64,000 bases of DNA from Rhodanobacteraceae bacterium (GTDB lineage Bacteria; Pseudomonadota; Gammaproteobacteria; Xanthomonadales; Rhodanobacteraceae), in contig JAACZU010000006.1 in the NCBI GenBank assembly GCA_009996615.1, forward strand, positions 1 through 64,000. Reading direction: 5' to 3'. The notes beneath the pieces were generated by a model, which was not told the DNA's origin, made no database searches, and saw only the letters and a list, made by a program, of their open reading frames with translations. Shown piece after piece: positions 1 to 64,000 of the stretch. Numbering within the stretch: position 1 is the stretch's first letter; the number at the start of each line of letters is the position of its first letter. The position numbers were made by a program, and so were the translations under genes.

Positions 1-66
1 GCCGGCGATCGCTGCCCGACGGCAGCGATCGAAAGCCCGGCTCACCCCCTTGAAGGGGAGGGCTTA
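1..66. repeat. Dispersed two-hairpin repeat, copy 1
   Basis: The segment contains an inverted repeat with 10-bp arms at 7-16 and 21-30 around a CGAC loop, followed by a second palindrome at 46-58 (CCCCTT/AAGGGG). A near-identical copy lies at 58201-58266. The two copies differ at paired positions of the first stem (T-A in one, G-C in the other), so pairing is kept. It lies just downstream of the fumarase stop codon. A transcript hairpin or a REP-type element are both possible. Confidence 0.75.
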
Positions 67-104
67 AAGCGCAAGCGCAAAAGCAGATCGCTGACTCGGC
101 CCGC

Positions 105-1622
105 TCAGGCCACCACCACCGGAATCTTGCCGATCTTCGCCTGCCACTGGCGCGGGCCGGTCTGGTGCACCGACTCGCCGCTCGAATCGACCGCGACGGT
201 GACCGGCATGTCCTTGACCTCGAATTCGTAGATCGCCTCCATGCCGAGGTCGGCGAAGCCGACCACGCGCGCGGCCTTGATCGCCTTCGAGACGAGATAC
301 GCCGCGCCGCCGACCGCCATCAGGTAGGCCGACTTGTGCTTGCGGATCGCCTCGATCGCGGCCGGGCCGCGCTCGGCCTTGCCGACCATGCCGAGCAGGC
401 CGGTTTCGCTGAGCACCTGTTCGGTGAACTTGTCCATGCGCGTGGCGGTGGTCGGGCCGGCCGGGCCGACCACTTCGTCGCGCACCGGATCGACCGGGCC
501 GACGTAGTAGATGAAGCGGCCCTTGAGGTCGACCGGCAGCGGCTCGCCCTTGTTCAGCATGTCGACCATGCGCTTGTGCGCGGCGTCGCGGCCGGTCAGG
601 AGCTTGCCGTTGAGCAGCAGGGTCTGGCCCGGCTTCCAGCTCGCCACGTCTTCCGGCGTGACCGTGTCGAGGTCGACGCGCGTGCCCTTGGAGGCGTCGT
701 AGGTCAGCTGCGGCCAGTCCTCCAGCGAGGGCGGCTCGAGCGCGACCGGGCCGGAGCCGTCGAGCGTGAAGTGCGCATGGCGCGTCGCCGCGCAGTTCGG
801 GATCAGCGCGACCGGCAGGTTCGCCGCGTGGGTCGGGTAGTCCTTGACCTTGACGTCGAGCACCGTGGTCAGGCCACCCAGGCCCTGCGCGCCGATGCCG
901 AGCGCGTTGACCTTCTCGTACAGCTCCAGGCGCAGTTCCTCGGCGCGGTTCGACGCGCCGCGCGCCTTCAGCTCGTTGATGTCGATCGGCTCCATCAGCG
1001 CCTCCTTGGCCAGCAGCATCGCCTTCTCGGCGGTGCCGCCAATGCCGATGCCGAGCATGCCCGGCGGGCACCAGCCGGCGCCCATCGTCGGCACGGTCTT
1101 CAGCACCCAGTCGACGATCGAATCGGACGGATTCAGCATCGCGAACTTGCTTTTCGCCTCCGAGCCGCCGCCCTTGGCCGCGACGATCACGTCGACCGTG
1201 TTGCCCGGCACGACCTTCATGTTGACCACCGCCGGCGTGTTGTCCTTCGTGTTCTGGCGCTTGCCGGCCGGATCGGCCAGCACGCTCGCGCGCAGCTTGT
1301 TGTCCGGATGGTTGTAGGCGCGCCGCACGCCCTCGTTGACCATGTCCTCGAGGCTCATCGTCGCATCGGCCCAGCGCACGTCCATGCCGATCTCGAGGAA
1401 CACGGTGACGATGCCGGTGTCCTGGCAGATCGGCCGATGGCCCTCGGCACACATGCGCGAGTTGATCAGGATCTGCGCCATCGCCTCCTTCGCGGCCGGC
1501 GATTCCTCGCGCTCGTAGGCGGCGGCGAGGCCCTTGATGTAGTCGACCGGGTGGTAGTAGCTGATGTACTGCAGCGCGTCGGCGACGGACTGGATGAGGT
1601 CTTCTTGCTTGATCGTGGTCAT
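105..1622 (-). CDS. fumA: Class I (iron-sulfur) fumarate hydratase
   Basis: The 505-aa protein interconverts fumarate and L-malate in the TCA cycle. It is a cytoplasmic class I fumarase that should carry an oxygen-labile [4Fe-4S] cluster. The three expected cluster cysteines are visible at Cys66 (ICQDTG), Cys185 (GWCPPG) and Cys277 (PNCAAT). The N-terminal alpha domain with ICQDTG and the later GSGP and GPTT motifs match the FumA/FumB type, and the length is normal for the single-chain form. The ATG at 1620-1622 gives the family's usual N-terminus. The downstream side is a palindromic repeat, and no operon partner is seen. Whether it corresponds to FumA or another class I paralogue cannot be decided here. 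Confidence 0.95.
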   Translation of the reverse strand: MTTIKQEDLIQSVADALQYISYYHPVDYIKGLAAAYEREESPAAKEAMAQILINSRMCAEGHRPICQDTGIVTVFLEIGMDVRWADATMSLEDMVNEGVRRAYNHPDNKLRASVLADPAGKRQNTKDNTPAVVNMKVVPGNTVDVIVAAKGGGSEAKSKFAMLNPSDSIVDWVLKTVPTMGAGWCPPGMLGIGIGGTAEKAMLLAKEALMEPIDINELKARGASNRAEELRLELYEKVNALGIGAQGLGGLTTVLDVKVKDYPTHAANLPVALIPNCAATRHAHFTLDGSGPVALEPPSLEDWPQLTYDASKGTRVDLDTVTPEDVASWKPGQTLLLNGKLLTGRDAAHKRMVDMLNKGEPLPVDLKGRFIYYVGPVDPVRDEVVGPAGPTTATRMDKFTEQVLSETGLLGMVGKAERGPAAIEAIRKHKSAYLMAVGGAAYLVSKAIKAARVVGFADLGMEAIYEFEVKDMPVTVAVDSSGESVHQTGPRQWQAKIGKIPVVVA

Positions 1623-1708
1623 GGGCGAGTGCGGGAGCAGGGCGATAACCGCCTATTTTCGATGATGCGGGGCAGCATGGGAAATCGACGCCGGCTATGC
1701 CCGGTCCC

Positions 1709-2467
1709 TCACAGCGCGTCGTAACCGGTCTTCAGGATCAGCGCGCCGACCACCGCGATGAACACCCAGCGCACGAAGCCGGCGCCGTGGCGCAGCGCCA
1801 GCGCGGTGCCGGTCATGCTGCCGGCGACGTTGGCGAACGCGAGCATCAGCCCGACCTGCCACCAGATGTAGCCCTTGGCGCCGAACAGGACCAGCGCTGC
1901 GATGTTGGTCGCGACGTTCATCACCTTGGCCGAGGCTGAGGCGTGCAGGAAGTCGAAGCCGAGCACGCGCACGAACAGGAAGATGAAGAAGCTGCCGGTG
2001 CCGGGGCCGAAGAAGCCGTCGTACCAGCCGATGGCGAGGCCGATCAGGCAGGCCGCGACGACCTCGGCGCGACCGTACAGGCGCGGTGCGTGCGCGCGGC
2101 CGAGGTGCTTGTTCGCCAGCGTGTAGACGAACACCACCAGCAGCACGAACGGCAGCGCGCGGCGCAGCCAGCCCGGGTCGACCTGGGTCACGCTCCACGC
2201 GCCGGCGAACGAACCGGCCAGCGCGGTCGCCGCCGCCGGCAGCAACAAGGCCCAGCGCAACGACACGCGCCGCGCGAAGCGCCGCGCGGCGAACAGCGTG
2301 CCCCACACCGCGGCGAACTTGTTGGTGCCGAGCAGCGTCGCCGGCGCGGCGGACGGAAAGCTCGCGAACATCGCCGGCAGCAGCACCAGCCCGCCACCGC
2401 CGACGATCGCGTCGACCAGGCCGGCCAGGAAGGAGGCGGCGACGATGAGGACGAGGTCGATCGACAT
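1709..2467 (-). CDS. TSUP/TauE-SafE family membrane permease
   Basis: This 252-aa integral membrane protein has about eight hydrophobic segments. The family (sulfite exporter TauE/SafE, also called UPF0721/TSUP) moves small organic or sulfur-containing anions, but the substrate cannot be read from sequence. Two family-typical glycine-rich half-repeats are present, GLVDAIVGGGG near residue 18 and IGWYDGFFGPGTGSF near residue 145, which show the internal duplication. The ATG at 2467 gives a first membrane helix directly after the start. The frame stays open for a further 220 codons upstream, but that part is arginine-rich, not membrane-like, and antisense to the next gene, so it is not used. 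The stop codon (TGA) is at 1709-1711. Confidence 0.85.
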   Translation of the reverse strand: MSIDLVLIVAASFLAGLVDAIVGGGGLVLLPAMFASFPSAAPATLLGTNKFAAVWGTLFAARRFARRVSLRWALLLPAAATALAGSFAGAWSVTQVDPGWLRRALPFVLLVVFVYTLANKHLGRAHAPRLYGRAEVVAACLIGLAIGWYDGFFGPGTGSFFIFLFVRVLGFDFLHASASAKVMNVATNIAALVLFGAKGYIWWQVGLMLAFANVAGSMTGTALALRHGAGFVRWVFIAVVGALILKTGYDAL

Positions 2468-2596
2468 GCGGCAGGTCCGGAACGGGGCGCGCACTGTCGG
2501 CGATCGCGCGCCGGTGGCGTAGTGCCGGATGGCACGGCCGCTGCTCCTGCGCACGACACGGTAACCTGAGCGCTTTGCGTCCTGCCCATCCGCCCC

Positions 2597-3151
2597 ATGT
2601 CCATCGTCCTGACCGCGTTCGCCCGCACCCGCCTGTTTCCCAAAGACCCCCGCCGCAACACGATCCAGGACTGCACGCCCGAGCAGTTCGAGTGCCGCCT
2701 CAACGACGAGGCGCCGCTGAAGGTGCTCGACGGCTACGCGCCGTTCTGCAAGCTGCACGTGCACCGCAACTGGACCTCGACGCGCTGCCTGACCGTGCCG
2801 ATTACCGACGCCAATCGCCATCTGCTGCGCTCGGCCTACGAGGCGCGCACGAAGGAGGAATTGCCGGTGCTGGTGCGCTGGTTCGAGGGCGTCGAACCGC
2901 CGGTCGCCGGGTACTTCGTGGTGATCCTGTACAGCCGCGAGCAACTGGCGAAGGAGGGCGCGCCGATCGACGCCGACTGGGGCGTGGTCGGCTGCATCTA
3001 CACCGCCGAGCCGGAGGAAGTGCCGATGGCGCCGATCACGATGATGCGCAACGCGCTCGGCGTGGAAGAGGGCGGCTCGGGTGTGCCGCTCGATCGTGAG
3101 GCATATCGGCGCAGCGTCGAGTTCTGGGAGAATCACGCGAACTGGCGGTAG
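2597..3151 (+). CDS. DUF3228 family protein
   Basis: The 184-aa soluble protein begins MSIVLTAFARTRLFP and contains GNTIQDC-like (NTIQDCTPEQF), YFVVILYSREQL and TMMRNALGVEEGGSG segments typical of DUF3228. The function of the family is unknown. The intact C-terminus reads EFWENHANWR. Its last ~124 bases are duplicated with changes at 5838-5961, on the far side of the secreted-protein gene that follows. The gene runs toward ahcY, which is on the opposite strand; everything between the two 3' ends looks accessory. The start ATG at 2597 has no strong SD. Recognition of the family is by memory of its conserved segments. Confidence 0.8.
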   Translation: MSIVLTAFARTRLFPKDPRRNTIQDCTPEQFECRLNDEAPLKVLDGYAPFCKLHVHRNWTSTRCLTVPITDANRHLLRSAYEARTKEELPVLVRWFEGVEPPVAGYFVVILYSREQLAKEGAPIDADWGVVGCIYTAEPEEVPMAPITMMRNALGVEEGGSGVPLDREAYRRSVEFWENHANWR

Positions 3152-3278
3152 GCCGTGGTTGCGGGGCGCGCCTGTCCGCCCCGTGGTTGCGTGTGCCAGG
3201 CGCCGCCGGTCAATTCCGCCGCCGCTTCAGGCGTGCCGGCGAGCGGCGCCACGGCTCCAACGGGCAAGGGGAACCAGC

Positions 3279-5816
3279 ATGTCGTGTTTCGATGCGTGTC
3301 GCCGCTTGGGAGCGGCCATTGTTTCGTGTCTGTCGTCCGGTCGCGGTGGCCTGCTTGCGCTGGCCTTGGCGATCGCCGTGCCTGCACACGCCAACCCGGG
3401 GCAGCGCGTGCAGGTGATCCAGCACGGTGACTTCGCCATCATCGGCAATACGCTGGCGCAGGCCTGCGAGGCGGGCGTGCCGGCGCCTGTCGTGGGCACG
3501 CTGGGCGCCTGCGGCACCAACACGGCCGACTCGGCACCGGACGTGTTCTGGCGCGCCGATTCGCCGGCAGCGGGCCAGGCAGAGGCCAATACGTCGATCA
3601 CGGCCGCGCAGGCCCGATCGACCGCCGTGCTCAATCTGCCGCCGGGAGCGGTGGTCACGCATGCGTTTCTCTACTGGGCGGCCACCAACGTCTCCGGCGC
3701 CGACACGGGTGTCGTCCTGGATCGGCCGGGGCCGGTCGGCTTCACCACCGCGGTGACCGCGCAACAGTCATGGACGGGCGCGAATGATGCGTACGCCAGC
3801 ATGGCCGACATCACCGCCTTGGTGTCGGCGAACGGCAACGGTGCCTATCGCGTCTCCGACGTGTCCAGCGTCGAGCTTGCGAATCTCAACGGCAACAACC
3901 CTTTCGCCGCCTGGTGGATGGTCGTGTTGTACGAGCGTGCGGCGGACCCGTTGCGCAGCCTCAGCGTCTATGACGGTCTCGACACCGTCGCCAACGGGGC
4001 GCCCGCGTCGATCACGCTGTCCGGTTTCCTGGTGCTGACAGCCGGCTACGCGGCCAAGCTGGGCGTCGTCGCGCTCGAAGGCGATGCCACGATCACGGGT
4101 GACCAGCTCTTCTTCAACGGCGGTGCCGCGCTCAGCGACGCGCTGAACCCGGCCAGCAACTTCTTCAACGGCACGCGCGGCTATCTGGGAGCGGCGGTCT
4201 CCACGCCGGGCGACCTGCCGCAGCTCGAGGGGACGGCCGGCAGCATGTCCGGCATCGACATCGACGTGGTCGACATCACCAGCCGGATCGCCGGCGGACA
4301 GACCAGCGCGACCGTGCAGGCCTCGAGCACCGGCGACGTCTACTACCTGGCCAGCATGGTCGTCTCGATCACGACGTTTCGTCCGAGCTTCGGCAACAGC
4401 ACGATGACGGTATCGGACCTGAACGGCGGCGTGCCGATGCCGGGCGACACGCTGGAATACACGATCCAGGTGTCCAATGACGGCAACGAGAGCTCCATCG
4501 GCACCTATCTGGAGACCGTGCTGCCGGCAGGCATCACCTATGTGCCCGGATCGCTCATGGTTGCCAGCGGCGCGAATGCCGGCGCAAAGACCGATGCCCC
4601 CGGCGACGACCAGGCGGAATACCTCTTCGCCGAGCGCAAGATCGTCGCGCGGCTCGGTACGGGCGCCAACGGCACACAGGGCGGCGCTCTCGGCCTGGGG
4701 CAAAACACCACGATCCGCTTCCAGGCCACCCTCGACAGTGCCTGCACCTTGCATTCGGCGATCGCCAGCCAGGCGATGGTCCACGGCACCGGCCAGCTCA
4801 GCCAGGTCAGCATCGACATCCCCACCGACGGCGATCCTGCGACGGCCGGCCAGCAGCCGACGATCCTGCCGGTCGATGTCGATTGCCTCAGCGTGACACT
4901 GCCGCCATCGCCGGCGCATGGCTCGATCTCCAGCGACATCGGATTCGCCTGCGGCGCCGGCACGTGCAGCACGCCGATCGCGACGGGTACGACCGTGAAC
5001 TTGAGCGCGGACGCCGACGATGGCTATGTATTGGACACGTGGAGCGGCGACTGCGCCGATGCCGGAACGACGCCGAGTCTTGCCCTGACGCTCGACGCGC
5101 CGAAAACGTGCGGCGCGACCTTCATCGCCGCACCGCGCGCGATCCGTGTCAGTGTCAGCGGGCTGGTCGGCAGCGGTCTCGTGCTGCATCTGGACGACAG
5201 CGAAAATCTCTCCATCCCCGGCAATGGCACGTTCGCGTTCGCACGTGTCGTGCACGCCGGTGATCCGTACGGTGTCGTCGTTGCGTCCCAGCCGGCGGCG
5301 CCGGCGCAGGTCTGCACGTTCTCGCCGGACGTGCCGCCGAGCGGCACGGTTCCCGATGCGGACGTCGAGCTGGCCCTGGCCTGCACCACGTTGCAGCCGC
5401 ATCTGCGCCTCGCCGTCAGCGACAATCACGCCTACGCGCGCTACGGCATGATCGTGGGCTACGTCGTCACGTTGAACAACGACGGTCCCGGCGATGCCGG
5501 CGGCGTCAGCTTGGCGGCTGCCGCATCGTCGCAGCTCGACGAGCAGCAGATGACGTGGAGTTGCGTCGGCGCGGGTGCCGGCGCGACGTGTACGGCGGAA
5601 GGCAGCGGTCGATTGGTCGACAGCGGCATCGCGTTGCCGCCCGGGCGCAGCCTCACCTGGCTGGTGACGGCGCCGCTGCGGCAGGATGCGGCGGGCCAAA
5701 CGCTCGACTACACGGTCGATGCCACGGGCGCGGGCGGTGCAAGTGCGAGCGACACCAGCATCCTGGTTCTGCTGCGCACGGGCTTCGACGTGCCTGACGG
5801 CGACGGCGCGGAGTGA
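3279..5816 (+). CDS. Secreted DUF11-repeat protein with C-terminal GFD tag
   Basis: This 845-aa exported protein starts at the ATG at 3279, preceded by an AAGGGGAA ribosome-binding site. A signal peptide of about 39 residues ends AVPAHA. Residues ~350-480 form a DUF11-type beta-sandwich (DTLEYTIQVSNDGN, ETVLPAGITYVPGS). A cysteine-paired bacterial repeat of the G-Y-x-L-D-x-W-S-G-D-C type follows near 590, and a second DUF11-like domain lies near 720-820. Such domains build surface or extracellular beta-rich proteins; no enzyme motif is seen. The C-terminus has LLRTGFDV, a weak version of the tag shared by neighbouring secreted proteins. The gene is sandwiched between the intact 3' end of the DUF3228 gene and a damaged copy of that end, which suggests it was acquired. 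Confidence 0.8.
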   Translation: MSCFDACRRLGAAIVSCLSSGRGGLLALALAIAVPAHANPGQRVQVIQHGDFAIIGNTLAQACEAGVPAPVVGTLGACGTNTADSAPDVFWRADSPAAGQAEANTSITAAQARSTAVLNLPPGAVVTHAFLYWAATNVSGADTGVVLDRPGPVGFTTAVTAQQSWTGANDAYASMADITALVSANGNGAYRVSDVSSVELANLNGNNPFAAWWMVVLYERAADPLRSLSVYDGLDTVANGAPASITLSGFLVLTAGYAAKLGVVALEGDATITGDQLFFNGGAALSDALNPASNFFNGTRGYLGAAVSTPGDLPQLEGTAGSMSGIDIDVVDITSRIAGGQTSATVQASSTGDVYYLASMVVSITTFRPSFGNSTMTVSDLNGGVPMPGDTLEYTIQVSNDGNESSIGTYLETVLPAGITYVPGSLMVASGANAGAKTDAPGDDQAEYLFAERKIVARLGTGANGTQGGALGLGQNTTIRFQATLDSACTLHSAIASQAMVHGTGQLSQVSIDIPTDGDPATAGQQPTILPVDVDCLSVTLPPSPAHGSISSDIGFACGAGTCSTPIATGTTVNLSADADDGYVLDTWSGDCADAGTTPSLALTLDAPKTCGATFIAAPRAIRVSVSGLVGSGLVLHLDDSENLSIPGNGTFAFARVVHAGDPYGVVVASQPAAPAQVCTFSPDVPPSGTVPDADVELALACTTLQPHLRLAVSDNHAYARYGMIVGYVVTLNNDGPGDAGGVSLAAAASSQLDEQQMTWSCVGAGAGATCTAEGSGRLVDSGIALPPGRSLTWLVTAPLRQDAAGQTLDYTVDATGAGGASASDTSILVLLRTGFDVPDGDGAE

Positions 5817-5837
5817 TCCTGCAATCGGGAGCGCGCA

Positions 5838-5961
5838 CCGATGGTGCCGATCTCGATGATGCGCAACGCGCTCGGTGTGGAAGAGGGCGGCTCGGGTGTA
5901 CCGCTCGACCGCGAGGCGTACCGGCGCAGCGTCGAGTTCCGGGAGCGCAACGCGAACTGCG
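5838..5961 (+). pseudogene. Duplicated 3' fragment of the DUF3228 gene
   Basis: This stretch aligns to 3022-3147, the end of the intact DUF3228 gene, with about 13 differences over ~124 bases by eye. The translated fragment keeps MMRNALGVEEGGSGVPLDR but diverges at the last few residues (RERNANC instead of WENHANW) and has lost the stop codon. It is in the same orientation as the intact gene, so the secreted-protein gene is flanked by direct repeats. It has no start codon of its own in a useful position. Confidence 0.85.
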
Positions 5962-5970
5962 GCCTTGAGT

Positions 5971-5999
5971 TTGACCCGCGAGGTTTTCAAGCATAGGCT
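5971..5999 (+). promoter_or_regulatory. Candidate promoter of the vapBC-type pair
   Basis: TTGACC at 5971-5976 (5 of 6 to the -35 consensus) is followed after 17 bases by TAGGCT at 5994-5999 (3 of 6 to the -10 consensus). Transcription would start near 6006, which gives a short leader to the ATG at 6031 or an almost leaderless start at 6007. Confidence 0.35.
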
Positions 6000-6030
6000 C
6001 AGGCATATGCCAAGACCATCAGAGACGCCC

Positions 6031-6270
6031 ATGCTGCCCGAGCGCCATGTCCGCCTGTTCCGCAACGGTCGCAACCAGGCCGTGCGGATTCCGCGCGAGT
6101 TCGAGTTGCCGGGCGACGAGGCCATCATGCGCCAGGAAGGCGAGCGACTCGTCATCGAGCCGCTCAAGCCCAAGCGCAATCTGCTGGAAATCCTCGCCAC
6201 GCTGGAGCCGATCGAGGAGGAGTTTCCGGAGATCGACGATCCGCCGGTGTCCGACGAGGACATCTTCTGA
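6031..6270 (+). CDS. vapB: VapB-type antitoxin (AbrB/SpoVT fold)
   Basis: The 79-aa protein has the swapped-hairpin AbrB DNA-binding fold signature early (VRLFRNGRNQAVRIPREFELPG) and an acidic C-terminal tail (EEEFPEIDDPPVSDEDIF) that would occupy the toxin active site. Such antitoxins bind their own promoter and neutralise the PIN-domain partner encoded next. The stop TGA and the next ATG share one base (TGATG at 6268-6272), so the pair should be translationally coupled. The ATG at 6007 would add MPRPSETP; the ATG at 6031 fits the family N-terminus better. It sits right after the DUF3228 tail copy. Confidence 0.85.
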   Translation: MLPERHVRLFRNGRNQAVRIPREFELPGDEAIMRQEGERLVIEPLKPKRNLLEILATLEPIEEEFPEIDDPPVSDEDIF

Positions 6271-6698
6271 TGCCGGACCTGCGCTACCTGCTGGACACCA
6301 ACATCGTCTCCGCGGTGGTCAAGGCGCCCGATGGCCCGCTCGCGCGGCGTCTGGCCGAGCTGCCGCGCGAGGCCTTCGGCATCAGCCTCGTGGTGGCCGC
6401 CGAGTTGCGCTACGGCGTGCTGCGCAAGGGCTCGACCACGCTCGCGCGACAGTTGGAGGCGGTGCTCGGAGGCATCGACATCGTTCCGCTGGAAGAGCCG
6501 GTGGACCACCACTACGGCGAAATCCGCAACGCGCTGGCACGGATTGGACAACCGATCGGCCAGAACGATCTTTTCATCGCCGCCCACGCCCGAGCGCTCG
6601 GCGTCGTGCTGGTGACCGCCAATGTCCGCGAGTTCGCGCGCGTGCCAGGCCTGAAGGTCGAGAACTGGCTGGCTGCTGCCGATGACAGCGAGGTCTGA
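6270..6698 (+). CDS. vapC: VapC-type PIN-domain ribonuclease toxin
   Basis: This 142-aa PIN-domain protein is the likely toxin of the pair. The acidic residues that hold Mg2+ in PIN nucleases are in place: Asp9 (LLDTN), Glu45 (AAELRYG) and Asp100 (QNDLFIAAHA). The usual fourth acidic position is Asn in LVTANVREF, as in many active VapC proteins. Family members cut tRNA or rRNA and stop translation; the target here is unknown. The start overlaps the antitoxin stop by one base. The length is normal for the family, and no damage is visible. Confidence 0.88.
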   Translation: MPDLRYLLDTNIVSAVVKAPDGPLARRLAELPREAFGISLVVAAELRYGVLRKGSTTLARQLEAVLGGIDIVPLEEPVDHHYGEIRNALARIGQPIGQNDLFIAAHARALGVVLVTANVREFARVPGLKVENWLAAADDSEV

Positions 6699-6940
6699 TG
6701 AGGTCCCGGGTTTCCCAAAGCTCGTCATTCGGGCGAAGGCCGGAATACAGCTTTGGCCCGCAAGGGCCGGATGACGCCGCAAGACGGCCCAGGCTCGCAG
6801 CGTTGCGCAGCCGCCGACCGGCCGGCTTCGAAAGCCGGCTTTCATGTCGAGCCGGGCTTTGAAAGACTCCGCACACATTTTTTCAATGCTGGACCTACCC
6901 GGAAAGGGACCGCGATGAAACATCCTGACGAGGGCAGCGC
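6699..6940. repeat. Intergenic palindromes before the type III RM genes
   Basis: No gene is seen. Bases 6722-6775 hold an inverted-repeat element of the CGTCATTC...GGATGACG type also found near 28205 and 35091. A second arm pair (GGCTTCGAAAGCCGGCTTTC) lies at 6826-6845. The AT-richer stretch near 6880-6890 (TTTTTTCAATG) could be part of the mod promoter, but no clear -35/-10 pair was found. Confidence 0.45.
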
Positions 6941-8548
6941 ATGCCTGAATTGACCTGGCTCGGCGAGCGCAAGGCGCGGCTGGCTGCGCGGCAGGTGCCG
7001 TACCGGCTGCTCGAAGCGGTGAGCGAAGTCGGCGATGCGGCAGCCGACAACCTGCTCATCCAGGGCGACAACCTCGCTGCGCTGAAGAGCCTGCTGCCGC
7101 TCTACGCCGGCCGCGTGAAGTGCGTCTTCATCGACCCGCCGTACAACACCAGGAGCGCGTTCGAGCACTACGACGACAACCTCGAGCACAGCCAGTGGCT
7201 GTCGATGATGTACCCGCGCCTGGTGCTGCTGCGCGACCTGCTGGCCGAGGACGGCAGCATCTGGGTGACCATCGACGACAACGAGGCGCATTACCTCAAG
7301 GTCATCATGGATGAGGTGTTTGAGCGATCGAATTTTGTAGCTGACATTGCGTGGCAAAAGGTGTTCGCAAAGAAGAATAAGGCGCTCATTTCAGGAAGCC
7401 ACGATCATCTGCTGGTAGCTGCCAAAAATATTCAAAAGTGGAAACGCAATCTATTGCCGCGTTCCGGTGCTGCTGCGAGAGCCTTCAAGAACCCGGATAA
7501 CGATCCTCGCGGAAACTGGCAAAGCGTTTCCTACTCTGTTCAATCCGAGGATAGCGATCGCCGTCAAGCCTACCGGTATGCGATCCGACTCCCTTCCGGT
7601 CGAGAGGTCATGCCACCGCAAGGCCGACATTGGAACGGGTTGGAGGATCGAACAGCGCTCTTGAGTGCTGACCGTCGACTGTGGTTCGGAAAAGATGGCG
7701 ACAGTCCCCCACGACTTAAAGTGTTCCTGAGCGAGGTCCAGGACGGTATCGTTCCGGATACTTGGTGGTCCCACGATGACGCTGGTTCCAACCAGGATGC
7801 CAAGAAAGAGATTCTTGCCTTGTTTCCAGACACGGAGCCGTTTGGAACACCTAAGCCAGAAGCTTTGCTCAATCGTGTTCTTGAGGTCGCCACCAACCCC
7901 GGCGACCTCGTCCTCGACAGCTTCCTCGGCTCCGGCACCACCGCCGCGGTCGCGCACAAGATGGGCCGGCGCTGGATCGGCATCGAGATGGGCGAGCATG
8001 CGGCGACGCACTGCCTGCCGCGCCTGACCAAGGTCGTCGAAGGCGAGCAGGGCGGCATCTCGCAGGCGGTCGGCTGGCAGGGCGGCGGCGGTTTCCGCTT
8101 CATGCGCCTCGGTGATCCGGTGTTCCTCGACGACGGTCGTATCGCGCCGTCGGTGCGCTTCGCGCCGCTGGCGGCGTACTTGTGGTTTCTCGAAACGCAT
8201 GTGCCGTGGGCGGGTACGTCTCATCACGGCCCCTCACCCCGGCCCTCTCCCCGGCGGGGAGAGGGGGAAAAGCCGACATCGGCGGGGGAGGGAGAAAAGC
8301 TGTCGCCGTTGCTCGGCATCCACGGCGACACCGCGATCGTGCTGCTCTACAACGGCATCCTCGGCGACAAGCGCCCGCAGGGCGGCAACGTGCTGACGCA
8401 TGCGGTGTGGGACGAGGTGCGCGCACTGGCGCCGGACCACGCGGGACCGTGGCTGGTCTACGGCGAGGCGAGCCGGCTGCAGCCGGCGACGTTGAAGAAG
8501 CACGGCATCGTGTTCCGCCAGATTCCCTACGACATCGGAGCGCGCTGA
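6941..8548 (+). CDS. mod: Type III RM adenine methyltransferase (Mod)
   Basis: The 535-aa protein is a beta-class DNA N6-adenine methyltransferase: motif IV DPPYN (Asp65-Asn69) comes before the SAM-binding motif I (DSFLGSGTT, Asp326-Thr334). The target-recognition region between them, roughly residues 126-305 (7316-7855), is far poorer in G+C than the flanks; two lines I counted (7321-7440) have 53 G/C in 120 bases. Residues ~427-453 are encoded by a palindromic repeat (arms 8243-8252 and 8256-8265) inserted in frame, giving a Pro/Arg/Gly/Glu-rich stretch absent from the usual family layout. With the downstream helicase-nuclease it forms a type III system. The stop TGA overlaps the next ATG by one base. 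The ATG at 6941 gives the normal N-terminus. Confidence 0.92.
   Translation: MPELTWLGERKARLAARQVPYRLLEAVSEVGDAAADNLLIQGDNLAALKSLLPLYAGRVKCVFIDPPYNTRSAFEHYDDNLEHSQWLSMMYPRLVLLRDLLAEDGSIWVTIDDNEAHYLKVIMDEVFERSNFVADIAWQKVFAKKNKALISGSHDHLLVAAKNIQKWKRNLLPRSGAAARAFKNPDNDPRGNWQSVSYSVQSEDSDRRQAYRYAIRLPSGREVMPPQGRHWNGLEDRTALLSADRRLWFGKDGDSPPRLKVFLSEVQDGIVPDTWWSHDDAGSNQDAKKEILALFPDTEPFGTPKPEALLNRVLEVATNPGDLVLDSFLGSGTTAAVAHKMGRRWIGIEMGEHAATHCLPRLTKVVEGEQGGISQAVGWQGGGGFRFMRLGDPVFLDDGRIAPSVRFAPLAAYLWFLETHVPWAGTSHHGPSPRPSPRRGEGEKPTSAGEGEKLSPLLGIHGDTAIVLLYNGILGDKRPQGGNVLTHAVWDEVRALAPDHAGPWLVYGEASRLQPATLKKHGIVFRQIPYDIGAR
8225..8300. repeat. Palindromic repeat inside the mod coding sequence
   Basis: A perfect 10-bp inverted repeat (CCCTCTCCCC, loop GGC, GGGGAGAGGG) sits at 8243-8265 inside a CCCTCACCCC...GGGGAGGGAG context. 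This resembles intergenic REP-like repeats common in Xanthomonadales and elsewhere in this window (for example 38192-38212). Here it is read through in frame as part of the methyltransferase. Confidence 0.75.
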
Positions 8549-11214
8549 TGGCATTGCAGCTCAAGCGATACCAGCAGGACGCGCTCGATGCGCTGGCCGC
8601 GTTCCTCGCCGGCGCGCGCGGTTGCGACACGCAGGCGCGGATGCAGGCCGCGTTCGAGGCGGCGCGGAGGCAGGCGATGGGCGAGAACGCGCCGCTCGCC
8701 GCGTACCGTCCGTTCACCGCCGAGCAGCCCGCGATTCCGGTCGCCTGCATCCGCATTCCCACCGGCGGCGGCAAGACCCTGATGGCCGCGCACGCGATCG
8801 ACATCGCCGCGCGCGACTACGTCGGCACGCGCGCGCCGATCGCGCTGTGGCTGGTGCCGAGCAACACGATCCGCATGCAGACGCTGGAGGCGCTGAAGAC
8901 GCCGGGCCATCCGTATCGGCAGGCGCTGCTGGCGCACTGGCCGGATGACGCGCTGACGGTGCTCGACATCGCCGACTGCCGGCAGATCCGCGCGCACGAC
9001 ATCGGCCGGCGCGCGATCGTCGTCGTCGGCACGGTGCAGACGTTGCGCGTGGAGAACACCGCCGCGCGCGAGGTGTACGCGTATCACGAGGACTTCGCGC
9101 CGCATTTTGCGACCGCGCCGGACGCGCCGTTCTTCGAGCGCGTGAGCGAGCGCGATCTCGAGGCGCAGCCGTACCTGTCGCGCGGCGATCTCGGCCGGAT
9201 CAAGGCGAGCTTTGCGAACCTCTTGGCCTGGCATCGGCCGATCGTCATCATGGACGAGGCGCACAACGCGCAGTCGAAGCTGTCGCTGGCCGTGCTGGAG
9301 CGCATCCGTCCGGCCTGCGTGGTCGAGTGGACGGCGACGCCGCTGCCGGACCAGAACGTGTTGTATGCGGTGTCCGCGCAGGAGTTGAAGGCGGCGGACA
9401 TGATCAAGCTGCCGATCGTGCTGGCGCCGCATCCGAACTGGCAGGAAGCGGTGCGCGACGCGGTGCTGACGCGCGAGAAACTCGCGGCGGAAGCGGCGTC
9501 CGAGTCGGAATACCTGCGCCCGATCGTGCTGCTGCAGGCCGACCAGAAAAGCGGCGCGGCGACGGTCGACGTTGTGAAGGCGTATCTGGTCGATCAATTG
9601 CACGTCGACGCGAATCGCATCGCGGTCGCCACCGGTGCCCAGCGCGAACTCGACGGCGTGGACCTGTTCCGGCGCGACTGCCCGATCGACTTCGTGATCA
9701 CGGTCGAGGCGCTGAAGGAAGGCTGGGATTGTTCGTTCGCCTACGTGTTCTGCACCGTGCAGAACATCCGCTCGGCGAAGGACATGGAGCAGTTGCTCGG
9801 CCGCGTGCTGCGCATGCCGTATGCAAAGCGGCGGGCATCGGACAAGCTTAATCGCGCCTACGCGCAGGTGTGCGGCGCACGTACCGCCGAGGTCGCCAAC
9901 CAACTCGCCGACCGGCTCATCAGCATGGGCTTCGAGCGCCTGGAGGCGGCGCAGGCGGTGCAGCCGACGCTGGGCGACGACCTGTTTGCGCTGCGTCCGG
10001 TCGAGCCGGCGAAGGTGGAAACCGAGTTCGAGGCGGCTCCGGAGCTTGCACGCGCGCTGGCCGCGGTCGCGCCCGCGCAGGTGCGCGTGGAGCCGGTCGA
10101 AGGCGGCGCGGCGCGCGTGACAGTGACCGGCGCAGTGGATGCGGCGACCGTCGACGCGATCGTCGCCGCCAGTCCGAAGCGCGAGCGCGAGGCGCTGCGG
10201 GAGCAGTTGCAGCGGCACGAGGCGCGCGTGCTCGCCGCGGCCGCGCCGAGCGAGCGCGGCGAAGTGTTCGCGCCGATCCCGCAACTTGTGCTGCCGGTGC
10301 AGGGCGAGCTACGCCTGTACGAGCCTGAGCTGCTGGCGGAGCTGGCCGACTATTCGCTGGCGGGACTGCCGGCGGACTTGCCCGGATTCAAGCGCGCCGA
10401 ATCGCTGCGCCCTTACTTGATCGACATCGAACGCGGCCGGCTCGGCGTGCGCGAGGACAGCGCGCAATACGACCTCGGGCTCGACGGCGGCGGCGTGGTT
10501 CGTCGCGAAGACGTGATCCGCGCGCTCGATGCGCGCCTGCGCAGCGCGGCGGTGTTGCAGCCGGACATGATCGCGTGGCTGGGGCGTCTGCTCGACGGTC
10601 TGCAGCGCGAAGGGTTCGAGCCGGCGTATCTGCTGCGCCATCTCAACGACCTGGCCGAGGCTGCTGCGGCGCGCCTGCGTGAATTGCTGGCTGCGCAGCG
10701 CGACAAGGCGTTCCAGCAGTCGCTGCTGCCCGGCGACCGCGGCATCCGGCTGGATGGCGTCACCGGTTTCCATTTCGACCCGCAGCGCTATCCGGCGCGC
10801 TGGCTGTACGCGGGCCGCTGGCGCTTCGGCAAGCACTACTACCCGCTGCCGGGCGAGTTGAAGCCGGACATCGATGCCGAGGAAACCGCCTGCGCGATCG
10901 CGATCGACGGCCTGCCGCAGGTGCGGCGCTGGGTGCGCAACCTGGAGCGGCAGCCGGATGCGGCGTTCTGGCTGCCGACGTCGAGCGATCGCTTCTACCC
11001 GGATTTCGTCGCGGAATTGACCGATGGCCGGTTGTTCGTCGTCGAGTACAAGGGCAGCGACCGCGTGAGCAACGACGATTCGCGCGAAAAGGACACGATC
11101 GGCAAGGTCTGGGCAGCGGCCAGCGGCCGGCGCTGCCTGTTCCTGATGGCGACCGATGCGAAGACGGCAGGTAGGCCGGTGTCGGTGCAGTTGCGCGAGG
11201 CGGTTGGGTCATGA
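8548..11214 (+). CDS. res: Type III restriction helicase-nuclease (Res)
   Basis: This 888-aa subunit cuts DNA in an ATP-dependent way together with Mod. The helicase core shows Walker A GGGKT at residues 73-77, a DEAH box at 236-239 and motif III-like TATP near 262. The C-terminal nuclease has the PD-(D/E)xK pattern: Pro818-Asp819, Glu833-Tyr-Lys835. Family members translocate or switch along DNA and cut when two sites meet. The start ATG at 8548 overlaps the mod stop (TGATG), so the pair is coupled. The reading frame is complete and G+C-rich like the host genes. Confidence 0.93.
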   Translation: MALQLKRYQQDALDALAAFLAGARGCDTQARMQAAFEAARRQAMGENAPLAAYRPFTAEQPAIPVACIRIPTGGGKTLMAAHAIDIAARDYVGTRAPIALWLVPSNTIRMQTLEALKTPGHPYRQALLAHWPDDALTVLDIADCRQIRAHDIGRRAIVVVGTVQTLRVENTAAREVYAYHEDFAPHFATAPDAPFFERVSERDLEAQPYLSRGDLGRIKASFANLLAWHRPIVIMDEAHNAQSKLSLAVLERIRPACVVEWTATPLPDQNVLYAVSAQELKAADMIKLPIVLAPHPNWQEAVRDAVLTREKLAAEAASESEYLRPIVLLQADQKSGAATVDVVKAYLVDQLHVDANRIAVATGAQRELDGVDLFRRDCPIDFVITVEALKEGWDCSFAYVFCTVQNIRSAKDMEQLLGRVLRMPYAKRRASDKLNRAYAQVCGARTAEVANQLADRLISMGFERLEAAQAVQPTLGDDLFALRPVEPAKVETEFEAAPELARALAAVAPAQVRVEPVEGGAARVTVTGAVDAATVDAIVAASPKREREALREQLQRHEARVLAAAAPSERGEVFAPIPQLVLPVQGELRLYEPELLAELADYSLAGLPADLPGFKRAESLRPYLIDIERGRLGVREDSAQYDLGLDGGGVVRREDVIRALDARLRSAAVLQPDMIAWLGRLLDGLQREGFEPAYLLRHLNDLAEAAAARLRELLAAQRDKAFQQSLLPGDRGIRLDGVTGFHFDPQRYPARWLYAGRWRFGKHYYPLPGELKPDIDAEETACAIAIDGLPQVRRWVRNLERQPDAAFWLPTSSDRFYPDFVAELTDGRLFVVEYKGSDRVSNDDSREKDTIGKVWAAASGRRCLFLMATDAKTAGRPVSVQLREAVGS

Positions 11215-11275
11215 GTCTCGAACCGTGAGACGCGGGTGCAGATCATTGCAACCGATCTGATGCGGGGGGCGGGCG

Positions 11276-12367
11276 ATGGATGCTTTGAAGACAGCTGATC
11301 GGATCGTGCATCCGGCATTTGGGCTGGGCAGTGTCGTGAGTGACGAGGCCAAGGGAATGGTTGAGGTCGTCTTCGATGAGGGCGGAAACAAGAAGTTGCT
11401 GGCGCTCAAATATGCCCATCTGCGCAAGGTGGACGTGGACGAAGAGCTGGAGATCGTTCAGTCCCAGGCGGCCAGTCTGAAGGAGACATTTTCGTTCGAA
11501 ACCGAAGACAATCATTCGCCGGGTTCGCATTGGTCGCCGTTCTACGAAGACCCGAAGGAGGAAGTAGTCAAGCGCTTGCCGGAATGGTTGCAAGGCGCCG
11601 GCGTCGCGTTGGGGCTGTCCAGCTTCGAAACGTATCGTGCGCCGCCCTTGCCCGGCGATTGGGCGAAAGGGTTCAAGCTGCGTTGGCCAGAAACGGAGGA
11701 TTCGATCCATTTCGTGCTCAAGCAAGGCGACTCGGCAAACATGCTGACGACCTGGTTCCCGGTGATCGCTCGCGGTACGCAGGAGTCACTGGAGATCCGC
11801 AAGGTCCATGTCTGGGAAAGCGGTGTTGAGGCGCAAATCGAGGCGTCGATTGGCGCCGCTTCGATCCGATTCTTTGATACCGATTTCGTCATCAATGCCG
11901 GCTGGTATCGTGCCGGAGCGAAAGCGGAGTTCATTCTCGCTGGTCTGGCTTATCAGTGCGAGCCGGCCAACGAGCCGGACATCGTCGTGGACGACCATTG
12001 GCCGGTGACGCAGTTTTTGCGCCAAAGCGCGATCGAGCGTGGCGAGAATCCCGGCGAGGCACCTCGAACGATCAGCTACAAGGGCGCGGCCATTCTGCTG
12101 CCGATCGACGAGTGGGATCGGGACGACTACCAGTTCCGGGGCACAATCCTCGAAGTGAGACCCTACGTGATGCTTGACGTGGAGGCGTGGCTGTTGACTG
12201 TTTGCGTCATGCGTTGCCTCGACGATAATGACCGCGAACTCCACTTGAACATTCTTGTTACTCGGCGAGTATGGTCCCAACTGGTGGGGCCGGCTGTCGG
12301 GGACGATGTGCGCGGGGCACTATGGTTGCAGGGGCGTCTCTGGTCGCCACCTTCGAGATCTTCGTGA
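11276..12367 (+). CDS. Unrecognised protein with N-terminal Tudor-like domain
   Basis: I do not recognise this 363-aa protein as a whole. Residues ~8-52 (RIVHPAFGLGSVV, VEVVFDEGG, ALKYAHLRKV) look like the Tudor/KOW-type beta-barrel found at the C-terminus of UvrD/PcrA helicases and in CarD-like proteins, which contacts RNA polymerase or nucleic acid. The middle part is Trp-rich and unassigned. The last ~90 residues (FRGTILEVRPYVMLDVEAW, GALWLQGRLW) could form an OB-like barrel. No enzyme motif, signal peptide or membrane helix is visible. It follows res by 61 bases on the same strand and has lower G+C than res (32 of 60 in 11341-11400). It may be an accessory to the RM system or an independent defence gene; both are inference. 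Confidence 0.7.
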   Translation: MDALKTADRIVHPAFGLGSVVSDEAKGMVEVVFDEGGNKKLLALKYAHLRKVDVDEELEIVQSQAASLKETFSFETEDNHSPGSHWSPFYEDPKEEVVKRLPEWLQGAGVALGLSSFETYRAPPLPGDWAKGFKLRWPETEDSIHFVLKQGDSANMLTTWFPVIARGTQESLEIRKVHVWESGVEAQIEASIGAASIRFFDTDFVINAGWYRAGAKAEFILAGLAYQCEPANEPDIVVDDHWPVTQFLRQSAIERGENPGEAPRTISYKGAAILLPIDEWDRDDYQFRGTILEVRPYVMLDVEAWLLTVCVMRCLDDNDRELHLNILVTRRVWSQLVGPAVGDDVRGALWLQGRLWSPPSRSS

Positions 12368-12394
12368 GCGGGGGGGCTGTAGCGACACCAAACA

Positions 12395-12420
12395 AAACGG
12401 GCGCCTTTCGGCGCCCGCTC
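12395..12420 (-). terminator. ahcY-type terminator, copy A
   Basis: A perfect 8-bp stem (CGGGCGCC 12398-12405, loop TTTC, GGCGCCCG 12410-12417) is followed on the minus strand by a T-run (AAAA on the plus strand at 12394-12397). It is the same hairpin as the one after intact ahcY (15816-15835) and lies downstream of the truncated ahcY tail. Confidence 0.75.
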
Positions 12421-12447
12421 CGTGTCCAGCATTGACCAACCCGCCGA

Positions 12448-12640
12448 TCAGTAGCGGCAGTGATCCGGCTTGTACGGCCCTTCCACCGGCACGCCGAGGT
12501 ACGCGGCCTGTTCGGCGGTCAGCGTGGTCAGCTTCACGCCGATCTTGTCCAGGTGCAGGCGGGCGACGTCCTCGTCGAGCTTCTTCGGCAGGATGTAGAC
12601 CTTCGCCTCGTGCGCGTCCTTGTTCGCCCGCGTTTCTGTC
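12448..12640 (-). pseudogene. Truncated 3' copy of ahcY (copy A)
   Basis: This fragment encodes the last ~60 residues of S-adenosylhomocysteine hydrolase ([17 protein letters not shown] ... [10 protein letters not shown]) and ends at a proper stop codon. Compared with intact ahcY (15864-16045) it shows about 14 differences over ~180 bases by eye, including Tyr-to-Cys in the last residues. Homology stops abruptly near 12635, upstream of which the sequence is unrelated. It cannot make an enzyme. It lies in the same orientation as intact ahcY and keeps the terminator. Confidence 0.92.
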
Positions 12641-12942
12641 GACCTGCCGCTTGATCTGGTCATGACCAGGTCTCGTGGGCGCGGGCCGGTCGACGCGTTT
12701 CACCCAAAGTGTGCTCGGCTTCGCGGTCCTGTGGTGACGCGGCTCACGCGGTGACCGCGACGGCGTGGCCGGACCGCCGCTAGGGGCACGCGCTATCGTG
12801 CCGCGGCCGCTGCGTGTGCCGGGAATCGGTGTACCGGCCGTGCCGGATGGGCGGCGTGACGCTCGCTTGCCGTCCAGTGCCGAGCCGCGAAGCGGTTGCG
12901 TCGCCGGCCAACCAGGAAACAAGGACAACCAGGAGGACTTGC

Positions 12943-14370
12943 ATGATCCGATACGCCCTGCCATCCCTTTTCAGTGCGTTCTTCGCGCTGGTGGCGCATG
13001 ACGCCGCCGCAGCCGATTTCGTCGTGACCACGCTCGCCGACAGCGGGGCAGGCAGCTTGCGCCAGGCCATCGCCGGCGCCAACGCCACACCCGGGGCCGA
13101 CCGGGTCCTGATCCAGACGCCGGGTACCATCGTTCTGACCAGCGGCACCGTGCCGATCTCCGACTCGGTCGAGATCATCGGCTGCGCAGGCTGTGCGGTG
13201 CAGGCGCAGGGCGGCACTCGCGTGTTCACGATCGCCGGCGATCCGAACGAGCCGCAGGCGAAGGTCGTGGCCCTGCGCAACCTGCGCCTGTCGGCCGCTG
13301 CCAGTGCCGGCGACGGCGGCGTGATCCGCGCCGAGTACGCGCGGCTGGCGCTCGACAACGTCGAGGTCCGCGATGGCAACGCCGAGGGGTGGGGCGGCGC
13401 GCTCTACGCCGACGCCTGCGAGGTCGACGTCGTCGGGTCGCGCTTCATCGACAACCTGGCCGGCGGCAACGGCGGCGCCATCGCGTCGAACACCGGCGTG
13501 CTGCGCATCTCGCGCTCGACCTTCGCCGGCAACCGTTCCGAGGTCCGCGGTGGCGCGGTCTGGGCGAACTGGTCGCAGGATTCGAGCGTGGTCGTGCTGG
13601 ACAGCACCTACAGCGACAACAGCGCTGCGTTCGATGGCGGCGCGATCCATGCGCACGTCGCCGAGCTGCGCATCAGCGGCAGCACGTTCGACGCCAATTC
13701 GGCCGAGTACTGGGCCGGCGGCGGCGCACTGCACATCGGCGAGGACGGCGTCGGACCGATGGAGATCGACAACAGCACGTTCATCGGCAACCAGGCGCTG
13801 TACGCGGGCGCGCAGGGCTCGGCGATCCTGCTCAACAGCGGACGGCTGCGCGCACGCCACATCACCGTCACCGGCAACAAGATCGGCGACAATTCCGATA
13901 GCGGGGAGGACGGCGGCGCGATCACGCTGGGGGCCGACTTCGAGGCCCGTCTCGAGTTGCAGAACTCGATCGTCGCCGGCAACGTGCAGGCTGCTGGCTC
14001 GCCCAGCGGCCTGGCCCGCTCGATCAATCCGTCCGCTCCGAATCTCGTCGACGCGCGCTACAACCTGATCGACACGATACCGGCGCCGGGCACGATCAAC
14101 GGTGTGGACGTCGGCAATCAGGTCGGCGTGCAGGCCCTGCTCGGTGCATTCGCCAACCACGGTGGCCCCACGCACACGGTGGCGTTGCTGCCCGGCAGTC
14201 CCGCCTGCGACGCCGCCGAGCCGGTGACCGGGCTGACGACCGACCAGCGCGGCGCTGGCTTCTCGCGGGCATGGGGCCCGCCGGATATCGGTGCGTGGGA
14301 GCACCGCGGCGACACGATCTTCTACGGCGACTTCGAACTGCACACCACGCCGAACCGCTGCATGCGCTGA
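12943..14370 (+). CDS. Secreted right-handed beta-helix protein with GDFE tag
   Basis: The 475-aa exported protein starts at the ATG at 12943, six bases after a perfect AGGAGG (12931-12936). The signal peptide ends near residue 24 (DAAAA/DFVV). The mature N-terminus, FVVTTLADSGAGSLRQAI, is the hallmark of the CSLREA/choice-of-anchor family, and the body has repeated short strands such as GSRFIDNLAGGNGGAI, STFAGNRSEVRGGAV and STFIGNQALYAG that build a parallel beta-helix. The C-terminus has DTIFYGDFE, the tag shared by neighbouring secreted proteins. It sits between two copies of the ahcY 3' end and reads opposite to them. It is probably surface-associated; no catalytic residues can be named. 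Confidence 0.85.
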   Translation: MIRYALPSLFSAFFALVAHDAAAADFVVTTLADSGAGSLRQAIAGANATPGADRVLIQTPGTIVLTSGTVPISDSVEIIGCAGCAVQAQGGTRVFTIAGDPNEPQAKVVALRNLRLSAAASAGDGGVIRAEYARLALDNVEVRDGNAEGWGGALYADACEVDVVGSRFIDNLAGGNGGAIASNTGVLRISRSTFAGNRSEVRGGAVWANWSQDSSVVVLDSTYSDNSAAFDGGAIHAHVAELRISGSTFDANSAEYWAGGGALHIGEDGVGPMEIDNSTFIGNQALYAGAQGSAILLNSGRLRARHITVTGNKIGDNSDSGEDGGAITLGADFEARLELQNSIVAGNVQAAGSPSGLARSINPSAPNLVDARYNLIDTIPAPGTINGVDVGNQVGVQALLGAFANHGGPTHTVALLPGSPACDAAEPVTGLTTDQRGAGFSRAWGPPDIGAWEHRGDTIFYGDFELHTTPNRCMR

Positions 14371-14441
14371 CGGCCAAGAGGAAGGTTGACGGCCTGCAGC
14401 CGTCGCCCGGCGGGATCCTGCCCGCTGTCGATACACCACGC

Positions 14442-14532
14442 AAACGGGCGCCTCGCGGCGCCCGTTCTGCGTCTGGCCCTGACCGATCCGGGCACCAGTA
14501 GCGGCAGTGTTCCGGCGTGTGCGGTCCTTCCG
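14442..14532 (-). pseudogene. Degenerate ahcY 3' end plus terminator (copy B)
   Basis: The hairpin CGGGCGCC/GGCGCCCG (14445-14452 and 14457-14464, loop TCGC) and the adjoining CAGTAGCGGCAGTG...CGGTCCTTCC segment match copy A (12398-12485) and the intact ahcY end. Only about 25 codons of ahcY sequence remain recognisable. The hairpin could now end transcription of the beta-helix gene on the plus strand. Confidence 0.75.
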
Positions 14533-14576
14533 CATGATCGGCCAACCGCTCGAAGCCTGCCCGGCGGATCGCCGTT

Positions 14577-15665
14577 TCAGTAACCGTCGAATCCGTACCT
14601 GAAGATGCGGTCGAACGTGACGGTCGCGGTTCCCGGCGCACTGGTGATGCCGGTGCCTTCGCCCGTCAGGACGGCCAGCGGAAAAGCGTTGCCGAACGCG
14701 TATCTCGAGTGCACGACGACGCGGCCGCGGGCGTCCGGATTGTTGTTGGCGATGGAGATGACCAGGCGTCCGCTGTCCTGGTCGATGCCGAGGCCGCTCG
14801 GATATTCGCCCGTCGCCATCACGAGCGAGGCGAACAGGCCGGAGATGACGCGCAATGGCGAGGCGTTGCCGTTGGCATCGGCGGCAAAGGCGATGACGCT
14901 CGCGGAATGGGTCGCGTCCCCGTCGGCCGGACCGACCAGTGCGAACAGCGTCTGGGTTTCCTCGTCGACGGCCACGCGCACGTTGCTGCGGCCGCCCAGC
15001 TGCGTGTCGGGTCCTTCGATCACGCGCAGCGGCGTCGCGGCCGCGCCATCGGCCAGGCGCGAGAAGACGAGGATGCGATTCGGGTAGCCGGCGGCGGAAT
15101 CGTCCTTGTAGTCGCCGACGACGATTTCACCTCGCCGGCGATTGAGCGCAAGGCTGGCGGGATTGTTGAGCTGGCTCGTCGACACGTTGTTGCCGCCCCA
15201 GGGAATCTGGCGGATCGGGCTGATGCCGGAGCCGGCGGCGAGACGCGGCCATGTGCAGATGCTGTGGAGGCTGGCAATGGCGACCATCTCGTCGTGCGCG
15301 CGGTCGACCCGCACCGCACGCACCTGTCCGAGGGGCGGCGAGTTCATCGTGCGCAGCGGCCCGGGGTAGCCGTTGGCGAGTGCTTCGTAGACGTGGATTG
15401 CCTGGCCCCAGAAGTCGGCCACGTAGATGACGTTCTCGCCGGGCTCGTATTCGATGGAACTGGCCGTGACGATCGGGTTGAAGGTTCCCGGGTTGATCGA
15501 GCGCAGTGGCGCGACGTTGCCGTTGGCGCCGTTGGCGAACACGTTGATGATGCCGGAGGGGTTGTCGCTTGGAGTGGCGTTGCCGACGATGATCTCGGCG
15601 CGCGTGAGCGGGGCGCTCAGGCACAGCATCGACAGGAGGCAAGCGGCGAACGGACTCTTGCGCAT
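14577..15665 (-). CDS. Secreted propeller-like repeat protein with GFDG tag
   Basis: The 362-aa protein starts at the ATG at 15665, eight bases after GAGGG; an in-frame GTG lies five codons upstream. The signal peptide runs to about residue 24 (SAPLTRA/EIIVG). The mature part has recurrent blades around the phrase N-G-x-x-x-P-L-R-x-I (NGNVAPLRSI, GAAATPLRVI, NGNASPLRVI), as in NHL-like beta-propellers. It ends FDRIFRYGFDGY, a clear case of the shared C-terminal tag. It lies between ahcY copy B and intact ahcY, in the same orientation as ahcY. No enzymatic motif was seen; a binding or structural surface role is likely. Confidence 0.8.
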   Translation of the reverse strand: MRKSPFAACLLSMLCLSAPLTRAEIIVGNATPSDNPSGIINVFANGANGNVAPLRSINPGTFNPIVTASSIEYEPGENVIYVADFWGQAIHVYEALANGYPGPLRTMNSPPLGQVRAVRVDRAHDEMVAIASLHSICTWPRLAAGSGISPIRQIPWGGNNVSTSQLNNPASLALNRRRGEIVVGDYKDDSAAGYPNRILVFSRLADGAAATPLRVIEGPDTQLGGRSNVRVAVDEETQTLFALVGPADGDATHSASVIAFAADANGNASPLRVISGLFASLVMATGEYPSGLGIDQDSGRLVISIANNNPDARGRVVVHSRYAFGNAFPLAVLTGEGTGITSAPGTATVTFDRIFRYGFDGY

Positions 15666-15810
15666 GGTCAGGACCCTCACGGATGGTTCTACCCCTTACG
15701 CGAAAGCGTAGCCGAAACCCCAAGCCGTCCGGGCACGGCAGCATGCCCACGGCCTCGCCCGAGCGCCCGTCAGGGGACCAGGGCTGAATCCGCCCTCGAT
15801 CCGGCCATGC

Positions 15811-15836
15811 AAAACGGGCGCCTCTCGGCGCCCGTC
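15811..15836 (-). terminator. Rho-independent terminator of ahcY
   Basis: Stem CGGGCGCC (15816-15823), loop TCTC, GGCGCCCG (15828-15835), with a T-run on the minus strand (AAAA on plus at 15812-15815). It lies 28 bases past the ahcY stop. Two further copies of this hairpin mark the duplicated ahcY ends. Confidence 0.85.
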
Positions 15837-15863
15837 TTGTTTGACGCATTGCCGATCAAGCGA

Positions 15864-17309
<1,446 letters not shown>

Positions 17310-17381
17310 CGAATTGTTCCGGTTCGAGACCGGCACTGGCCGGCGCGCTGATGCGCCCGGGCAGGTCCGGTCGGGTGGTCC

Positions 17382-17466
17382 GGGCGCCGTTGCTGCACGG
17401 TCGCCTGCCGAGCCTGGGTTTGACCGCGGATGATGCGGGCCAACGTGCAGCGCCCCTCGGCAGGGA
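17382..17466 (-). ncRNA. SAH riboswitch in the ahcY leader
   Basis: On the minus strand the leader reads CTGCCGAGGGGCGCTGCAC (17466 downward), then CCCAGGCTCGGCAG, then GCAACGGCGCCC near 17382. The outer stem pairs CTGCCGAG with CTCGGCAG, and GGGCGC can pair with GCGCCC as the pseudoknot. These are the conserved blocks of the SAH riboswitch, known to raise ahcY expression when SAH builds up. It lies 72 bases upstream of the ahcY start and just downstream of a -10-like TATACT. Confidence 0.88.
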
Positions 17467-17473
17467 GAAGGCA

Positions 17474-17479
17474 AGTATA
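17474..17479 (-). promoter_or_regulatory. -10 element of the ahcY promoter
   Basis: TATACT on the minus strand is a 5-of-6 match to the -10 consensus and lies a few bases upstream of the riboswitch, as expected. A good -35 hexamer was not found at the usual spacing. Confidence 0.5.
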
Positions 17480-17614
17480 TCCCTTCATGGCGATACAGCG
17501 ATGCATTGTCGCCGGGTGCGCCGGCCGTCGGGGCTGGCGGTGCCGCAAAGGCCCTGGGTGGAGTCGGCGCGGAAGTGCGTATCAGGTACTGCAAACCCAT
17601 CCCAGGAGCTTGCC

Positions 17615-18937
17615 ATGCAACCTGCACGCGTTTTCCGCTCGTGGTCTTCCGCTCTGGTGCTGTCGGGGCTGGTCGTATTCTCCGCCCGGGTGCACGCCGA
17701 TTTCGTCTACGCGCGACTGGTGCCGGGTACCGGCATGCAGCCAAACGGGGCGTCCACTGACGTGGCCGTGTCCTCCAGCGGCCGCACCGTGGTGTTTTCC
17801 ACCAGCGCGAACAACTGGGTGGACGGCGACACCTACAACGGCGACCGCGTTGTCGCCGTCGATCTGGATACCGGCACGGTTGAAGTCGTCTCGGCGACGG
17901 CGCAGGGCGTGATCATGCGCGGAGAAGCCCCGGCCGTGTCGGCGGACGGGCGTTACGTCGCCTTCCTCACTTACGGCAGCCCGCTGGGGCCGAACTGGCA
18001 GGTCGCCCGCAAGGACCGTCGCACCGGCGAGCTGGTCCTGGCCAGCGCGAACGCAGCCGGCCAGGCCGCGGTCTCGGGGACCGGCGACGACACCGTGTCG
18101 ATCTCCGCCGACGGACGCTACGTCGCGTTCGACACCGCGGCCACCAACTTCGGCCTGCCCAGTGGAAGCAGCAACGAGATCTTCGTCAAGGACATGGTCA
18201 CGGGCCAGGTCAAGATGGCGTCGGTCAAGTCCGATGGCGGTACGGGCGGCCAGTGCACGCTGGCGCCGCACGCACTCTCCGACGACGGGCGCTACCTCGC
18301 GTTCGTTTGCGGCAGCGCGGTGTTGCCCGGTGCCGGTTCGGGGCAGGTCTACGTGCGCGATCTCTTCCAGAACGGCACCGAGCTCGTCAGCCGCGCGGGC
18401 AGCAGCGGGGCGCCCGCCACATCGTTCTCGTATCGCCCCGCGATCTCGCCCGACGGACGCTACGTGACCTTCCAGAGCCGCTGCTACGGCGGGCTTGGCT
18501 ACGCCGGTGCCGACTGCACGTCCAACAGCGGCCTCTACCTGCGCGATCGCCTTGCGCAAGCCACGCTCGCGATCCCGCGCCCGGCCGCGATCGCCGCCAA
18601 TGGCTACGACAGTTGCACCACCTCGGCGGTGTCCAGCCTCGCCACCGTGCTGCTCGCATGCCCGCTGGCGGCAGGCCCGGTCTCGTACTCGCAGGTGTTC
18701 CTGCATGTTCCCGGTGCGGGCGCGCCCTCTCTTCTCAGCACGAATGCGGGCAGCCAGCCGGGCAACGAGGCGTCGGGTGCCTCGCTGGCCGTCAATGGAT
18801 CGGGCCTGTCGATGGTATTCGAGTCACGGGCCAGCGACATCGACCCCGACGACACGAACGACGCATCGGACGTGTTCATCCTCGTCGACGAGACGATGCT
18901 CAGCGAGGTGATCTTCGCCAACGGCTTCGAGCGTTGA
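17615..18937 (+). CDS. Secreted TolB/WD40-like propeller protein with NGFE tag
   Basis: The 440-aa exported protein starts at the ATG at 17615, six bases after AGGAG. The signal peptide ends near residue 28 ([10 protein letters not shown]). The body repeats S-x-D-G-R-Y-V-A-F ([40 protein letters not shown]), the blade signature of TolB-type PD40 propellers. The C-terminus is [10 protein letters not shown], the clearest form of the tag in this window. The gene is divergent from ahcY. Function is unknown; beta-propeller scaffolds of this kind are usually binding modules. Confidence 0.85.
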
Positions 18938-19003
18938 GACGGCAAGCCCGGCAGCGGGCGAGCGGCAGCCCGACCGCCGGCAGCGCCGGCGGCCGGTGCG
19001 GCG

Positions 19004-20254
19004 TCATTCGATGTCGTAGGCGTCGTAGAAGATCACGTCCGGATCGATGACCTGGCCGAGGCGCGCGAGGCCGTTGCGCGAGCTGGCGCCGACCTTGGCG
19101 AACTCGCCGCCGAAGTAGAGGCGCTTGCGCACGCCGTCTTCGTGCAGCGCGAGCACGCGCGCGTCCGGATTCGGCAGCCAGCCGGTGTCGCGCGCGCCGG
19201 CGCCGCTCGTGGCCAAGCGCATCAGGTTCGCGTACGGCTGCGGCGTGGTGCCGCTGAAGCTGCCGCCGGCGTACAGCCACGGCCCGAGCAGCACCAGCGC
19301 GCGCACCTGCGCGTTCGGCTGCGGCTTCCAGGTCGTGTCGGGCGCACCGGTCTGCGCATTCACGCGCAGCAGGTGCTGCTGCGAGTTGGCGGCGAAGAAG
19401 TCGCCGCCAATGTACAGCGTGCTGCGGTCCGGGCTCAGCGCGAGCGCGTAGGCGTAGCGCTCGCCGCCGTTGACCGGCGTGTCGAACGCGCTCGGCGTGG
19501 CCGGCGCGGTCAGCGAGATGCGCGCGACGCTGGCGCGCGCCTGGCCGGCGATCTGGCGGAAGTAGCCGCCGACGATCAGGTCGGTGCCGGTGTGCAGCAG
19601 GCTGCGCACGTTGCCGCGGCCGCTCGCGCTCGGCGTCGGCGTGACGAACGCCTGCGTCTGCGCGCGCCAGGCCGGGTCGATCGCGCCGGTCTGGCTGTCG
19701 AGGCGGGCCACGCCCCACAGGTCCTGCGCGGTGAAGTCGCCGCCGGCGTAGACCGCGTCGGCGCCGACCGCGATCGCGTGCACGGTGTCGGTCGGGCCGT
19801 CGAGGTTGGCGCGCCAGGCTTCGACGAGTTCGCCGTCGGCGGTCAGCTTGGCGATGTTCGGGCGCGTCGCGCCGTTGACCATCTGGAAGCGGCCGCCGAT
19901 GTAGATGAAGCCGCCGTGGACCACGATCGCGTTGACCTGCACCGCACCGGCGGACGCGATCAGCACGCGGAAGTCCGGATCCAGCGTGCCGTCGGCGTTC
20001 AGGCGCAGCAGGCTGAACCGCTCGATGCCGCTCGCGGTGCGCTCGAAGTCGCCGCCGACGAGGATCTTGCGCGTGCCTTGCGCGGCGAACGCGCGCACGT
20101 TGCCGTTGACGAGTTGCGCGCCGCCGTTGTTGCGCAGCAGGCCGAGGTCGGGATCGGCATCGGCGAGCTGGGCGTGGGTCGGGGCGCTCAGGCTTGCCAG
20201 CGCGGCCATCGCGGCGAACAGGAAGGCGCGCGCGGCGTGGGTGGGACGGACCAT
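19004..20254 (-). CDS. Secreted delta-60-repeat propeller with DAYD tag
   Basis: The 416-aa protein has a signal peptide ending near residue 28 (APTHA/QLAD) and an AAGGAG site five bases before the ATG at 20254. Repeats such as LLRLNADGTLDPDF and the phrase G-G-D-F (LVGGDFER, YAGGDFTA, YIGGDFFA, FGGEFAK) match the delta-60 propeller repeat. It ends DVIFYDAYDIE, a Tyr variant of the C-terminal tag. Its stop lies 66 bases from the stop of the convergent propeller gene. A surface or secreted binding role is likely, but there is no direct clue to a ligand. Confidence 0.82.
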   Translation of the reverse strand: MVRPTHAARAFLFAAMAALASLSAPTHAQLADADPDLGLLRNNGGAQLVNGNVRAFAAQGTRKILVGGDFERTASGIERFSLLRLNADGTLDPDFRVLIASAGAVQVNAIVVHGGFIYIGGRFQMVNGATRPNIAKLTADGELVEAWRANLDGPTDTVHAIAVGADAVYAGGDFTAQDLWGVARLDSQTGAIDPAWRAQTQAFVTPTPSASGRGNVRSLLHTGTDLIVGGYFRQIAGQARASVARISLTAPATPSAFDTPVNGGERYAYALALSPDRSTLYIGGDFFAANSQQHLLRVNAQTGAPDTTWKPQPNAQVRALVLLGPWLYAGGSFSGTTPQPYANLMRLATSGAGARDTGWLPNPDARVLALHEDGVRKRLYFGGEFAKVGASSRNGLARLGQVIDPDVIFYDAYDIE

Positions 20255-20625
20255 CGTTGCTCCTTGGGCTGCGGGAATTGCAGTCCTGTACGGAGTCTGG
20301 GGCGCGAGCCCATCGCCTCGGCGCGCACTTGCGCCAAGGCGTGGGCCACGCGCGCCGGAGGGTGCGGTGCCGCTCCGAAGGCGCAGGGTGGGGCGCAGCC
20401 GCGTGGCAGGGCCGGGCGGAGCGCACGCGCGTGGCGGCGGGTCCCACCAGGTACTCGGTGGGACTCGCCGCTACGCGGCTGCGTCCCACCCTGCGCGCCT
20501 GCGGGCCGCCGCACGGTTGCGTTCCGCCCTGCCGTTGGTGCGGCAGGGCCGATGCTTCCGGAGGCGCAAAAACAAAACGGGCCGCATTGGCGGCCCGTTT
20601 TGCTGTTACCGGTGAAGAAGGAGGC
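20255..20625. repeat. Repeat-rich intergenic region
   Basis: No gene is seen. Bases 20440-20500 carry the inverted pair GTCCCACC / GGTGGGAC with the phrase GACTCGCCGCTACGCGGC, which recurs near 53201-53290. Around 20360-20400 is a related GGGTGGGGCGCAGCCGCG segment. The terminator of the next gene closes the region. Confidence 0.6.
20574..20601 (-). terminator. Terminator of the 966-aa secreted-protein gene
   Basis: A perfect 12-bp stem (20574-20585 with 20590-20601, loop ATTG) has AACGGGCCGC arms and a T-rich tail on the minus strand. It lies 25 bases past the stop at 20626. Confidence 0.85.
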
Positions 20626-23526
20626 TTACTGGCAGACCTCGACCTTCACGTTCTGCACGTACATGCCGTTCGGTGCCGGCGCGGTCGTGTTCGAGTCGGA
20701 GACCGCACGCCAGCGCAGCTGCACGTCCTGCCCCTCGAAGCCGTCGAGGTCGACGATCGAGTGGGTCGGCGTCGTGCTCGGCGCTTGGCACCAGGCCAGC
20801 GTGCCGGCATTCACCTCGCCCGGCGCGACGATGCCGTCGTAGGCGTCGGTGAACAGGCGGCTGCCGTCGAGGTAGCTGAACGCACCGGTGCCGGCCTTGA
20901 TCTCCATCGAACCGTTGTCCCAGCACGAGCCGGGGCCGTTGTCCTCGAACTTGTGGAACGTGTCGAACGACAGGATCGTCGCCGCCACGCCGCCCGGGAT
21001 CGTGATCGTCGGCGAGATCAGGCCGCGGTCGCTCGTCACCGAGTTGTTCGGGATGCCCCAGGCGGTGCCGGTCAGGCCGGTGCCGCTCGGCGGGGTCATG
21101 CGCGACCAGTTGGTGCCACCGCTGCCGTTGGTGGTCCAGCCGGTGACGTCATCCTGGAACACGACGGTCGAGGTCGTGCCGGCCGGGCACTGGCCGGGCA
21201 CGCCGGTCGTGAACGCGTAGGTCGCCGAGGTCGGGCCGTTGCCGCAGTAGTTCTTCGGCGTGACGCGCCAGAAGTACTGCGTCTCGTTGGCGAGCGAGAT
21301 GTCCGTGGCCCACGAGGTGCCGTTCACCGTGGCGCTGGCCACGATGTTCGTGAACGCGGCGTCGCTCGCGACTTCGACCAGGTAGGTGTTGGCCGGCGAG
21401 GTCGCCAGCGAGGGCAGCGCGACGCCATCGAAGCCGTCGCCGAACAGGCGGTCATCCATGGGCATTTCTTCCCAGCGCAGCGTCGGGCGCACCTTCGCGC
21501 CGGCGGCGCCGTCGGCCGGCGCGACCAGGTGTGGCGCACCCGGTCCGGTGGCGGACACGCCCAGGCTCAGTCCGGTCAGCGAGCGCGTCATCGCGCCGCT
21601 AGTGCCGTCGATGCTGAAGGCGTACTCGCCCGAGGCGAGCGCGGCACCGCCGGTCAGGGTCAGGGTCGAGCTGCCCGGCGCATTGACCGGGTTGGCGGAG
21701 AACGCCGCGCTGACGCCGGTCGGCAAGCCGTTGGCGACCAGCGAAACCGGGCCGGTGAAGCCGTTGAGCACGCCCGCACGCAGCGCGTAGGCCGGATCGC
21801 CGCTGGCGGTCGCGCCGCACATCTCCACGCGCTTGTCGGAGTCGGCCACGACCGCGAAGTTCGCATCGCCGCAGCCGTCGAACTTGAACGAGCACACGCG
21901 CGTGCGCCACGACGACGATGCGGTCGTCGCGTAGTACTCGGTGGTGAAGTAGAACGTGCACTGGTCGACCGGATCCACGCTCATCGAGGTGTAGTCGCCC
22001 CAGCGGTTGCTCGAGCTGGTCTGCGAGCCGTTGGCGACGCCCGCGGTGCAGCTCTGCTCGTCGCGCAGCATGCCGGCCGGGTCTTCGAGCTTGCGGCCGT
22101 TGATCTCGATCTGCGGGCGCATGGACGAGCTGGAGTGCGAGTAGCCGACGCCGATGTTGCCGCTCTTGTCGATCGCGATGCCGCCCATCCAGCGATGGGT
22201 CGCGTCCGGCGCGTAGATGCCCTGGTCGACGATGTGCTTGTCGAGACCGCCCGGCTGCGCTGCCGGCGCACCGTGGTCATCGAGGTTGAAATGCACCCAG
22301 CGGATGCCGGCCTGCTGGGTCGCGCCCTGCACGACGTGGTTGACCACCAGCGACAGGCGCGTCGGCGCATCGGCCGGGAACGCGCGGCCGGTGGCGCGGT
22401 ACATCAGGTTCGAGCCGAACGAGTTCAGGCCGTTGGCGGTGCCCTGCTGCGGCACGTTGTCGTAGAACGGCGTGAACGGCTGGCCGGCGACGCGGATCGG
22501 GTCGTTGATCGGCGTGATCGTGCTGCTGGTCGGGTTGGCCCAGTTCAGGCACAGGTCCCAGAACAGGTATTCGCTGGTGTCCGAGTCGAAGTGCACGTAC
22601 GACGGGCACGCGTTGGCCGGCGCCGCGAGCTGGCCGGACAGGTTGATCGGCTGCACGCCGTAGGCGTCGACGCCGGCGTAGCGCAGCATCGCGGCCGGCT
22701 GGCCGGCGAGCATCTTGTCGCGCTCCAGCGCGATCAGTGCCGCACCCTGGAACGCGCTCGCGGTGTCGAATTCATGCGTGATCAGCAGGTACGCGTCCTG
22801 GCTGCCGCTCTCGTCGGTCCACACGCCCATCTTCGGGTAGTCGCCGAAGTTCGGCCAGTTGAACTCGTAGCGGTAGTAGGTGCCCAGCGGATCGGAGGTC
22901 GTCGAAACCGCCACGCACTGCGCGTACGGCGCGCTGGTCACGAACTGGCTCATCACCCAGCGCTGCGCGCGCGCATCCCACAGCGCGATCGGGTCGCCGG
23001 CGTTGGTGGTCTCGCACTTGCCGCCGAAGCCGGTGAAGAACGTGTTGCCCTTCTTCGGCGTTGCCGTGGCCGGGTTCACCGCGCCGGTGGTCTTGTCGAA
23101 GATCTGGTAGGACGAGTTGACCCACTGGATGTAGTGCTGGTCGCTGACGTCGCCGTTGGTGTCCGGCGGCAGGCAGCCGCAGCCGGAGGTCGTCGAGGTG
23201 ATCGCGTCGAAGGCGAGATCGACCACCGGCGCCGGCACGTTCATCGCGCTGCGCTGCACCGCGTCGTAGTCCGGCAGCAGCGGGCTGGGCCGGTTGACCG
23301 GCTTGAGCAGGATGTTCGGCACCGGCACGCCTTCGGTCTCCTCGCCTGCCGTCGCCGAGTCGGGGGGCAGGTTCCTGAGGATGTCGCGCAGCGGGGCGGA
23401 CACGTCGTGGCGGGTGGCCTGGATCACCGTCGGCCGGTTATCGGCGGCATGCGCCGCCACGGAGGCGAGCACCGCCAATGGGCCGGCGACGCACAGGGCG
23501 GCCGGCAGGAAACGCGACAAAGCCAT
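20626..23526 (-). CDS. Large secreted multidomain protein with internal GFD/AYD tags
   Basis: The 966-aa protein starts at the ATG at 23526 behind GGGAG. The signal peptide ends near residue 28 (SVAAHA/ADNRP). The first ~550 residues contain a propeller-like domain seen in secreted bacterial proteins (CGCLPPDTNGDVSDQHYIQ, IALWDARAQRWVMSQF, WMGGIAIDKSGNIGVGYS). A fibronectin-III-like segment follows (TYLVEVASDAAF, QYFWRVTPKN), then a jelly-roll C-terminal domain (GLISPTITIPGG). The tag motif appears inside the chain as DRLFGDGFDG near residue 700 and SRLFTDAYDG near 890, not at the end. No catalytic residues are identified. A secreted protein gene lies 84 bases upstream on the same strand. Confidence 0.82.
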   Translation of the reverse strand: MALSRFLPAALCVAGPLAVLASVAAHAADNRPTVIQATRHDVSAPLRDILRNLPPDSATAGEETEGVPVPNILLKPVNRPSPLLPDYDAVQRSAMNVPAPVVDLAFDAITSTTSGCGCLPPDTNGDVSDQHYIQWVNSSYQIFDKTTGAVNPATATPKKGNTFFTGFGGKCETTNAGDPIALWDARAQRWVMSQFVTSAPYAQCVAVSTTSDPLGTYYRYEFNWPNFGDYPKMGVWTDESGSQDAYLLITHEFDTASAFQGAALIALERDKMLAGQPAAMLRYAGVDAYGVQPINLSGQLAAPANACPSYVHFDSDTSEYLFWDLCLNWANPTSSTITPINDPIRVAGQPFTPFYDNVPQQGTANGLNSFGSNLMYRATGRAFPADAPTRLSLVVNHVVQGATQQAGIRWVHFNLDDHGAPAAQPGGLDKHIVDQGIYAPDATHRWMGGIAIDKSGNIGVGYSHSSSSMRPQIEINGRKLEDPAGMLRDEQSCTAGVANGSQTSSSNRWGDYTSMSVDPVDQCTFYFTTEYYATTASSSWRTRVCSFKFDGCGDANFAVVADSDKRVEMCGATASGDPAYALRAGVLNGFTGPVSLVANGLPTGVSAAFSANPVNAPGSSTLTLTGGAALASGEYAFSIDGTSGAMTRSLTGLSLGVSATGPGAPHLVAPADGAAGAKVRPTLRWEEMPMDDRLFGDGFDGVALPSLATSPANTYLVEVASDAAFTNIVASATVNGTSWATDISLANETQYFWRVTPKNYCGNGPTSATYAFTTGVPGQCPAGTTSTVVFQDDVTGWTTNGSGGTNWSRMTPPSGTGLTGTAWGIPNNSVTSDRGLISPTITIPGGVAATILSFDTFHKFEDNGPGSCWDNGSMEIKAGTGAFSYLDGSRLFTDAYDGIVAPGEVNAGTLAWCQAPSTTPTHSIVDLDGFEGQDVQLRWRAVSDSNTTAPAPNGMYVQNVKVEVCQ

Positions 23527-23609
23527 ATCGGAAAACTCCCCAGCTAGGAAATGGCGGCAGACTTCAGCCCGATCGGCGCACGGCCGTCTCGCCGCGATCG
23601 GAAGCACGA

Positions 23610-24635
23610 TCAGTCGGATCCGTCCTTCCGCGCCCTCGCAGCGGCGTCCAGCCGGTCGAGGCGACGCAGATGATCGTCGAGGAACTTGCGGGTCTGCGTC
23701 GGCAACTGCGGATCGGCCAGCGCGTTCATGATCGCTGGCCGCTCGGCTGCCGGGAAGTCCCGGCGCAGCAGCAGACTGGCCCGCTCGGCCAACGCCGGGT
23801 TCGCACCGTGCAGCCATCGCTGCAACCCATCCGGCGGAACCCTGATTGCCCCTTGGCCGAGCACGTCGAACGACACCAGGACGAGTCCGGATGGGTCCGA
23901 AGCCGCGTCAGAATATCCGTCCACGGGCGTAGTTGTCACTACGCGCACGGCCTCGGCCTGCCACCAGTCGCCCAGGTACCGGGGCTGGTTCGCCGCGGTC
24001 TGCAGGAGCAGTGCGCGCGCCGGCAATGCGGTCTTCGGATCGCGCGCGGCCCGCTCGACCTGCGCGCGCCCCTTGTCCTGCACGCGTTCGCGCAGCTCCG
24101 GGTCCAGTGCGATCTCGCCGGCGGCCAGATACTGCAATTGCGGATCGTCGCCGGCCAGCGCCTGCATGACCAGCTCGTAGAAGCGGCGCGACTCGCGCGC
24201 ATGCTCGCTGCGACCGGCCTTGAGCAGGGCCCGCACGGCCGGGATGTCGCGGAACAGCGCCGGCTCCATGCCGAGGCTGACCAGCAGCACCGGCCCCTCC
24301 GGGTTCGCCACCATGCCGCCGAGTCGGCGGTCCGGCCGGTACATCGAATAGCCGAAGACGTAGCGCTCGCCGACCTTCGCCGTGGCCAGCACCGACGCCG
24401 GCACGCTGACGTCGATCTGCGCCGACGGGCGCGGCTTGCCGGCCAGCACCTCGCCGCGCGCGAACACGATGCGCCCGGCCGGATTGACCTCGAGCACCGA
24501 TCCGGCGACGAGGAGGTTGCCCGGCGCATGCAGCAGTTCGAGCGGCGGCTGGATCGGCGCCCCCGTGGCCAGGCGCGCGCCGAATGCGAGGAGAAGGATC
24601 GAGAAGACGCGCGTGGCGGCGCGATTGAAGGACAT
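23610..24635 (-). CDS. Secreted hypothetical protein
   Basis: I do not recognise this 341-aa protein. It starts at the ATG at 24635 with a signal peptide (FSILLLAFGARLATG/APIQ). Residues ~25-125 look like an all-beta domain (LVAGSVLEVNPAGRIVFARGEVLAG, YVFGYSMYRPDRRLGG). The rest is helical and Ala/Leu/Arg-rich, as in HEAT-like helical repeats. No active-site pattern or C-terminal GFE tag is seen. It precedes the 966-aa secreted protein by 84 bases on the same strand and may share its transcript. Confidence 0.7.
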   Translation of the reverse strand: MSFNRAATRVFSILLLAFGARLATGAPIQPPLELLHAPGNLLVAGSVLEVNPAGRIVFARGEVLAGKPRPSAQIDVSVPASVLATAKVGERYVFGYSMYRPDRRLGGMVANPEGPVLLVSLGMEPALFRDIPAVRALLKAGRSEHARESRRFYELVMQALAGDDPQLQYLAAGEIALDPELRERVQDKGRAQVERAARDPKTALPARALLLQTAANQPRYLGDWWQAEAVRVVTTTPVDGYSDAASDPSGLVLVSFDVLGQGAIRVPPDGLQRWLHGANPALAERASLLLRRDFPAAERPAIMNALADPQLPTQTRKFLDDHLRRLDRLDAAARARKDGSD

Positions 24636-24738
24636 GCGGCACCGGATCGGTTGCGGAAGGGCGGTCCGGCGCTGTCGCGGCTGGACCACTTCGCAGGCTA
24701 CCGGAGTGCGCGGTGGGGCGGAAGCGTGCGGGCAGCTG

Positions 24739-24772
24739 AAAAAGCAACGGGCCGCGCGAGGCGGCCCGTTGC
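24739..24772 (-). terminator. Terminator of metK
   Basis: A perfect 12-bp stem (24744-24755 with 24761-24772, loop GCGAG) ends in a five-T run on the minus strand. It lies about 50 bases past the metK stop. Confidence 0.85.
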
Positions 24773-24820
24773 ATGGCGATCGTGCCCCGATCGCGCGGAT
24801 CCGGCGGTGCCGGACCGGGA

Positions 24821-26023
24821 TTACTTCCTGATGCCGGCCGCCTTGCGCAGTTCGGCCGCCTTGTCGGTCTTCTCCCACGAGAACGCGGTGAACGTCTCGC
24901 CGTTGGCCAGCTTCACCTCGAGCGGGTTGCGGCCGAAGTGGCCGTAGCTCGCGGTCGCCTGGTACATCGGGTGCACCAGGTCGAGCATCTGGATGATGCC
25001 GTAGGGGCGCAGGTCGAAGTGGTCGCGGATCAGCTTCTCGATCTTGTGGTCCTCGATCTTGCCGGTGCCGAACGTGGTCACCGAGATCGAGGTCGGGTGC
25101 GCGACGCCGATCGCGTAGGACACCTGCACCTCGCAGCGGTCGGCGATGCCGGCCGCGACGATGTTCTTGGCGACGTAGCGCGCCGCATATGCGGCCGAGC
25201 GGTCGACCTTGGACGGGTCCTTGCCCGAGAACGCGCCGCCGCCGTGGCGTGCCCAGCCGCCGTAGGTGTCGACGATGATCTTGCGGCCGGTCAGGCCGCA
25301 ATCGCCGACCGGGCCGCCGATGACGAACTTGCCGGTCGGGTTGATGTGGAACTTGGTGCCCTTGTGCACCCACTTCTTCGGCAGCACCGGATCGATGATG
25401 TGCGCGCGCACGGCTTCGACCAGGTCCTTCTGCTTGACGCCCGGATCGTGCTGCGTCGACAGCACGACCGCGTCGATCGCGACCGCCTTGCCGTCCTCGT
25501 AGCGCAGCGTGACCTGGCTCTTCGCGTCCGGGCGCAGCCACGGCAGCGGCGAGTTCTTCTTCTTGCGCACCTTGGCCTGCTGCTCGACCAGACGATGCGA
25601 CAGGTGGATCGCGGCCGGCATGTAGCTGTCGGTCTCGTTGGTGGCGTAGCCGAACATCAGGCCCTGGTCGCCGGCGCCCTGGTCTTCCGGGTTCTTGCGG
25701 TCGACGCCCTGGTTGATGTCGGGCGACTGCTTGCCGATCAGGTTCAGCACGCCGCAGGTGGCGCCGTCGAAGCCGACGTCGGAGGAGTCGTAGCCGATGT
25801 CGGTGATGACCTTGCGCGTCAGCGCCTCGAGGTCGATCCACGCGCTGGTGGTGATCTCGCCGGCGACGATCGCCACGCCGGTCTTGACCATGGTTTCACA
25901 CGCCACGCGCGCGCGCTTGTCCTGGGTCAGGATCGCGTCGAGGACGGCATCGGAAATCTGGTCGGCGACCTTGTCCGGATGGCCTTCGGAGACCGATTCG
26001 GAGGTGAAGAGATAGCTGCTCAT
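24821..26023 (-). CDS. metK: S-adenosylmethionine synthase
   Basis: The 400-aa cytoplasmic enzyme makes SAM from methionine and ATP. Family signatures are present in order: [14 protein letters not shown] at the N-terminus (ATP site), [12 protein letters not shown] near residue 120, and the glycine loop [16 protein letters not shown]. The C-terminus is slightly longer than in E. coli. The ATG at 26023 gives the standard [18 protein letters not shown] start. In the activated-methyl cycle it works with ahcY, which lies on the same strand 7.5 kb away with secreted-protein genes between them. A -10-like TATGAT lies 50 bases upstream. Confidence 0.97.
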
Positions 26024-26073
26024 CGCGGCGATATATCCTTCAATGCGGATGAATGGATGGACGAAAGCCGCGC

Positions 26074-26079
26074 ATCATA
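26074..26079 (-). promoter_or_regulatory. -10 element upstream of metK
   Basis: TATGAT on the minus strand matches the -10 consensus at 5 of 6 positions, preceded by a TG one base away (extended -10 style). The leader to the metK ATG is about 45 bases. No riboswitch was recognised in it. Confidence 0.45.
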
Positions 26080-26139
26080 CACGCGCCCGGGCCGGCTTGC
26101 ATGAATGCACGGCACACGCGTGCAGTGGTGGATCTGCAT

Positions 26140-26210
26140 GTAGGGGCGGGCCACGCCCGCGACAGGTCAGGCGCCGGTGTTCGTGGGTCGCGGGCATGGC
26201 CCGCTCCTAC
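26140..26210. repeat. REP-like inverted repeat
   Basis: Arms at 26140-26163 and 26187-26210 are of the GTAGGAGCGGGCCATGCCCG type. The same element recurs at 52150-52243 and 63169-63233, with a variant at 29282-29338. The right arm supplies the stop codon that would end the broken VOC gene. Confidence 0.85.
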
Positions 26211-26599
26211 GACAGGTCGGGCCAGGTGTTGAGGTGCGGCCCGAACGCCGCGCGCTGGCGGCGCACGATGCAGAAGCGGTGGCCGGTCGGTGCTTCCATC
26301 ACTCACCAGCGGCCGTGGCGGAACGCGATGCGCGTGGCGCCGAGCGCTTCGAGGCGCTGCACTTCGGCTTCGAGGTCGTCGGTTTCGATGTCGAGATGCA
26401 CGCGCGCGGCGTGCTCGACCTTCTGCAAAAGGATGATCGGCTCGTCGTCGGCCGTTTCGAGTTCGGCGTAGCGGCCGTCGCCATCCTGATCGACGGTGAC
26501 GATCGGCTTGCCGAGCGCGCCGCTCCAGAACGCCGCGGCCGGCGCGAGGTCCTCGACCGGGCAGTCGAGGACGAGGGTGCACAGGCGGCTGTGGTGCAT
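26207..26599 (-). pseudogene. VOC/glyoxalase-like gene with in-frame nonsense codon
   Basis: The frame from the ATG at 26599 encodes a ~130-residue single-domain VOC protein (LCTLVLDCPVEDLAPAAAFW, VHLDIETDDLEAEVQRLEALG) like the small glyoxalase/bleomycin-resistance-type proteins. Codon 99 is TGA (26303-26305), directly after Trp. The same frame continues as VMEAPTGHRFCIVRRQR to a TAG at 26207, which is exactly the family's usual C-terminal strand. A TGG-to-TGA change is the simplest explanation. The 98-aa product lacks the last beta strand and would probably not fold normally. A sequencing error is possible. Confidence 0.8.
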
Positions 26600-26611
26600 G
26601 GGATCACCTCC

Positions 26612-26683
26612 GTAGGCTGGGCGCGCGCAGCGCGACCGGCGCTTCAGCCGGCCGGCCTGCGGGCGTCCAGCCTACGACCCGGC
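26612..26683. repeat. Intergenic palindromic repeat
   Basis: A GGCTGGGCGCGC ... GACCGGCGCTT ... GCCGGCCGGCCTGCG ... CCAGCCTA composite. A reverse-oriented relative lies at 38984-39062. It is followed at 26715-26745 by CCCTAATCCC/CCAATCCC repeats of a kind also found near 33285 and 59244. Confidence 0.55.
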
Positions 26684-26749
26684 CTACGCCGGGACGACGA
26701 GCTTTTGGCTTTCCTGCGAATCCCTAATCCCGAATCACCAATCCCGGCC

Positions 26750-28180
26750 TTACTGCGGCAAGCCGAGGTCGTCGAGCAGCGCCTTCAGGAAGCGCGCCGC
26801 CTCGCCGCCGGTCGCGGCGCGGTGGTCGAAGGTCAGCGAGATCGGGATGCGGCGGTGCACCTCGATGCCGCCCATCACCGCGACGACGTCGTGGCAAAGC
26901 TTGCCGGCGCCGACGATGGCCACGCACGGCGGCACCACCACCGGCGTCGCGTAGCGGCCGGCGAACATGCCGAAGTTGGACAGGCTGATCGTGTAGCCGG
27001 ACAGTTCCGACGGCGGGATCGAGCGGTCGGCGACCTGCGCACGCAGGCGCTGGATCGCGGTGCGCACGCCGGCGCCGTCGAGCATGTCGGCATTGCGCAG
27101 CGCCGGCACGAACAGGCCGTCGTCGGTGTCGACCGCGATGCCAATGTCGACGTGCGGGTGCAGCGTGCGGGTCAGGTTGGCGCCGTCGAACCACGCGTTC
27201 AGCGCCGGCACCGCCTTGCACGCGGCGACGATCGCGCGGATCAGGCGCGCGGTGATGTCCTGCTTGCCGATCCACGCGTGCAGGTCGGCGTCGTCGACCA
27301 GCGTCGTCGGCACCACGTTCGCGTGCGCGTCGGCCATCACGCGCGCCATGTTGCGGCGCACGCCCTTGAGCTGTTCCGGCTGGCCGGTCGCGGCCACCGT
27401 CGGCGGCGTCGTGCGCATCGGCTTGCCGGCGGCAGAGACGGCGGTGCGCTGCGCGGCGGCCGGCATGGCCGGCGCGGGTTGCGGGCTGACGGCAGCCGGC
27501 TGCGGGGCGGCGGCGACGCGAGCCACCGGCGCCGCCGGCGCGGCGCCGATCTTCGCCGTACCGGCCGCGGCCGCATCCTTGACGTCCTTCAGTGTGACCA
27601 CGCCGCCGGCGCCGCTCGGGCGCACGCGGGCGAGGTCGACGCCGAGCTTCTTCGCCAGCGCGCGCACGGCCGGCACGGCCTTGACGCCGCCGACGCTGCT
27701 GAGCTGTTCGGTGTGCACGCGGTCGCTGGACTGCATCGCGCCGACCACGGTGCCTTCGTCGGCGCGCGCCGCTGCGCCGCCGTTCGCGCTGATCTCGCCG
27801 CCCTCGTCGGAGGCGACCACGCCCTGGTGATCCGGCGCCGGCGTGCCCGCACCGCCCATCGCGGCCGGTGCGGCCGGCTTCGGCGGCCCGTGGTGGTGGC
27901 CGGTGGCTTCCGCCTCGGCGCGCTGCGGCAGGTTCGGGTCGAGCTCGAATTCGGCCAGCACCGCGCCGGTCACGATCACGTCGCCGGCGCCGCCGTGCTT
28001 CTTCACGAGCTTGCCCGAATACGGCGAGGGCACTTCGACCACCGCCTTGGCGGTCTCCATCGAGACCAGCGGTTCATCGAGGCGTACGGTCGCCCCATCC
28101 GCGACCAGCCATTCGACGATGGTCGCGTCGGGCAGGCCTTCGCCGAGGTCGGGGAGGTGGAAGGGTTTGATGTCAGCCAT
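26750..28180 (-). CDS. 2-oxo acid dehydrogenase complex E2 (dihydrolipoamide acyltransferase)
   Basis: The 476-aa E2 core protein moves the acyl group from lipoyl-lysine to CoA. Residues 1-80 form one lipoyl domain with the modified Lys45 (METAKAV). An Ala/Pro-rich linker follows, then an E3/E1-binding domain (~170-205, VRALAKKLGVDLARV, GAGGVVTLKDV), another Ala/Pro linker, and the catalytic domain, with His453 in DHRAATG near the C-terminus. It is the third gene of an E1 alpha-E1 beta-E2 operon, separated from E1 beta by a palindromic repeat. No E3 gene is adjacent. The substrate (pyruvate or branched-chain 2-oxo acids) is not decided by sequence alone. Confidence 0.9.
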   Translation of the reverse strand: MADIKPFHLPDLGEGLPDATIVEWLVADGATVRLDEPLVSMETAKAVVEVPSPYSGKLVKKHGGAGDVIVTGAVLAEFELDPNLPQRAEAEATGHHHGPPKPAAPAAMGGAGTPAPDHQGVVASDEGGEISANGGAAARADEGTVVGAMQSSDRVHTEQLSSVGGVKAVPAVRALAKKLGVDLARVRPSGAGGVVTLKDVKDAAAAGTAKIGAAPAAPVARVAAAPQPAAVSPQPAPAMPAAAQRTAVSAAGKPMRTTPPTVAATGQPEQLKGVRRNMARVMADAHANVVPTTLVDDADLHAWIGKQDITARLIRAIVAACKAVPALNAWFDGANLTRTLHPHVDIGIAVDTDDGLFVPALRNADMLDGAGVRTAIQRLRAQVADRSIPPSELSGYTISLSNFGMFAGRYATPVVVPPCVAIVGAGKLCHDVVAVMGGIEVHRRIPISLTFDHRAATGGEAARFLKALLDDLGLPQ

Positions 28181-28204
28181 GGCGTGATCCAGTGCTCAGT
28201 GACT

Positions 28205-28276
28205 CGTCGTCCCGGCGAACGCCGGGACCCAGTGACTTTGGAAAGACGCTGGATCCCGGCGTTCGCCGGGATGACG
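28205..28276. repeat. Intercistronic palindrome between E1 beta and E2
   Basis: Arms at 28205-28227 and 28254-28276 (23 bp, one mismatch) are of the CGTCATCCCGGCGAACGCC type. In the transcript it would fold into a long hairpin between the two cistrons. Related elements lie at 6722, 33315 and 35091. Confidence 0.8.
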
Positions 28277-28285
28277 AAAAAGGGG

Positions 28286-29266
28286 TCAGGAAACCTGCAG
28301 CGTGCGCTTGGCCGCCGCGACGATCTTGTCGACGCTCGGCAGGTACTTCATTTCGAGGCGGTACAGCGGGATGTGCGTGTCGTAGCCGGTCACGCGCTCG
28401 ACCGGCGCGAGCAGTTCGTACAGGCATTCCTCGCTCACGCGCGCGGCGATCTCGGCGCCGAAGCCGGCGGTGCGCGGCGCCTCGTGCACGATCACGCAGC
28501 GGCCGGTCTTCTGCACCGATTCGCGGATCGTGTCGAAGTCGAGCGGCGTCAGCGTGGCGACGTCGATGACCTCGGCGCTGATGCCCGCGGCGGCGAGCGC
28601 GTCGGCGGCCTCCAGCGTCTCCTTGACCTGCGCGCCCCAGGTGACCAGCGTCACGTCGCTGCCGTCACGCAGCACGAAGCAGACGTCCAGCGGCAGCGCC
28701 TCGCCGTCGTCGGGCACTTCTTCCTTGTACTGGCGGTAGATGCGCTTGGGTTCGAGGAAGATCACCGGGTCCGGATCGCGGATCGCGGCCAGCAGCAGGC
28801 CGTACGCGCGCGCCGGCGAGGACGGCAGCACGACGCGCAGGCCGGGGATGTTCGTGAACAGGTGCTCGTTCGCCTCGGAGTGGTGCTCCGGCGCGCGGAT
28901 GCCGCCGCCCCACGGCGCGCGCCACACGGCCGGGCAGGTCAGGCGGCCGCGCGTGCGCGTGCGCAGGCGCGCGGCGTGGCAGGCGATGTGCTCCATCATC
29001 GGGTAGATGAAGCCTTCGAACTGTGCCTCGGCGACCGGCTTCATGCCCTGCGCGGCGAGGCCGACGGTGAGGCCGGCGATGGTCGTCTCGCACAGCGGCG
29101 TGTCGATCACGCGCGTGCTGCCGAAGGTCTGCTGCAGGCCCTGCGTGGCGCGGAATACGCCGCCGTTGACGCCGACGTCCTCGCCGAGCACGACCACGCT
29201 CGGGTCATGCTTCATCTCCCAAGCCAGCGCCTGGGTGACGGCTTCGATAAGGGTGATTTGTGCCAT
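28286..29266 (-). CDS. 2-oxo acid dehydrogenase E1 beta subunit
   Basis: The 326-aa subunit completes the thiamine-diphosphate site of the alpha2-beta2 E1. Family segments are clear: TLIEAVTQALAWEMKHD at the N-terminus, VLGEDVGVNGGVFRAT, DTPLCETTIAGLTVGLA, and SPARAYGLLLAAIRDPDPVIFLEPKRIY. The ATG at 29266 gives the usual start. Between the E1 alpha stop (29345) and this start lies a REP-type hairpin (29282-29338), so translation probably starts independently. It is part of a three-gene operon with E1 alpha and E2. Confidence 0.92.
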   Translation of the reverse strand: MAQITLIEAVTQALAWEMKHDPSVVVLGEDVGVNGGVFRATQGLQQTFGSTRVIDTPLCETTIAGLTVGLAAQGMKPVAEAQFEGFIYPMMEHIACHAARLRTRTRGRLTCPAVWRAPWGGGIRAPEHHSEANEHLFTNIPGLRVVLPSSPARAYGLLLAAIRDPDPVIFLEPKRIYRQYKEEVPDDGEALPLDVCFVLRDGSDVTLVTWGAQVKETLEAADALAAAGISAEVIDVATLTPLDFDTIRESVQKTGRCVIVHEAPRTAGFGAEIAARVSEECLYELLAPVERVTGYDTHIPLYRLEMKYLPSVDKIVAAAKRTLQVS

Positions 29267-29281
29267 TCCGTCTCGTCTCCT

Positions 29282-29338
29282 GTAGGAGCGCACCCGGTGC
29301 GCGACCCACGTTCAGTCGCGCACAGGGTGCGCTCCTAC
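29282..29338. repeat. Intercistronic REP-like hairpin between E1 alpha and E1 beta
   Basis: Arms at 29282-29305 and 29315-29338 (GTAGGAGCGCACCC...) pair almost fully around a 9-base loop. It begins 6 bases past the E1 alpha stop. It may stabilise or attenuate the transcript. Confidence 0.8.
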
Positions 29339-29344
29339 AATGTC

Positions 29345-30424
29345 TTAGTGGCTGGCCTTGTCGGCCGCGATCGCTTCCGCGCGCTGCGCGGCGAGGTCGG
29401 CCGGCAGTTCCGCCCAGGTGTAGTCGAACATCGCCTCGACCGGCTGCGCCTTGGTCTCGAGGTAGGCGTTGACCTCGGCGTCGACGCGCGTCGCGCACTC
29501 GGCCTTCCACGCCTCTTCTTCCTGCTCGGTCCACGCGTTCAGCGACATCAGGTAGGCCTTCATGCGCTTCATCGGCTCGCGGTTCCAGGCGGCCTTGACC
29601 TCGTCGTCCGCGCGGTAGCGGCGCGCGTCGTCGGCGGTGGTGTGGTCGGACAGGCGGTAGGTGACCGCCTCGATGACCATGCCGCCGTGGCCGTGGCGCG
29701 CGCGCTTGATCGCGTGGTCCATCGCCGCGCGCATCGCGATCAGGTCGTTGCCGTCGACCTGCAGGCATTCGAGGCCGGCCGCGATGCCCTTCTGCGCCAG
29801 CGTCTTGGCGCCGGTCTGCGCGCTGCGCGGCACCGAGATCGCCCACTGGTTGTTGACGATGACCGCGACCAGCGGCAGCTGCATCGCGCCGGCGACGTTG
29901 AGCGCGCTGTTGAAGTCGGCCTTCGACGAGCCTCCGTCGCCGACCGTGCACACCGCCACGCGTGGCTCCTTGCGCGTCTTGAACGCGAGCGCCGCGCCGG
30001 CCGCGTGCAGGCACTGCGTGGCGATCGGCACGCACCACGGGAAGTCGTGCGCCGGGCCGGAGAAGTTGCTGCCGCGCTCGTCGCCGCCCCAGTACAGCAG
30101 CACCTCGCGCGGCTTCACGCCGCGGTAGAACTGCGCGCCGTACTCGCGGTAGCTCGGCGCGAACACGTCGTCCTCGGCCATCGCGCTGCCGATCGCGACG
30201 TGTGCGGCCTCGTGGCCGAGGCAGGAGGCGTAGGTGCCGAGCTTGCCGGTGCGCTGCAGCGCGACGGCCTTGGCGTCGAACACGCGCACGAACAGCATCT
30301 GCTTGTACAGCTCGATGAGCTGGCGGATGTCGCGCGCGATCGCCGGCAGGTCGTTGCGGACCAGGCGGCCGTCGGCGTCGAGGAATTGCAGGAATTCGAT
30401 TTCGAAAGTTGCGGCGATGGACAA
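29345..30424 (-). CDS. pdhA: 2-oxo acid dehydrogenase E1 alpha subunit (PdhA-like)
   Basis: The 359-aa subunit decarboxylates a 2-oxo acid with thiamine diphosphate. The ThDP-binding motif GDGGSSK ... NNQWAIS is present, and the order FVRVFDAKAVALQRTGKLGTYASCLGHEA resembles PdhA of the Bacillus type. The chosen start is TTG at 30424 because a perfect GGAGG lies five bases upstream and the protein then begins SIAATFEIEF. There is no ATG nearby in frame, and upstream codons overlap an intergenic stretch. It is the first gene of the E1 alpha-E1 beta-E2 operon. Branched-chain substrates remain possible. Confidence 0.9.
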   Translation of the reverse strand: MSIAATFEIEFLQFLDADGRLVRNDLPAIARDIRQLIELYKQMLFVRVFDAKAVALQRTGKLGTYASCLGHEAAHVAIGSAMAEDDVFAPSYREYGAQFYRGVKPREVLLYWGGDERGSNFSGPAHDFPWCVPIATQCLHAAGAALAFKTRKEPRVAVCTVGDGGSSKADFNSALNVAGAMQLPLVAVIVNNQWAISVPRSAQTGAKTLAQKGIAAGLECLQVDGNDLIAMRAAMDHAIKRARHGHGGMVIEAVTYRLSDHTTADDARRYRADDEVKAAWNREPMKRMKAYLMSLNAWTEQEEEAWKAECATRVDAEVNAYLETKAQPVEAMFDYTWAELPADLAAQRAEAIAADKASH

Positions 30425-30652
30425 GGTGTCCTCCGTGGCGGCGCAAGGGGGCGCCGGCGGCTGAAAAGTCGGGTGCCGGCCGGACGGGAGGAGCGCGAGC
30501 GCGCTGCCGTCCCATGGCCTGAAGCGGATCGTGGTGGAGAAACGCGGGAACATTAAGCAAGAGGCCTGGCATCCGCAAGGGCTGGCGCAGCATGGCGTCC
30601 CCGTGCTTCGCGGAAGGTTAAACTGCCGCGCTTCCCCGCCCGTGGAGCCGTG

Positions 30653-31516
30653 ATGAACGAACCGGAGAACCTGCGCCCGCTCGAGCAGGGCATCGAGGTC
30701 GACCTGCGCGACCGCACGACCTACGGTGGCTACCTGCAGCTGGCCACGCTGCTGTCGGCGCAGAAGCCGCTGAGCGATCCGCCGCTGCACGACGAGATGC
30801 TGTTCATCGTCCAGCACCAGGTGTCGGAGCTGTGGATGAAGCTGCTGATCCACGAGCTGCGCTTCGCGCTCGGGCGCCTGCGCGAGGACGAGGTCGACAC
30901 GACGCTGAAGGTGCTCGCGCGCGTCAAGCAGGTGCAGCGCCAGCTGTTCGAGCAGTGGGCGGTGCTGGAGACGCTCACCCCCTCGGAATACCTGCAGTTC
31001 CGCCCGGTGCTCGGGCCCTCGTCCGGCTTCCAGTCGCTGCAGTACCGGCAGATCGAGTTCCTGCTCGGCAACAAGAATGCCGCGATGCTGAAGGTGTTCG
31101 ACCACGACCCCGCCGCGCAGGCGGAGCTGCGCCACACGCTGGAGGCGCCGAGCCTGTACGACGAGGTGCTGCGCTACCTCGCGCGGCGCGGCCACGCGGT
31201 GCCGGCGGCGCTGCTCGCGCGCGACGTCAGCCAGCCACACGTGCGCACGCCGGCGCTGGTGCCGGTGTTCCAGCGCATCTACGAGAACGCGCGCGAATTC
31301 TGGCCCGAATACCACCTGTGCGAGCAGCTGGTCGACGTCGAGGAGAACTTCCAGCTCTGGCGCTTCCGCCACATGAAGACGGTCGAGCGCATCATCGGCT
31401 ACCGCCGCGGCACCGGCGGCTCGTCGGGCGTCGCGTTCCTGAAGAAGGCGCTGGAGCTGACGTTCTTCCCCGAGCTGCTCGACGTTCGCACCGTGATCGG
31501 GCAGGGCGAGGGATGA
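30653..31516 (+). CDS. kynA: Tryptophan 2,3-dioxygenase
   Basis: The 287-aa haem enzyme opens the indole ring of tryptophan to N-formylkynurenine, the first step of the kynurenine route. Family segments are present: [33 protein letters not shown] and the C-terminal [11 protein letters not shown] loop. His240 in [11 protein letters not shown] is the expected proximal haem ligand. The ATG at 30653 follows GGAG by five bases; a GTG one codon earlier is also possible. It is divergent from the E1 alpha gene. No other kynurenine gene is next to it here. Confidence 0.96.
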
Positions 31517-31625
31517 GGGATTAGGGGCGAGGGCGCAACAACCGATTGTCGCGCGAGCATCGGTCTTCGGACCCTCGCCCCTGACCACTCGCCCCTCGCT
31601 CTGGCCACCGATATTGCGCTGCGGT

Positions 31626-31654
31626 TTGACCTCGCCGCCGCGAGCGGGTACACG
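31626..31654 (+). promoter_or_regulatory. Candidate promoter of the POT transporter gene
   Basis: TTGACC (31626-31631) is followed after 17 bases by TACACG (31649-31654). The -35 is good and the -10 is weak. Upstream, GGGGCGAGGG and CCCTCGCCCC (31526-31535, 31573-31582) form an inverted repeat after kynA. Confidence 0.35.
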
Positions 31655-31692
31655 TTCAGGGTTTGTTTACCGCAGAACCCCCAGGGAAACCC

Positions 31693-33189
31693 ATGTCCAA
31701 GACCGCCACCGACGCCACCGCGCCGCCGAATTTCCCGCAGATGATGGGGCATCCACGCCCGCTGTGGATGCTGTTCATGACCGAGTTCTGGGAACGCTTC
31801 GCGTTCTACGGCATGCGCTGGGCGCTGGCGCTGTACATCGTGGCGCAGTTCTACGGCGGCGACAGCGCCGGCGAGGCGCCGGCCAGCAAGCTCTACGGCG
31901 CCTACCTCGCGCTCGTCTACGCCGCCGCGCTGTTTGGCGGCTACGTGGCTGACCGCATCATCGGCTACCAGCGCTCGATCCTGCTCGGTGCGGTCGTGAT
32001 GGCAGCCGGACTGTTCCTGATCGTGCTGCCGAGCCAGGACATGCTGAAGATCGGCCTGGCCACGATCGTCGCCGGCAACGGCCTGTTCAAGCCGAACATC
32101 TCGACGATGGTCGGGCAGTTGTATCCGCAGGGTGACGGCCGCCGCGATTCCGGCTTCACGCTGTTCTACATGGGCATCAACGCCGGCGCGCTGGTCGCGC
32201 CGGTGCTGACCGGCTGGCTGGCCGAGCACATGTTCGGCGGTTCGCCGCAGATGCCGGCTTACAAGGCGGTGTTCATCGCGTCCGGCATCGGCATGCTGGT
32301 CAGCCTGGTGTGGTTCTGGTTCGGCCGCGCGCAGCTGCAGGGCATCGGCCGTCCGCAGGAAGGCAGCGGGTCGATGCAGAAGGTGCTGTACGTGGCGCTC
32401 GGCGTGCTCGCGGCGATCCCGCTGATCTACCTGCTGCTCGCGATCGACGCGAACCAGCTGCAGTGGCTGCTGAGCGCGCTGTTCGTCGCGCTGTGCGTGC
32501 TGATCCTGCGCGAGGGCTTCCGCGAAGGCACGGTGCCGCGCGACAAGGCCGTCGCGATGCTGATCATCTTCGTGTTCAACGTGCTGTTCTGGATGTTCTT
32601 CGAGCAGGCCGGCAGCTCGTTCAACTTCCTCGCGCAGAACATCGTCAACCGCGACTTCGGCGGCTGGATCTTCCCGGTCGGCTGGTTCCAGTCGGTGAAC
32701 TCGCTGGCGATCATCACGCTGGCGCCGGTGATCGCGTGGATCTGGGTCAAGATGGGCCGCGCGAACCCGTCGATCCCGCGCAAGTTCGGCCTCGGCATCA
32801 TGTTCAACGGCTTCGCGTTCCTGCTCTTGATGTTCGCGCTGTCGAGCCTGGTCAGCGACGCCGGCAAGATCCCGTTCTGGACGCTGTTCATGGTCTACGT
32901 GATCCAGTCGGTCGGCGAGCTGTGCCTGTCGCCGATCGGCCTGTCGATGGTGACCAAGCTGGCGCCGGTGCGCCTGGTCGGTTTCGGCATGGGCGGCTGG
33001 TTCCTGTCGACCGCGATCGGCAACAACCTGTCCGGCATCTTCGCCGGCCACGTCAGCGGCGAAGGCGGCATGACCACGGCGTCGGCGCTGTCGGGCTACA
33101 CGTTCGGCTTCTGGGTGCTGCTCGGCGCCGGCGCGCTGCTGTTCCTGGTCGCGCCACTGATCCAGAAGCTGATGCATGGGGTGAAGTAG
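31693..33189 (+). CDS. POT/PTR-family peptide transporter
   Basis: The 498-aa MFS-type membrane protein imports di- or tripeptides with protons. The POT signature E-x-x-E-R lies at Glu31-Phe-Trp-Glu34-Arg35 in the first helix, and 12-14 hydrophobic segments follow. FYMGINAGALVAP and the late LSPIGLSMVTKLAP segment also match the family. The ATG at 31693 follows CAGGGAA; an ATG ten codons upstream lacks a site. It lies between kynA and the tyrosine-degradation genes on the same strand as kynA, and may supply amino acids to them. The exact substrate is unknown. Confidence 0.92.
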   Translation: MSKTATDATAPPNFPQMMGHPRPLWMLFMTEFWERFAFYGMRWALALYIVAQFYGGDSAGEAPASKLYGAYLALVYAAALFGGYVADRIIGYQRSILLGAVVMAAGLFLIVLPSQDMLKIGLATIVAGNGLFKPNISTMVGQLYPQGDGRRDSGFTLFYMGINAGALVAPVLTGWLAEHMFGGSPQMPAYKAVFIASGIGMLVSLVWFWFGRAQLQGIGRPQEGSGSMQKVLYVALGVLAAIPLIYLLLAIDANQLQWLLSALFVALCVLILREGFREGTVPRDKAVAMLIIFVFNVLFWMFFEQAGSSFNFLAQNIVNRDFGGWIFPVGWFQSVNSLAIITLAPVIAWIWVKMGRANPSIPRKFGLGIMFNGFAFLLLMFALSSLVSDAGKIPFWTLFMVYVIQSVGELCLSPIGLSMVTKLAPVRLVGFGMGGWFLSTAIGNNLSGIFAGHVSGEGGMTTASALSGYTFGFWVLLGAGALLFLVAPLIQKLMHGVK

Positions 33190-33409
33190 GAAAGCCGGGA
33201 TTGGGACTGCGAAGGCAGGATGCCGGAGCGAACGGCGAAGCCGGCCCGCAGGGCGAGCCGCTGGATGCGGCGAGTCATTCGGGATTGGGGATTCGAGAAA
33301 GCTCCCCATCCCGTCGTCCCGGCGCAGGCCTGGACCCAGTGGCTTCCGGCGACCCGCGAAGACGATGGACAGACGGCGGCCGCATGGCCGCCGTCTGCAT
33401 TTCAGGCCT
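33190..33409. repeat. Intergenic repeat segment
   Basis: No gene is seen. The stretch contains GGGATTGGG-type repeats (33196-33208, 33280-33296) and part of a CGTCGTCCCGGCGCAGGCC element (33314-33345), followed by a GACGGCGGCC...GGCCGCCGTC inverted repeat (33371-33398) that may end the POT transcript or the convergent marR transcript. Confidence 0.5.
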
Positions 33410-33865
33410 TCAGCGTGCCGGCGCCAGCAACTTGTCGAGGATTCGCTCGAGCCAGGCGCGCTCGTCCGCATCGAGCTTGGCCAGCACCTCGCGCTCGCGC
33501 TGGCGCGCCAGCGGCGCGACTTCGTCGTGCACGTTCCAGCCGCTGCGCGTCAGGCCGAGCACCGAGCGGCGCTTGTCGCCGTCGTGGGTGCCGCGGCTGA
33601 CCCGCCCGGCCGCGACCAGCCGCGCCAGCGCGCGGCTCACCGCCACCTTGTCCATCGCGGTCCGCTCGGCCACCTCGCGCGCGGACAGGCCGTCGAAACG
33701 CGCCAGCACCGCCATCACGCGCCACTCGGTCACGGTCAGGTCGTGGCGCTGCTGGTAGTCGTCGGCGATCGCCTGGCTGATCGTGTTGGACAGGATCGAC
33801 AGCCGGTACGGCAGGAAGCTCTCCAGCTCGAGCGGCAGGCGGTCGGGATGCGAGGGCTTGGGCAC
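33410..33865 (-). CDS. MarR-family regulator, divergent from hppD
   Basis: The 151-aa winged-helix protein has the MarR core: LTVTEWRVMAVLARFDGLSAREVAERTAMDKVAVSRALARL (residues ~43-85), then the wing with DGDKRRSVLGLT. MarR proteins bind palindromes as dimers and often release on small phenolic ligands. The start is taken as GTG at 33865, with AAGGAG ten bases upstream; this spacing is a little long. The gene is divergent from hppD. A palindrome inside the hppD promoter spacer is the natural target, so it probably represses tyrosine/homogentisate degradation. Confidence 0.88.
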   Translation of the reverse strand: MPKPSHPDRLPLELESFLPYRLSILSNTISQAIADDYQQRHDLTVTEWRVMAVLARFDGLSAREVAERTAMDKVAVSRALARLVAAGRVSRGTHDGDKRRSVLGLTRSGWNVHDEVAPLARQREREVLAKLDADERAWLERILDKLLAPAR

Positions 33866-33879
33866 TGTTGCGGTGCTCC

Positions 33880-33908
33880 TTGCAAATGGTTACATGTGAA
33901 ACTATAAG
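33880..33908 (+). promoter_or_regulatory. hppD promoter with MarR-type operator
   Basis: TTGCAA (33880-33885) and TATAAG (33903-33908) are 17 bases apart. The spacer holds GTTACATGTGAAAC (33889-33902), an imperfect palindrome with one mismatch between half-sites. A bound MarR dimer there would block RNA polymerase directly. Confidence 0.65.
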
Positions 33909-33958
33909 ATGGGGGTTCCAGGCGCAACTAGCGCCGCAGCAGACAGCCCGGAGGCCCG

Positions 33959-35044
33959 ATGAACGCGCAACCCAACCTTGGCATGCAGGTCACCACGTTC
34001 GACAACCCGATGGGCATCGACGGCTTCGAGTTCGTCGAATTCGCCGCGCCGGCCGGGCAGGGCGCCGACCTGCACGCGCTGTTCAAGCGCATGGGCTTCA
34101 GCGCGGTGCTCAAGCACAAGACGCGCGCGATCACGGTGTACCGCCAGGGCGGCGTGAACTTCCTCGTCAACGAGGATCCGGATTCGTTCGCGGCCGACTT
34201 CGCGGCCCAGCACGGCCCGTGCGCCTGTGGCTTCGCGGTGCGCTTCACCCGGCCGGTGGCCGAGGTCGAGAAGACGGTGCTCGCCAACGGCGGCGAGGCG
34301 GTCACGCACAAGGCGGCCAGCCGCGCGATCGACGTGCCGGTGGTCAAGGGCATCGGCGACTGCATGCTGTACCTGGTGCCGCGAGACGGCGACGCCTACG
34401 CGGCCGACTACGTCGCGATCGAAGGCGCCGAGCAGAACCCGGCCGGGTTCGGCCTGACCTTCATCGACCACCTCACGCACAACCTCTACTTCGGCAACAT
34501 GCAGAAGTGGTCGGACTACTACGAGCGCCTGTTCAACTTCCGCGAGATCCGCTACTTCGACATCAAGGGCGCCAAGACCGGCCTGGTGTCGAAGGCGATG
34601 ACCGCGCCTGACGGCATCGTGCGCATCCCGCTGAACGAGTCCTCCGACCCGAAGTCGCAGATCAACGAATACCTCGACGCGTACAAGGGCGAGGGCATCC
34701 AGCACATCGCCTGCTTCACCGACAACATCTACGACACGGTCGAGGCGATGCGCGCGGCCGGCGTCGAGTTCCTCGACACGCCCGACACCTATTTCGAGGT
34801 GGTCGACGTGCGCATCCCGAACCACGGCGAGGACGTGCCGCGGCTGCAGAAGAACAAGATCCTGATCGACGCCGACCCGGAAACCAAGACGCGCAAGCTG
34901 CTGCAGATCTTCACGCAGAACGCGATCGGCCCGATCTTCTTCGAGATCATCCAGCGCAAGGGCAACGAAGGCTTCGGCGAGGGCAACTTCCAGGCCCTGT
35001 TCGAGAGCATCGAGCGCGACCAGATGAAGCGCGGCGTGCTGTAA
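33959..35044 (+). CDS. hppD: 4-hydroxyphenylpyruvate dioxygenase
   Basis: The 361-aa non-haem iron enzyme turns 4-hydroxyphenylpyruvate into homogentisate in tyrosine breakdown. The iron ligands are visible as His171 (FIDHLTHN), His249 (GIQHIACFT) and Glu329 (IFFEII), and the C-terminus has the gating-helix region GNEGFGEGNFQALFESIE. The ATG at 33959 follows GGAGG by about five bases. It is the first gene of the run hppD-hmgA-(membrane protein)-FAH-maiA and is divergent from the MarR gene. Confidence 0.97.
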   Translation: MNAQPNLGMQVTTFDNPMGIDGFEFVEFAAPAGQGADLHALFKRMGFSAVLKHKTRAITVYRQGGVNFLVNEDPDSFAADFAAQHGPCACGFAVRFTRPVAEVEKTVLANGGEAVTHKAASRAIDVPVVKGIGDCMLYLVPRDGDAYAADYVAIEGAEQNPAGFGLTFIDHLTHNLYFGNMQKWSDYYERLFNFREIRYFDIKGAKTGLVSKAMTAPDGIVRIPLNESSDPKSQINEYLDAYKGEGIQHIACFTDNIYDTVEAMRAAGVEFLDTPDTYFEVVDVRIPNHGEDVPRLQKNKILIDADPETKTRKLLQIFTQNAIGPIFFEIIQRKGNEGFGEGNFQALFESIERDQMKRGVL

Positions 35045-35090
35045 AGCCTGCCTTCCCCCGCTGGGGGAGGGCGTTGCAACAATCATCCGG

Positions 35091-35159
35091 CGTCATGCCC
35101 GCGCAAGCGGGCATCCATTGCAAGTGCCTCCGTGGATTCCTGCTTGCGCGGGAATGACG
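35091..35159. repeat. Palindromic repeat between hppD and hmgA
   Basis: Arms at 35091-35117 and 35133-35159 are of the CGTCATGCCCGCGCAAGCGG type, pairing with a few mismatches. It lies between the hppD stop and the hmgA start. A short GGGGGAGGG palindrome precedes it. Confidence 0.7.
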
Positions 35160-35193
35160 GCCTTTCCCAAGCTCATCGAGACAAGGCGGCCCC

Positions 35194-36492
35194 ATGTCGA
35201 TCGCAAGCAACGGTTACCAATCCGGCTTCGGCAACGAATTCGCGACCGAGGCGATCGCCGGCACCTTGCCGGTCGGGCGCAACTCGCCGCAGCGCGTCGC
35301 GCACGGCCTGTACGCCGAGCAGATTTCCGGCACCGCGTTCACCGCGCCGCGCCATGCGAACCGGCGCAGCTGGCTGTACCGGATCCGGCCCGCCGCGATG
35401 CACGGCGCGTTCACGCCGTTCGCGCAGCCGACGTTCCACAACGACTTCGGCACCGGGTCGGTCACGCCGGACCAGCTGCGCTGGAGCCCGCTGCCGCTGC
35501 CGGACGCGCCGACCGATTTCATCGAAGGCCTGTTCACGATGGCCGGCAACGGTTCGCCGGCCGCGCAAAGCGGCGTCGGTATCCACGTCTATGCGGCCAA
35601 CCGCGACATGCAGGGCCGTTATTTCTACGACGCCGACGGCGAGCTGCTGATCGTGCCGCAGCAGGGCAGGCTGCACATCGAAACCGAGCTCGGCGTGCTC
35701 GAGGTCGAACCGCAGGAGATCGCGCTGATCCCGCGCGGCCTCCGTTTCCGCGTCGCGCTGCCGGACGGCGTTGCGCGTGGCTACGTGTGCGAGAACTTCG
35801 GCGCGATGCTGAAGCTCCCCGACCTCGGCCCGATCGGCAGCAACGGCCTGGCCAATCCGCGCGACTTCCTGGTCCCCAACGCCGCGTTCGAGGACGTCGA
35901 CGGCGCGTTCGAGCTGGTCGCCAAGTTCCAGGGCCACCTGTGGCGCGCCGACATTGGCCACTCGCCGCTCGACGTGGTCGGCTGGCATGGCAACTACGCG
36001 CCGTGCAAATACGACCTGCGCCGCTTCAACACGATCGGCTCGATCAGCTACGACCATCCCGACCCGTCGATCTTCCTCGTGCTGCATTCGCCCAGCGACA
36101 GCGCCGGCGTCAGCAACATGGACTTCGTGATCTTCCCGCCGCGCTGGCTGGTCGCGCAGGACACGTTCCGGCCGCCGTGGTTCCACCGCAACATCGCCAG
36201 CGAGTTCATGGGCCTGGTGCACGGCGCCTACGACGCCAAGGCCGAAGGCTTCGTGCCGGGCGGCGCCTCGCTGCACAACTCGATGACCGGCCATGGTCCC
36301 GATGCGGCGACGTTCGAGAAGGCTTCGGCCTCGGACCTGAGCAAGCCCGATGTCATCACCGACACGATGGCCTTCATGTTCGAGACACGTGCGGTGATCC
36401 GCCCGACCGCACAGGCGCTCGATGCCGCGCACCGGCAGCGCGACTACCAGGCGTGCTGGGCGGGGCTGCGCAAGCATTTCGGGGCAAAGTGA
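35194..36492 (+). CDS. hmgA: Homogentisate 1,2-dioxygenase
   Basis: The 432-aa cytoplasmic Fe(II) enzyme opens the homogentisate ring to maleylacetoacetate. The N-terminal [13 protein letters not shown] and [13 protein letters not shown] segments are diagnostic. Ligand-region sequences [14 protein letters not shown] and NSMTGHGPD near the C-terminus provide the His/Glu/His set. The ATG at 35194 gives the family start. It stands between hppD and the FAH/maiA genes and uses the product of hppD. Confidence 0.97.
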
Positions 36493-36523
36493 TCGGCCTC
36501 CGGTGGGCGCGCCGCGGGCAATC

Positions 36524-37042
36524 GTGACAACGCCTTGGCATCGCAGCGACCTGCTGCGCGGCTGCAAGACCGGCGACGTCGTCGAGCCGCTGCCGTCGGC
36601 GCGTCGCTGGCGGTCGCTGCTGCTCGGCGTCGTGCTCGGCGTGCCGGCGATCCTTGCTGCGCATTGGGTCTTCACGGCCTGGGTGCCGCGCCGCTACGCC
36701 GCGCTCGCCGAACTCGCGACGATCGACCCGGTCGAGGGGGCGCGTCAGCTTGCGGCGTTCAGTTCCTGGCTGTTGTTCGTGCCGGTGCTGGCTGCGACCG
36801 TCGCCGGCATCGCGGGCGTCGTGATCGCGGTCCGCGTCCTGCGCGCGGGCCGCTGGCCGTTGCCTGGGGCGACGGTGCGGCGGCGCACCGAGGTCGTCGC
36901 GGGCTGGTGCGCGCGCTTGCCGGCCGCGCTGCTCGCGGCGGTCCTGCTGGCCTGCCTGTGCGTCGTGTGTTCGAGCTACGTCAGGCTCGTCGCGATGTTC
37001 TGGGACGGCTACCTCGACCGGCTCGCCGGTGCTCCCCGGTGA
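36524..37042 (+). CDS. Small hypothetical membrane protein
   Basis: I do not recognise this ~172-aa protein. Starting from the GTG at 36524, 32 bases after the hmgA stop, it shows three likely membrane helices: residues ~28-48 (LLLGVVLGVPAILAAHWVF), ~75-105 (WLLFVPVLAATVAGIAGVVIAV) and ~130-155 (LLAAVLLACLCVVCSSYV). The frame stays open back into hmgA (an ATG at 36422), but that portion overlaps hmgA. It sits inside the tyrosine-degradation run without an obvious link to it. Start position is uncertain. Confidence 0.6.
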   Translation: MTTPWHRSDLLRGCKTGDVVEPLPSARRWRSLLLGVVLGVPAILAAHWVFTAWVPRRYAALAELATIDPVEGARQLAAFSSWLLFVPVLAATVAGIAGVVIAVRVLRAGRWPLPGATVRRRTEVVAGWCARLPAALLAAVLLACLCVVCSSYVRLVAMFWDGYLDRLAGAPR

Positions 37043-37151
37043 GTCGGGTCCGACACGAACCCGTCGGGCGGGTTTGCGCGCGAACCCGGCCCGATCGAGA
37101 TCGTTTCCATAGAATCAGCGTCATGAAGATCAACGCCATGAAGGACAGCCG

Positions 37152-38144
37152 ATGAAACTCGCATCTCTGAAGGAAGGCGGCCGCGACGGCACGCTGATCG
37201 TCGTCAGCCGCGACCTCACCCGCGCCGTGCGCGCGACGACGATCGCCGCGACGCTGCAGGACGCGCTCGACCACTGGCCGCAGGCCGCGCCGCGCCTGAA
37301 CACGCTGTCCGAGGCACTCAACGCCGGCCACGCCGACGGCGTGTTCGAGCTCGACATGGCCGCGCTCGCCGCGCCGCTGCCGCGCGCCTACGAATTCGTC
37401 GACGGTTCGGCCTACCTGCCGCACGTCGAGCGCGTGCGCCGCGCGCGCGGCGCCGAGGTGCCGGAGAGCTTCTACACCGATCCGTTGATGTACCAGGCGA
37501 CCAGCGCCGGCTTCTACGGCCCGCGCGACCCGATCCTAGCGTCCAGCGAGGAGTGGGGCATCGACCTCGAGGCCGAGGTCGTCGTCGTCACCGACGACGT
37601 GCCGATGGGCGTGTCGCCGGCGACCGCCGCGCAGCACATCCAGCTGGTCGGCCTGGTCAACGACGTGTCGCTGCGCGGCCTGATCCCGGGCGAACTCGCC
37701 AAGGGCTTCGGCTTCCTGCAGTCCAAGCCGCGCTCGGCGCTGTCGCCGGTGTTCGTCACGCCCGACGAGCTCGGCGATGCCTGGCAGGGCGAAAAGCTGC
37801 ACCTGCCGATGCGCACCTGGATCAACGGGAAGTGGTTCGGCGAGGCCGAATGCGGCGTCGACATGCAGTTCAGCTTCGCCGAACTCGTCGCGCACGCGGC
37901 CAGGACGCGGCCGCTGGCCGCCGGCACGATCGTCGGCTCCGGCACGATCGCCAACCAGGACACCGCCAAGGGCGCCTCCTGCCTGGCCGAGCAGCGCACG
38001 GTCGAGACGCTGCGCGACGGCAAGCCGTCGACGCCATTCCTGAAGTTCGGCGACACGGTGCGCATCGAGGTCACCGATGCGGCCGGCGCGAGCCTGTTCG
38101 GCGCGATCGAGCAGGTCGTGACGCAGCAGGCGCCTCGCGGTTAG
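37152..38144 (+). CDS. fahA: Fumarylacetoacetase (FAH family)
   Basis: The 330-aa protein has the FAH fold: YEFVDGSAYLPHVERVRRARG, then SFYTDPLMYQATSAGFYGPRDPI, the acidic metal-site segment GIDLEAEVVVVTDDV and LVNDVSLRGLIPGE. In this context it should hydrolyse fumarylacetoacetate to fumarate and acetoacetate, the last step of tyrosine breakdown. The ATG at 37152 is preceded by AAGGA. A TAGAAT -10-like hexamer occurs at 37110-37115, so it may have its own promoter. It is followed by maiA on the same strand. Confidence 0.92.
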   Translation: MKLASLKEGGRDGTLIVVSRDLTRAVRATTIAATLQDALDHWPQAAPRLNTLSEALNAGHADGVFELDMAALAAPLPRAYEFVDGSAYLPHVERVRRARGAEVPESFYTDPLMYQATSAGFYGPRDPILASSEEWGIDLEAEVVVVTDDVPMGVSPATAAQHIQLVGLVNDVSLRGLIPGELAKGFGFLQSKPRSALSPVFVTPDELGDAWQGEKLHLPMRTWINGKWFGEAECGVDMQFSFAELVAHAARTRPLAAGTIVGSGTIANQDTAKGASCLAEQRTVETLRDGKPSTPFLKFGDTVRIEVTDAAGASLFGAIEQVVTQQAPRG

Positions 38145-38191
38145 CGCAGTACCCCAGCGCATTCAGCCTCGGCGAGAGTTCGCTGTTTTGG

Positions 38192-38226
38192 CCCTCCCCT
38201 TCAAGGGGAGGGTTGGGTGGGGATGG
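38192..38226. repeat. CCCTCCCCTT palindrome
   Basis: A perfect 10-bp palindrome CCCTCCCCTT c AAGGGGAGGG (38192-38212) is followed by GTTGGGTGGGGATGG. Relatives are at 46-58, 43802-43836 and 58246-58258. It sits between FAH and maiA. Confidence 0.75.
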
Positions 38227-38309
38227 TGTTGTTGCGCACCCATGGCCTTTCGACCAGGTGATGTTGCGCTACTCTCTGGCGGCCCGGCCGAAGCCACCAA
38301 GGAACGCTC

Positions 38310-38975
38310 ATGTCGACCGAATCGCCGCTGACGCTGTACGACTACTGGCGCTCCAGCGCCTGCTACCGCGTGCGCATCGCGCTGAACCTGAAGGGTCTGG
38401 CCTACGCGCAAAAGCCGGTGCACCTGGTGCGCGACGGCGGCGAGCAGCACGGCGCCGCCTATCGCGAGCTGAACCCGCAGGAAGTCATTCCGGCGCTGGT
38501 CGACGGCCAGCGCGTGATCCGCCAGTCGCTGGCGATCATCGAGTACCTCGAGGAAGCGCGCCTCGGCACGCCGGCGCTGCTGCCGGCCAACGCGCGCGAC
38601 CGCGCGCACGTGCGCTCGCTCGCGCTACTGGTCGCGTGCGACATCCATCCGCTCAACAACCTGCGCGTGATGCAGTACCTCGAGCGCGAACTCGGCATGG
38701 AACAAGCCACTCGCGAGCGCTGGACGCGCCACTGGATGCAGGAGGGCTTCCGCGCGTTCGAGGCGATCCTCGCCGCCGACAGCGCGACCGGACCGTTCTG
38801 CCACGGCGACCTGCCCACGCTCGCCGACGCCTGCCTGATCCCGCAGGTCTACAACGCGAACCGCTTCGGCGTGGACATGACGCCGTATCCGATCATCCGC
38901 CGCATCAACGAGCACTGCCTGGCGCTGCCGGCGTTCGACGCGGCGCGGCCGGAGAAGCAGCCCGACGCGGCATAG
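38310..38975 (+). CDS. maiA: Maleylacetoacetate isomerase (zeta-class GST)
   Basis: The 221-aa glutathione-dependent enzyme isomerises maleylacetoacetate to fumarylacetoacetate, between HmgA and FAH. The zeta-GST signature YWRSSACYRVRIALNLKGL is at residues ~11-29, with the catalytic Ser-Ser-Ala-Cys motif. The thioredoxin-like N-domain (NPQEVIPALVDG) and helical C-domain (FCHGDLPTLADACLIPQVYNA) are complete. The ATG at 38310 gives the expected start. Confidence 0.94.
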   Translation: MSTESPLTLYDYWRSSACYRVRIALNLKGLAYAQKPVHLVRDGGEQHGAAYRELNPQEVIPALVDGQRVIRQSLAIIEYLEEARLGTPALLPANARDRAHVRSLALLVACDIHPLNNLRVMQYLERELGMEQATRERWTRHWMQEGFRAFEAILAADSATGPFCHGDLPTLADACLIPQVYNANRFGVDMTPYPIIRRINEHCLALPAFDAARPEKQPDAA

Positions 38976-38983
38976 CCGGATGG

Positions 38984-39062
38984 CCCAAAGCGCCGGTCGC
39001 TTCGCGCGCCCAGCCTAAGAAATCAGCTGCGCAGGCTGGATGGACGCAGGCCGGCCGGCTTA
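38984..39062. repeat. Intergenic repeat related to 26612-26683
   Basis: The segments AGCGCCGGTCGC...GCGCGCCCAGCCT and AGGCTGGA...GCAGGCCGGCCGGCT are the reverse-oriented counterparts of the repeat downstream of the VOC pseudogene. No gene is seen here. Confidence 0.5.
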
Positions 39063-39112
39063 GTGCGCCGCTCGCGCCACGCACGGCCAGCCTGTTAGAC
39101 CGAAATCGCGCC

Positions 39113-39541
39113 TCAGCCTGCGATATACCGCTGCAACTGCTCGATCTGCACGCTCTGCTCGTCGATCACGGCCTTGACCAGGTCGCCGATCGAGACGACG
39201 CCGACGACCTTGCCCTGCGCGACCACCGGCAGGTGGCGCACGCGGCGGTCGGTGCACAGGCGCATGCAGGTGTCGACCGTGTCGTCCGGGCCGACGGTCA
39301 GCACCGGCGCGGTCATGATGTCGCGCACCGGCGTTTCGCGCGAGGAACGGCCCTTGAGGATGACTTTGCGCGCGTAGTCGCGCTCGGACACCATGCCGAC
39401 GAGTTCGTCGCCGCGCATCACCAGCAGCGCGCCGATGTAGCGGTCGGCCATCGCGTGGATCGCCGCGAGCACCGGTTCGTCCGGGCCGATCGTGTAGATG
39501 GCATTGCCTTTTTCCGCCAGCAGATGCTTGACCTGAAGCAT
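39113..39541 (-). CDS. CBS-domain pair protein
   Basis: The 142-aa protein is two CBS domains and nothing else (residues ~8-65: IYTIGPDEPVLAAIHAMAD, GMVSERDYARKVI; ~72-130: VLTVGPDDTVDTCMRLCTD, GVVSIGDLVKAVI). Such pairs bind adenosyl compounds (AMP, ATP, SAM) and regulate other proteins. No partner domain or membrane segment is present. It is monocistronic in this window. The ATG at 39541 gives a complete first CBS domain. Confidence 0.9.
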   Translation of the reverse strand: MLQVKHLLAEKGNAIYTIGPDEPVLAAIHAMADRYIGALLVMRGDELVGMVSERDYARKVILKGRSSRETPVRDIMTAPVLTVGPDDTVDTCMRLCTDRRVRHLPVVAQGKVVGVVSIGDLVKAVIDEQSVQIEQLQRYIAG

Positions 39542-39841
39542 GGCTTGCTGCCTCCGCGTCTGGTCGCGGCGGGACCGCCGCTGCGGCCAGTGTAGCGCCG
39601 CCGCGGATTGCCGGGGGAGCGGCGCAAGCCGAGATGCCCTTCAGCCTTCAGGCCGGCGCGCTGCCACGCTGGCCGCATCGCGCCTGCCGGCACTGTCACA
39701 GGGCTTCCGCGACATCCGAGGCTTCGAGAACCTCGGCAAGCCAGCTTCCGTGGGAGCGGCGGAAGCCGCGATGCTCTTCAAGCCGGCGCGCTGCCGCGCC
39801 GGCCGCATCGCGCCTGCCGCCCACAGCGGCGTCCGGCGGTA
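39542..39841. repeat. Repeat-rich intergenic region
   Basis: No gene is seen. Two copies of a ~65-base element with the phrase GCCGGCGCGCTGCCACGCTG/GCCGGCGCGCTGCCGCGCCG ... GCATCGCGCCTGCCG lie at about 39650-39690 and 39780-39825, each preceded by GGAGCGGCGxAAGCCG. Related sequence is found near 43760-43910 and 59285-59455. Confidence 0.55.
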
Positions 39842-41029
39842 TCAGAGCACGTCGCCCGGCACGCGCACCTGGCCTTCCATCAGCACGCGCGCGCTGCGGC
39901 TCATGATCGCCTTGGTCACGCTCCAGCGGCCGTCGACCTCGCGCGCCTGCGCGCCGACGCGCAGCGTGCCGGACGGATGGCCGAAGCGCACCGCGGTGCG
40001 CTCGCCGCCGCCGGCGGCGAGGTTGACCAGCGTGCCCGGGATCGCCGCGGCGGTGCCGATCGCGACGGCGCAGGTGCCCATCATCGCGTGGTGCAGCTTG
40101 CCCATCGACAGCGCGCGCACGTTGAGGTCGATGTCGGCCGCGTCGATCGCCTTGCCGCTGGAGGCGACGTAGGATTGCGCCGGCGCGACGAACGCGACCT
40201 TCGGCGTGTGTTGGCGCGTGGCGGCTTCGGCGAGGTCCTTGATCAGGCCCATGCGCAGCGCGCCGTGCGCGCGGATCGTTTCGAACATCGCCAGCGCCTT
40301 GGCGTCGCCGTTGATCGCATCCTGCAGCTCGGTGCCGGTGTAGCCGATATCCGTCGCATTGAGGAAGATGGTCGGGATGCCGGCGTTGATCAGCGTCGCC
40401 TGCAGCGTGCCGACGCCGGGCACCTCGAGCGCATCGACGAGGTTGCCGGTCGGGAACATCGCCCCGCCGTCCTCGCCCTCGTCGGCGGGATCGAGGAATT
40501 CGAGCTGCACCTCGGCGGCCGGGAACGTCACGCCGTCGAGCTCGAAGTCGCCGGTCTCCTGCACCTCGCCGGCCGTCATCGGCACGTGCGCGATGATCGT
40601 CTTGCCGATGTTGGCCTGCCAGATGCGCACCACCGCGACGCCGTCGCGCGGCACGCGCGCCGGATCGACCAGGCCCGCGGCGATCGCGAATGGCCCGACC
40701 GCGGCCGACAGGTTGCCGCAGTTGCCGGACCAGTCGACGAACGGCTGGTCGATCGAGACCTGGCCGAACAGGTAGTCGACGTCGTGGTCGGGCTTCGTGC
40801 TCTTCGCCACGATCACGCTCTTGCTCGTGCTCGAGGTCGCCCCGCCCATGCCGTCGATCTGCTTGCCGTACGGATCGGGACTGCCGATCACGCGCAGCAG
40901 CAGCGCGTCGCGTGCGGCACCGGGCACCTGCGCGGCCGCGGGCAGGTCGTCCAGGCGGAAGAACACGCCTTTCGAAGTGCCGCCGCGCATGTAGGTGGCC
41001 GGGATCTTGATCTGCGCAACGTGTGCCAT
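39842..41029 (-). CDS. prpF: 2-methylaconitate isomerase
   Basis: The 395-aa enzyme of the diaminopimelate-epimerase fold isomerises the 2-methylaconitate made by AcnD, in the methylcitrate cycle for propionate. The N-terminus IPATYMRGGTSKGVFF is the PrpF signature, with later DWSGNCGNLSAAVGPFAI and GHPSGTLRVGA segments. The start lies only three bases after the acnD stop, so the two are co-transcribed. No prpB or prpC lies next to them in this window. Confidence 0.95.
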   Translation of the reverse strand: MAHVAQIKIPATYMRGGTSKGVFFRLDDLPAAAQVPGAARDALLLRVIGSPDPYGKQIDGMGGATSSTSKSVIVAKSTKPDHDVDYLFGQVSIDQPFVDWSGNCGNLSAAVGPFAIAAGLVDPARVPRDGVAVVRIWQANIGKTIIAHVPMTAGEVQETGDFELDGVTFPAAEVQLEFLDPADEGEDGGAMFPTGNLVDALEVPGVGTLQATLINAGIPTIFLNATDIGYTGTELQDAINGDAKALAMFETIRAHGALRMGLIKDLAEAATRQHTPKVAFVAPAQSYVASSGKAIDAADIDLNVRALSMGKLHHAMMGTCAVAIGTAAAIPGTLVNLAAGGGERTAVRFGHPSGTLRVGAQAREVDGRWSVTKAIMSRSARVLMEGQVRVPGDVL

Positions 41030-41032
41030 GGC

Positions 41033-43657
41033 TCAGGCCACCTTCGACGATTCGAGGAAATCCTGCGCGAAGCGCTGCAGCACGCCGCCGGCCTCGTAGA
41101 TCGAAACTTCTTCGTCCGAATCGAGGCGGCAGGTGACCGGCACCTCGACGCGCTCGCCGTTCCTGCGGTGGATCACCAGCGTCAGCCGCGCGCGCGGCGT
41201 GCGCTCGCCGACGACGTCGAATGTTTCGGTGCCGTCGATGCCGTAGGTCTTGCGCGTGTCGCCGGGCTGGAACTCCAGCGGCAATACGCCCATGCCGATC
41301 AGGTTGGTTCGGTGGATGCGCTCGAAGCCTTCGGCGACGATCGCCTCGACGCCGGCCAGGCGCACGCCCTTGGCGGCCCAGTCGCGCGAGCTGCCCTGGC
41401 CGTAGTCGGCGCCGGCGACGATGATCAAGGGCTGCTTGCGCGCCATGTAGGTCTCGATGGCTTCCCACATGCGCATGACGGTGCCGTCCGGCTCGACGCG
41501 CGCGAGCGAGCCCTGCTTGACCTGCCCATCGACGACGGCCATCTCGTTGACCAGCTTCGGGTTCGCGAACGTCGCGCGCTGCGCGGTCAGGTGGTCGCCG
41601 CGGTGCGTCGCGTACGAATTGAAGTCCTCTTCCGGCAGGCCCATCTTCGCCAGGTATTCGCCGGCCGCGCTGCTCGGCAGGATCGCGTTCGACGGCGACA
41701 GGTGGTCGGTCGTGATGTTGTCGCCAAGCAGCGCCAGCGGCCGCATGCCGCGCAGCGTGCGCTCGCCGGCCAGTGCGCCTTCCCAGTACGGTGGGCGGCG
41801 GATGTAGGTCGACATCGGGCGCCAGTCGTACAGCGGGCCGACGCGCTCGCCGTCATCCACGGCGAGCTTGAACATCGGCTCGTACACCTTGCGGAACTGC
41901 TCCGGCTTCACCGCCTGCTTCACGATCGCGTCGATCTCCGCATCGGACGGCCAGATGTCCTTCAGGCGCACATCGTTGCCGTCGGCATCGACGCCGAGCA
42001 CGTCCTTTTCGATGTCGAAGCGCATCGTGCCGGCGATCGCGTAGGCGATCACCAGCGGCGGCGAGGCGAGGAACGCCTGCTTCGCGTACGGATGGATGCG
42101 GCCGTCGAAGTTGCGGTTGCCCGACAGCACCGCGGTCGCGTACAGGTCGCGCTCGATGATCTCCTGCTGGATCGCCGGATCGAGTGCGCCGCTCATGCCG
42201 TTGCAGGTCGTGCACGCGAACGCGACGATGCCGAAGCCGAGCTTTTCCAGTTCCGGCAACAGGCCGGCTTCCTCGAGGTACAGCTGCACCGCCTTCGAGC
42301 CGGGCGCGAGCGAGCTCTTGACCCACGGCTTGCGCACGAGCCCGCGCGCATTCGCGTTGCGCGCGAGCAGCGCCGCGGCGATCACGTTGCGCGGGTTGGA
42401 GGTGTTCGTGCAGCTGGTGATCGCGGCGATGATGACCGCGCCGTCCGGCAGCAGGCCCTGCGCTTCCTGCGCGCGCGCCTTGTCGAGGTCGACCGCAATG
42501 CCGCGCTCGGCCAGTGCCGAGGTCGGCAGGCGGCGGTGCGGGTTCGACGGGCCGGCCATGTTGCGCACGACGCTCGACAGGTCGAACTGCAACGTGCGCT
42601 CGTACTGCGCGCTCGCGAGCGCGTCGGCCCACAGGCCGGCGGCCTTGGCGTAGGTCTCCACCAGCGCGACTTGCTCGTCGCTGCGGCCGGTCAGGCGCAG
42701 GTAGTCGAGCGTGTTGGCGTCGATGAAGAACATCGCCGCGGTCGCGCCGTACTCGGGCGCCATGTTCGAGATCGTCGCGCGGTCGCCGACGGTCAGCGCG
42801 GCCGCGCCTTCGCCGCGGAACTCGAGATAGGCGCCGACGACCTTCGACTGGCGCAGGAACTCGGTCAGCGCGAGCACGATGTCGGTCGCCGTGATGCCCG
42901 GCTGCGGCTTGCCGGTCAGCTCGACGCCGATGATGTCGGGCAGGCGCATCCACGAGGCGCGGCCGAGCATCACGTTCTCGGCTTCCAGCCCGCCGACGCC
43001 GACCGCGATCACGCCGAGCGCATCGACGTGCGGCGTGTGGCTGTCGGTGCCGACGCAGGTGTCGGGGAACGCGACGCCCCGGCCGTTATCGGCATGTTGC
43101 ACGTAGATCACCGGCGACATCTTCTCCAGGTTGATCTGGTGCATGATGCCGTTGCCGGGCGGGATCACGTCGACGTTGCGGAACGCCTTCTTCGTCCACT
43201 CGATGAAGTGGAAGCGGTCCTCGTTGCGGCGGTCCTCGATCGCGCGGTTCTTGGCGAACGCATCCGGGTCGTAGCCGCCGCATTCGACCGCCAGCGAGTG
43301 GTCGACGATCAGCTGCACCGGCACCACCGGATTCACCTTGGCCGGATCGCCGCCCTGCTCGGCGATCGCATCGCGCAGGCCGGCGAGGTCGACCAGCGCG
43401 GTCTGGCCGAGGATGTCGTGGCAGACCACGCGCGCCGGGAACCACGGGAAGTCGAGGTCGCGCCGGCGCTCGACCAGCTGGCCGAGATAGTCCGCGATGC
43501 GCGACGGCTCGGCGCGCCGCACGATGTTCTCGGCATGCACGCGCGCGGTGTACGGCAGCGTGGCCCAGGCACCGGGCTTGAGGTCCTCGACGGCAGCGCG
43601 CGCATCGAACCAGTCGAGCGAGGTGCCGGGCAGCGGCTTGCGGTATTGGGTATTCAT
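41033..43657 (-). CDS. acnD: Fe/S-dependent 2-methylisocitrate dehydratase
   Basis: The 874-aa aconitase-family enzyme dehydrates 2-methylcitrate in the methylcitrate cycle. Aconitase signatures are present: VCHDILGQTALVD, GTDSHTPHVDALGVIAVGVGG, SCTNTSNPRN and FACTTCNGMSGAL (cluster cysteines), and the swivel-domain loop DYGQGSSRDWAAKG. Pairing with prpF three bases downstream identifies it as AcnD rather than AcnA. The ATG at 43657 gives MNTQYRKPLPG; an in-frame ATG five codons earlier is possible. Upstream lies repeat sequence and then the type I RM operon. Confidence 0.95.
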   Translation of the reverse strand: MNTQYRKPLPGTSLDWFDARAAVEDLKPGAWATLPYTARVHAENIVRRAEPSRIADYLGQLVERRRDLDFPWFPARVVCHDILGQTALVDLAGLRDAIAEQGGDPAKVNPVVPVQLIVDHSLAVECGGYDPDAFAKNRAIEDRRNEDRFHFIEWTKKAFRNVDVIPPGNGIMHQINLEKMSPVIYVQHADNGRGVAFPDTCVGTDSHTPHVDALGVIAVGVGGLEAENVMLGRASWMRLPDIIGVELTGKPQPGITATDIVLALTEFLRQSKVVGAYLEFRGEGAAALTVGDRATISNMAPEYGATAAMFFIDANTLDYLRLTGRSDEQVALVETYAKAAGLWADALASAQYERTLQFDLSSVVRNMAGPSNPHRRLPTSALAERGIAVDLDKARAQEAQGLLPDGAVIIAAITSCTNTSNPRNVIAAALLARNANARGLVRKPWVKSSLAPGSKAVQLYLEEAGLLPELEKLGFGIVAFACTTCNGMSGALDPAIQQEIIERDLYATAVLSGNRNFDGRIHPYAKQAFLASPPLVIAYAIAGTMRFDIEKDVLGVDADGNDVRLKDIWPSDAEIDAIVKQAVKPEQFRKVYEPMFKLAVDDGERVGPLYDWRPMSTYIRRPPYWEGALAGERTLRGMRPLALLGDNITTDHLSPSNAILPSSAAGEYLAKMGLPEEDFNSYATHRGDHLTAQRATFANPKLVNEMAVVDGQVKQGSLARVEPDGTVMRMWEAIETYMARKQPLIIVAGADYGQGSSRDWAAKGVRLAGVEAIVAEGFERIHRTNLIGMGVLPLEFQPGDTRKTYGIDGTETFDVVGERTPRARLTLVIHRRNGERVEVPVTCRLDSDEEVSIYEAGGVLQRFAQDFLESSKVA

Positions 43658-43918
43658 GGCGGAGGTCGGCAATGGATGAAGGCGGCCGCGTCGACGCGGG
43701 CCGAGCCGCCCATTCTAGCCGCTCCGGGTGGCGGCGCCCCCGCGGCGCTTCGGTAGGAGAGCTTCGGTGGCAGCGGCGGCAGCGGCGATGCTTGTTCAGT
43801 CCTCCCCTTCAAGCGGAGGGTCGGCTGGGGATGGTGTCTGCAGGAAGCTGCCATGCCTTTGCGACAGCAAAGCATCGCGCCTGCCGGCGCTGCCACAGGC
43901 AGCAGGCCGGCTGGCGGA
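43658..43918. repeat. Repeat-containing junction between acnD and hsdR
   Basis: No gene is seen. A CCTCCCCTTCAAGCGGAGGG palindrome lies at 43802-43821, followed by GGCTGGGGATGGTG, and flanked by GGCAGCGGCGGCAGCGGCGATGC / GCATCGCGCCTGCCGGCGCTGCC inverted sequences (43758-43782, 43881-43905). Confidence 0.6.
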
Positions 43919-47101
<3,183 letters not shown>

Positions 47102-47187
47102 CCGTGCTTCCCCCTGCGGTTGTGGCTCACCGGTGCAAACCTTTCTTACGTCGAATTTATATTTAAGATTTACGTACGTTTCTTAAA
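47102..47187 (-). promoter_or_regulatory. AT-rich gap with operator-like inverted repeat before hsdR
   Basis: TTTAAGA (47162-47168) and TCTTAAA (47181-47187) form a 7-bp inverted repeat with a 12-base spacer that itself contains ACGTACGT. The second arm covers the end of fic. Downstream on the minus strand are TATAAA and AAGAAAGG-like segments. This AT-rich patch stands out from its surroundings and may control hsdR separately. Confidence 0.45.
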
Positions 47188-48316
47188 CAAGAAATAGCTG
47201 AAGGTAAGATTCGAAGGCGAACACGCGGTTCCGCGCGAAGCCGGTCAGCTCCTTCAGCAAGCCCAGACGCACGAAGTCGGTCACCAGCGCGTTGGCCGTC
47301 GGCGCGCTCACCTCGAGCGCGGCGCCGACTTGCGCCACCGTCAGCACCGGCCGCCGATACAGCACGCGCAACAACGCCAGCCCCGACTTGCCGCGGCGCC
47401 CCAGTTCGTGCATGCGCGCCTCGGCTTCGGTACGCAGGGCCAGCACCTGGCGGAAGGTGTCGCGACCCTTGGTCGCGGTTTCGGCCACGCCGGTGAGGAA
47501 AAAGCGTACCCAATGGTTCATGTCGCCGGAGGTGCGTACCGCCATCAGGGCATCGTAGTAGCTTGCGCGGTGCCGCTCGAAGAAGTCGGACAGGTACAGC
47601 GACGGCTTGTGCAGCAGGCCCTTGCTGACCAGGTACAGGGTGATCAGCAGGCGGCCGATGCGCCCGTTGCCGTCGCAGAAGGGGTGGATCGTTTCGAACT
47701 GATAGTGGCTGATCGCGATGCGGATCAGATCCGGCACTTCGATGGCGTCGTTGTGCCAGAACTTCTCCAGGTCGCTCATCAATTCCGGCACTTCGGTCGG
47801 GTGCGGCGGCACGAACGCCGCATCGCGCGGGCCGGAGCCGCCGATCCAGTTCTGCGAATTGCGGATCTCGCCAGGCATCTTGTGGTCGCCCCGCACGCCG
47901 CGCATCAGCGTCGCGTGGGTCTGGCACAGCAGCCGGTTCGACAGCGGAAGCCGCTCGAGCTCGGCAATCGCGAAGTTAATCGCGTCGACGTAGTTGCGCA
48001 CCTCGTGCCAATCGTCACGCTTCTCGGGCGCGATCAGCTCTTCGCTCATCAGCGCCTCGTCCATCGCCGTCTGCGTGCCCTCGATGCGGCTTGACTGGTT
48101 GGCCTCCTTCGCGATGTGCATTTCGATGAACAGGTCCACGTCGGGCACGATCAGCGAGAACGCGTTGAGCTCGCCGAGCGCGCGCGTGGCCTGCTCCAGC
48201 AGCGTATTGATGCGCGCATCCTCCCAGCTCCAGGCATGGTTGACCGGCACAGGCGAGAAGCTCCGGTACTGGTACTGCGCGCGCCAGACGCCGGGATGAA
48301 AGCCTTCGAACTTCAT
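47183..48316 (-). CDS. Fic-family protein inside the hsd operon
   Basis: The 377-aa protein has the Fic core motif HPFCDGNGR at residues 211-219, with Arg222 in the following turn, so it should be able to transfer AMP or a similar group to a target protein. An inhibitory-helix motif SSRIEG (Ser75-Gly80) lies in the N-terminal domain, as in class II Fic proteins that restrain themselves. The last ~90 residues form a winged helix (VLTVAQVGAALEVSAPTANALVTDFVRLGLL). The ATG overlaps the hsdS stop (ATGA), so it is translated with hsdS. The extra 120 codons open upstream lie within hsdS and are not used. The target is unknown. Confidence 0.9.
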   Translation of the reverse strand: MKFEGFHPGVWRAQYQYRSFSPVPVNHAWSWEDARINTLLEQATRALGELNAFSLIVPDVDLFIEMHIAKEANQSSRIEGTQTAMDEALMSEELIAPEKRDDWHEVRNYVDAINFAIAELERLPLSNRLLCQTHATLMRGVRGDHKMPGEIRNSQNWIGGSGPRDAAFVPPHPTEVPELMSDLEKFWHNDAIEVPDLIRIAISHYQFETIHPFCDGNGRIGRLLITLYLVSKGLLHKPSLYLSDFFERHRASYYDALMAVRTSGDMNHWVRFFLTGVAETATKGRDTFRQVLALRTEAEARMHELGRRGKSGLALLRVLYRRPVLTVAQVGAALEVSAPTANALVTDFVRLGLLKELTGFARNRVFAFESYLQLFLV

Positions 48317-49606
48317 GCGAGGGCAGCCTCCATTCGTTCGCGGGCCTCGGGCAGGCGGAGTTTGCCCGAGATCAGGCGGGGGAGGAGGGTGTCGCGGAGG
48401 GTGGCGAGAGCGCGCGCCTGCAGGGAGTTCGTTATGCGACGCTCCAATATCGGGCCGACTACCGCACTCAAACCCTTGATCACTGCAGCAGGCGGTAGTG
48501 CAAGCCGGGACTCGGTCAGATGCTTGCGCTGGATATGGCCCATGGTCGTCGCCTTGTGCGCCGCAATCTCCCGGAAACCCGGCAAGAAGTGGCGTGTAGC
48601 CAGGTAGTAGAACCACTTGGGCACGGCTTCCGAAGTAACTTTGAACAAGTGCTGGTTGAGTGCCCCATCGCCTCCGCACCAGAACTCGACTTCAAGCGAT
48701 CCAGACCATGAAAAGAGCACGTCGCCATCCTTCACGACATACTCCGGCTTGAGGCGCGCGCTTGCGCGATCCGCCCCGACGGTGTGCCCCGCACGCAGTT
48801 GGGCAATCTTGATGACTGGTAGGTACTCCTCGTCGCTCTCCTGCGGGAATTTTTGCAGTGCCAAGCCGTTGAGATAGGTCGCGAACGAGTCGAGCGATTG
48901 CACAGCCCAGTCCTTCGGAATCAACCCCAGCGCCGACTCCTCGAACTCGGCGGGGAACAGCGCGGCGGTGGCGGCGTCCATGGCTTCGGGCTCGCGGCCC
49001 TCGGCCTTGGCGCGCACCGGGTCGAAGTCGATGAACCAGCTCTTGAACAGGGCCTGGGCGATGGCTTCGAGGGTGGCGTTGGTCTGGCGCAGGAGGTCGA
49101 TGCGGTGCTCGACTGCCTCCAATAGTGCAATGAGCCCGAGTCTTTCAGCCGTGGCCGTGGGGAGTGGGAACGCTAGGAAATCATCTCGTGACAGCGACAG
49201 GTTCGTCGTTCCAATCGCCCGTTCACGGCAATACGACCGATACTCGGGACAGCGCAACACCCAATAGAGCAGGTCTGGCGGGTAGCGCTTGGGGTCAAAC
49301 TGAAGCTTCACCGTGTCTTGGGTCAAACGCCCAAGCGACACCGATCTCGGAAGCCTAGCCACCGAACCCAGCAGGTCACCTGACTGCGTCACATCCTTCA
49401 GCGAAACGTACAAATCACCTGGGCGCAGCAGAAGCTTCTCGGCTGACTCACCGCCATATGTCTTCAGCGAGTCCCCTCGAAATCCGCCGTCACGCTGTAT
49501 GGATGCCAAGCCCAAGAGCACGGGCCCAGGCTGTCCCAGAAGCGCACTTTTGTAAGTGTTTCCCCGGACAAGAGTGACCAAGTCTCCAAGCGACACCTTA
49601 GCGGCA

Positions 49607-49617
<11 letters not shown>
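48313..49617 (-). CDS. hsdS: Type I RM specificity subunit S
   Basis: The 434-aa subunit carries two target-recognition domains (residues ~5-170 and ~215-400), each followed by a coiled-coil spacer. The central spacer contains [30 protein letters not shown], the conserved family block, and the C-terminal one ends [19 protein letters not shown]. The recognition regions are lower in G+C than the neighbours (32-34 of 60 in lines 48661 and 49381), as is common for exchangeable specificity domains. The ATG at 49617 overlaps the end of hsdM by 11 bases. The stop overlaps the fic ATG. The recognised DNA sequence cannot be read. Confidence 0.93.
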
Positions 49618-51187
<1,570 letters not shown>

Positions 51188-51314
51188 CCCCGCATCCGTC
51201 TGGTGTTCTTGTTGGCGCGCGGCGCCGAACGGGCGCGCGCATCGGGCAAGCTTACCGTGCGGGCGCGGCGCGCCGGCGCGCATGGCCAGCGATGTGATGC
51301 ACTTCGCGCGGGCA

Positions 51315-51342
51315 CAAAAAAACCCGCACGGTGGCGGGTTTT
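51315..51342 (-). terminator. Terminator downstream of tRNA-Met
   Basis: On the minus strand AACCCGC-CACCGT-GCGGGTT is followed by a run of T (AAAAAAA on plus at 51316-51322). It lies about 27 bases past the tRNA 3' end. Confidence 0.8.
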
Positions 51343-51368
51343 CGGCGATGTCCGGGACATCGAGCAGA

Positions 51369-51445
51369 TGGTGGCTATGGGTGGACTCGAACCACCGACC
51401 CCAGCATTATGAGTGCTGTGCTCTAACCGGCTGAGCTACATAGCC
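51369..51445 (-). tRNA. tRNA-Met (CAT), elongator type
   Basis: The cloverleaf is complete: acceptor arms GGCTATG/CATAGCC, D-arm AGCTCAGCCGGTTAGAGC, anticodon stem CAGCA/TGCTG with loop CTCATAA, and T-arm GGTTCGAGTCC. The discriminator is A, and CCA is encoded (51369-51371). The acceptor, D-loop and anticodon arm follow the elongator tRNA-Met pattern rather than initiator or lysidine-modified tRNA-Ile. It lies at one side of the hsd cluster; no partial duplicate of its 3' end was found. Confidence 0.96.
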
Positions 51446-51596
51446 AAGACGTGCGCATGCGGGGATGCGCAAGGGCAGGCGATTCTAGTGCGGATCGCGG
51501 CCGTGTCAAGCGACGTTCGTCCGGGCGCGGCCGCGTCGCCTTGCCGCACGCGCGAACGCTGTGGAAGAATCCTGACGCAAACGGAGGAATTGCGCC

Positions 51597-52124
51597 GTGA
51601 TCGATCCCGATGGCTACCGACCCAACGTCGGCATCATCCTGCTCAACGCGAATGGACACGTGTTCTGGGCGCGCCGCGTCGGCCGCGACGGCTGGCAGTT
51701 TCCGCAGGGCGGCATGCGCAGCGACGAGACGCCGCTGGAGGCGATGTACCGCGAGCTGGAAGAGGAAACCGGGCTGTGCCCGCACCATGTCGAGGTGCTC
51801 GGCGCGACGCCGGGCTGGCTGCGCTACCGGCTGCCGCCGCGGCTGGTGCGCCGGCATTGCCGGCCGGTGTGCATCGGCCAGAAGCAGGTGTGGTTCCTGC
51901 TGCGGCTGGTTGGCGACGAGTCGGCGGTGCGGCTGGATGCGAACGAAAAGCCGGAGTTCGACCTGTGGCGCTGGGTCGACTTCTGGTATCCGGCCGCGCA
52001 CGTGGTGAACTTCAAGCGGCGCGTGTACGAGCAGGCGCTGCGCCACCTGGTGCCGCTGGCCGAGAGCAGTTGCCGCGTCTCGCTGCGCGAGCAGCAGTGG
52101 ATCGCGCGGATCGCGGCGTCCTGA
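51597..52124 (+). CDS. rppH: RNA pyrophosphohydrolase
   Basis: The 175-aa Nudix enzyme removes pyrophosphate from mRNA 5' ends and so starts decay. The Nudix box covers residues 38-60 ([13 protein letters not shown] then RELEEETGL). The N-terminal [14 protein letters not shown], the GWQFPQGG segment and the C-terminal [16 protein letters not shown] match RppH/NudH. The start is GTG at 51597, nine bases after GGAGG; no upstream ATG fits. Confidence 0.95.
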
Positions 52125-52149
52125 TTTGATCGGCCGATGCCGGCGCACG

Positions 52150-52243
52150 GCAGGAGCGGGCCATGCCCGCGACCGGCGTTGCGTGACCGACTGGCTTGGT
52201 GCGGCTCCGTAGCGCCTTTGTCGCGGGCATGGCCCGCTCCTGC
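52150..52243. repeat. REP-like inverted repeat
   Basis: Perfect 23-bp arms at 52150-52172 and 52221-52243 (GCAGGAGCGGGCCATGCCCG type). It is the same family as 26140-26210 and 63169-63233 and sits between rppH and bfd. Confidence 0.9.
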
Positions 52244-52275
52244 ACATGCGCCAGGAAGGCGGCGCGCATGTGGCT

Positions 52276-52310
52276 GTAGTTGACAATCATTCGCATTTGC
52301 ATTTAAATGC
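52276..52310 (+). promoter_or_regulatory. bfd promoter with Fur-box-like sequence
   Basis: TTGACA (52280-52285) and TTAAAT (52303-52308) are 17 bases apart. The -35 overlaps TGACAATCATTCGCATTTG, which resembles a Fur box (AATCATT core). The predicted start is about 25 bases from the bfd ATG. Iron-replete repression of bfd by Fur is known in other bacteria; the site here is a prediction. Confidence 0.55.
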
Positions 52311-52339
52311 GCAGCCATCCAGCCTTGGATGAGTCCCGC

Positions 52340-52537
52340 ATGTACGTCTGCATCTGCAACGCGGTCACCGACCGCACGATCCGCGAAGCCGCCGCCAGCG
52401 GTCATTCGTTCGCGGACCTCCGCCGCCGCACCGGCTGCAGCGATTGCTGCGGCAGTTGCGAGGACATGGCGCGCGAGATCTTCGAAGAAGCACGCGCCGC
52501 CCGCACGCTCGACCTGCCGCTGCTCGCCGCCGCCTGA
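52340..52537 (+). CDS. bfd: Bacterioferritin-associated ferredoxin
   Basis: The 65-aa [2Fe-2S] protein reduces iron in bacterioferritin so that it can be released. The start MYVCICNAVTD and cysteines Cys4, Cys6, Cys37 and Cys40 (CCGSC) match the Bfd ligand pattern; two further cysteines (33, 36) are nearby. The ATG at 52340 gives the family N-terminus. bfr follows 162 bases downstream on the same strand, and a Fur-like promoter precedes it. Confidence 0.92.
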   Translation: MYVCICNAVTDRTIREAAASGHSFADLRRRTGCSDCCGSCEDMAREIFEEARAARTLDLPLLAAA

Positions 52538-52699
52538 CGGCGCGACGCATCGCGTCGTCCACGCACGCAGCAATGCGTGCGATTCGCGTTCCCTCCCTGG
52601 CGCGCCGTGCGCGCTATAGTCATGCCCCCGCCGGCCTGGTGCCGCATCACGAGGCGCGCGCCGCCGGCGACGCGTCCGCATGTCAAGGAGATTTCCGCG

Positions 52700-53170
52700 A
52701 TGAAGGGCGACCCGAAGATCATCGAGCACCTGAACAAGGCGCTGTACAACGAGCTCACCGCGATCAACCAGTACTTCCTGCATTACCGGATGTACAAGAA
52801 CTGGGGCTACGCGGAACTGGCCGAGCACGAGTACAAGGAATCGATCGACGAGATGAAGCACGCCGATCGCCTGATCGACCGCATCCTGTTCCTCGACGGC
52901 CTGCCGAACCTGCAGGCACTCGGCAAGCTGCTGATCGGCGAGTCGCCGAAGGAAGCGCTGGCCTGCGACCTCAAGCTCGAGATGATCGCGGTGCCGGACC
53001 TGAAGGCCGCGATCGCCGATTGCGAGAAGCTCGGCGACTACGTCAGCCGCGACCTGTTCGCCGACATCCTCGCGTCGGAGGAAGAGCACATCGACTGGCT
53101 GGAGACGCAGCTCGGCCTGATCGAGCGCCTCGGCGAAGGGCCGTACCTGCAAACCAAGATCGGCAGCTGA
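52700..53170 (+). CDS. bfr: Bacterioferritin
   Basis: The 156-aa subunit forms a 24-mer shell that stores iron. Ferroxidase ligands are present as Glu18 (NELTAINQY), Glu51 and His54 (EMKHADR), and later Glu-Glu-His ([10 protein letters not shown]); Met52 is the haem-binding methionine. The ATG at 52700 follows AAGGAG by nine bases; an open stretch of 41 codons upstream is not family-like. Its electron donor Bfd is encoded just upstream. Confidence 0.96.
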
Positions 53171-53197
53171 GCACGCTCGTCGTCCTGTTGAGTCCGA

Positions 53198-53300
53198 TGT
53201 AGGGTGGGCCGCAGCCGCGCAGCGGCGAGTCCCACCACCCACACGCAACGACGGTGGGACTCGCGCCTTTGGCGCTGCGACCCACCCTGCGCGCGCATGT
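53198..53300. repeat. GTCCCACC inverted repeats
   Basis: GGGTGGGCCGCAGCCGCG...GGCGAGTCCCACC (53203-53236) and GGTGGGACTCGCGCC...GCGACCCACCC (53251-53286) form paired arms between bfr and the convergent EAL gene. A relative lies at 20440-20500. Confidence 0.65.
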
Positions 53301-53303
53301 CCT

Positions 53304-54587
53304 TCACACCACCGCTTCGCCGAAGTCGAACGCGAGGCCGCGGTCGGCGGCCTGCACGAAATTGCCCTGGACGAAGTCGACGCCGGTGTTCCACAGCGCA
53401 GCGGCGGCGCGCGCGTCCTCGATGCGCGGCGCGATCACGCGGCGGCCGCCGGCGTGCAGGCGCTCGACCAGCGCGCGCAGCGCCTCGCGCGCGTCCTCGT
53501 CGTCGAGGCGCAGCCAGTGCGGCGCGGGCTTGACGAAATCGAGCGGCAGGCGTTCCAGCGCGCGCTCGCAGTTCGCATCGCCGGTATAGCCGGCCAGCGT
53601 GAAGCCGATGCCGAGCGCGTGCAGCGCGCGGGCATGGCGCTCGACCTCGTCGAACGCCGGCGCGATCTCGTCCGCGCCGAGCTCCAGCGACAGTGCCGCG
53701 GCGGCCACGCCATGGTGCGCGAGCTGCGCCTGCAGCCAGTCGGCCAGGCCGGCGTCGCGCAGGCTCGCCAGCGACTGGCGCACGAACAGGCGCGGCGACG
53801 CCTCGCGCTGCGCGCGCTCGCCGATCACCGCGATGCTGCGCAGCAGGACCCAGCGGTCGACCGCGCCGATCAGGCCGGTGCGCTCGGCGGCCGGGATCAC
53901 CTCGGCCGCGGCGTACACGCGTCCATCGTCGTCGTGCAGGCGCAGCAGCGCCTGGAACTGCGCTTCCTCCGCGCCGTGCAGCGGCATGATCGGCTGGAAC
54001 AGCAGCTCGAAGCCGCGGCCGTCGAGCGCGCCGCGCAGCCGTTCGGTCCATGCCGCGTCGGTCAGCGCATCGCCTTCGGCGGCGCGCGGCGGCTCCGCGG
54101 CCGGTTCCGTGGCGATGCGCGGCTGGCGTGCCAGTGCCGCGAGCTGCGCGGCCAGGCGCTGCCAGTACGCCGGCGGCGGTGTCATGAACAGCGGTGTGCC
54201 GGCCTCGTGCGTCGGCCCGGCGACGACCACGCCGGCGGCCTGCGCGCGATCGGTGACGGCCGTCGGCAGCGGCGCCGCCTGCACCATCGCAAGCTGGTGC
54301 GCGATGCGCGCGGCGGTGGCTGCATCGGGCAGGCGCGCCGGCTGCAGCAGCGCGGCGACCGTCGCATGCAGCGCATCGAGCGCGGCGGCGAGCGCGGCGG
54401 CGTCGATCTCGCGGCACAGCGCCGCGAGCAGCGCGGCGTCCTCGGCCAGTCGCTGCAGCAGGTTGATGTCCCACGCGTGCGCGAGGCGCGCGCCGCGCTG
54501 CTGCAGGCGTTCGAGCCGCAGCGGCAGTTGCGCCGCGAGCAGGCGCTGCCGGTCCAGCGCGTGCGGGGATGGGGCGTGCGTCGGCAT
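53304..54587 (-). CDS. Degenerate EAL-domain protein
   Basis: The 427-aa protein has an alpha-helical N-terminal half (residues 1-180, Ala/Leu-rich) and a C-terminal EAL-like domain (~190-427: ELLFQPIMPLHG, LLRLHDDDGRVYAAAEVIPAAERTGLI, LPLDFVKP). The catalytic E-A-L is F-Q-A-L, and the usual D-D-F-G-T-G-Y-S is A-G-Y-T-G-D-A-N. The glutamate and aspartates needed to cut cyclic di-GMP are therefore missing. It is probably a non-catalytic c-di-GMP receptor or protein-interaction module, as in FimX- or YdiV-like proteins. The ATG at 54587 is used. It is encoded next to hemJ on the same strand. Confidence 0.85.
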   Translation of the reverse strand: MPTHAPSPHALDRQRLLAAQLPLRLERLQQRGARLAHAWDINLLQRLAEDAALLAALCREIDAAALAAALDALHATVAALLQPARLPDAATAARIAHQLAMVQAAPLPTAVTDRAQAAGVVVAGPTHEAGTPLFMTPPPAYWQRLAAQLAALARQPRIATEPAAEPPRAAEGDALTDAAWTERLRGALDGRGFELLFQPIMPLHGAEEAQFQALLRLHDDDGRVYAAAEVIPAAERTGLIGAVDRWVLLRSIAVIGERAQREASPRLFVRQSLASLRDAGLADWLQAQLAHHGVAAAALSLELGADEIAPAFDEVERHARALHALGIGFTLAGYTGDANCERALERLPLDFVKPAPHWLRLDDEDAREALRALVERLHAGGRRVIAPRIEDARAAAALWNTGVDFVQGNFVQAADRGLAFDFGEAVV

Positions 54588-54612
54588 GGATCCCCCTGTG
54601 CGGAGCGATGCG

Positions 54613-55038
54613 CTACGGCTTGACCACGACCAGCACGACGATCGCGATCAGCAGCAGCGCCGGCACCTCGTTGAAGATGCGCAGCCAACGGCTCGAGCGC
54701 GTGTTCGCATCGCGCGCGAACTGCGCGGTCATGCGCACCAGCTGCGCGTGGTAGGCGATCAGCAGCACGACCAGCGCGAGCTTGGCGTGCAGCCAGCCCT
54801 GCGCCAGGTACGCGCTGCTCGCGTGCGCGAACGCGCCGAGCGTGGCGAGGCCGAACAGCACCGCCAGTGCGCCGCCGATGTGCGTGATCATCAGCAGGCG
54901 CCGCTCCATCACTTTCAGGCGCTCGCGGACGACCGCCTCGCTCGCCTCGGCGTGGTAGATGAACAGGCGCGGCAGGTAGAACAGGCCGGCGAACCAGGTC
55001 ACGACGAAGATGATGTGGAACGCCTTCAACCAGAGCAT
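54613..55038 (-). CDS. hemJ: Protoporphyrinogen oxidase HemJ
   Basis: The 141-aa membrane protein oxidises protoporphyrinogen IX in haem synthesis. Four membrane helices are seen, with HemJ segments KAFHIIFVVTWFAGLFYLPRLFIYH (His8 expected at the haem site), MERRLLMITHIGG, GWLHAKLALVVLLIAYH and NEVPALLLIAIVVLVVVKP. The ATG at 55038 gives the family start. It ends 26 bases before the EAL gene begins, so the two may share a transcript. Confidence 0.92.
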   Translation of the reverse strand: MLWLKAFHIIFVVTWFAGLFYLPRLFIYHAEASEAVVRERLKVMERRLLMITHIGGALAVLFGLATLGAFAHASSAYLAQGWLHAKLALVVLLIAYHAQLVRMTAQFARDANTRSSRWLRIFNEVPALLLIAIVVLVVVKP

Positions 55039-55146
55039 GCGCGACTCCCCTTGCAGGGGCGAAGTATAGCGAGCGCGTCGCCTTGACCGGCATGCCGCGC
55101 GCGACTATAAGCAGCGGTCCTGCCTGTTGTGCGCCGCGCGCGTTCC

Positions 55147-55875
55147 ATGTCGACTCCCGCACCGTCCCTCGTGATCCGCTCGCACGATCCGGCGCAGCAG
55201 CGCCGCCGGCGCTGGCTGCTCGCGCTGGCGTGGCTGGCGTCGCTGCTGCTGGTCGGCGCGCTGGCCCTGCATTTCGCGCCGCGCACGCCGGACCAGCGCC
55301 GCATCGCGCGGCTGGCCGCGGTCGAACAGGACAACGCCGACCTGAAGACGCGCATTGCCGTGCTGGTGCGTTCCGAGCAGGTCGCCAAGAACGCACTCGC
55401 CGACGTGCAGCAGACGCTGCGCGAGCGCGACGAGGAAATCGAGGGGCTGCGCGCGGACCTGGCGTTCTACGGCCGCCTGGTCGGCGGCAACCGGCGCGAG
55501 GGGTTGGCCGTGCATGCGCTGCGCGTGCAGCCGGTCCAGGGAGCCTCGCCGGCCTGGAACTTCACCGCCACGCTGACGCAGAACTTCAAGCGCGGCCGCG
55601 ACGTGAAGGGGCGCCTGAGCCTGAGCGTGGAGGGCATCGCCGACGGCAAGCTGAAGACGCTCGACTGGAGCGCGCTGACGCAAGGCAAGGACGGTGGCGG
55701 AGTCGAGTACGGCTTCAAGTATTTCCAGCAGGTGGACGGTACCATCATGCTTCCTGCAGGCTTCGCACCCAATCGCGTGATCGTACGCGCCGACGGCGAC
55801 GGCGGCCGCGTCGAGCAGGAATTCGCCTGGAAGGACGCCATCAAGGGGGAGGAAAGTGAAGATGTTCGGCAATGA
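55147..55875 (+). CDS. DUF6776-like membrane-anchored coiled-coil protein
   Basis: The 242-aa protein has one membrane helix (residues ~25-45, WLLALAWLASLLLVGALAL), a coiled coil (~60-115, LAAVEQDNADLKTRIAVLVRSEQ, LRERDEEIEGLRADLAFYGRL) and a C-terminal beta domain (FKYFQQVDGTIMLP). This order is typical of DUF6776. Function is unknown. It overlaps the bactofilin start by 14 bases, so the pair is coupled and may work at the cell envelope with the bactofilin. Assignment to the DUF is from memory. Confidence 0.78.
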   Translation: MSTPAPSLVIRSHDPAQQRRRRWLLALAWLASLLLVGALALHFAPRTPDQRRIARLAAVEQDNADLKTRIAVLVRSEQVAKNALADVQQTLRERDEEIEGLRADLAFYGRLVGGNRREGLAVHALRVQPVQGASPAWNFTATLTQNFKRGRDVKGRLSLSVEGIADGKLKTLDWSALTQGKDGGGVEYGFKYFQQVDGTIMLPAGFAPNRVIVRADGDGGRVEQEFAWKDAIKGEESEDVRQ

Positions 55876-56293
55876 CAAGCGCGCGGCCAAGTCGACCGTC
55901 GCGGCGATCAGCACGCTGATCGCGGAAGGCACCACCATTCGCGGCGACGTGCATTTCCGCGGCGGCCTGCACCTGGAAGGCACGATCGACGGCGCGGTCG
56001 CCGCGGAGGGCGCCGATTCGGTGCTGACGCTGAGCGAGAAGGGGCGCGTCAACGGCGAGGTGCACGTCTCCAACGCGGTCGTCAACGGCACGATCAACGG
56101 CGACCTGCGCGTGGCCGAACGGCTGGAACTGGCCGGCAACGCGCGCATCGAAGGCAACGTCTACTACAAGGTGCTGGAGATGGCCGCCGGGGCGCAGATC
56201 AACGGCAAGATGGTCTACCAGGCCGAGGCGCCGCGCCGGCTGGCGCCGCCCGAAGCACTCGGCGCGCTCGAGCCGGCCGGTGCCGGCGCTTGA
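55862..56293 (+). CDS. Bactofilin (polymer-forming cytoskeletal protein)
   Basis: The 143-aa protein is a bactofilin: a short basic N-terminus, then a right-handed beta-helix of hexad-like turns (IAEGTTIRGDVHFRGGLHLEG, GRVNGEVHVSNAVVNGTINGDLR, LAGNARIEGNVYYKVLEM) and a Pro/Ala-rich tail. Bactofilins form filaments that scaffold envelope or shape proteins. The ATG at 55862 has GGAGG nine bases upstream; a GTG two codons earlier is closer to it. It overlaps the DUF6776-like gene by 14 bases. Confidence 0.92.
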   Translation: MFGNDKRAAKSTVAAISTLIAEGTTIRGDVHFRGGLHLEGTIDGAVAAEGADSVLTLSEKGRVNGEVHVSNAVVNGTINGDLRVAERLELAGNARIEGNVYYKVLEMAAGAQINGKMVYQAEAPRRLAPPEALGALEPAGAGA

Positions 56294-56344
56294 AAAGCCG
56301 CCGCGCCGGGCCGATCTTCGCAGGGCTCCCGTGATCCTGCCGCC

Positions 56345-56713
56345 ATGACCGATACCGCCACCCCGACCTACCTCGACGCCGCCGGCGCGCCGCTGCTGTT
56401 CACCGCCGCCGCGGCCGGCAAGGTGCGCGAACTGATCGCCGAGGAGGGCAATCCGGCCCTCAAGCTGCGTGTTTACATCAGCGGCGGCGGCTGCTCCGGC
56501 TTCCAGTACGGCTTCACCTTCGACGAGGAGCGCGCCGAGGACGATCTCGCGCTCGACCGCGACGGCGTGACGCTGCTGGTCGATCCGCTCAGCCTGCAGT
56601 ACCTCGCCGGCGCCGAGATCGACTACTCCGAGTCGCTGACCGGCGCGCAGTTCGTCATCCGCAACCCGAACGCGAAGACGACTTGTGGCTGCGGTTCCTC
56701 GTTCGCCGTCTGA
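56345..56713 (+). CDS. erpA: Iron-sulfur cluster insertion protein
   Basis: The 122-aa A-type carrier delivers iron-sulfur clusters to target enzymes. The three conserved cysteines are Cys50 ([11 protein letters not shown]), Cys114 and Cys116 (TTCGCGSSF). [18 protein letters not shown] and [14 protein letters not shown] match ErpA better than IscA. The ATG at 56345 gives the expected N-terminus. It lies between the bactofilin and nudC genes on the same strand. Confidence 0.94.
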
Positions 56714-56779
56714 GCGGTCTTGCACGTCCACCCGGCGCCGCTGTGCGCCGGGGCCTGCGTCGCGGCAGGTGACATTCCC

Positions 56780-57730
56780 ATGAACGACCGTCCCAACGTC
56801 TTCGCCGGCCTCGCGCTCGAGCGCAACGCCGAGCAGCGCGACGACGCCGAATGGGCCGCTGCGCGGCTGGCCGATCCGGGCGCGCGCTTCCTGCTGCTCG
56901 GCGCCGACGACGGCCACGGCCGCAGCGCGCTCGTGCAGGCGGCGGCCGATGCGCTGCGCTGGCTGAGCCAGGACGAGCGGCGCGCGCTCGCGCCGGACCT
57001 GGTGCCGACCTACCTCGGCGACGACGGCTTCGGCGCACTGTTCGCGCTGTCGGCCGACGGCGAGCGGGCCGAGCGGCTGCGCGCCGCGCTCGGCGGCCAC
57101 TGGCTCGACCTGCGCAGCGCCGGCGCGCGCCTGCCGGCGTTCCAGTCCGGCCTGTTCGCCTACGCGCGTGCGCTGGCGCACTGGCAGGGGCGCACGCGCT
57201 TCTGCGGCGCCTGCGGTGCGCCGCTCGCGCGCGGCGCGCTCGGCCACCGCCTGCAGTGCACGAACCCGGCCTGCGCGCTCGAACACTTCCCGCGCGTCGA
57301 CCCGGCCATGATCGTGATCGTGACCTGGCAGGACCGCTGCCTGCTCGGCCGCCAGCCGAGCTGGGCGCCGAACCGCTACTCGACGCTGGCCGGTTTCATC
57401 GAGCCGGGCGAGTCGCTCGAGGACGCGGTGCGCCGCGAGGTGCTGGAGGAAGCCGGCGTGCGTGTCGGCCCGTGCAGCTACCACTCCTCGCAGCCGTGGC
57501 CGTTCCCGTCCTCGCTGATGCTCGGCTTCACCGCCGAGGCGGAGGATCCGACGATCCGCGTCGGGCGCGAACTCAGTGACGCGCGCTGGTTCGGCGTCGA
57601 CGAACTGGTCGACGGCCTCGGCAGCGGCCGCCTGTCGCTGCCGCCGCGACTGAGCGTGTCGCACGCGCTGATCGCGCACTGGCTGCGCCAGAGCGCCGGG
57701 CTCGATCTGGCCGAACTGCTCGCGCGCTGA
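56780..57730 (+). CDS. nudC: NAD(+) diphosphatase NudC
   Basis: The 316-aa Nudix enzyme cleaves NADH or removes NAD caps from RNA. It has a zinc ribbon (FCGACGAPL ... LQCTNPAC, near residues 145-175), the Nudix box GFIEPGESLEDAV-RREVLEEAGV and the NudC-specific SQPWPFPSS. The ATG at 56780 gives a typical N-terminal domain; the 20 codons open upstream are not family-like. Confidence 0.94.
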   Translation: MNDRPNVFAGLALERNAEQRDDAEWAAARLADPGARFLLLGADDGHGRSALVQAAADALRWLSQDERRALAPDLVPTYLGDDGFGALFALSADGERAERLRAALGGHWLDLRSAGARLPAFQSGLFAYARALAHWQGRTRFCGACGAPLARGALGHRLQCTNPACALEHFPRVDPAMIVIVTWQDRCLLGRQPSWAPNRYSTLAGFIEPGESLEDAVRREVLEEAGVRVGPCSYHSSQPWPFPSSLMLGFTAEAEDPTIRVGRELSDARWFGVDELVDGLGSGRLSLPPRLSVSHALIAHWLRQSAGLDLAELLAR

Positions 57731-58356
57731 GCGGGTGTCGACAAAGACAATCAGCTCGGCCTTCGTTGCAGTTGCACGCTATTGCTATCGCTGTTGTCGT
57801 GGCTTTGCTTGTGCTTCTGCGCGCAGGAGCGCGCCGCTTTTCCGGGTCCCCGTCAGCGGCGGTGGGCGCCGGACGGATCAGCCCGCAGGGGCGCGCGCAC
57901 GATGCGCGCGCGTTCGCCGTCGGCACACGGAGGTGCCGTCGGCGAACCCCGGCCGGCGACCACGCACCCGCAGGGCAGGATGCCCGGAGGGCGCCGCTGT
58001 TGGGGTGTCCTTCTCTTTGGTTACTTTCTCTTGGACAAGCAAGAGAAAGTAACCCGCTCGCAGGGATGCGAGTGGAAAACGCAGGGACGCGGATCGGCTT
58101 TCGTGGAAACAGTTACGCGAGAGCCGAATACCATCCCCACCCAACCCCCCGCGCATCCTGTGCTCGCAAGCCCGGTCCGCACATCCCTGTGCGGCCGTTC
58201 GCCGGCGATCGCGGCCCGACGGCCGCGATCGAACGCCCGGCTCACCCCCTTGAAGGGGAGGGCCAAAAAGCGACACGCGCGCTGCGGCGCGGCGACGCGC
58301 TTGCGGCGCGATCGCGTCGGCTAGAATGACGCGCATCGCCGCAACCAACGCCGCTC
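57731..58356. repeat. 626-base non-coding region packed with palindromes
   Basis: No gene is supported. A perfect 15-bp palindrome GGTTACTTTCTCTTG/CAAGAGAAAGTAACC lies at 58019-58054 with a GACAAG loop. Bases 58201-58266 are the second copy of the two-hairpin repeat at 1-66. Inverted G/C-rich arms also occur at 57880-57920 (GCGCGCGCACGATGCGCGCGC). Long open frames here on both strands are composition artefacts. Confidence 0.75.
58201..58266. repeat. Dispersed two-hairpin repeat, copy 2
   Basis: Arms at 58207-58216 and 58221-58230 around CGAC are followed by the CCCCTT/AAGGGG palindrome. It matches 1-66 at nearly every position; the stem pair that is T-A in copy 1 is G-C here. It is upstream of ampE. 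Confidence 0.8.
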
Positions 58357-59238
58357 ATGTCGCAGACCCTGCTTGCCATCCTGCTTGCCGTCGCCGCCGC
58401 GCACGCGTTGCCGGACCTCGCGCGCTGGCGTGATTTCTCCTGGCTGCAGGTGTGGCTGGCGCGCTGGTCGCGCGAGGGCACCGGCGCGCGTCCGGCCGCG
58501 ATCCTGCTGCCGCTGCTGCTGGTGGTGCTGTGCGGCCTGATCGGGCTGGCGCTGCAGCATGTGCTGTTCGGTCTGCCGGCGTTCGCGTTCGCGGTGATCG
58601 TGCTGTACTACTGCTGGGGTCCGCGCGACCTGGATGCCGACGTCGACGCGGTGCTGAAGGCGCCCGACAGCGAGCGGCGCCATGCCGCTGCGCAGGCGCT
58701 GCGGCCGGATCCGGCGCTGGCGCCGTTGCCGCTCGAGTCGGCGCCGCTGGTCGAGGCGACGTTCGCCTCGGCGTTGTCGCGCTGGTTCGGCGTGCTGTTC
58801 TGGTTCGTGCTGCTGGGACCGGCCGGTGCGCTCGGCTACCGCGCAGTGCAGCTGATCGCGCGCCATCCGGCCTTCACGGCCGAGGTCGCCGCCGAGCAGC
58901 GCAGCCGGCTCGAACGCATCGCGCTCGTGCTCGACTGGGCGCCGTCTCACCTGGTCGCGCTGACGCTCGCGCTGGTGTCGGACTTCGATGCGGTCATCAG
59001 GACCTGGCGCGACTACCACGCCGCGCACGGCCAGGGTTACTTCACGCTCGACCTCGGTTTCCTCGGCGCGCTCGCGCGCGCCGGCATCGACGCCGACGTG
59101 GTCGCCGGCGACGGCTATGCGGCCGACGTCGACGATCCGCTGGTGGAGCTGGCCGACGCGCGCACGGTGCTGCGCCGCATCCTGGTCGTCTGGCTGGTGC
59201 TGGTCGCGCTGGTCGCGCTCGCCGGCGTGGGGGGCTGA
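58357..59238 (+). CDS. ampE: AmpE-like membrane protein
   Basis: The 293-aa inner-membrane protein resembles AmpE, a CobD/CbiB-fold protein linked to beta-lactamase induction. About four membrane helices are visible: residues 5-20, 48-85 (ILLPLLLVVLCGLIGLALQHVLFGLPAF), 140-165 (FGVLFWFVLLGPAGALGYRAV) and 270-290. Family-like segments are VLYYCWGPRDLDADVDAVL and LVSDFDAVIRTWRDY. No ampD lies beside it. The ATG at 58357 is used. Confidence 0.82.
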   Translation: MSQTLLAILLAVAAAHALPDLARWRDFSWLQVWLARWSREGTGARPAAILLPLLLVVLCGLIGLALQHVLFGLPAFAFAVIVLYYCWGPRDLDADVDAVLKAPDSERRHAAAQALRPDPALAPLPLESAPLVEATFASALSRWFGVLFWFVLLGPAGALGYRAVQLIARHPAFTAEVAAEQRSRLERIALVLDWAPSHLVALTLALVSDFDAVIRTWRDYHAAHGQGYFTLDLGFLGALARAGIDADVVAGDGYAADVDDPLVELADARTVLRRILVVWLVLVALVALAGVGG

Positions 59239-59474
59239 GAAGCCGGGATTGGGGATTCGGGATTCGCAAGGGCGGCGCAGCGCGGTGCCGCGTCGGTGCG
59301 AGCGCCGGCAGGCGCGATGCGTTCTGCGCAGCGAGGCAAGAGCATCGCGGCTTCCGCCGCTCGCACAAGCCGTCGGTCGTCGTGAGGTCGTGGGAGGGAC
59401 TTCAGTGCCGATGCTTTTCCCGCAACGGCATCGCGGCTGAAGCCGCTCCTATGCGGGCCATGGCCGGGACTCGC
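59239..59474. repeat. Intergenic repeat region
   Basis: No gene is seen. GGGATTGGGGATTCGGGATTCG-type repeats start at 59245. GCGGCTTCCGCCGC and CATCGCGGCTGAAGCCGC palindromes follow at 59348-59362 and 59430-59447, related to those near 39750 and 43770. Confidence 0.5.
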
Positions 59475-61358
59475 TCACGCCCATGAACCGCGCAGCGCCT
59501 TCACGCGCTGCTCCAGCAGCGCCGCGCTGGCCTCGTCCGGCGCGACCGGCGTGCCGACCACCAGCGCGATGTGTGCGCGGAAGCGCCGCGGCAGGCGTGC
59601 GCGGCCGAGCGCGCTGTCGCGCCGGCTGAACACCGAGCCCCACAGGCCGCGCAGCGCCAGCGGCACCACCGGTACCGGATGGCGCGCGAGGATGCGCTCG
59701 ACGCCGCTGCGGAATGGCGCGATCGCGCCGTCGCGGGTCAGGCCGCCTTCCGGGAAGATGCACACCAGCTCGCCGTCGGCGAGCGCCTGGTCGATCGCGT
59801 CGAACGCGCGCTCTAGCAGCGCTGGGTCCTCGTGGCGGCCGGCGATCGGGATCGCCTTGGCGGTGCGGAAGATGAAGCGCAGCAGCGGGATGTCGAAGAT
59901 CCTGTAGTACATGACGAAGCGCAGCGGCCGGCGCACGACGCCGGCGACGATCAGCGCGTCCATGTAGCTGACGTGGTTGCACACCAGTAGCGCCGGGCCG
60001 TCCTCCGGCACGCGTTCGAGGTCCTCGCTGCGGATGCGGTAGAGCAGGCTGACCAGGAGCCAGCTCAGGAAGCGCATCAGGAACTCGGGCACCAGCGTGT
60101 AGATGTACGCGGCGACCGCGACGTTGAGCAGCGCGACGACGAGGAAGATCTGCGGGATCGACAGGCCGAGCGCGGTCAGGCCGATGCCGAGCGCCGCTGC
60201 GGCGACCATGAACAGCGCGTTCAGGATGTTGTTGCCGGCGATCACGCGCGACAGTTCCTCGCGCCGCGCGCGGCTCTGCACCAGCGCGAACAGCGGCACG
60301 ATGTAGAAGCCGGCGAACACGCCGAGCAGGGTCAGGTCGAGTGCGATGCGCCAGCTGCCCGGCGCGGCGAGGAACGCGAACGCGCCCAGGCCCTGCGTGG
60401 TCGCCAGCTCCGGCCGCGCGAAGTACAGGTCGATACCGAACAGGCTGAGGCCGATCGAGCCGAACGGCACCAGGCCGATCTCGACCTTGCGCCCAGACAG
60501 GCGTTCGCACAGCAGCGAGCCCGCGCCGACGCCGATCGAGAACAGCGCCAGCACGAGGATCGCGACCGTGTCGGTGCCGCCGAGGTAGAGCTTGGTGTAG
60601 TTGGGCAGTTGCGCGGTGAACACGCCGCCGAAGAACCAGAACCAGGAGATGCCGAGCACCGCGTTGAACACGGTGCGGTCGCGCCGCACGAAGCCGAGCA
60701 CGCGCACGGTCTCGACCAGCGGGTTCCACTCGAAGCGCAGCTCCGGCGCGGTCGGCGGCGCCGGCGGGATCGCGCGGCTGACCAGATAGCCGGCGATCGC
60801 GACGCCGATCACCAGCGCCGAGGCGGCGCCGGGGCCGACGCCGGCCAGCGCCATCAGCGCGCCGCCGGCGATCATGCCGGTCAGGATCGCCAGCGAGGTG
60901 CCCATCTCGACCAGGCCGTTGCCGCCGACCAGCTCCTCGGACTTGAGCATCTGCGGCAGGATCGCGTACTTGATCGGCCCGAACACGGTCGAGTGCAGGC
61001 CCATCAGGAACAGCACGCCGAGCAGCAGCGCGACGTTGCCGCTGTGGAAGCCCCACGCGGCGAGCGCCATCGCGCCGATCTCGAACAGCTTGACGTAGCG
61101 GATCAGGCGCGTCTTTTCGAACTTCTCGGCGAGCTGGCCGGCGCTGGCCGAGAACAGGAAGAACGGCAGGATGAACAGCGCCGGCGCGAGGTTGGAGTAG
61201 AAGCCGACCTGCGCGTCGCTCAGGCCCAGGTGGAACGCGACCAGCACGACCAGCGCCTGGCGGAACGCATTGTCGTTGAACGCGCCGAGCGCCTGGGTGG
61301 CGAAGAACGGCGCGAAGCGGCGGCTGCGCAGCAGCGCGAACTGGCTGTGACCGGACAT
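59475..61358 (-). CDS. LplT-like transporter fused to phospholipid acyltransferase
   Basis: The 627-aa protein joins an MFS transporter of the LplT type (residues 1-420, about 12 helices; LGAFNDNAFRQALVVL, LMGLHSTVFGPIKYAILPQ) to a PlsC-type acyltransferase (residues ~430-627: HX4D in NHVSYMDAL, and FPEGGLTRDG). In other bacteria a fused Aas-like protein flips and re-acylates lysophospholipids. Here there is no AMP-binding acyl-ACP synthetase domain at the end, so the acyl donor must come from elsewhere. The ATG at 61358 follows GGAG by five bases. It is divergent from the TPR gene. Confidence 0.9.
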   Translation of the reverse strand: MSGHSQFALLRSRRFAPFFATQALGAFNDNAFRQALVVLVAFHLGLSDAQVGFYSNLAPALFILPFFLFSASAGQLAEKFEKTRLIRYVKLFEIGAMALAAWGFHSGNVALLLGVLFLMGLHSTVFGPIKYAILPQMLKSEELVGGNGLVEMGTSLAILTGMIAGGALMALAGVGPGAASALVIGVAIAGYLVSRAIPPAPPTAPELRFEWNPLVETVRVLGFVRRDRTVFNAVLGISWFWFFGGVFTAQLPNYTKLYLGGTDTVAILVLALFSIGVGAGSLLCERLSGRKVEIGLVPFGSIGLSLFGIDLYFARPELATTQGLGAFAFLAAPGSWRIALDLTLLGVFAGFYIVPLFALVQSRARREELSRVIAGNNILNALFMVAAAALGIGLTALGLSIPQIFLVVALLNVAVAAYIYTLVPEFLMRFLSWLLVSLLYRIRSEDLERVPEDGPALLVCNHVSYMDALIVAGVVRRPLRFVMYYRIFDIPLLRFIFRTAKAIPIAGRHEDPALLERAFDAIDQALADGELVCIFPEGGLTRDGAIAPFRSGVERILARHPVPVVPLALRGLWGSVFSRRDSALGRARLPRRFRAHIALVVGTPVAPDEASAALLEQRVKALRGSWA

Positions 61359-61491
61359 GGCGTCTCCCCGAGAGATCGCGCAATGTAGCAGGACGATGCG
61401 GCACGTCGCGCAGCCGGTCGTCGCGGATCGGCAGCGCCGCCGGCGAGCCGTTACACTGCGCGTTTTCCGTCCGGCCACGCCGCTGACTTCC

Positions 61492-63153
61492 ATGACCCCA
61501 CGCCTGCTCCCTGCGCTCGCCCTCGCGCTCGCCCTTGCATCGATCTCGCCCGCCGGCGCCGCCGACGCCCCGCTCAAGCCGGTGCCGGCGCCGGACCTGT
61601 CGAAACTGCCGGCGAAACAGGCCGAAGACCTGCGCGCCGCGCGCACCAGCTTCGACAAGGTGCGCGAGCACCAGACCGGCGAGGTGCTGGCCGAGAGCTA
61701 TGGCCTCCTCGGCACCGCCTATGCGCGCCAGGGGTTCCACGATGCCGCGGCGGTCGCGTTCGACGACGCGATCGCGCTGGCGCCGCGCGCGGCGCGCTGG
61801 CTGTACCTGCGCGCGCTGCTGGCCAACGCGCAGCGCCAGCCAGCCGCGGCCCGCGGCTTCCTCGAGCGTGCGTTCGCGCAGAACGCGAGCTACCTGCCGA
61901 TCCGCGTCGCGCTCGCCAGCGCGAAGATCGAGGCCGGCGACTTGGACGGCGCGCGCACGCTGCTCGAAGTCGTCGCCAAGCCGGACGCCGAGGCCGCCGT
62001 GCCGTTCGCGATGCTCGGCGACATCGCGCTGCGCCAGCGCCGCTATGCCGAGGCGGTCGAGCGCTACCAGCGCGCGCTCGCGCTCGATCCGCAGGCCACG
62101 CGCCTGCAGGCCCGGCTGGCCGAGGCGTACACCGGTGCCGGCAACGCCAAGGCGGCGGCCGAGGCGCGCGCGAAGGCCGGCGAGGCCGCGCCGAAGCTGG
62201 ACGATCCGGTCGGCAGCAGCTTGATCGGTGCGTCCGCGCCGGCCGCCGACCTACCCAGCGACCCGCTCGCACGCGCGATCGCCGAGGCGACTTCGCTGGT
62301 CGCGCAGCGCCAGTACGACGCCGCGCGCCAGCGCCTGGACGCGGCGCTGAAGCAGAAGCCGAACGATCCTTACCTGCTGGCGACCCTGGCGCGCATCGAT
62401 GCCGCCGCTGGCGACCTCGCCGCGGCGAAGACGCACGCCGCTGCGGCGGTCGCGGCCGGCCCGAACGACGCGCTGGCGCTGCTGGCGCAGGCGGTCGTGG
62501 CCGAGATGGCCGGCGACGACCAGGGCGCCGAGGCTGGCTACGGCAAGGCGATCGGCCGCGATACGCGGCTGGTCGAGCCGCGCCTGCGCCTGGCCGACCT
62601 GCTCATGCGCACGGCGCGGCCGCAGGCGGCCGCCGAGCAGTACCGCGCGCTGCTGACGCTGGAGCCGGGCACCGGCGCCTACCTGATGCGCCTGGTCGCG
62701 GCACAGGCCGCCGCCGGTCGCTGCGCCGACGCGCTCAAGGACGTCAACGCGGCGCTCGCCAAGGATGCGAACAGCCCGTTCCTGCTGGAGCTGTTCGTGC
62801 GCGTCGCCTCGACCTGCCCGGCCGTGCGTGCGGAGGAGAAGCGCATGGCGTTCGACTATGCCGGCAAGATCTACCGCGCCCACGAGGTCGCGCCGATCGG
62901 CGAGGCCTACGCGCTCGCGCTGGCGGCGAGCGGCAAGTGGGACGACGCGGTGAAGACGCAGGAAGGCGCGATGTTCCTGCTCGTGCGCAACGGCCGCGGC
63001 GACGAGCTGCCGGCCTACCGCGAGTTCCTCGACCAGTTCAAGGCGCACAAGCTGCCGGACCGCCCATGGCCGGCGAGCAGCCCGCTCTACCAGCCGCAGC
63101 GGCCGGCGCCGGATCCGAAGCCGGTCGCCGCCACGCCGGCGCCGAAGAAGTAG
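61492..63153 (+). CDS. Exported TPR-repeat protein
   Basis: The 553-aa protein has a signal peptide (residues 1-23, ALALASISPAGA/ADAP) and at least eight tetratricopeptide-like helical pairs (residues ~60-450: GTAYARQGFHDAAAVAFDDAI, GDIALRQRRYAEAVERYQRAL, ADLLMRTARPQAAAEQYRALL). It ends with a Pro/Ala/Lys-rich tail. TPR arrays bind partner proteins; this one should act in the periplasm or at the envelope. The ATG at 61492 is used. It is divergent from the LplT-acyltransferase gene, and a REP-like palindrome follows. Confidence 0.85.
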   Translation: MTPRLLPALALALALASISPAGAADAPLKPVPAPDLSKLPAKQAEDLRAARTSFDKVREHQTGEVLAESYGLLGTAYARQGFHDAAAVAFDDAIALAPRAARWLYLRALLANAQRQPAAARGFLERAFAQNASYLPIRVALASAKIEAGDLDGARTLLEVVAKPDAEAAVPFAMLGDIALRQRRYAEAVERYQRALALDPQATRLQARLAEAYTGAGNAKAAAEARAKAGEAAPKLDDPVGSSLIGASAPAADLPSDPLARAIAEATSLVAQRQYDAARQRLDAALKQKPNDPYLLATLARIDAAAGDLAAAKTHAAAAVAAGPNDALALLAQAVVAEMAGDDQGAEAGYGKAIGRDTRLVEPRLRLADLLMRTARPQAAAEQYRALLTLEPGTGAYLMRLVAAQAAAGRCADALKDVNAALAKDANSPFLLELFVRVASTCPAVRAEEKRMAFDYAGKIYRAHEVAPIGEAYALALAASGKWDDAVKTQEGAMFLLVRNGRGDELPAYREFLDQFKAHKLPDRPWPASSPLYQPQRPAPDPKPVAATPAPKK

Positions 63154-63168
63154 GAAATGCGTGCCGTT

Positions 63169-63233
63169 GTAGGAGCGGGCCATGCCCGCGACCTGGAGAT
63201 GCCTGACCGGTCGCGGGCACGGCCCGCTCCTAC
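63169..63233. repeat. REP-like inverted repeat
   Basis: Arms at 63169-63193 and 63209-63233 are GTAGGAGCGGGCCATGCCCG-type and pair with one mismatch. It begins 15 bases past the TPR gene stop. Confidence 0.88.
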
Positions 63234-63251
63234 GCCCAAGGGGTTGCGTCG

Positions 63252-63440
63252 TTGACTAGTCTTGCGTGTGGCGTAGATATGTCGGTGACCTGTAACGCGC
63301 CACCGCCACCGCCGACGCCGCCAGCAGACGGCGGAGGCGGTGGCGGCGGTGGCAACAGTGGACCCAGAGGTCTGTCGTTCGTCGACTTCGGGTTCAGCAC
63401 CGTCACCGGAACTGTGAGAGTCGGTAAATTGATTCAATAA
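63252..63440 (+). CDS. Possible small Pro/Gly-rich protein
   Basis: A 62-codon frame (an inner ATG lies at 63279) reads MSVTCNAPPPPPTPPADGG, then eight glycines, then LSFVDFGFSTVTGTVRVGK. No family is recognised. The Pro- and Gly-coding segments are reverse complements of each other (63301-63323 with 63330-63353), so the stretch could equally be a long RNA hairpin rather than a gene. It precedes the partial membrane-protein gene by 70 bases. Confidence 0.3.
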   Translation: MTSLACGVDMSVTCNAPPPPPTPPADGGGGGGGGNSGPRGLSFVDFGFSTVTGTVRVGKLIQ

Positions 63441-63445
63441 GTGGG

Positions 63446-63490
63446 CGCTTGTGTTCGGCGCGGCCTGCGGGAGGCCGCGCCGGAATTTGT
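63446..63490 (+). terminator. Possible hairpin terminator
   Basis: GGCGCGGCC (63459-63467) pairs with GGCCGCGCC (63474-63482) around TGCGGGA. Only a short T-poor tail (GGAATTTGT) follows, so termination is uncertain. Confidence 0.35.
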
Positions 63491-63510
63491 ATGCCCGTGG
63501 AGCGCGGTGC

Positions 63511-64000
63511 ATGGCAGCAACAACGGATGCGGCAGGGGCGCAGGTTGACGGGCAACGCTGGAGTTCGTGGCGTCGCATGCGATACGTCGGCGTGACCTTG
63601 GCAGTCGAACTGGTTCTGGGCTGTGTCATTACCCTCGCGTCTGTAATCGGGTCCGTTTTTGCACCCTTGAAGTTCGCCGTCGTGACGCACTACCACGTCA
63701 CGGAAAGTCCGTTGATTGTTAGTGCGATGGAGGCACGCATCAGAGCGGATTGGCCCGGACCGGGCACGGCTACGGTTCGTCCCATGTCCAGCACGGGCGG
63801 CGCCGTTGGAGGGGCATGCGGTCCGCACACGCTTGAACTTGAAACCACGGTGCGTGGCGGCCGGTGGAGCAGTGGAACCCTGCTCGCCGAGATTGAACGG
63901 GCTGCCAACCAGATCGGCTTGGGTACGCCGTGCGATGGTGCACAGATCAGGATGCGCCCGGTTTTCACCTGGCAGGCTGTAATGGTCACGGGGACCAGCG
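63511..64000 (+). CDS. Partial gene: single-helix membrane protein
   Basis: From the ATG at 63511 the frame is open through the end of the window (163 codons, no stop), so the gene is cut by the window edge. The sequence has a basic cytoplasmic stretch (SSWRRMRY), one membrane helix (residues ~26-50, VTLAVELVLGCVITLASVIGSVF) and an extracytoplasmic part with two cysteines (GACGP, GTPCDG). I do not recognise the family. Its G+C is somewhat lower than that of the neighbouring genes. A GTG or upstream ATG (63491) is also possible. Confidence 0.6.
   Translation, partial: MAATTDAAGAQVDGQRWSSWRRMRYVGVTLAVELVLGCVITLASVIGSVFAPLKFAVVTHYHVTESPLIVSAMEARIRADWPGPGTATVRPMSSTGGAVGGACGPHTLELETTVRGGRWSSGTLLAEIERAANQIGLGTPCDGAQIRMRPVFTWQAVMVTGTS

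Follow-up and report, generated by a model that had tools for sequence, protein, structure and literature searches.

The window analyzed here is a stretch of 64,000 nucleotides from an environmental bacterium, and its genome is of the Dokdonella type. Two core genes, a DUF3228 gene and a gene which we take to be ahcY (a label given to the protein without a family search), face each other in this DNA. The features at and between them are as follows:

2597..3151, plus strand: DUF3228 gene, the left core gene (Pfam PF11539, E 2e-64)
3279..5816, plus strand: secreted protein A, with DUF3344, DUF11 and an InlB-like repeat (Pfam, NCBIfam DUF11-type repeat, gene call)
5838..5959, plus strand: truncated copy of the DUF3228 3' end (blastn, 89% over 122 bp to 3023-3144, E 2e-40)
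6031..6698, plus strand: VapB/VapC-type toxin–antitoxin (TA) pair (PIN domain above cut-off)
6941..11214, plus strand: type III RM system, mod 6941-8548 and res 8548-11214 (PF01555, PF04851)
11276..12367, plus strand: gene of unknown function (gene call)
12393..12629, minus strand: tail 1, truncated ahcY 3' end (182 bp coding) and terminator (88% to 15810-16045, E 6e-80)
12943..14370, plus strand: secreted protein B, beta-helix, choice-of-anchor Q (Pfam, NCBIfam)
14422..14531, minus strand: tail 2, short decayed ahcY end (about 37 bp coding) and terminator (blastn matches to ahcY and tail 1)
14532..14576, plus strand: remnant of the 3' end of a hutG gene (aligns with the final codons of hutG in the relative G011, whose homology reaches 14535)
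14577..15665, minus strand: secreted protein C, NHL type, C-terminus GFDGY (Pfam, homologues in relatives)
15810..15863, minus strand: intact ahcY 3' flank with a GC-rich terminator-like hairpin (sequence alignment)
15864..17309, minus strand: ahcY, the right core gene (DNA-level conservation in relatives, gene call)

Pfam, NCBIfam and the gene calls agree with the cargo given by an earlier, sequence-only reading of this DNA, namely secreted proteins, a TA pair, a type III RM system and an unknown gene. The ahcY start at 17309 was picked by comparison with relatives; the gene call begins at 17336. The VapB and VapC models match the pair at 6031..6698 below their cut-offs, and for the secreted proteins tried, no NCBIfam model extends over their C-terminal F-x-x-G-F-D/E end. 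The gene at 11276..12367 has no Pfam match at E 0.01 and, among 233 genomes of the family, its only homologue besides its own genome is found in G009, on another contig (41%).

Tail copies in the window

By blastn comparison of window positions 1-18500 with the window itself, partial copies of the DUF3228 and ahcY ends, already described from the sequence, were recovered with E values of 2e-40, 6e-80 and 6e-10, the earlier coordinates being right within about 20 bp. These tail copies are real, far above chance and placed as first described, and all three keep the orientation of their parent gene. Tail 2 matches ahcY at 74% (E 6e-10) and tail 1 at 77% (E 6e-16), and in the alignment the flank at 15810..15863 is the 3' limit of the homology that ahcY and its tails have in common.

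The tails had also been thought to divide the whole block; three tails are indeed present, but only the three secreted-protein genes are bracketed by them. Secreted protein A is the cargo between DUF3228 and its tail copy. VapBC, the RM system and the gene at 11276..12367 sit between the DUF3228 tail and tail 1. VapBC adjoins the DUF3228 tail downstream, as in G009 it adjoins the intact DUF3228 gene, and RM homologues with 78-86% DNA identity lie near ahcY in G009. Because relatives of VapBC and of the type III RM system are located between DUF3228 and ahcY in G009 without tails, neither needs a tail-forming event. A donor genome for secreted genes A and B was not found, the similarities being partial only, and for the 300 bp between tail 1 and secreted gene B a search of 233 genomes gave, besides themselves, nothing but matches of 27-38 bp, in 5 genomes.

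The interval in related genomes

The convergent DUF3228/ahcY pair was seen in all of the 63 examined loci that hold both ends, which bears out the expectation that the two genes would be adjacent in relatives. The gap between them ranges from 80 bp to 16.8 kb with variable cargo, and in five loci the genes are almost in contact (80-190 bp apart). With conserved flanking core genes and changing content between them in 63/63 loci, the interval is an insertion hotspot without an integrase. It had further been anticipated that other species would show other cargo with tail copies at the ahcY boundary, and these were found in G005 (the clearest case), G225 (two decayed copies) and G008 (one weak copy). 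The tail scar at ahcY is rare, since only 2 of the 81 relatives' ahcY ends tested carry a tail of at least 60 bp in all with 30 bp of coding sequence.

The absence of an integrase from the block also held. Pfam on the block genes, which covered transposases and other recombinases too, gave no integrase or transposase, and the phage integrase family PF00589 has no match on the window's contig, the seven matches of the genome being on other contigs. Integrases frequently target the 3' ends of genes and leave the displaced end behind; the block may then be seen as what remains of an integrative element that had its attachment sites at such ends and has lost its integrase. The ahcY repeats measure 237, about 110, 588, about 100-130 and 56 bp and share no fixed core, and this variation from 56 to 588 bp argues against attachment sites. 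Together with the lack of a phage integrase on the contig and the fact that each event in the window, G005 and G231 involved one or two cargo genes, it makes a relic highly improbable. As to competence, the genome has ComEC, but by a search that was also positive in 10 of 14 control genomes including E. coli and so says little about DNA uptake.

All aligned ahcY copies include the terminator-like hairpin, a similar hairpin exists elsewhere in the window's genome (contig C3), and in G231 a TA pair, presumably BrnTA-like, lies between 56-bp terminator-only repeats with no coding part. These cases would fit recombination between shared GC-rich terminators, in which the coding part of a tail is incidental. 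Yet ahcY tails reach up to 534 bp into coding sequence, and most of the length of the DUF3228, aroB and thyA tails is coding, which leaves this explanation very unlikely.

The aroB and thyA tails are also in the window's genome, of which 864 kb were surveyed. The filter listed 16 gene 3'-end matches and 11 5'-end matches; by judgement we accepted five of the 3' matches (the three window tails, aroB and thyA) and none of the 5' matches, the rest being dropped as paralogues, internal or short matches, or a tandem repeat. The absence of 5' copies could have another cause in selection against broken promoters. A clean empty aroB site was not found in 13 relatives, 12 of which are arranged differently downstream, with the contig of the last one ending at aroB. 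A gene on contig C3, presumably SnoaL-like, was considered as a tail case, but on closer alignment the match proved to be internal and of low quality, without a gene end. In G209 (400 kb) the three listed 3' matches all fall among three small, similar genes that form a cluster, and for this reason no gene tail was counted. The proposal of an integration route at the 3' ends of core genes is therefore upheld in that such ends are used, but the route is neither specific to DUF3228 and ahcY, given the aroB and thyA tails, nor new in kind.

Resident or foreign origin of the tails

The codon changes specific to tail 1 (synonymous/not) number 1/4 against G010, 4/4 against G007 and 2/4 against G013, a pattern with no synonymous excess that fits the decay of a resident copy, as judged from codons. 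Those specific to the intact ahcY end are synonymous only, 7/0 against G010 and against G013 and 3/0 against G007. Such a contrast is what a linear fragment might leave if it entered one-sidedly across sister chromatids, crossing over by homology within the gene end and being joined illegitimately at its other end, with the tail being resident and the intact 3' end coming from the donor. By eye, two joints lack an obvious repeat, and the available parts of the literature document both homology-facilitated illegitimate recombination (PMC3240628) and the pneumococcal merodiploid route (PMC3784515). Neither the DUF3228 tail nor tail 2 is long enough for a judgement between resident and foreign origin, and the window's short tails do not prove a foreign one.

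A longer tail is found in G005. Colinearity between G004 and G005 extends across 16.8 kb and on through ahcY, apart from a G005 insert of 1126 bp with a pair that we take to be MazEF-like plus a second, 588-bp ahcY end. G004 is thus the syntenic relative without the insert, although the insert may have been lost in G004 rather than gained in G005; for the window's inserts such relatives are more distant. In their 5' part the G005 copies differ at 35 of 406 sites, and the 3' end with its flank has 5 differences in 181 sites (Fisher p 0.008); in the last window they differ at 0 of 46 sites, versus 10 from G004. Since a crossover alone does not give this near-identical last part and flank, gene conversion must be added for G005.

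Compared with G004, 17 of the 22 tail-specific codon changes in G005 are synonymous and 5 are not (P 7e-7 under neutral decay), and two multi-base synonymous swaps are present. The 39 base differences between tail and intact gene include 32 with both states in other species' genes and 6 private to the copy. Because of the synonymous majority the G005 tail is probably not a decayed local duplicate, and the codon pattern indicates that it diverged under selection. Simple local tandem duplication, which the sequence-only reading had named as the case against itself, is contradicted here by the codons, while an AU test leaves the tail and the intact gene unrejected as sisters (p 0.47).

The same evidence bears on an insertion with long target duplication, in which widely spaced breaks would duplicate the resident gene end and the copy would then decay. 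Its visible pattern is that of a Helicobacter pylori case (PMC1643837, in the part of the source available), tail 1 is compatible with it, and the G005 tail and the intact gene are not told apart by the AU test; the mainly synonymous changes with their multi-base swaps, and the many differences whose states are both present in other species, speak against it and make it unlikely. As for the linear fragment, in G005 it is the tail, rather than the intact end, that has diverged from the sister species, contrary to what this explanation predicts, and we regard that explanation as rather doubtful.

Secreted gene C and the hut loci

A homologue of secreted gene C is located between two genes that we take to be hutG and hutU in G011, and likewise in G012, where a second related gene stands beside it. 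The homology covers nearly the whole insert, with 77% (G011) and 76% (G012) DNA identity. The hutG end remnant beside secreted gene C therefore means that this cargo came from a hut locus, as in G011. The incoming molecule would then have had to join two loci, and a simple circle does not explain this. At the G004 hut locus a gene tail is followed by a secreted-protein gene, then by a hutU head to which another copy of that tail is fused, by a stretch related to the secreted-protein gene and finally by hutU, in a region with noisy gene calls and a partly masked neighbouring gene. From its gene order, this layout would be the one expected from a circularized segment integrated by one crossover.

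Discussion

We suggest, with a probability of about 0.58, that the tails result from additive homology-based integration at gene ends in an integrase-less hotspot, each tail being the scar of one event. DNA that links one or a few cargo genes to part of the 3' end of ahcY or DUF3228 would enter the cell and recombine with the resident gene end, and the product would have the order intact gene, cargo, and truncated tail adjoining the old neighbour. The 3' limit of the tail would fall near the gene end or shortly beyond the terminator, at the point where strains cease to be homologous, and its 5' limit would be an illegitimate joint and hence vary. The position and orientation of the scars, their recurrence with other cargo, the insert-free relative, the variable tail length and the hut origin of one cargo gene are established. 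We infer entry by transformation, and likewise the donors, and the event was probably a single crossover by a circular or circularized molecule rather than a linear one.

A circle with a single crossover was what the sequence-only reading had put forward; its additive integration at gene ends stands, whereas the circle is inferred and a linear molecule or a target duplication also fits the window's short tails. These three are only partly separated by the data. More tentatively, in Dokdonella and Rudaea relatives small circularized chromosomal segments, made of a secreted-protein or TA gene and a piece of a housekeeping gene end, may travel and dock through one crossover with the 3' end of a conserved gene (ahcY, DUF3228, aroB, thyA).

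Insertion with long target duplication was reportedly described by Nobusato et al. in 2000 (Gene 259:99). The class of tail scars is already known under that name, and in the available parts of later sources (PMC1643837, PMC4978471, PMC3154945) the insert is flanked by a long direct target repeat, an insert-free counterpart strain exists and RM genes are among the cargo. Our loci share the long direct repeat on both sides of the insert (the tail copies), the insert-free relative (G004 for G005) and RM among the cargo; they differ in that the repeat is a conserved gene end, most of the bracketed cargo consists of secreted-protein and TA genes, and the G005 copy is probably not simply a target duplicate.

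Many bacterial insertion hotspots have no recognizable mobile element, and single-gene entry into them was argued from recombination rates in a 2017 study (PMC5635113), which in the part available describes conserved flanking genes with changing cargo and models a double crossover. The present hotspot has the same flanks, changing cargo and lack of an integrase, but its tail copies record additive events, unlike that model. Transformation-induced merodiploids (Johnston et al., 2013; PMC3784515) likewise add DNA with a duplication, and homology-facilitated illegitimate recombination (PMC3240628) likewise combines one homologous and one illegitimate joint; as far as these sources are available, both are laboratory events, whereas our scars are read in sequenced genomes. 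Target-site repeats also flank transposed Arabidopsis genes, explained in the accessible text by circle recombination (Woodhouse et al., 2010; PMC2869330), though that case is eukaryotic and within one genome, while here the exchange was probably between bacterial lineages.

Gene-tail scars are physical records of single additions, giving their direction, their order and, in long tails, a hint of the crossover, and they make single-gene entry into hotspots testable gene by gene. If the docking of circularized segments is true, it would be a route of single-gene mobility that uses host recombination only and leaves scars that can be counted.

Gene tails at the DUF3228-ahcY site

When the window was compared with itself, the three partial gene copies claimed by the sequence-only reading were upheld in presence, place and orientation. 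That reading saw no integrase, and the window's contig carries no phage integrase. The genes that we take to be ahcY, aroB, thyA, hutG, hutU, MazEF and BrnTA are named on our own reading of their sequences. We call a truncated copy of a gene 3′ end a tail, and the site reads as follows:

2597-3151, plus strand: DUF3228 gene
3279-5816, plus strand: secreted gene A
5838-5959: DUF3228 tail
6031-6698: VapBC pair
6941-11214: type III restriction-modification (RM) system
12393-12629: first ahcY tail
12943-14370, plus strand: secreted gene B
14422-14531: second ahcY tail
14532-14576: hutG remnant
14577-15665, minus strand: secreted gene C
15864-17309, minus strand: ahcY

The DUF3228 copy shows 89% identity over 122 bp and the first ahcY copy 88% over 237 bp, the latter made up of 182 bp of coding sequence, an intergenic stretch and a terminator-like hairpin. 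The second ahcY copy (~110 bp, only ~37 bp of it coding) shares 74% identity with ahcY and 77% with the first copy. Tail lengths differ, yet on the 3′ side the tails stop close to the gene end or the terminator, as expected of recombination limited by homology rather than of an attachment core.

Tails are locally in excess at this site, with three in 13 kb as against two across the other 800 kb of the 864 kb surveyed in this genome (40 stretches, each 20 kb long, plus the window). Sixteen matches to gene 3′ ends passed the filter in this sample; outside the window, tails of aroB (165 bp, 81%, adjoining secreted-protein genes) and thyA (201 bp, 76%) were accepted by judgement, which also excluded the remaining matches as paralogous, too short, internal to a gene, or part of a tandem repeat. 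A 400-kb sample of G209, a family genome, had three listed 3′ matches, all inside one cluster of similar small genes, and six 5′ matches, for three of which the copy lay outside any called gene. In G013, which has the same genus code as the window, 400 kb yielded a single 3′ match, stopping 80 bp short of the end of its gene, along with two matches to 5′ ends.

At the thyA site (contig C4 of the window's genome, 215206-217782; gene labels presumed) a probably secreted protein of 324 aa is encoded between thyA and folA, the tail copy lies past folA, and a PIN-like open frame follows on the far side. Many probably secreted proteins of this genome (window 14577-15665 and 17690-18937; contigs C1, C3 and C4) end at the C-terminus in F-x-x-G-F-D/E. 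A loose form of this pattern picks out 15 candidates, not all of them true, from the 726 genes called in the 864 kb and none from the 324 called in the 400 kb of G209, and the cargo adjoining two of the five accepted tails bears it (secreted gene C and the aroB site). No NCBIfam model covers this end in the window's examples, and it may be an undescribed sorting tag. Separately, an 80-bp repeat (1-78 and 58201-58280, 90%), one copy of which lies at the contig's very start, is perhaps a dispersed intergenic repeat at which the assembly broke.

The locus in relatives

DUF3228 and ahcY are a conserved pair with a variable interval between them. Both ends are present in 63 of the 137 loci examined and are convergent in all 63, with a gap ranging from 80 bp to 16.8 kb; five of these loci (two Pseudoxanthomonas, a Luteimonas, a Lysobacter and G223) leave only 80-190 bp, and elsewhere the gap holds differing genes. 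Genomes G005 and G004 are colinear over 16.8 kb and through ahcY, apart from one 1126-bp stretch in G005 that holds a MazEF-like pair and a second ahcY end of 588 bp, although it is possible that G004 lost this insert and tail. Two decayed ahcY tails are found in G225 and a weak one in G008, and in G231 56-bp terminator repeats flank a BrnTA-like pair.

A systematic test covered 134 relatives' loci. With a threshold for ahcY of a copy of at least 60 bp including at least 30 bp coding, 2 of 81 ahcY 3′ ends had a tail copy; for DUF3228 it was 1 of 98, and weak (locus L052: 94 bp at 71%, stopping 69 bp short of the gene end). The 1482 other gene 3′ ends gave 14 listed matches; five extend to 75 bp or less from the end of the gene, and one of these was dropped as a tandem paralogue. 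Adding the window, 3/82 for ahcY compares with 4/1482 for other ends (Fisher p 0.004; p 0.035 without the window), both values being a guide only, as the loci were picked around this site, some genomes occur twice and the G005 tail itself is among the 81 ends. At locus L009 (G023; 4310-4789 and 11629-11829) a gene that is presumably PhnB-like has a copy of its tail 7 kb downstream, in the same DUF3228-ahcY interval.

Cargo and its source

In G009 a VapBC pair related to the window's directly follows DUF3228, a related type III RM system ends ~0.8 kb from ahcY, and no tail copies were found at this locus. In the window VapBC comes after the DUF3228 tail and not after the intact gene; the tail therefore keeps the older junction. 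Secreted gene A together with one gene end was inserted between the DUF3228 gene and its tail. Secreted genes B and C are likewise bracketed by ahcY tails. A 363-aa protein encoded at 11276-12367 has, besides itself, one homologue in 233 family genomes (G009, 41%), and at residues 4-51 it has a weak match (E 0.034) to the C-terminal end of the DNA helicase II model.

Homologues of secreted gene C sit between hutG and hutU in G011 and G012 (76-77% DNA identity), in G012 with a second related gene between the homologue and hutG. The G011 match extends beyond secreted gene C into hutG's last codons, of which the window keeps a frameshifted remnant adjoining the second ahcY tail. This remnant indicates that the secreted gene C insert came from a hut locus, in which case either a hut fragment was linked to an ahcY end on the incoming molecule or the insertion took two steps. 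For part of the G005 MazEF stretch the nearest match in hand is in G227 (80% over 390 bp), within the same DUF3228-ahcY interval and downstream of another gene.

At the hut locus of G004 (L106, 5320-11616), where gene calling is noisy and one gene is partly masked, a hutU head is joined to a copied tail of the adjacent gene, and two stretches related to secreted gene C flank the fusion. This layout looks like the product of a circularised segment that had integrated there.

Proposed mechanism of integration

Divergence between the two G005 ahcY copies is higher in the 5′ part, with 35 differing sites out of 406, than in the 3′ end plus flank, with 5 out of 181 (p 0.008). Of the tail-specific codon changes, taking G004 as the reference, 17 are synonymous and 5 are not (neutral decay: P 7e-7), and at 32 of 39 base differences between tail and intact gene both states occur among other species' genes; this bias and these shared states argue that the tail diverged within a working gene. 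The intact gene is nearer to G004 in the 5′ part (95% vs 91% for the tail). Such a pattern suggests a single crossover close to the 3′ end, and gene conversion must be added to account for the near-identity of the last part and flank in both copies. Against this reading, the best tree places the tail beside the G005-G004 pair with only weak branch support, and a sister relationship of the tail and the intact gene is not rejected by the AU test (p 0.47).

The window's intact ahcY end shows seven synonymous specific changes relative to G010 and G013 and three relative to G007, and its first tail looks like a decaying resident copy, which points another way than G005. A linear one-sided event would yield such a resident tail, and so would a single crossover located close to the 5′ end of the tail.

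Published work describes insertion with long target duplication, often of restriction-modification genes, in Helicobacter pylori (PMC1643837), hotspots without mobile elements with higher recombination at flanking core genes (PMC5635113), merodiploidy driven by transformation (PMC3784515), one-sided integration (PMC3240628) and, in Arabidopsis, circle integration with flanking repeats (PMC2869330). Among the papers listed on Dokdonella and horizontal gene transfer, no title or abstract opening describes this locus. The DUF3228-ahcY locus falls within these known kinds, as a new variant. We read the tails as most probably left by additive homologous integration at gene ends and, within this, favour the single-crossover form.
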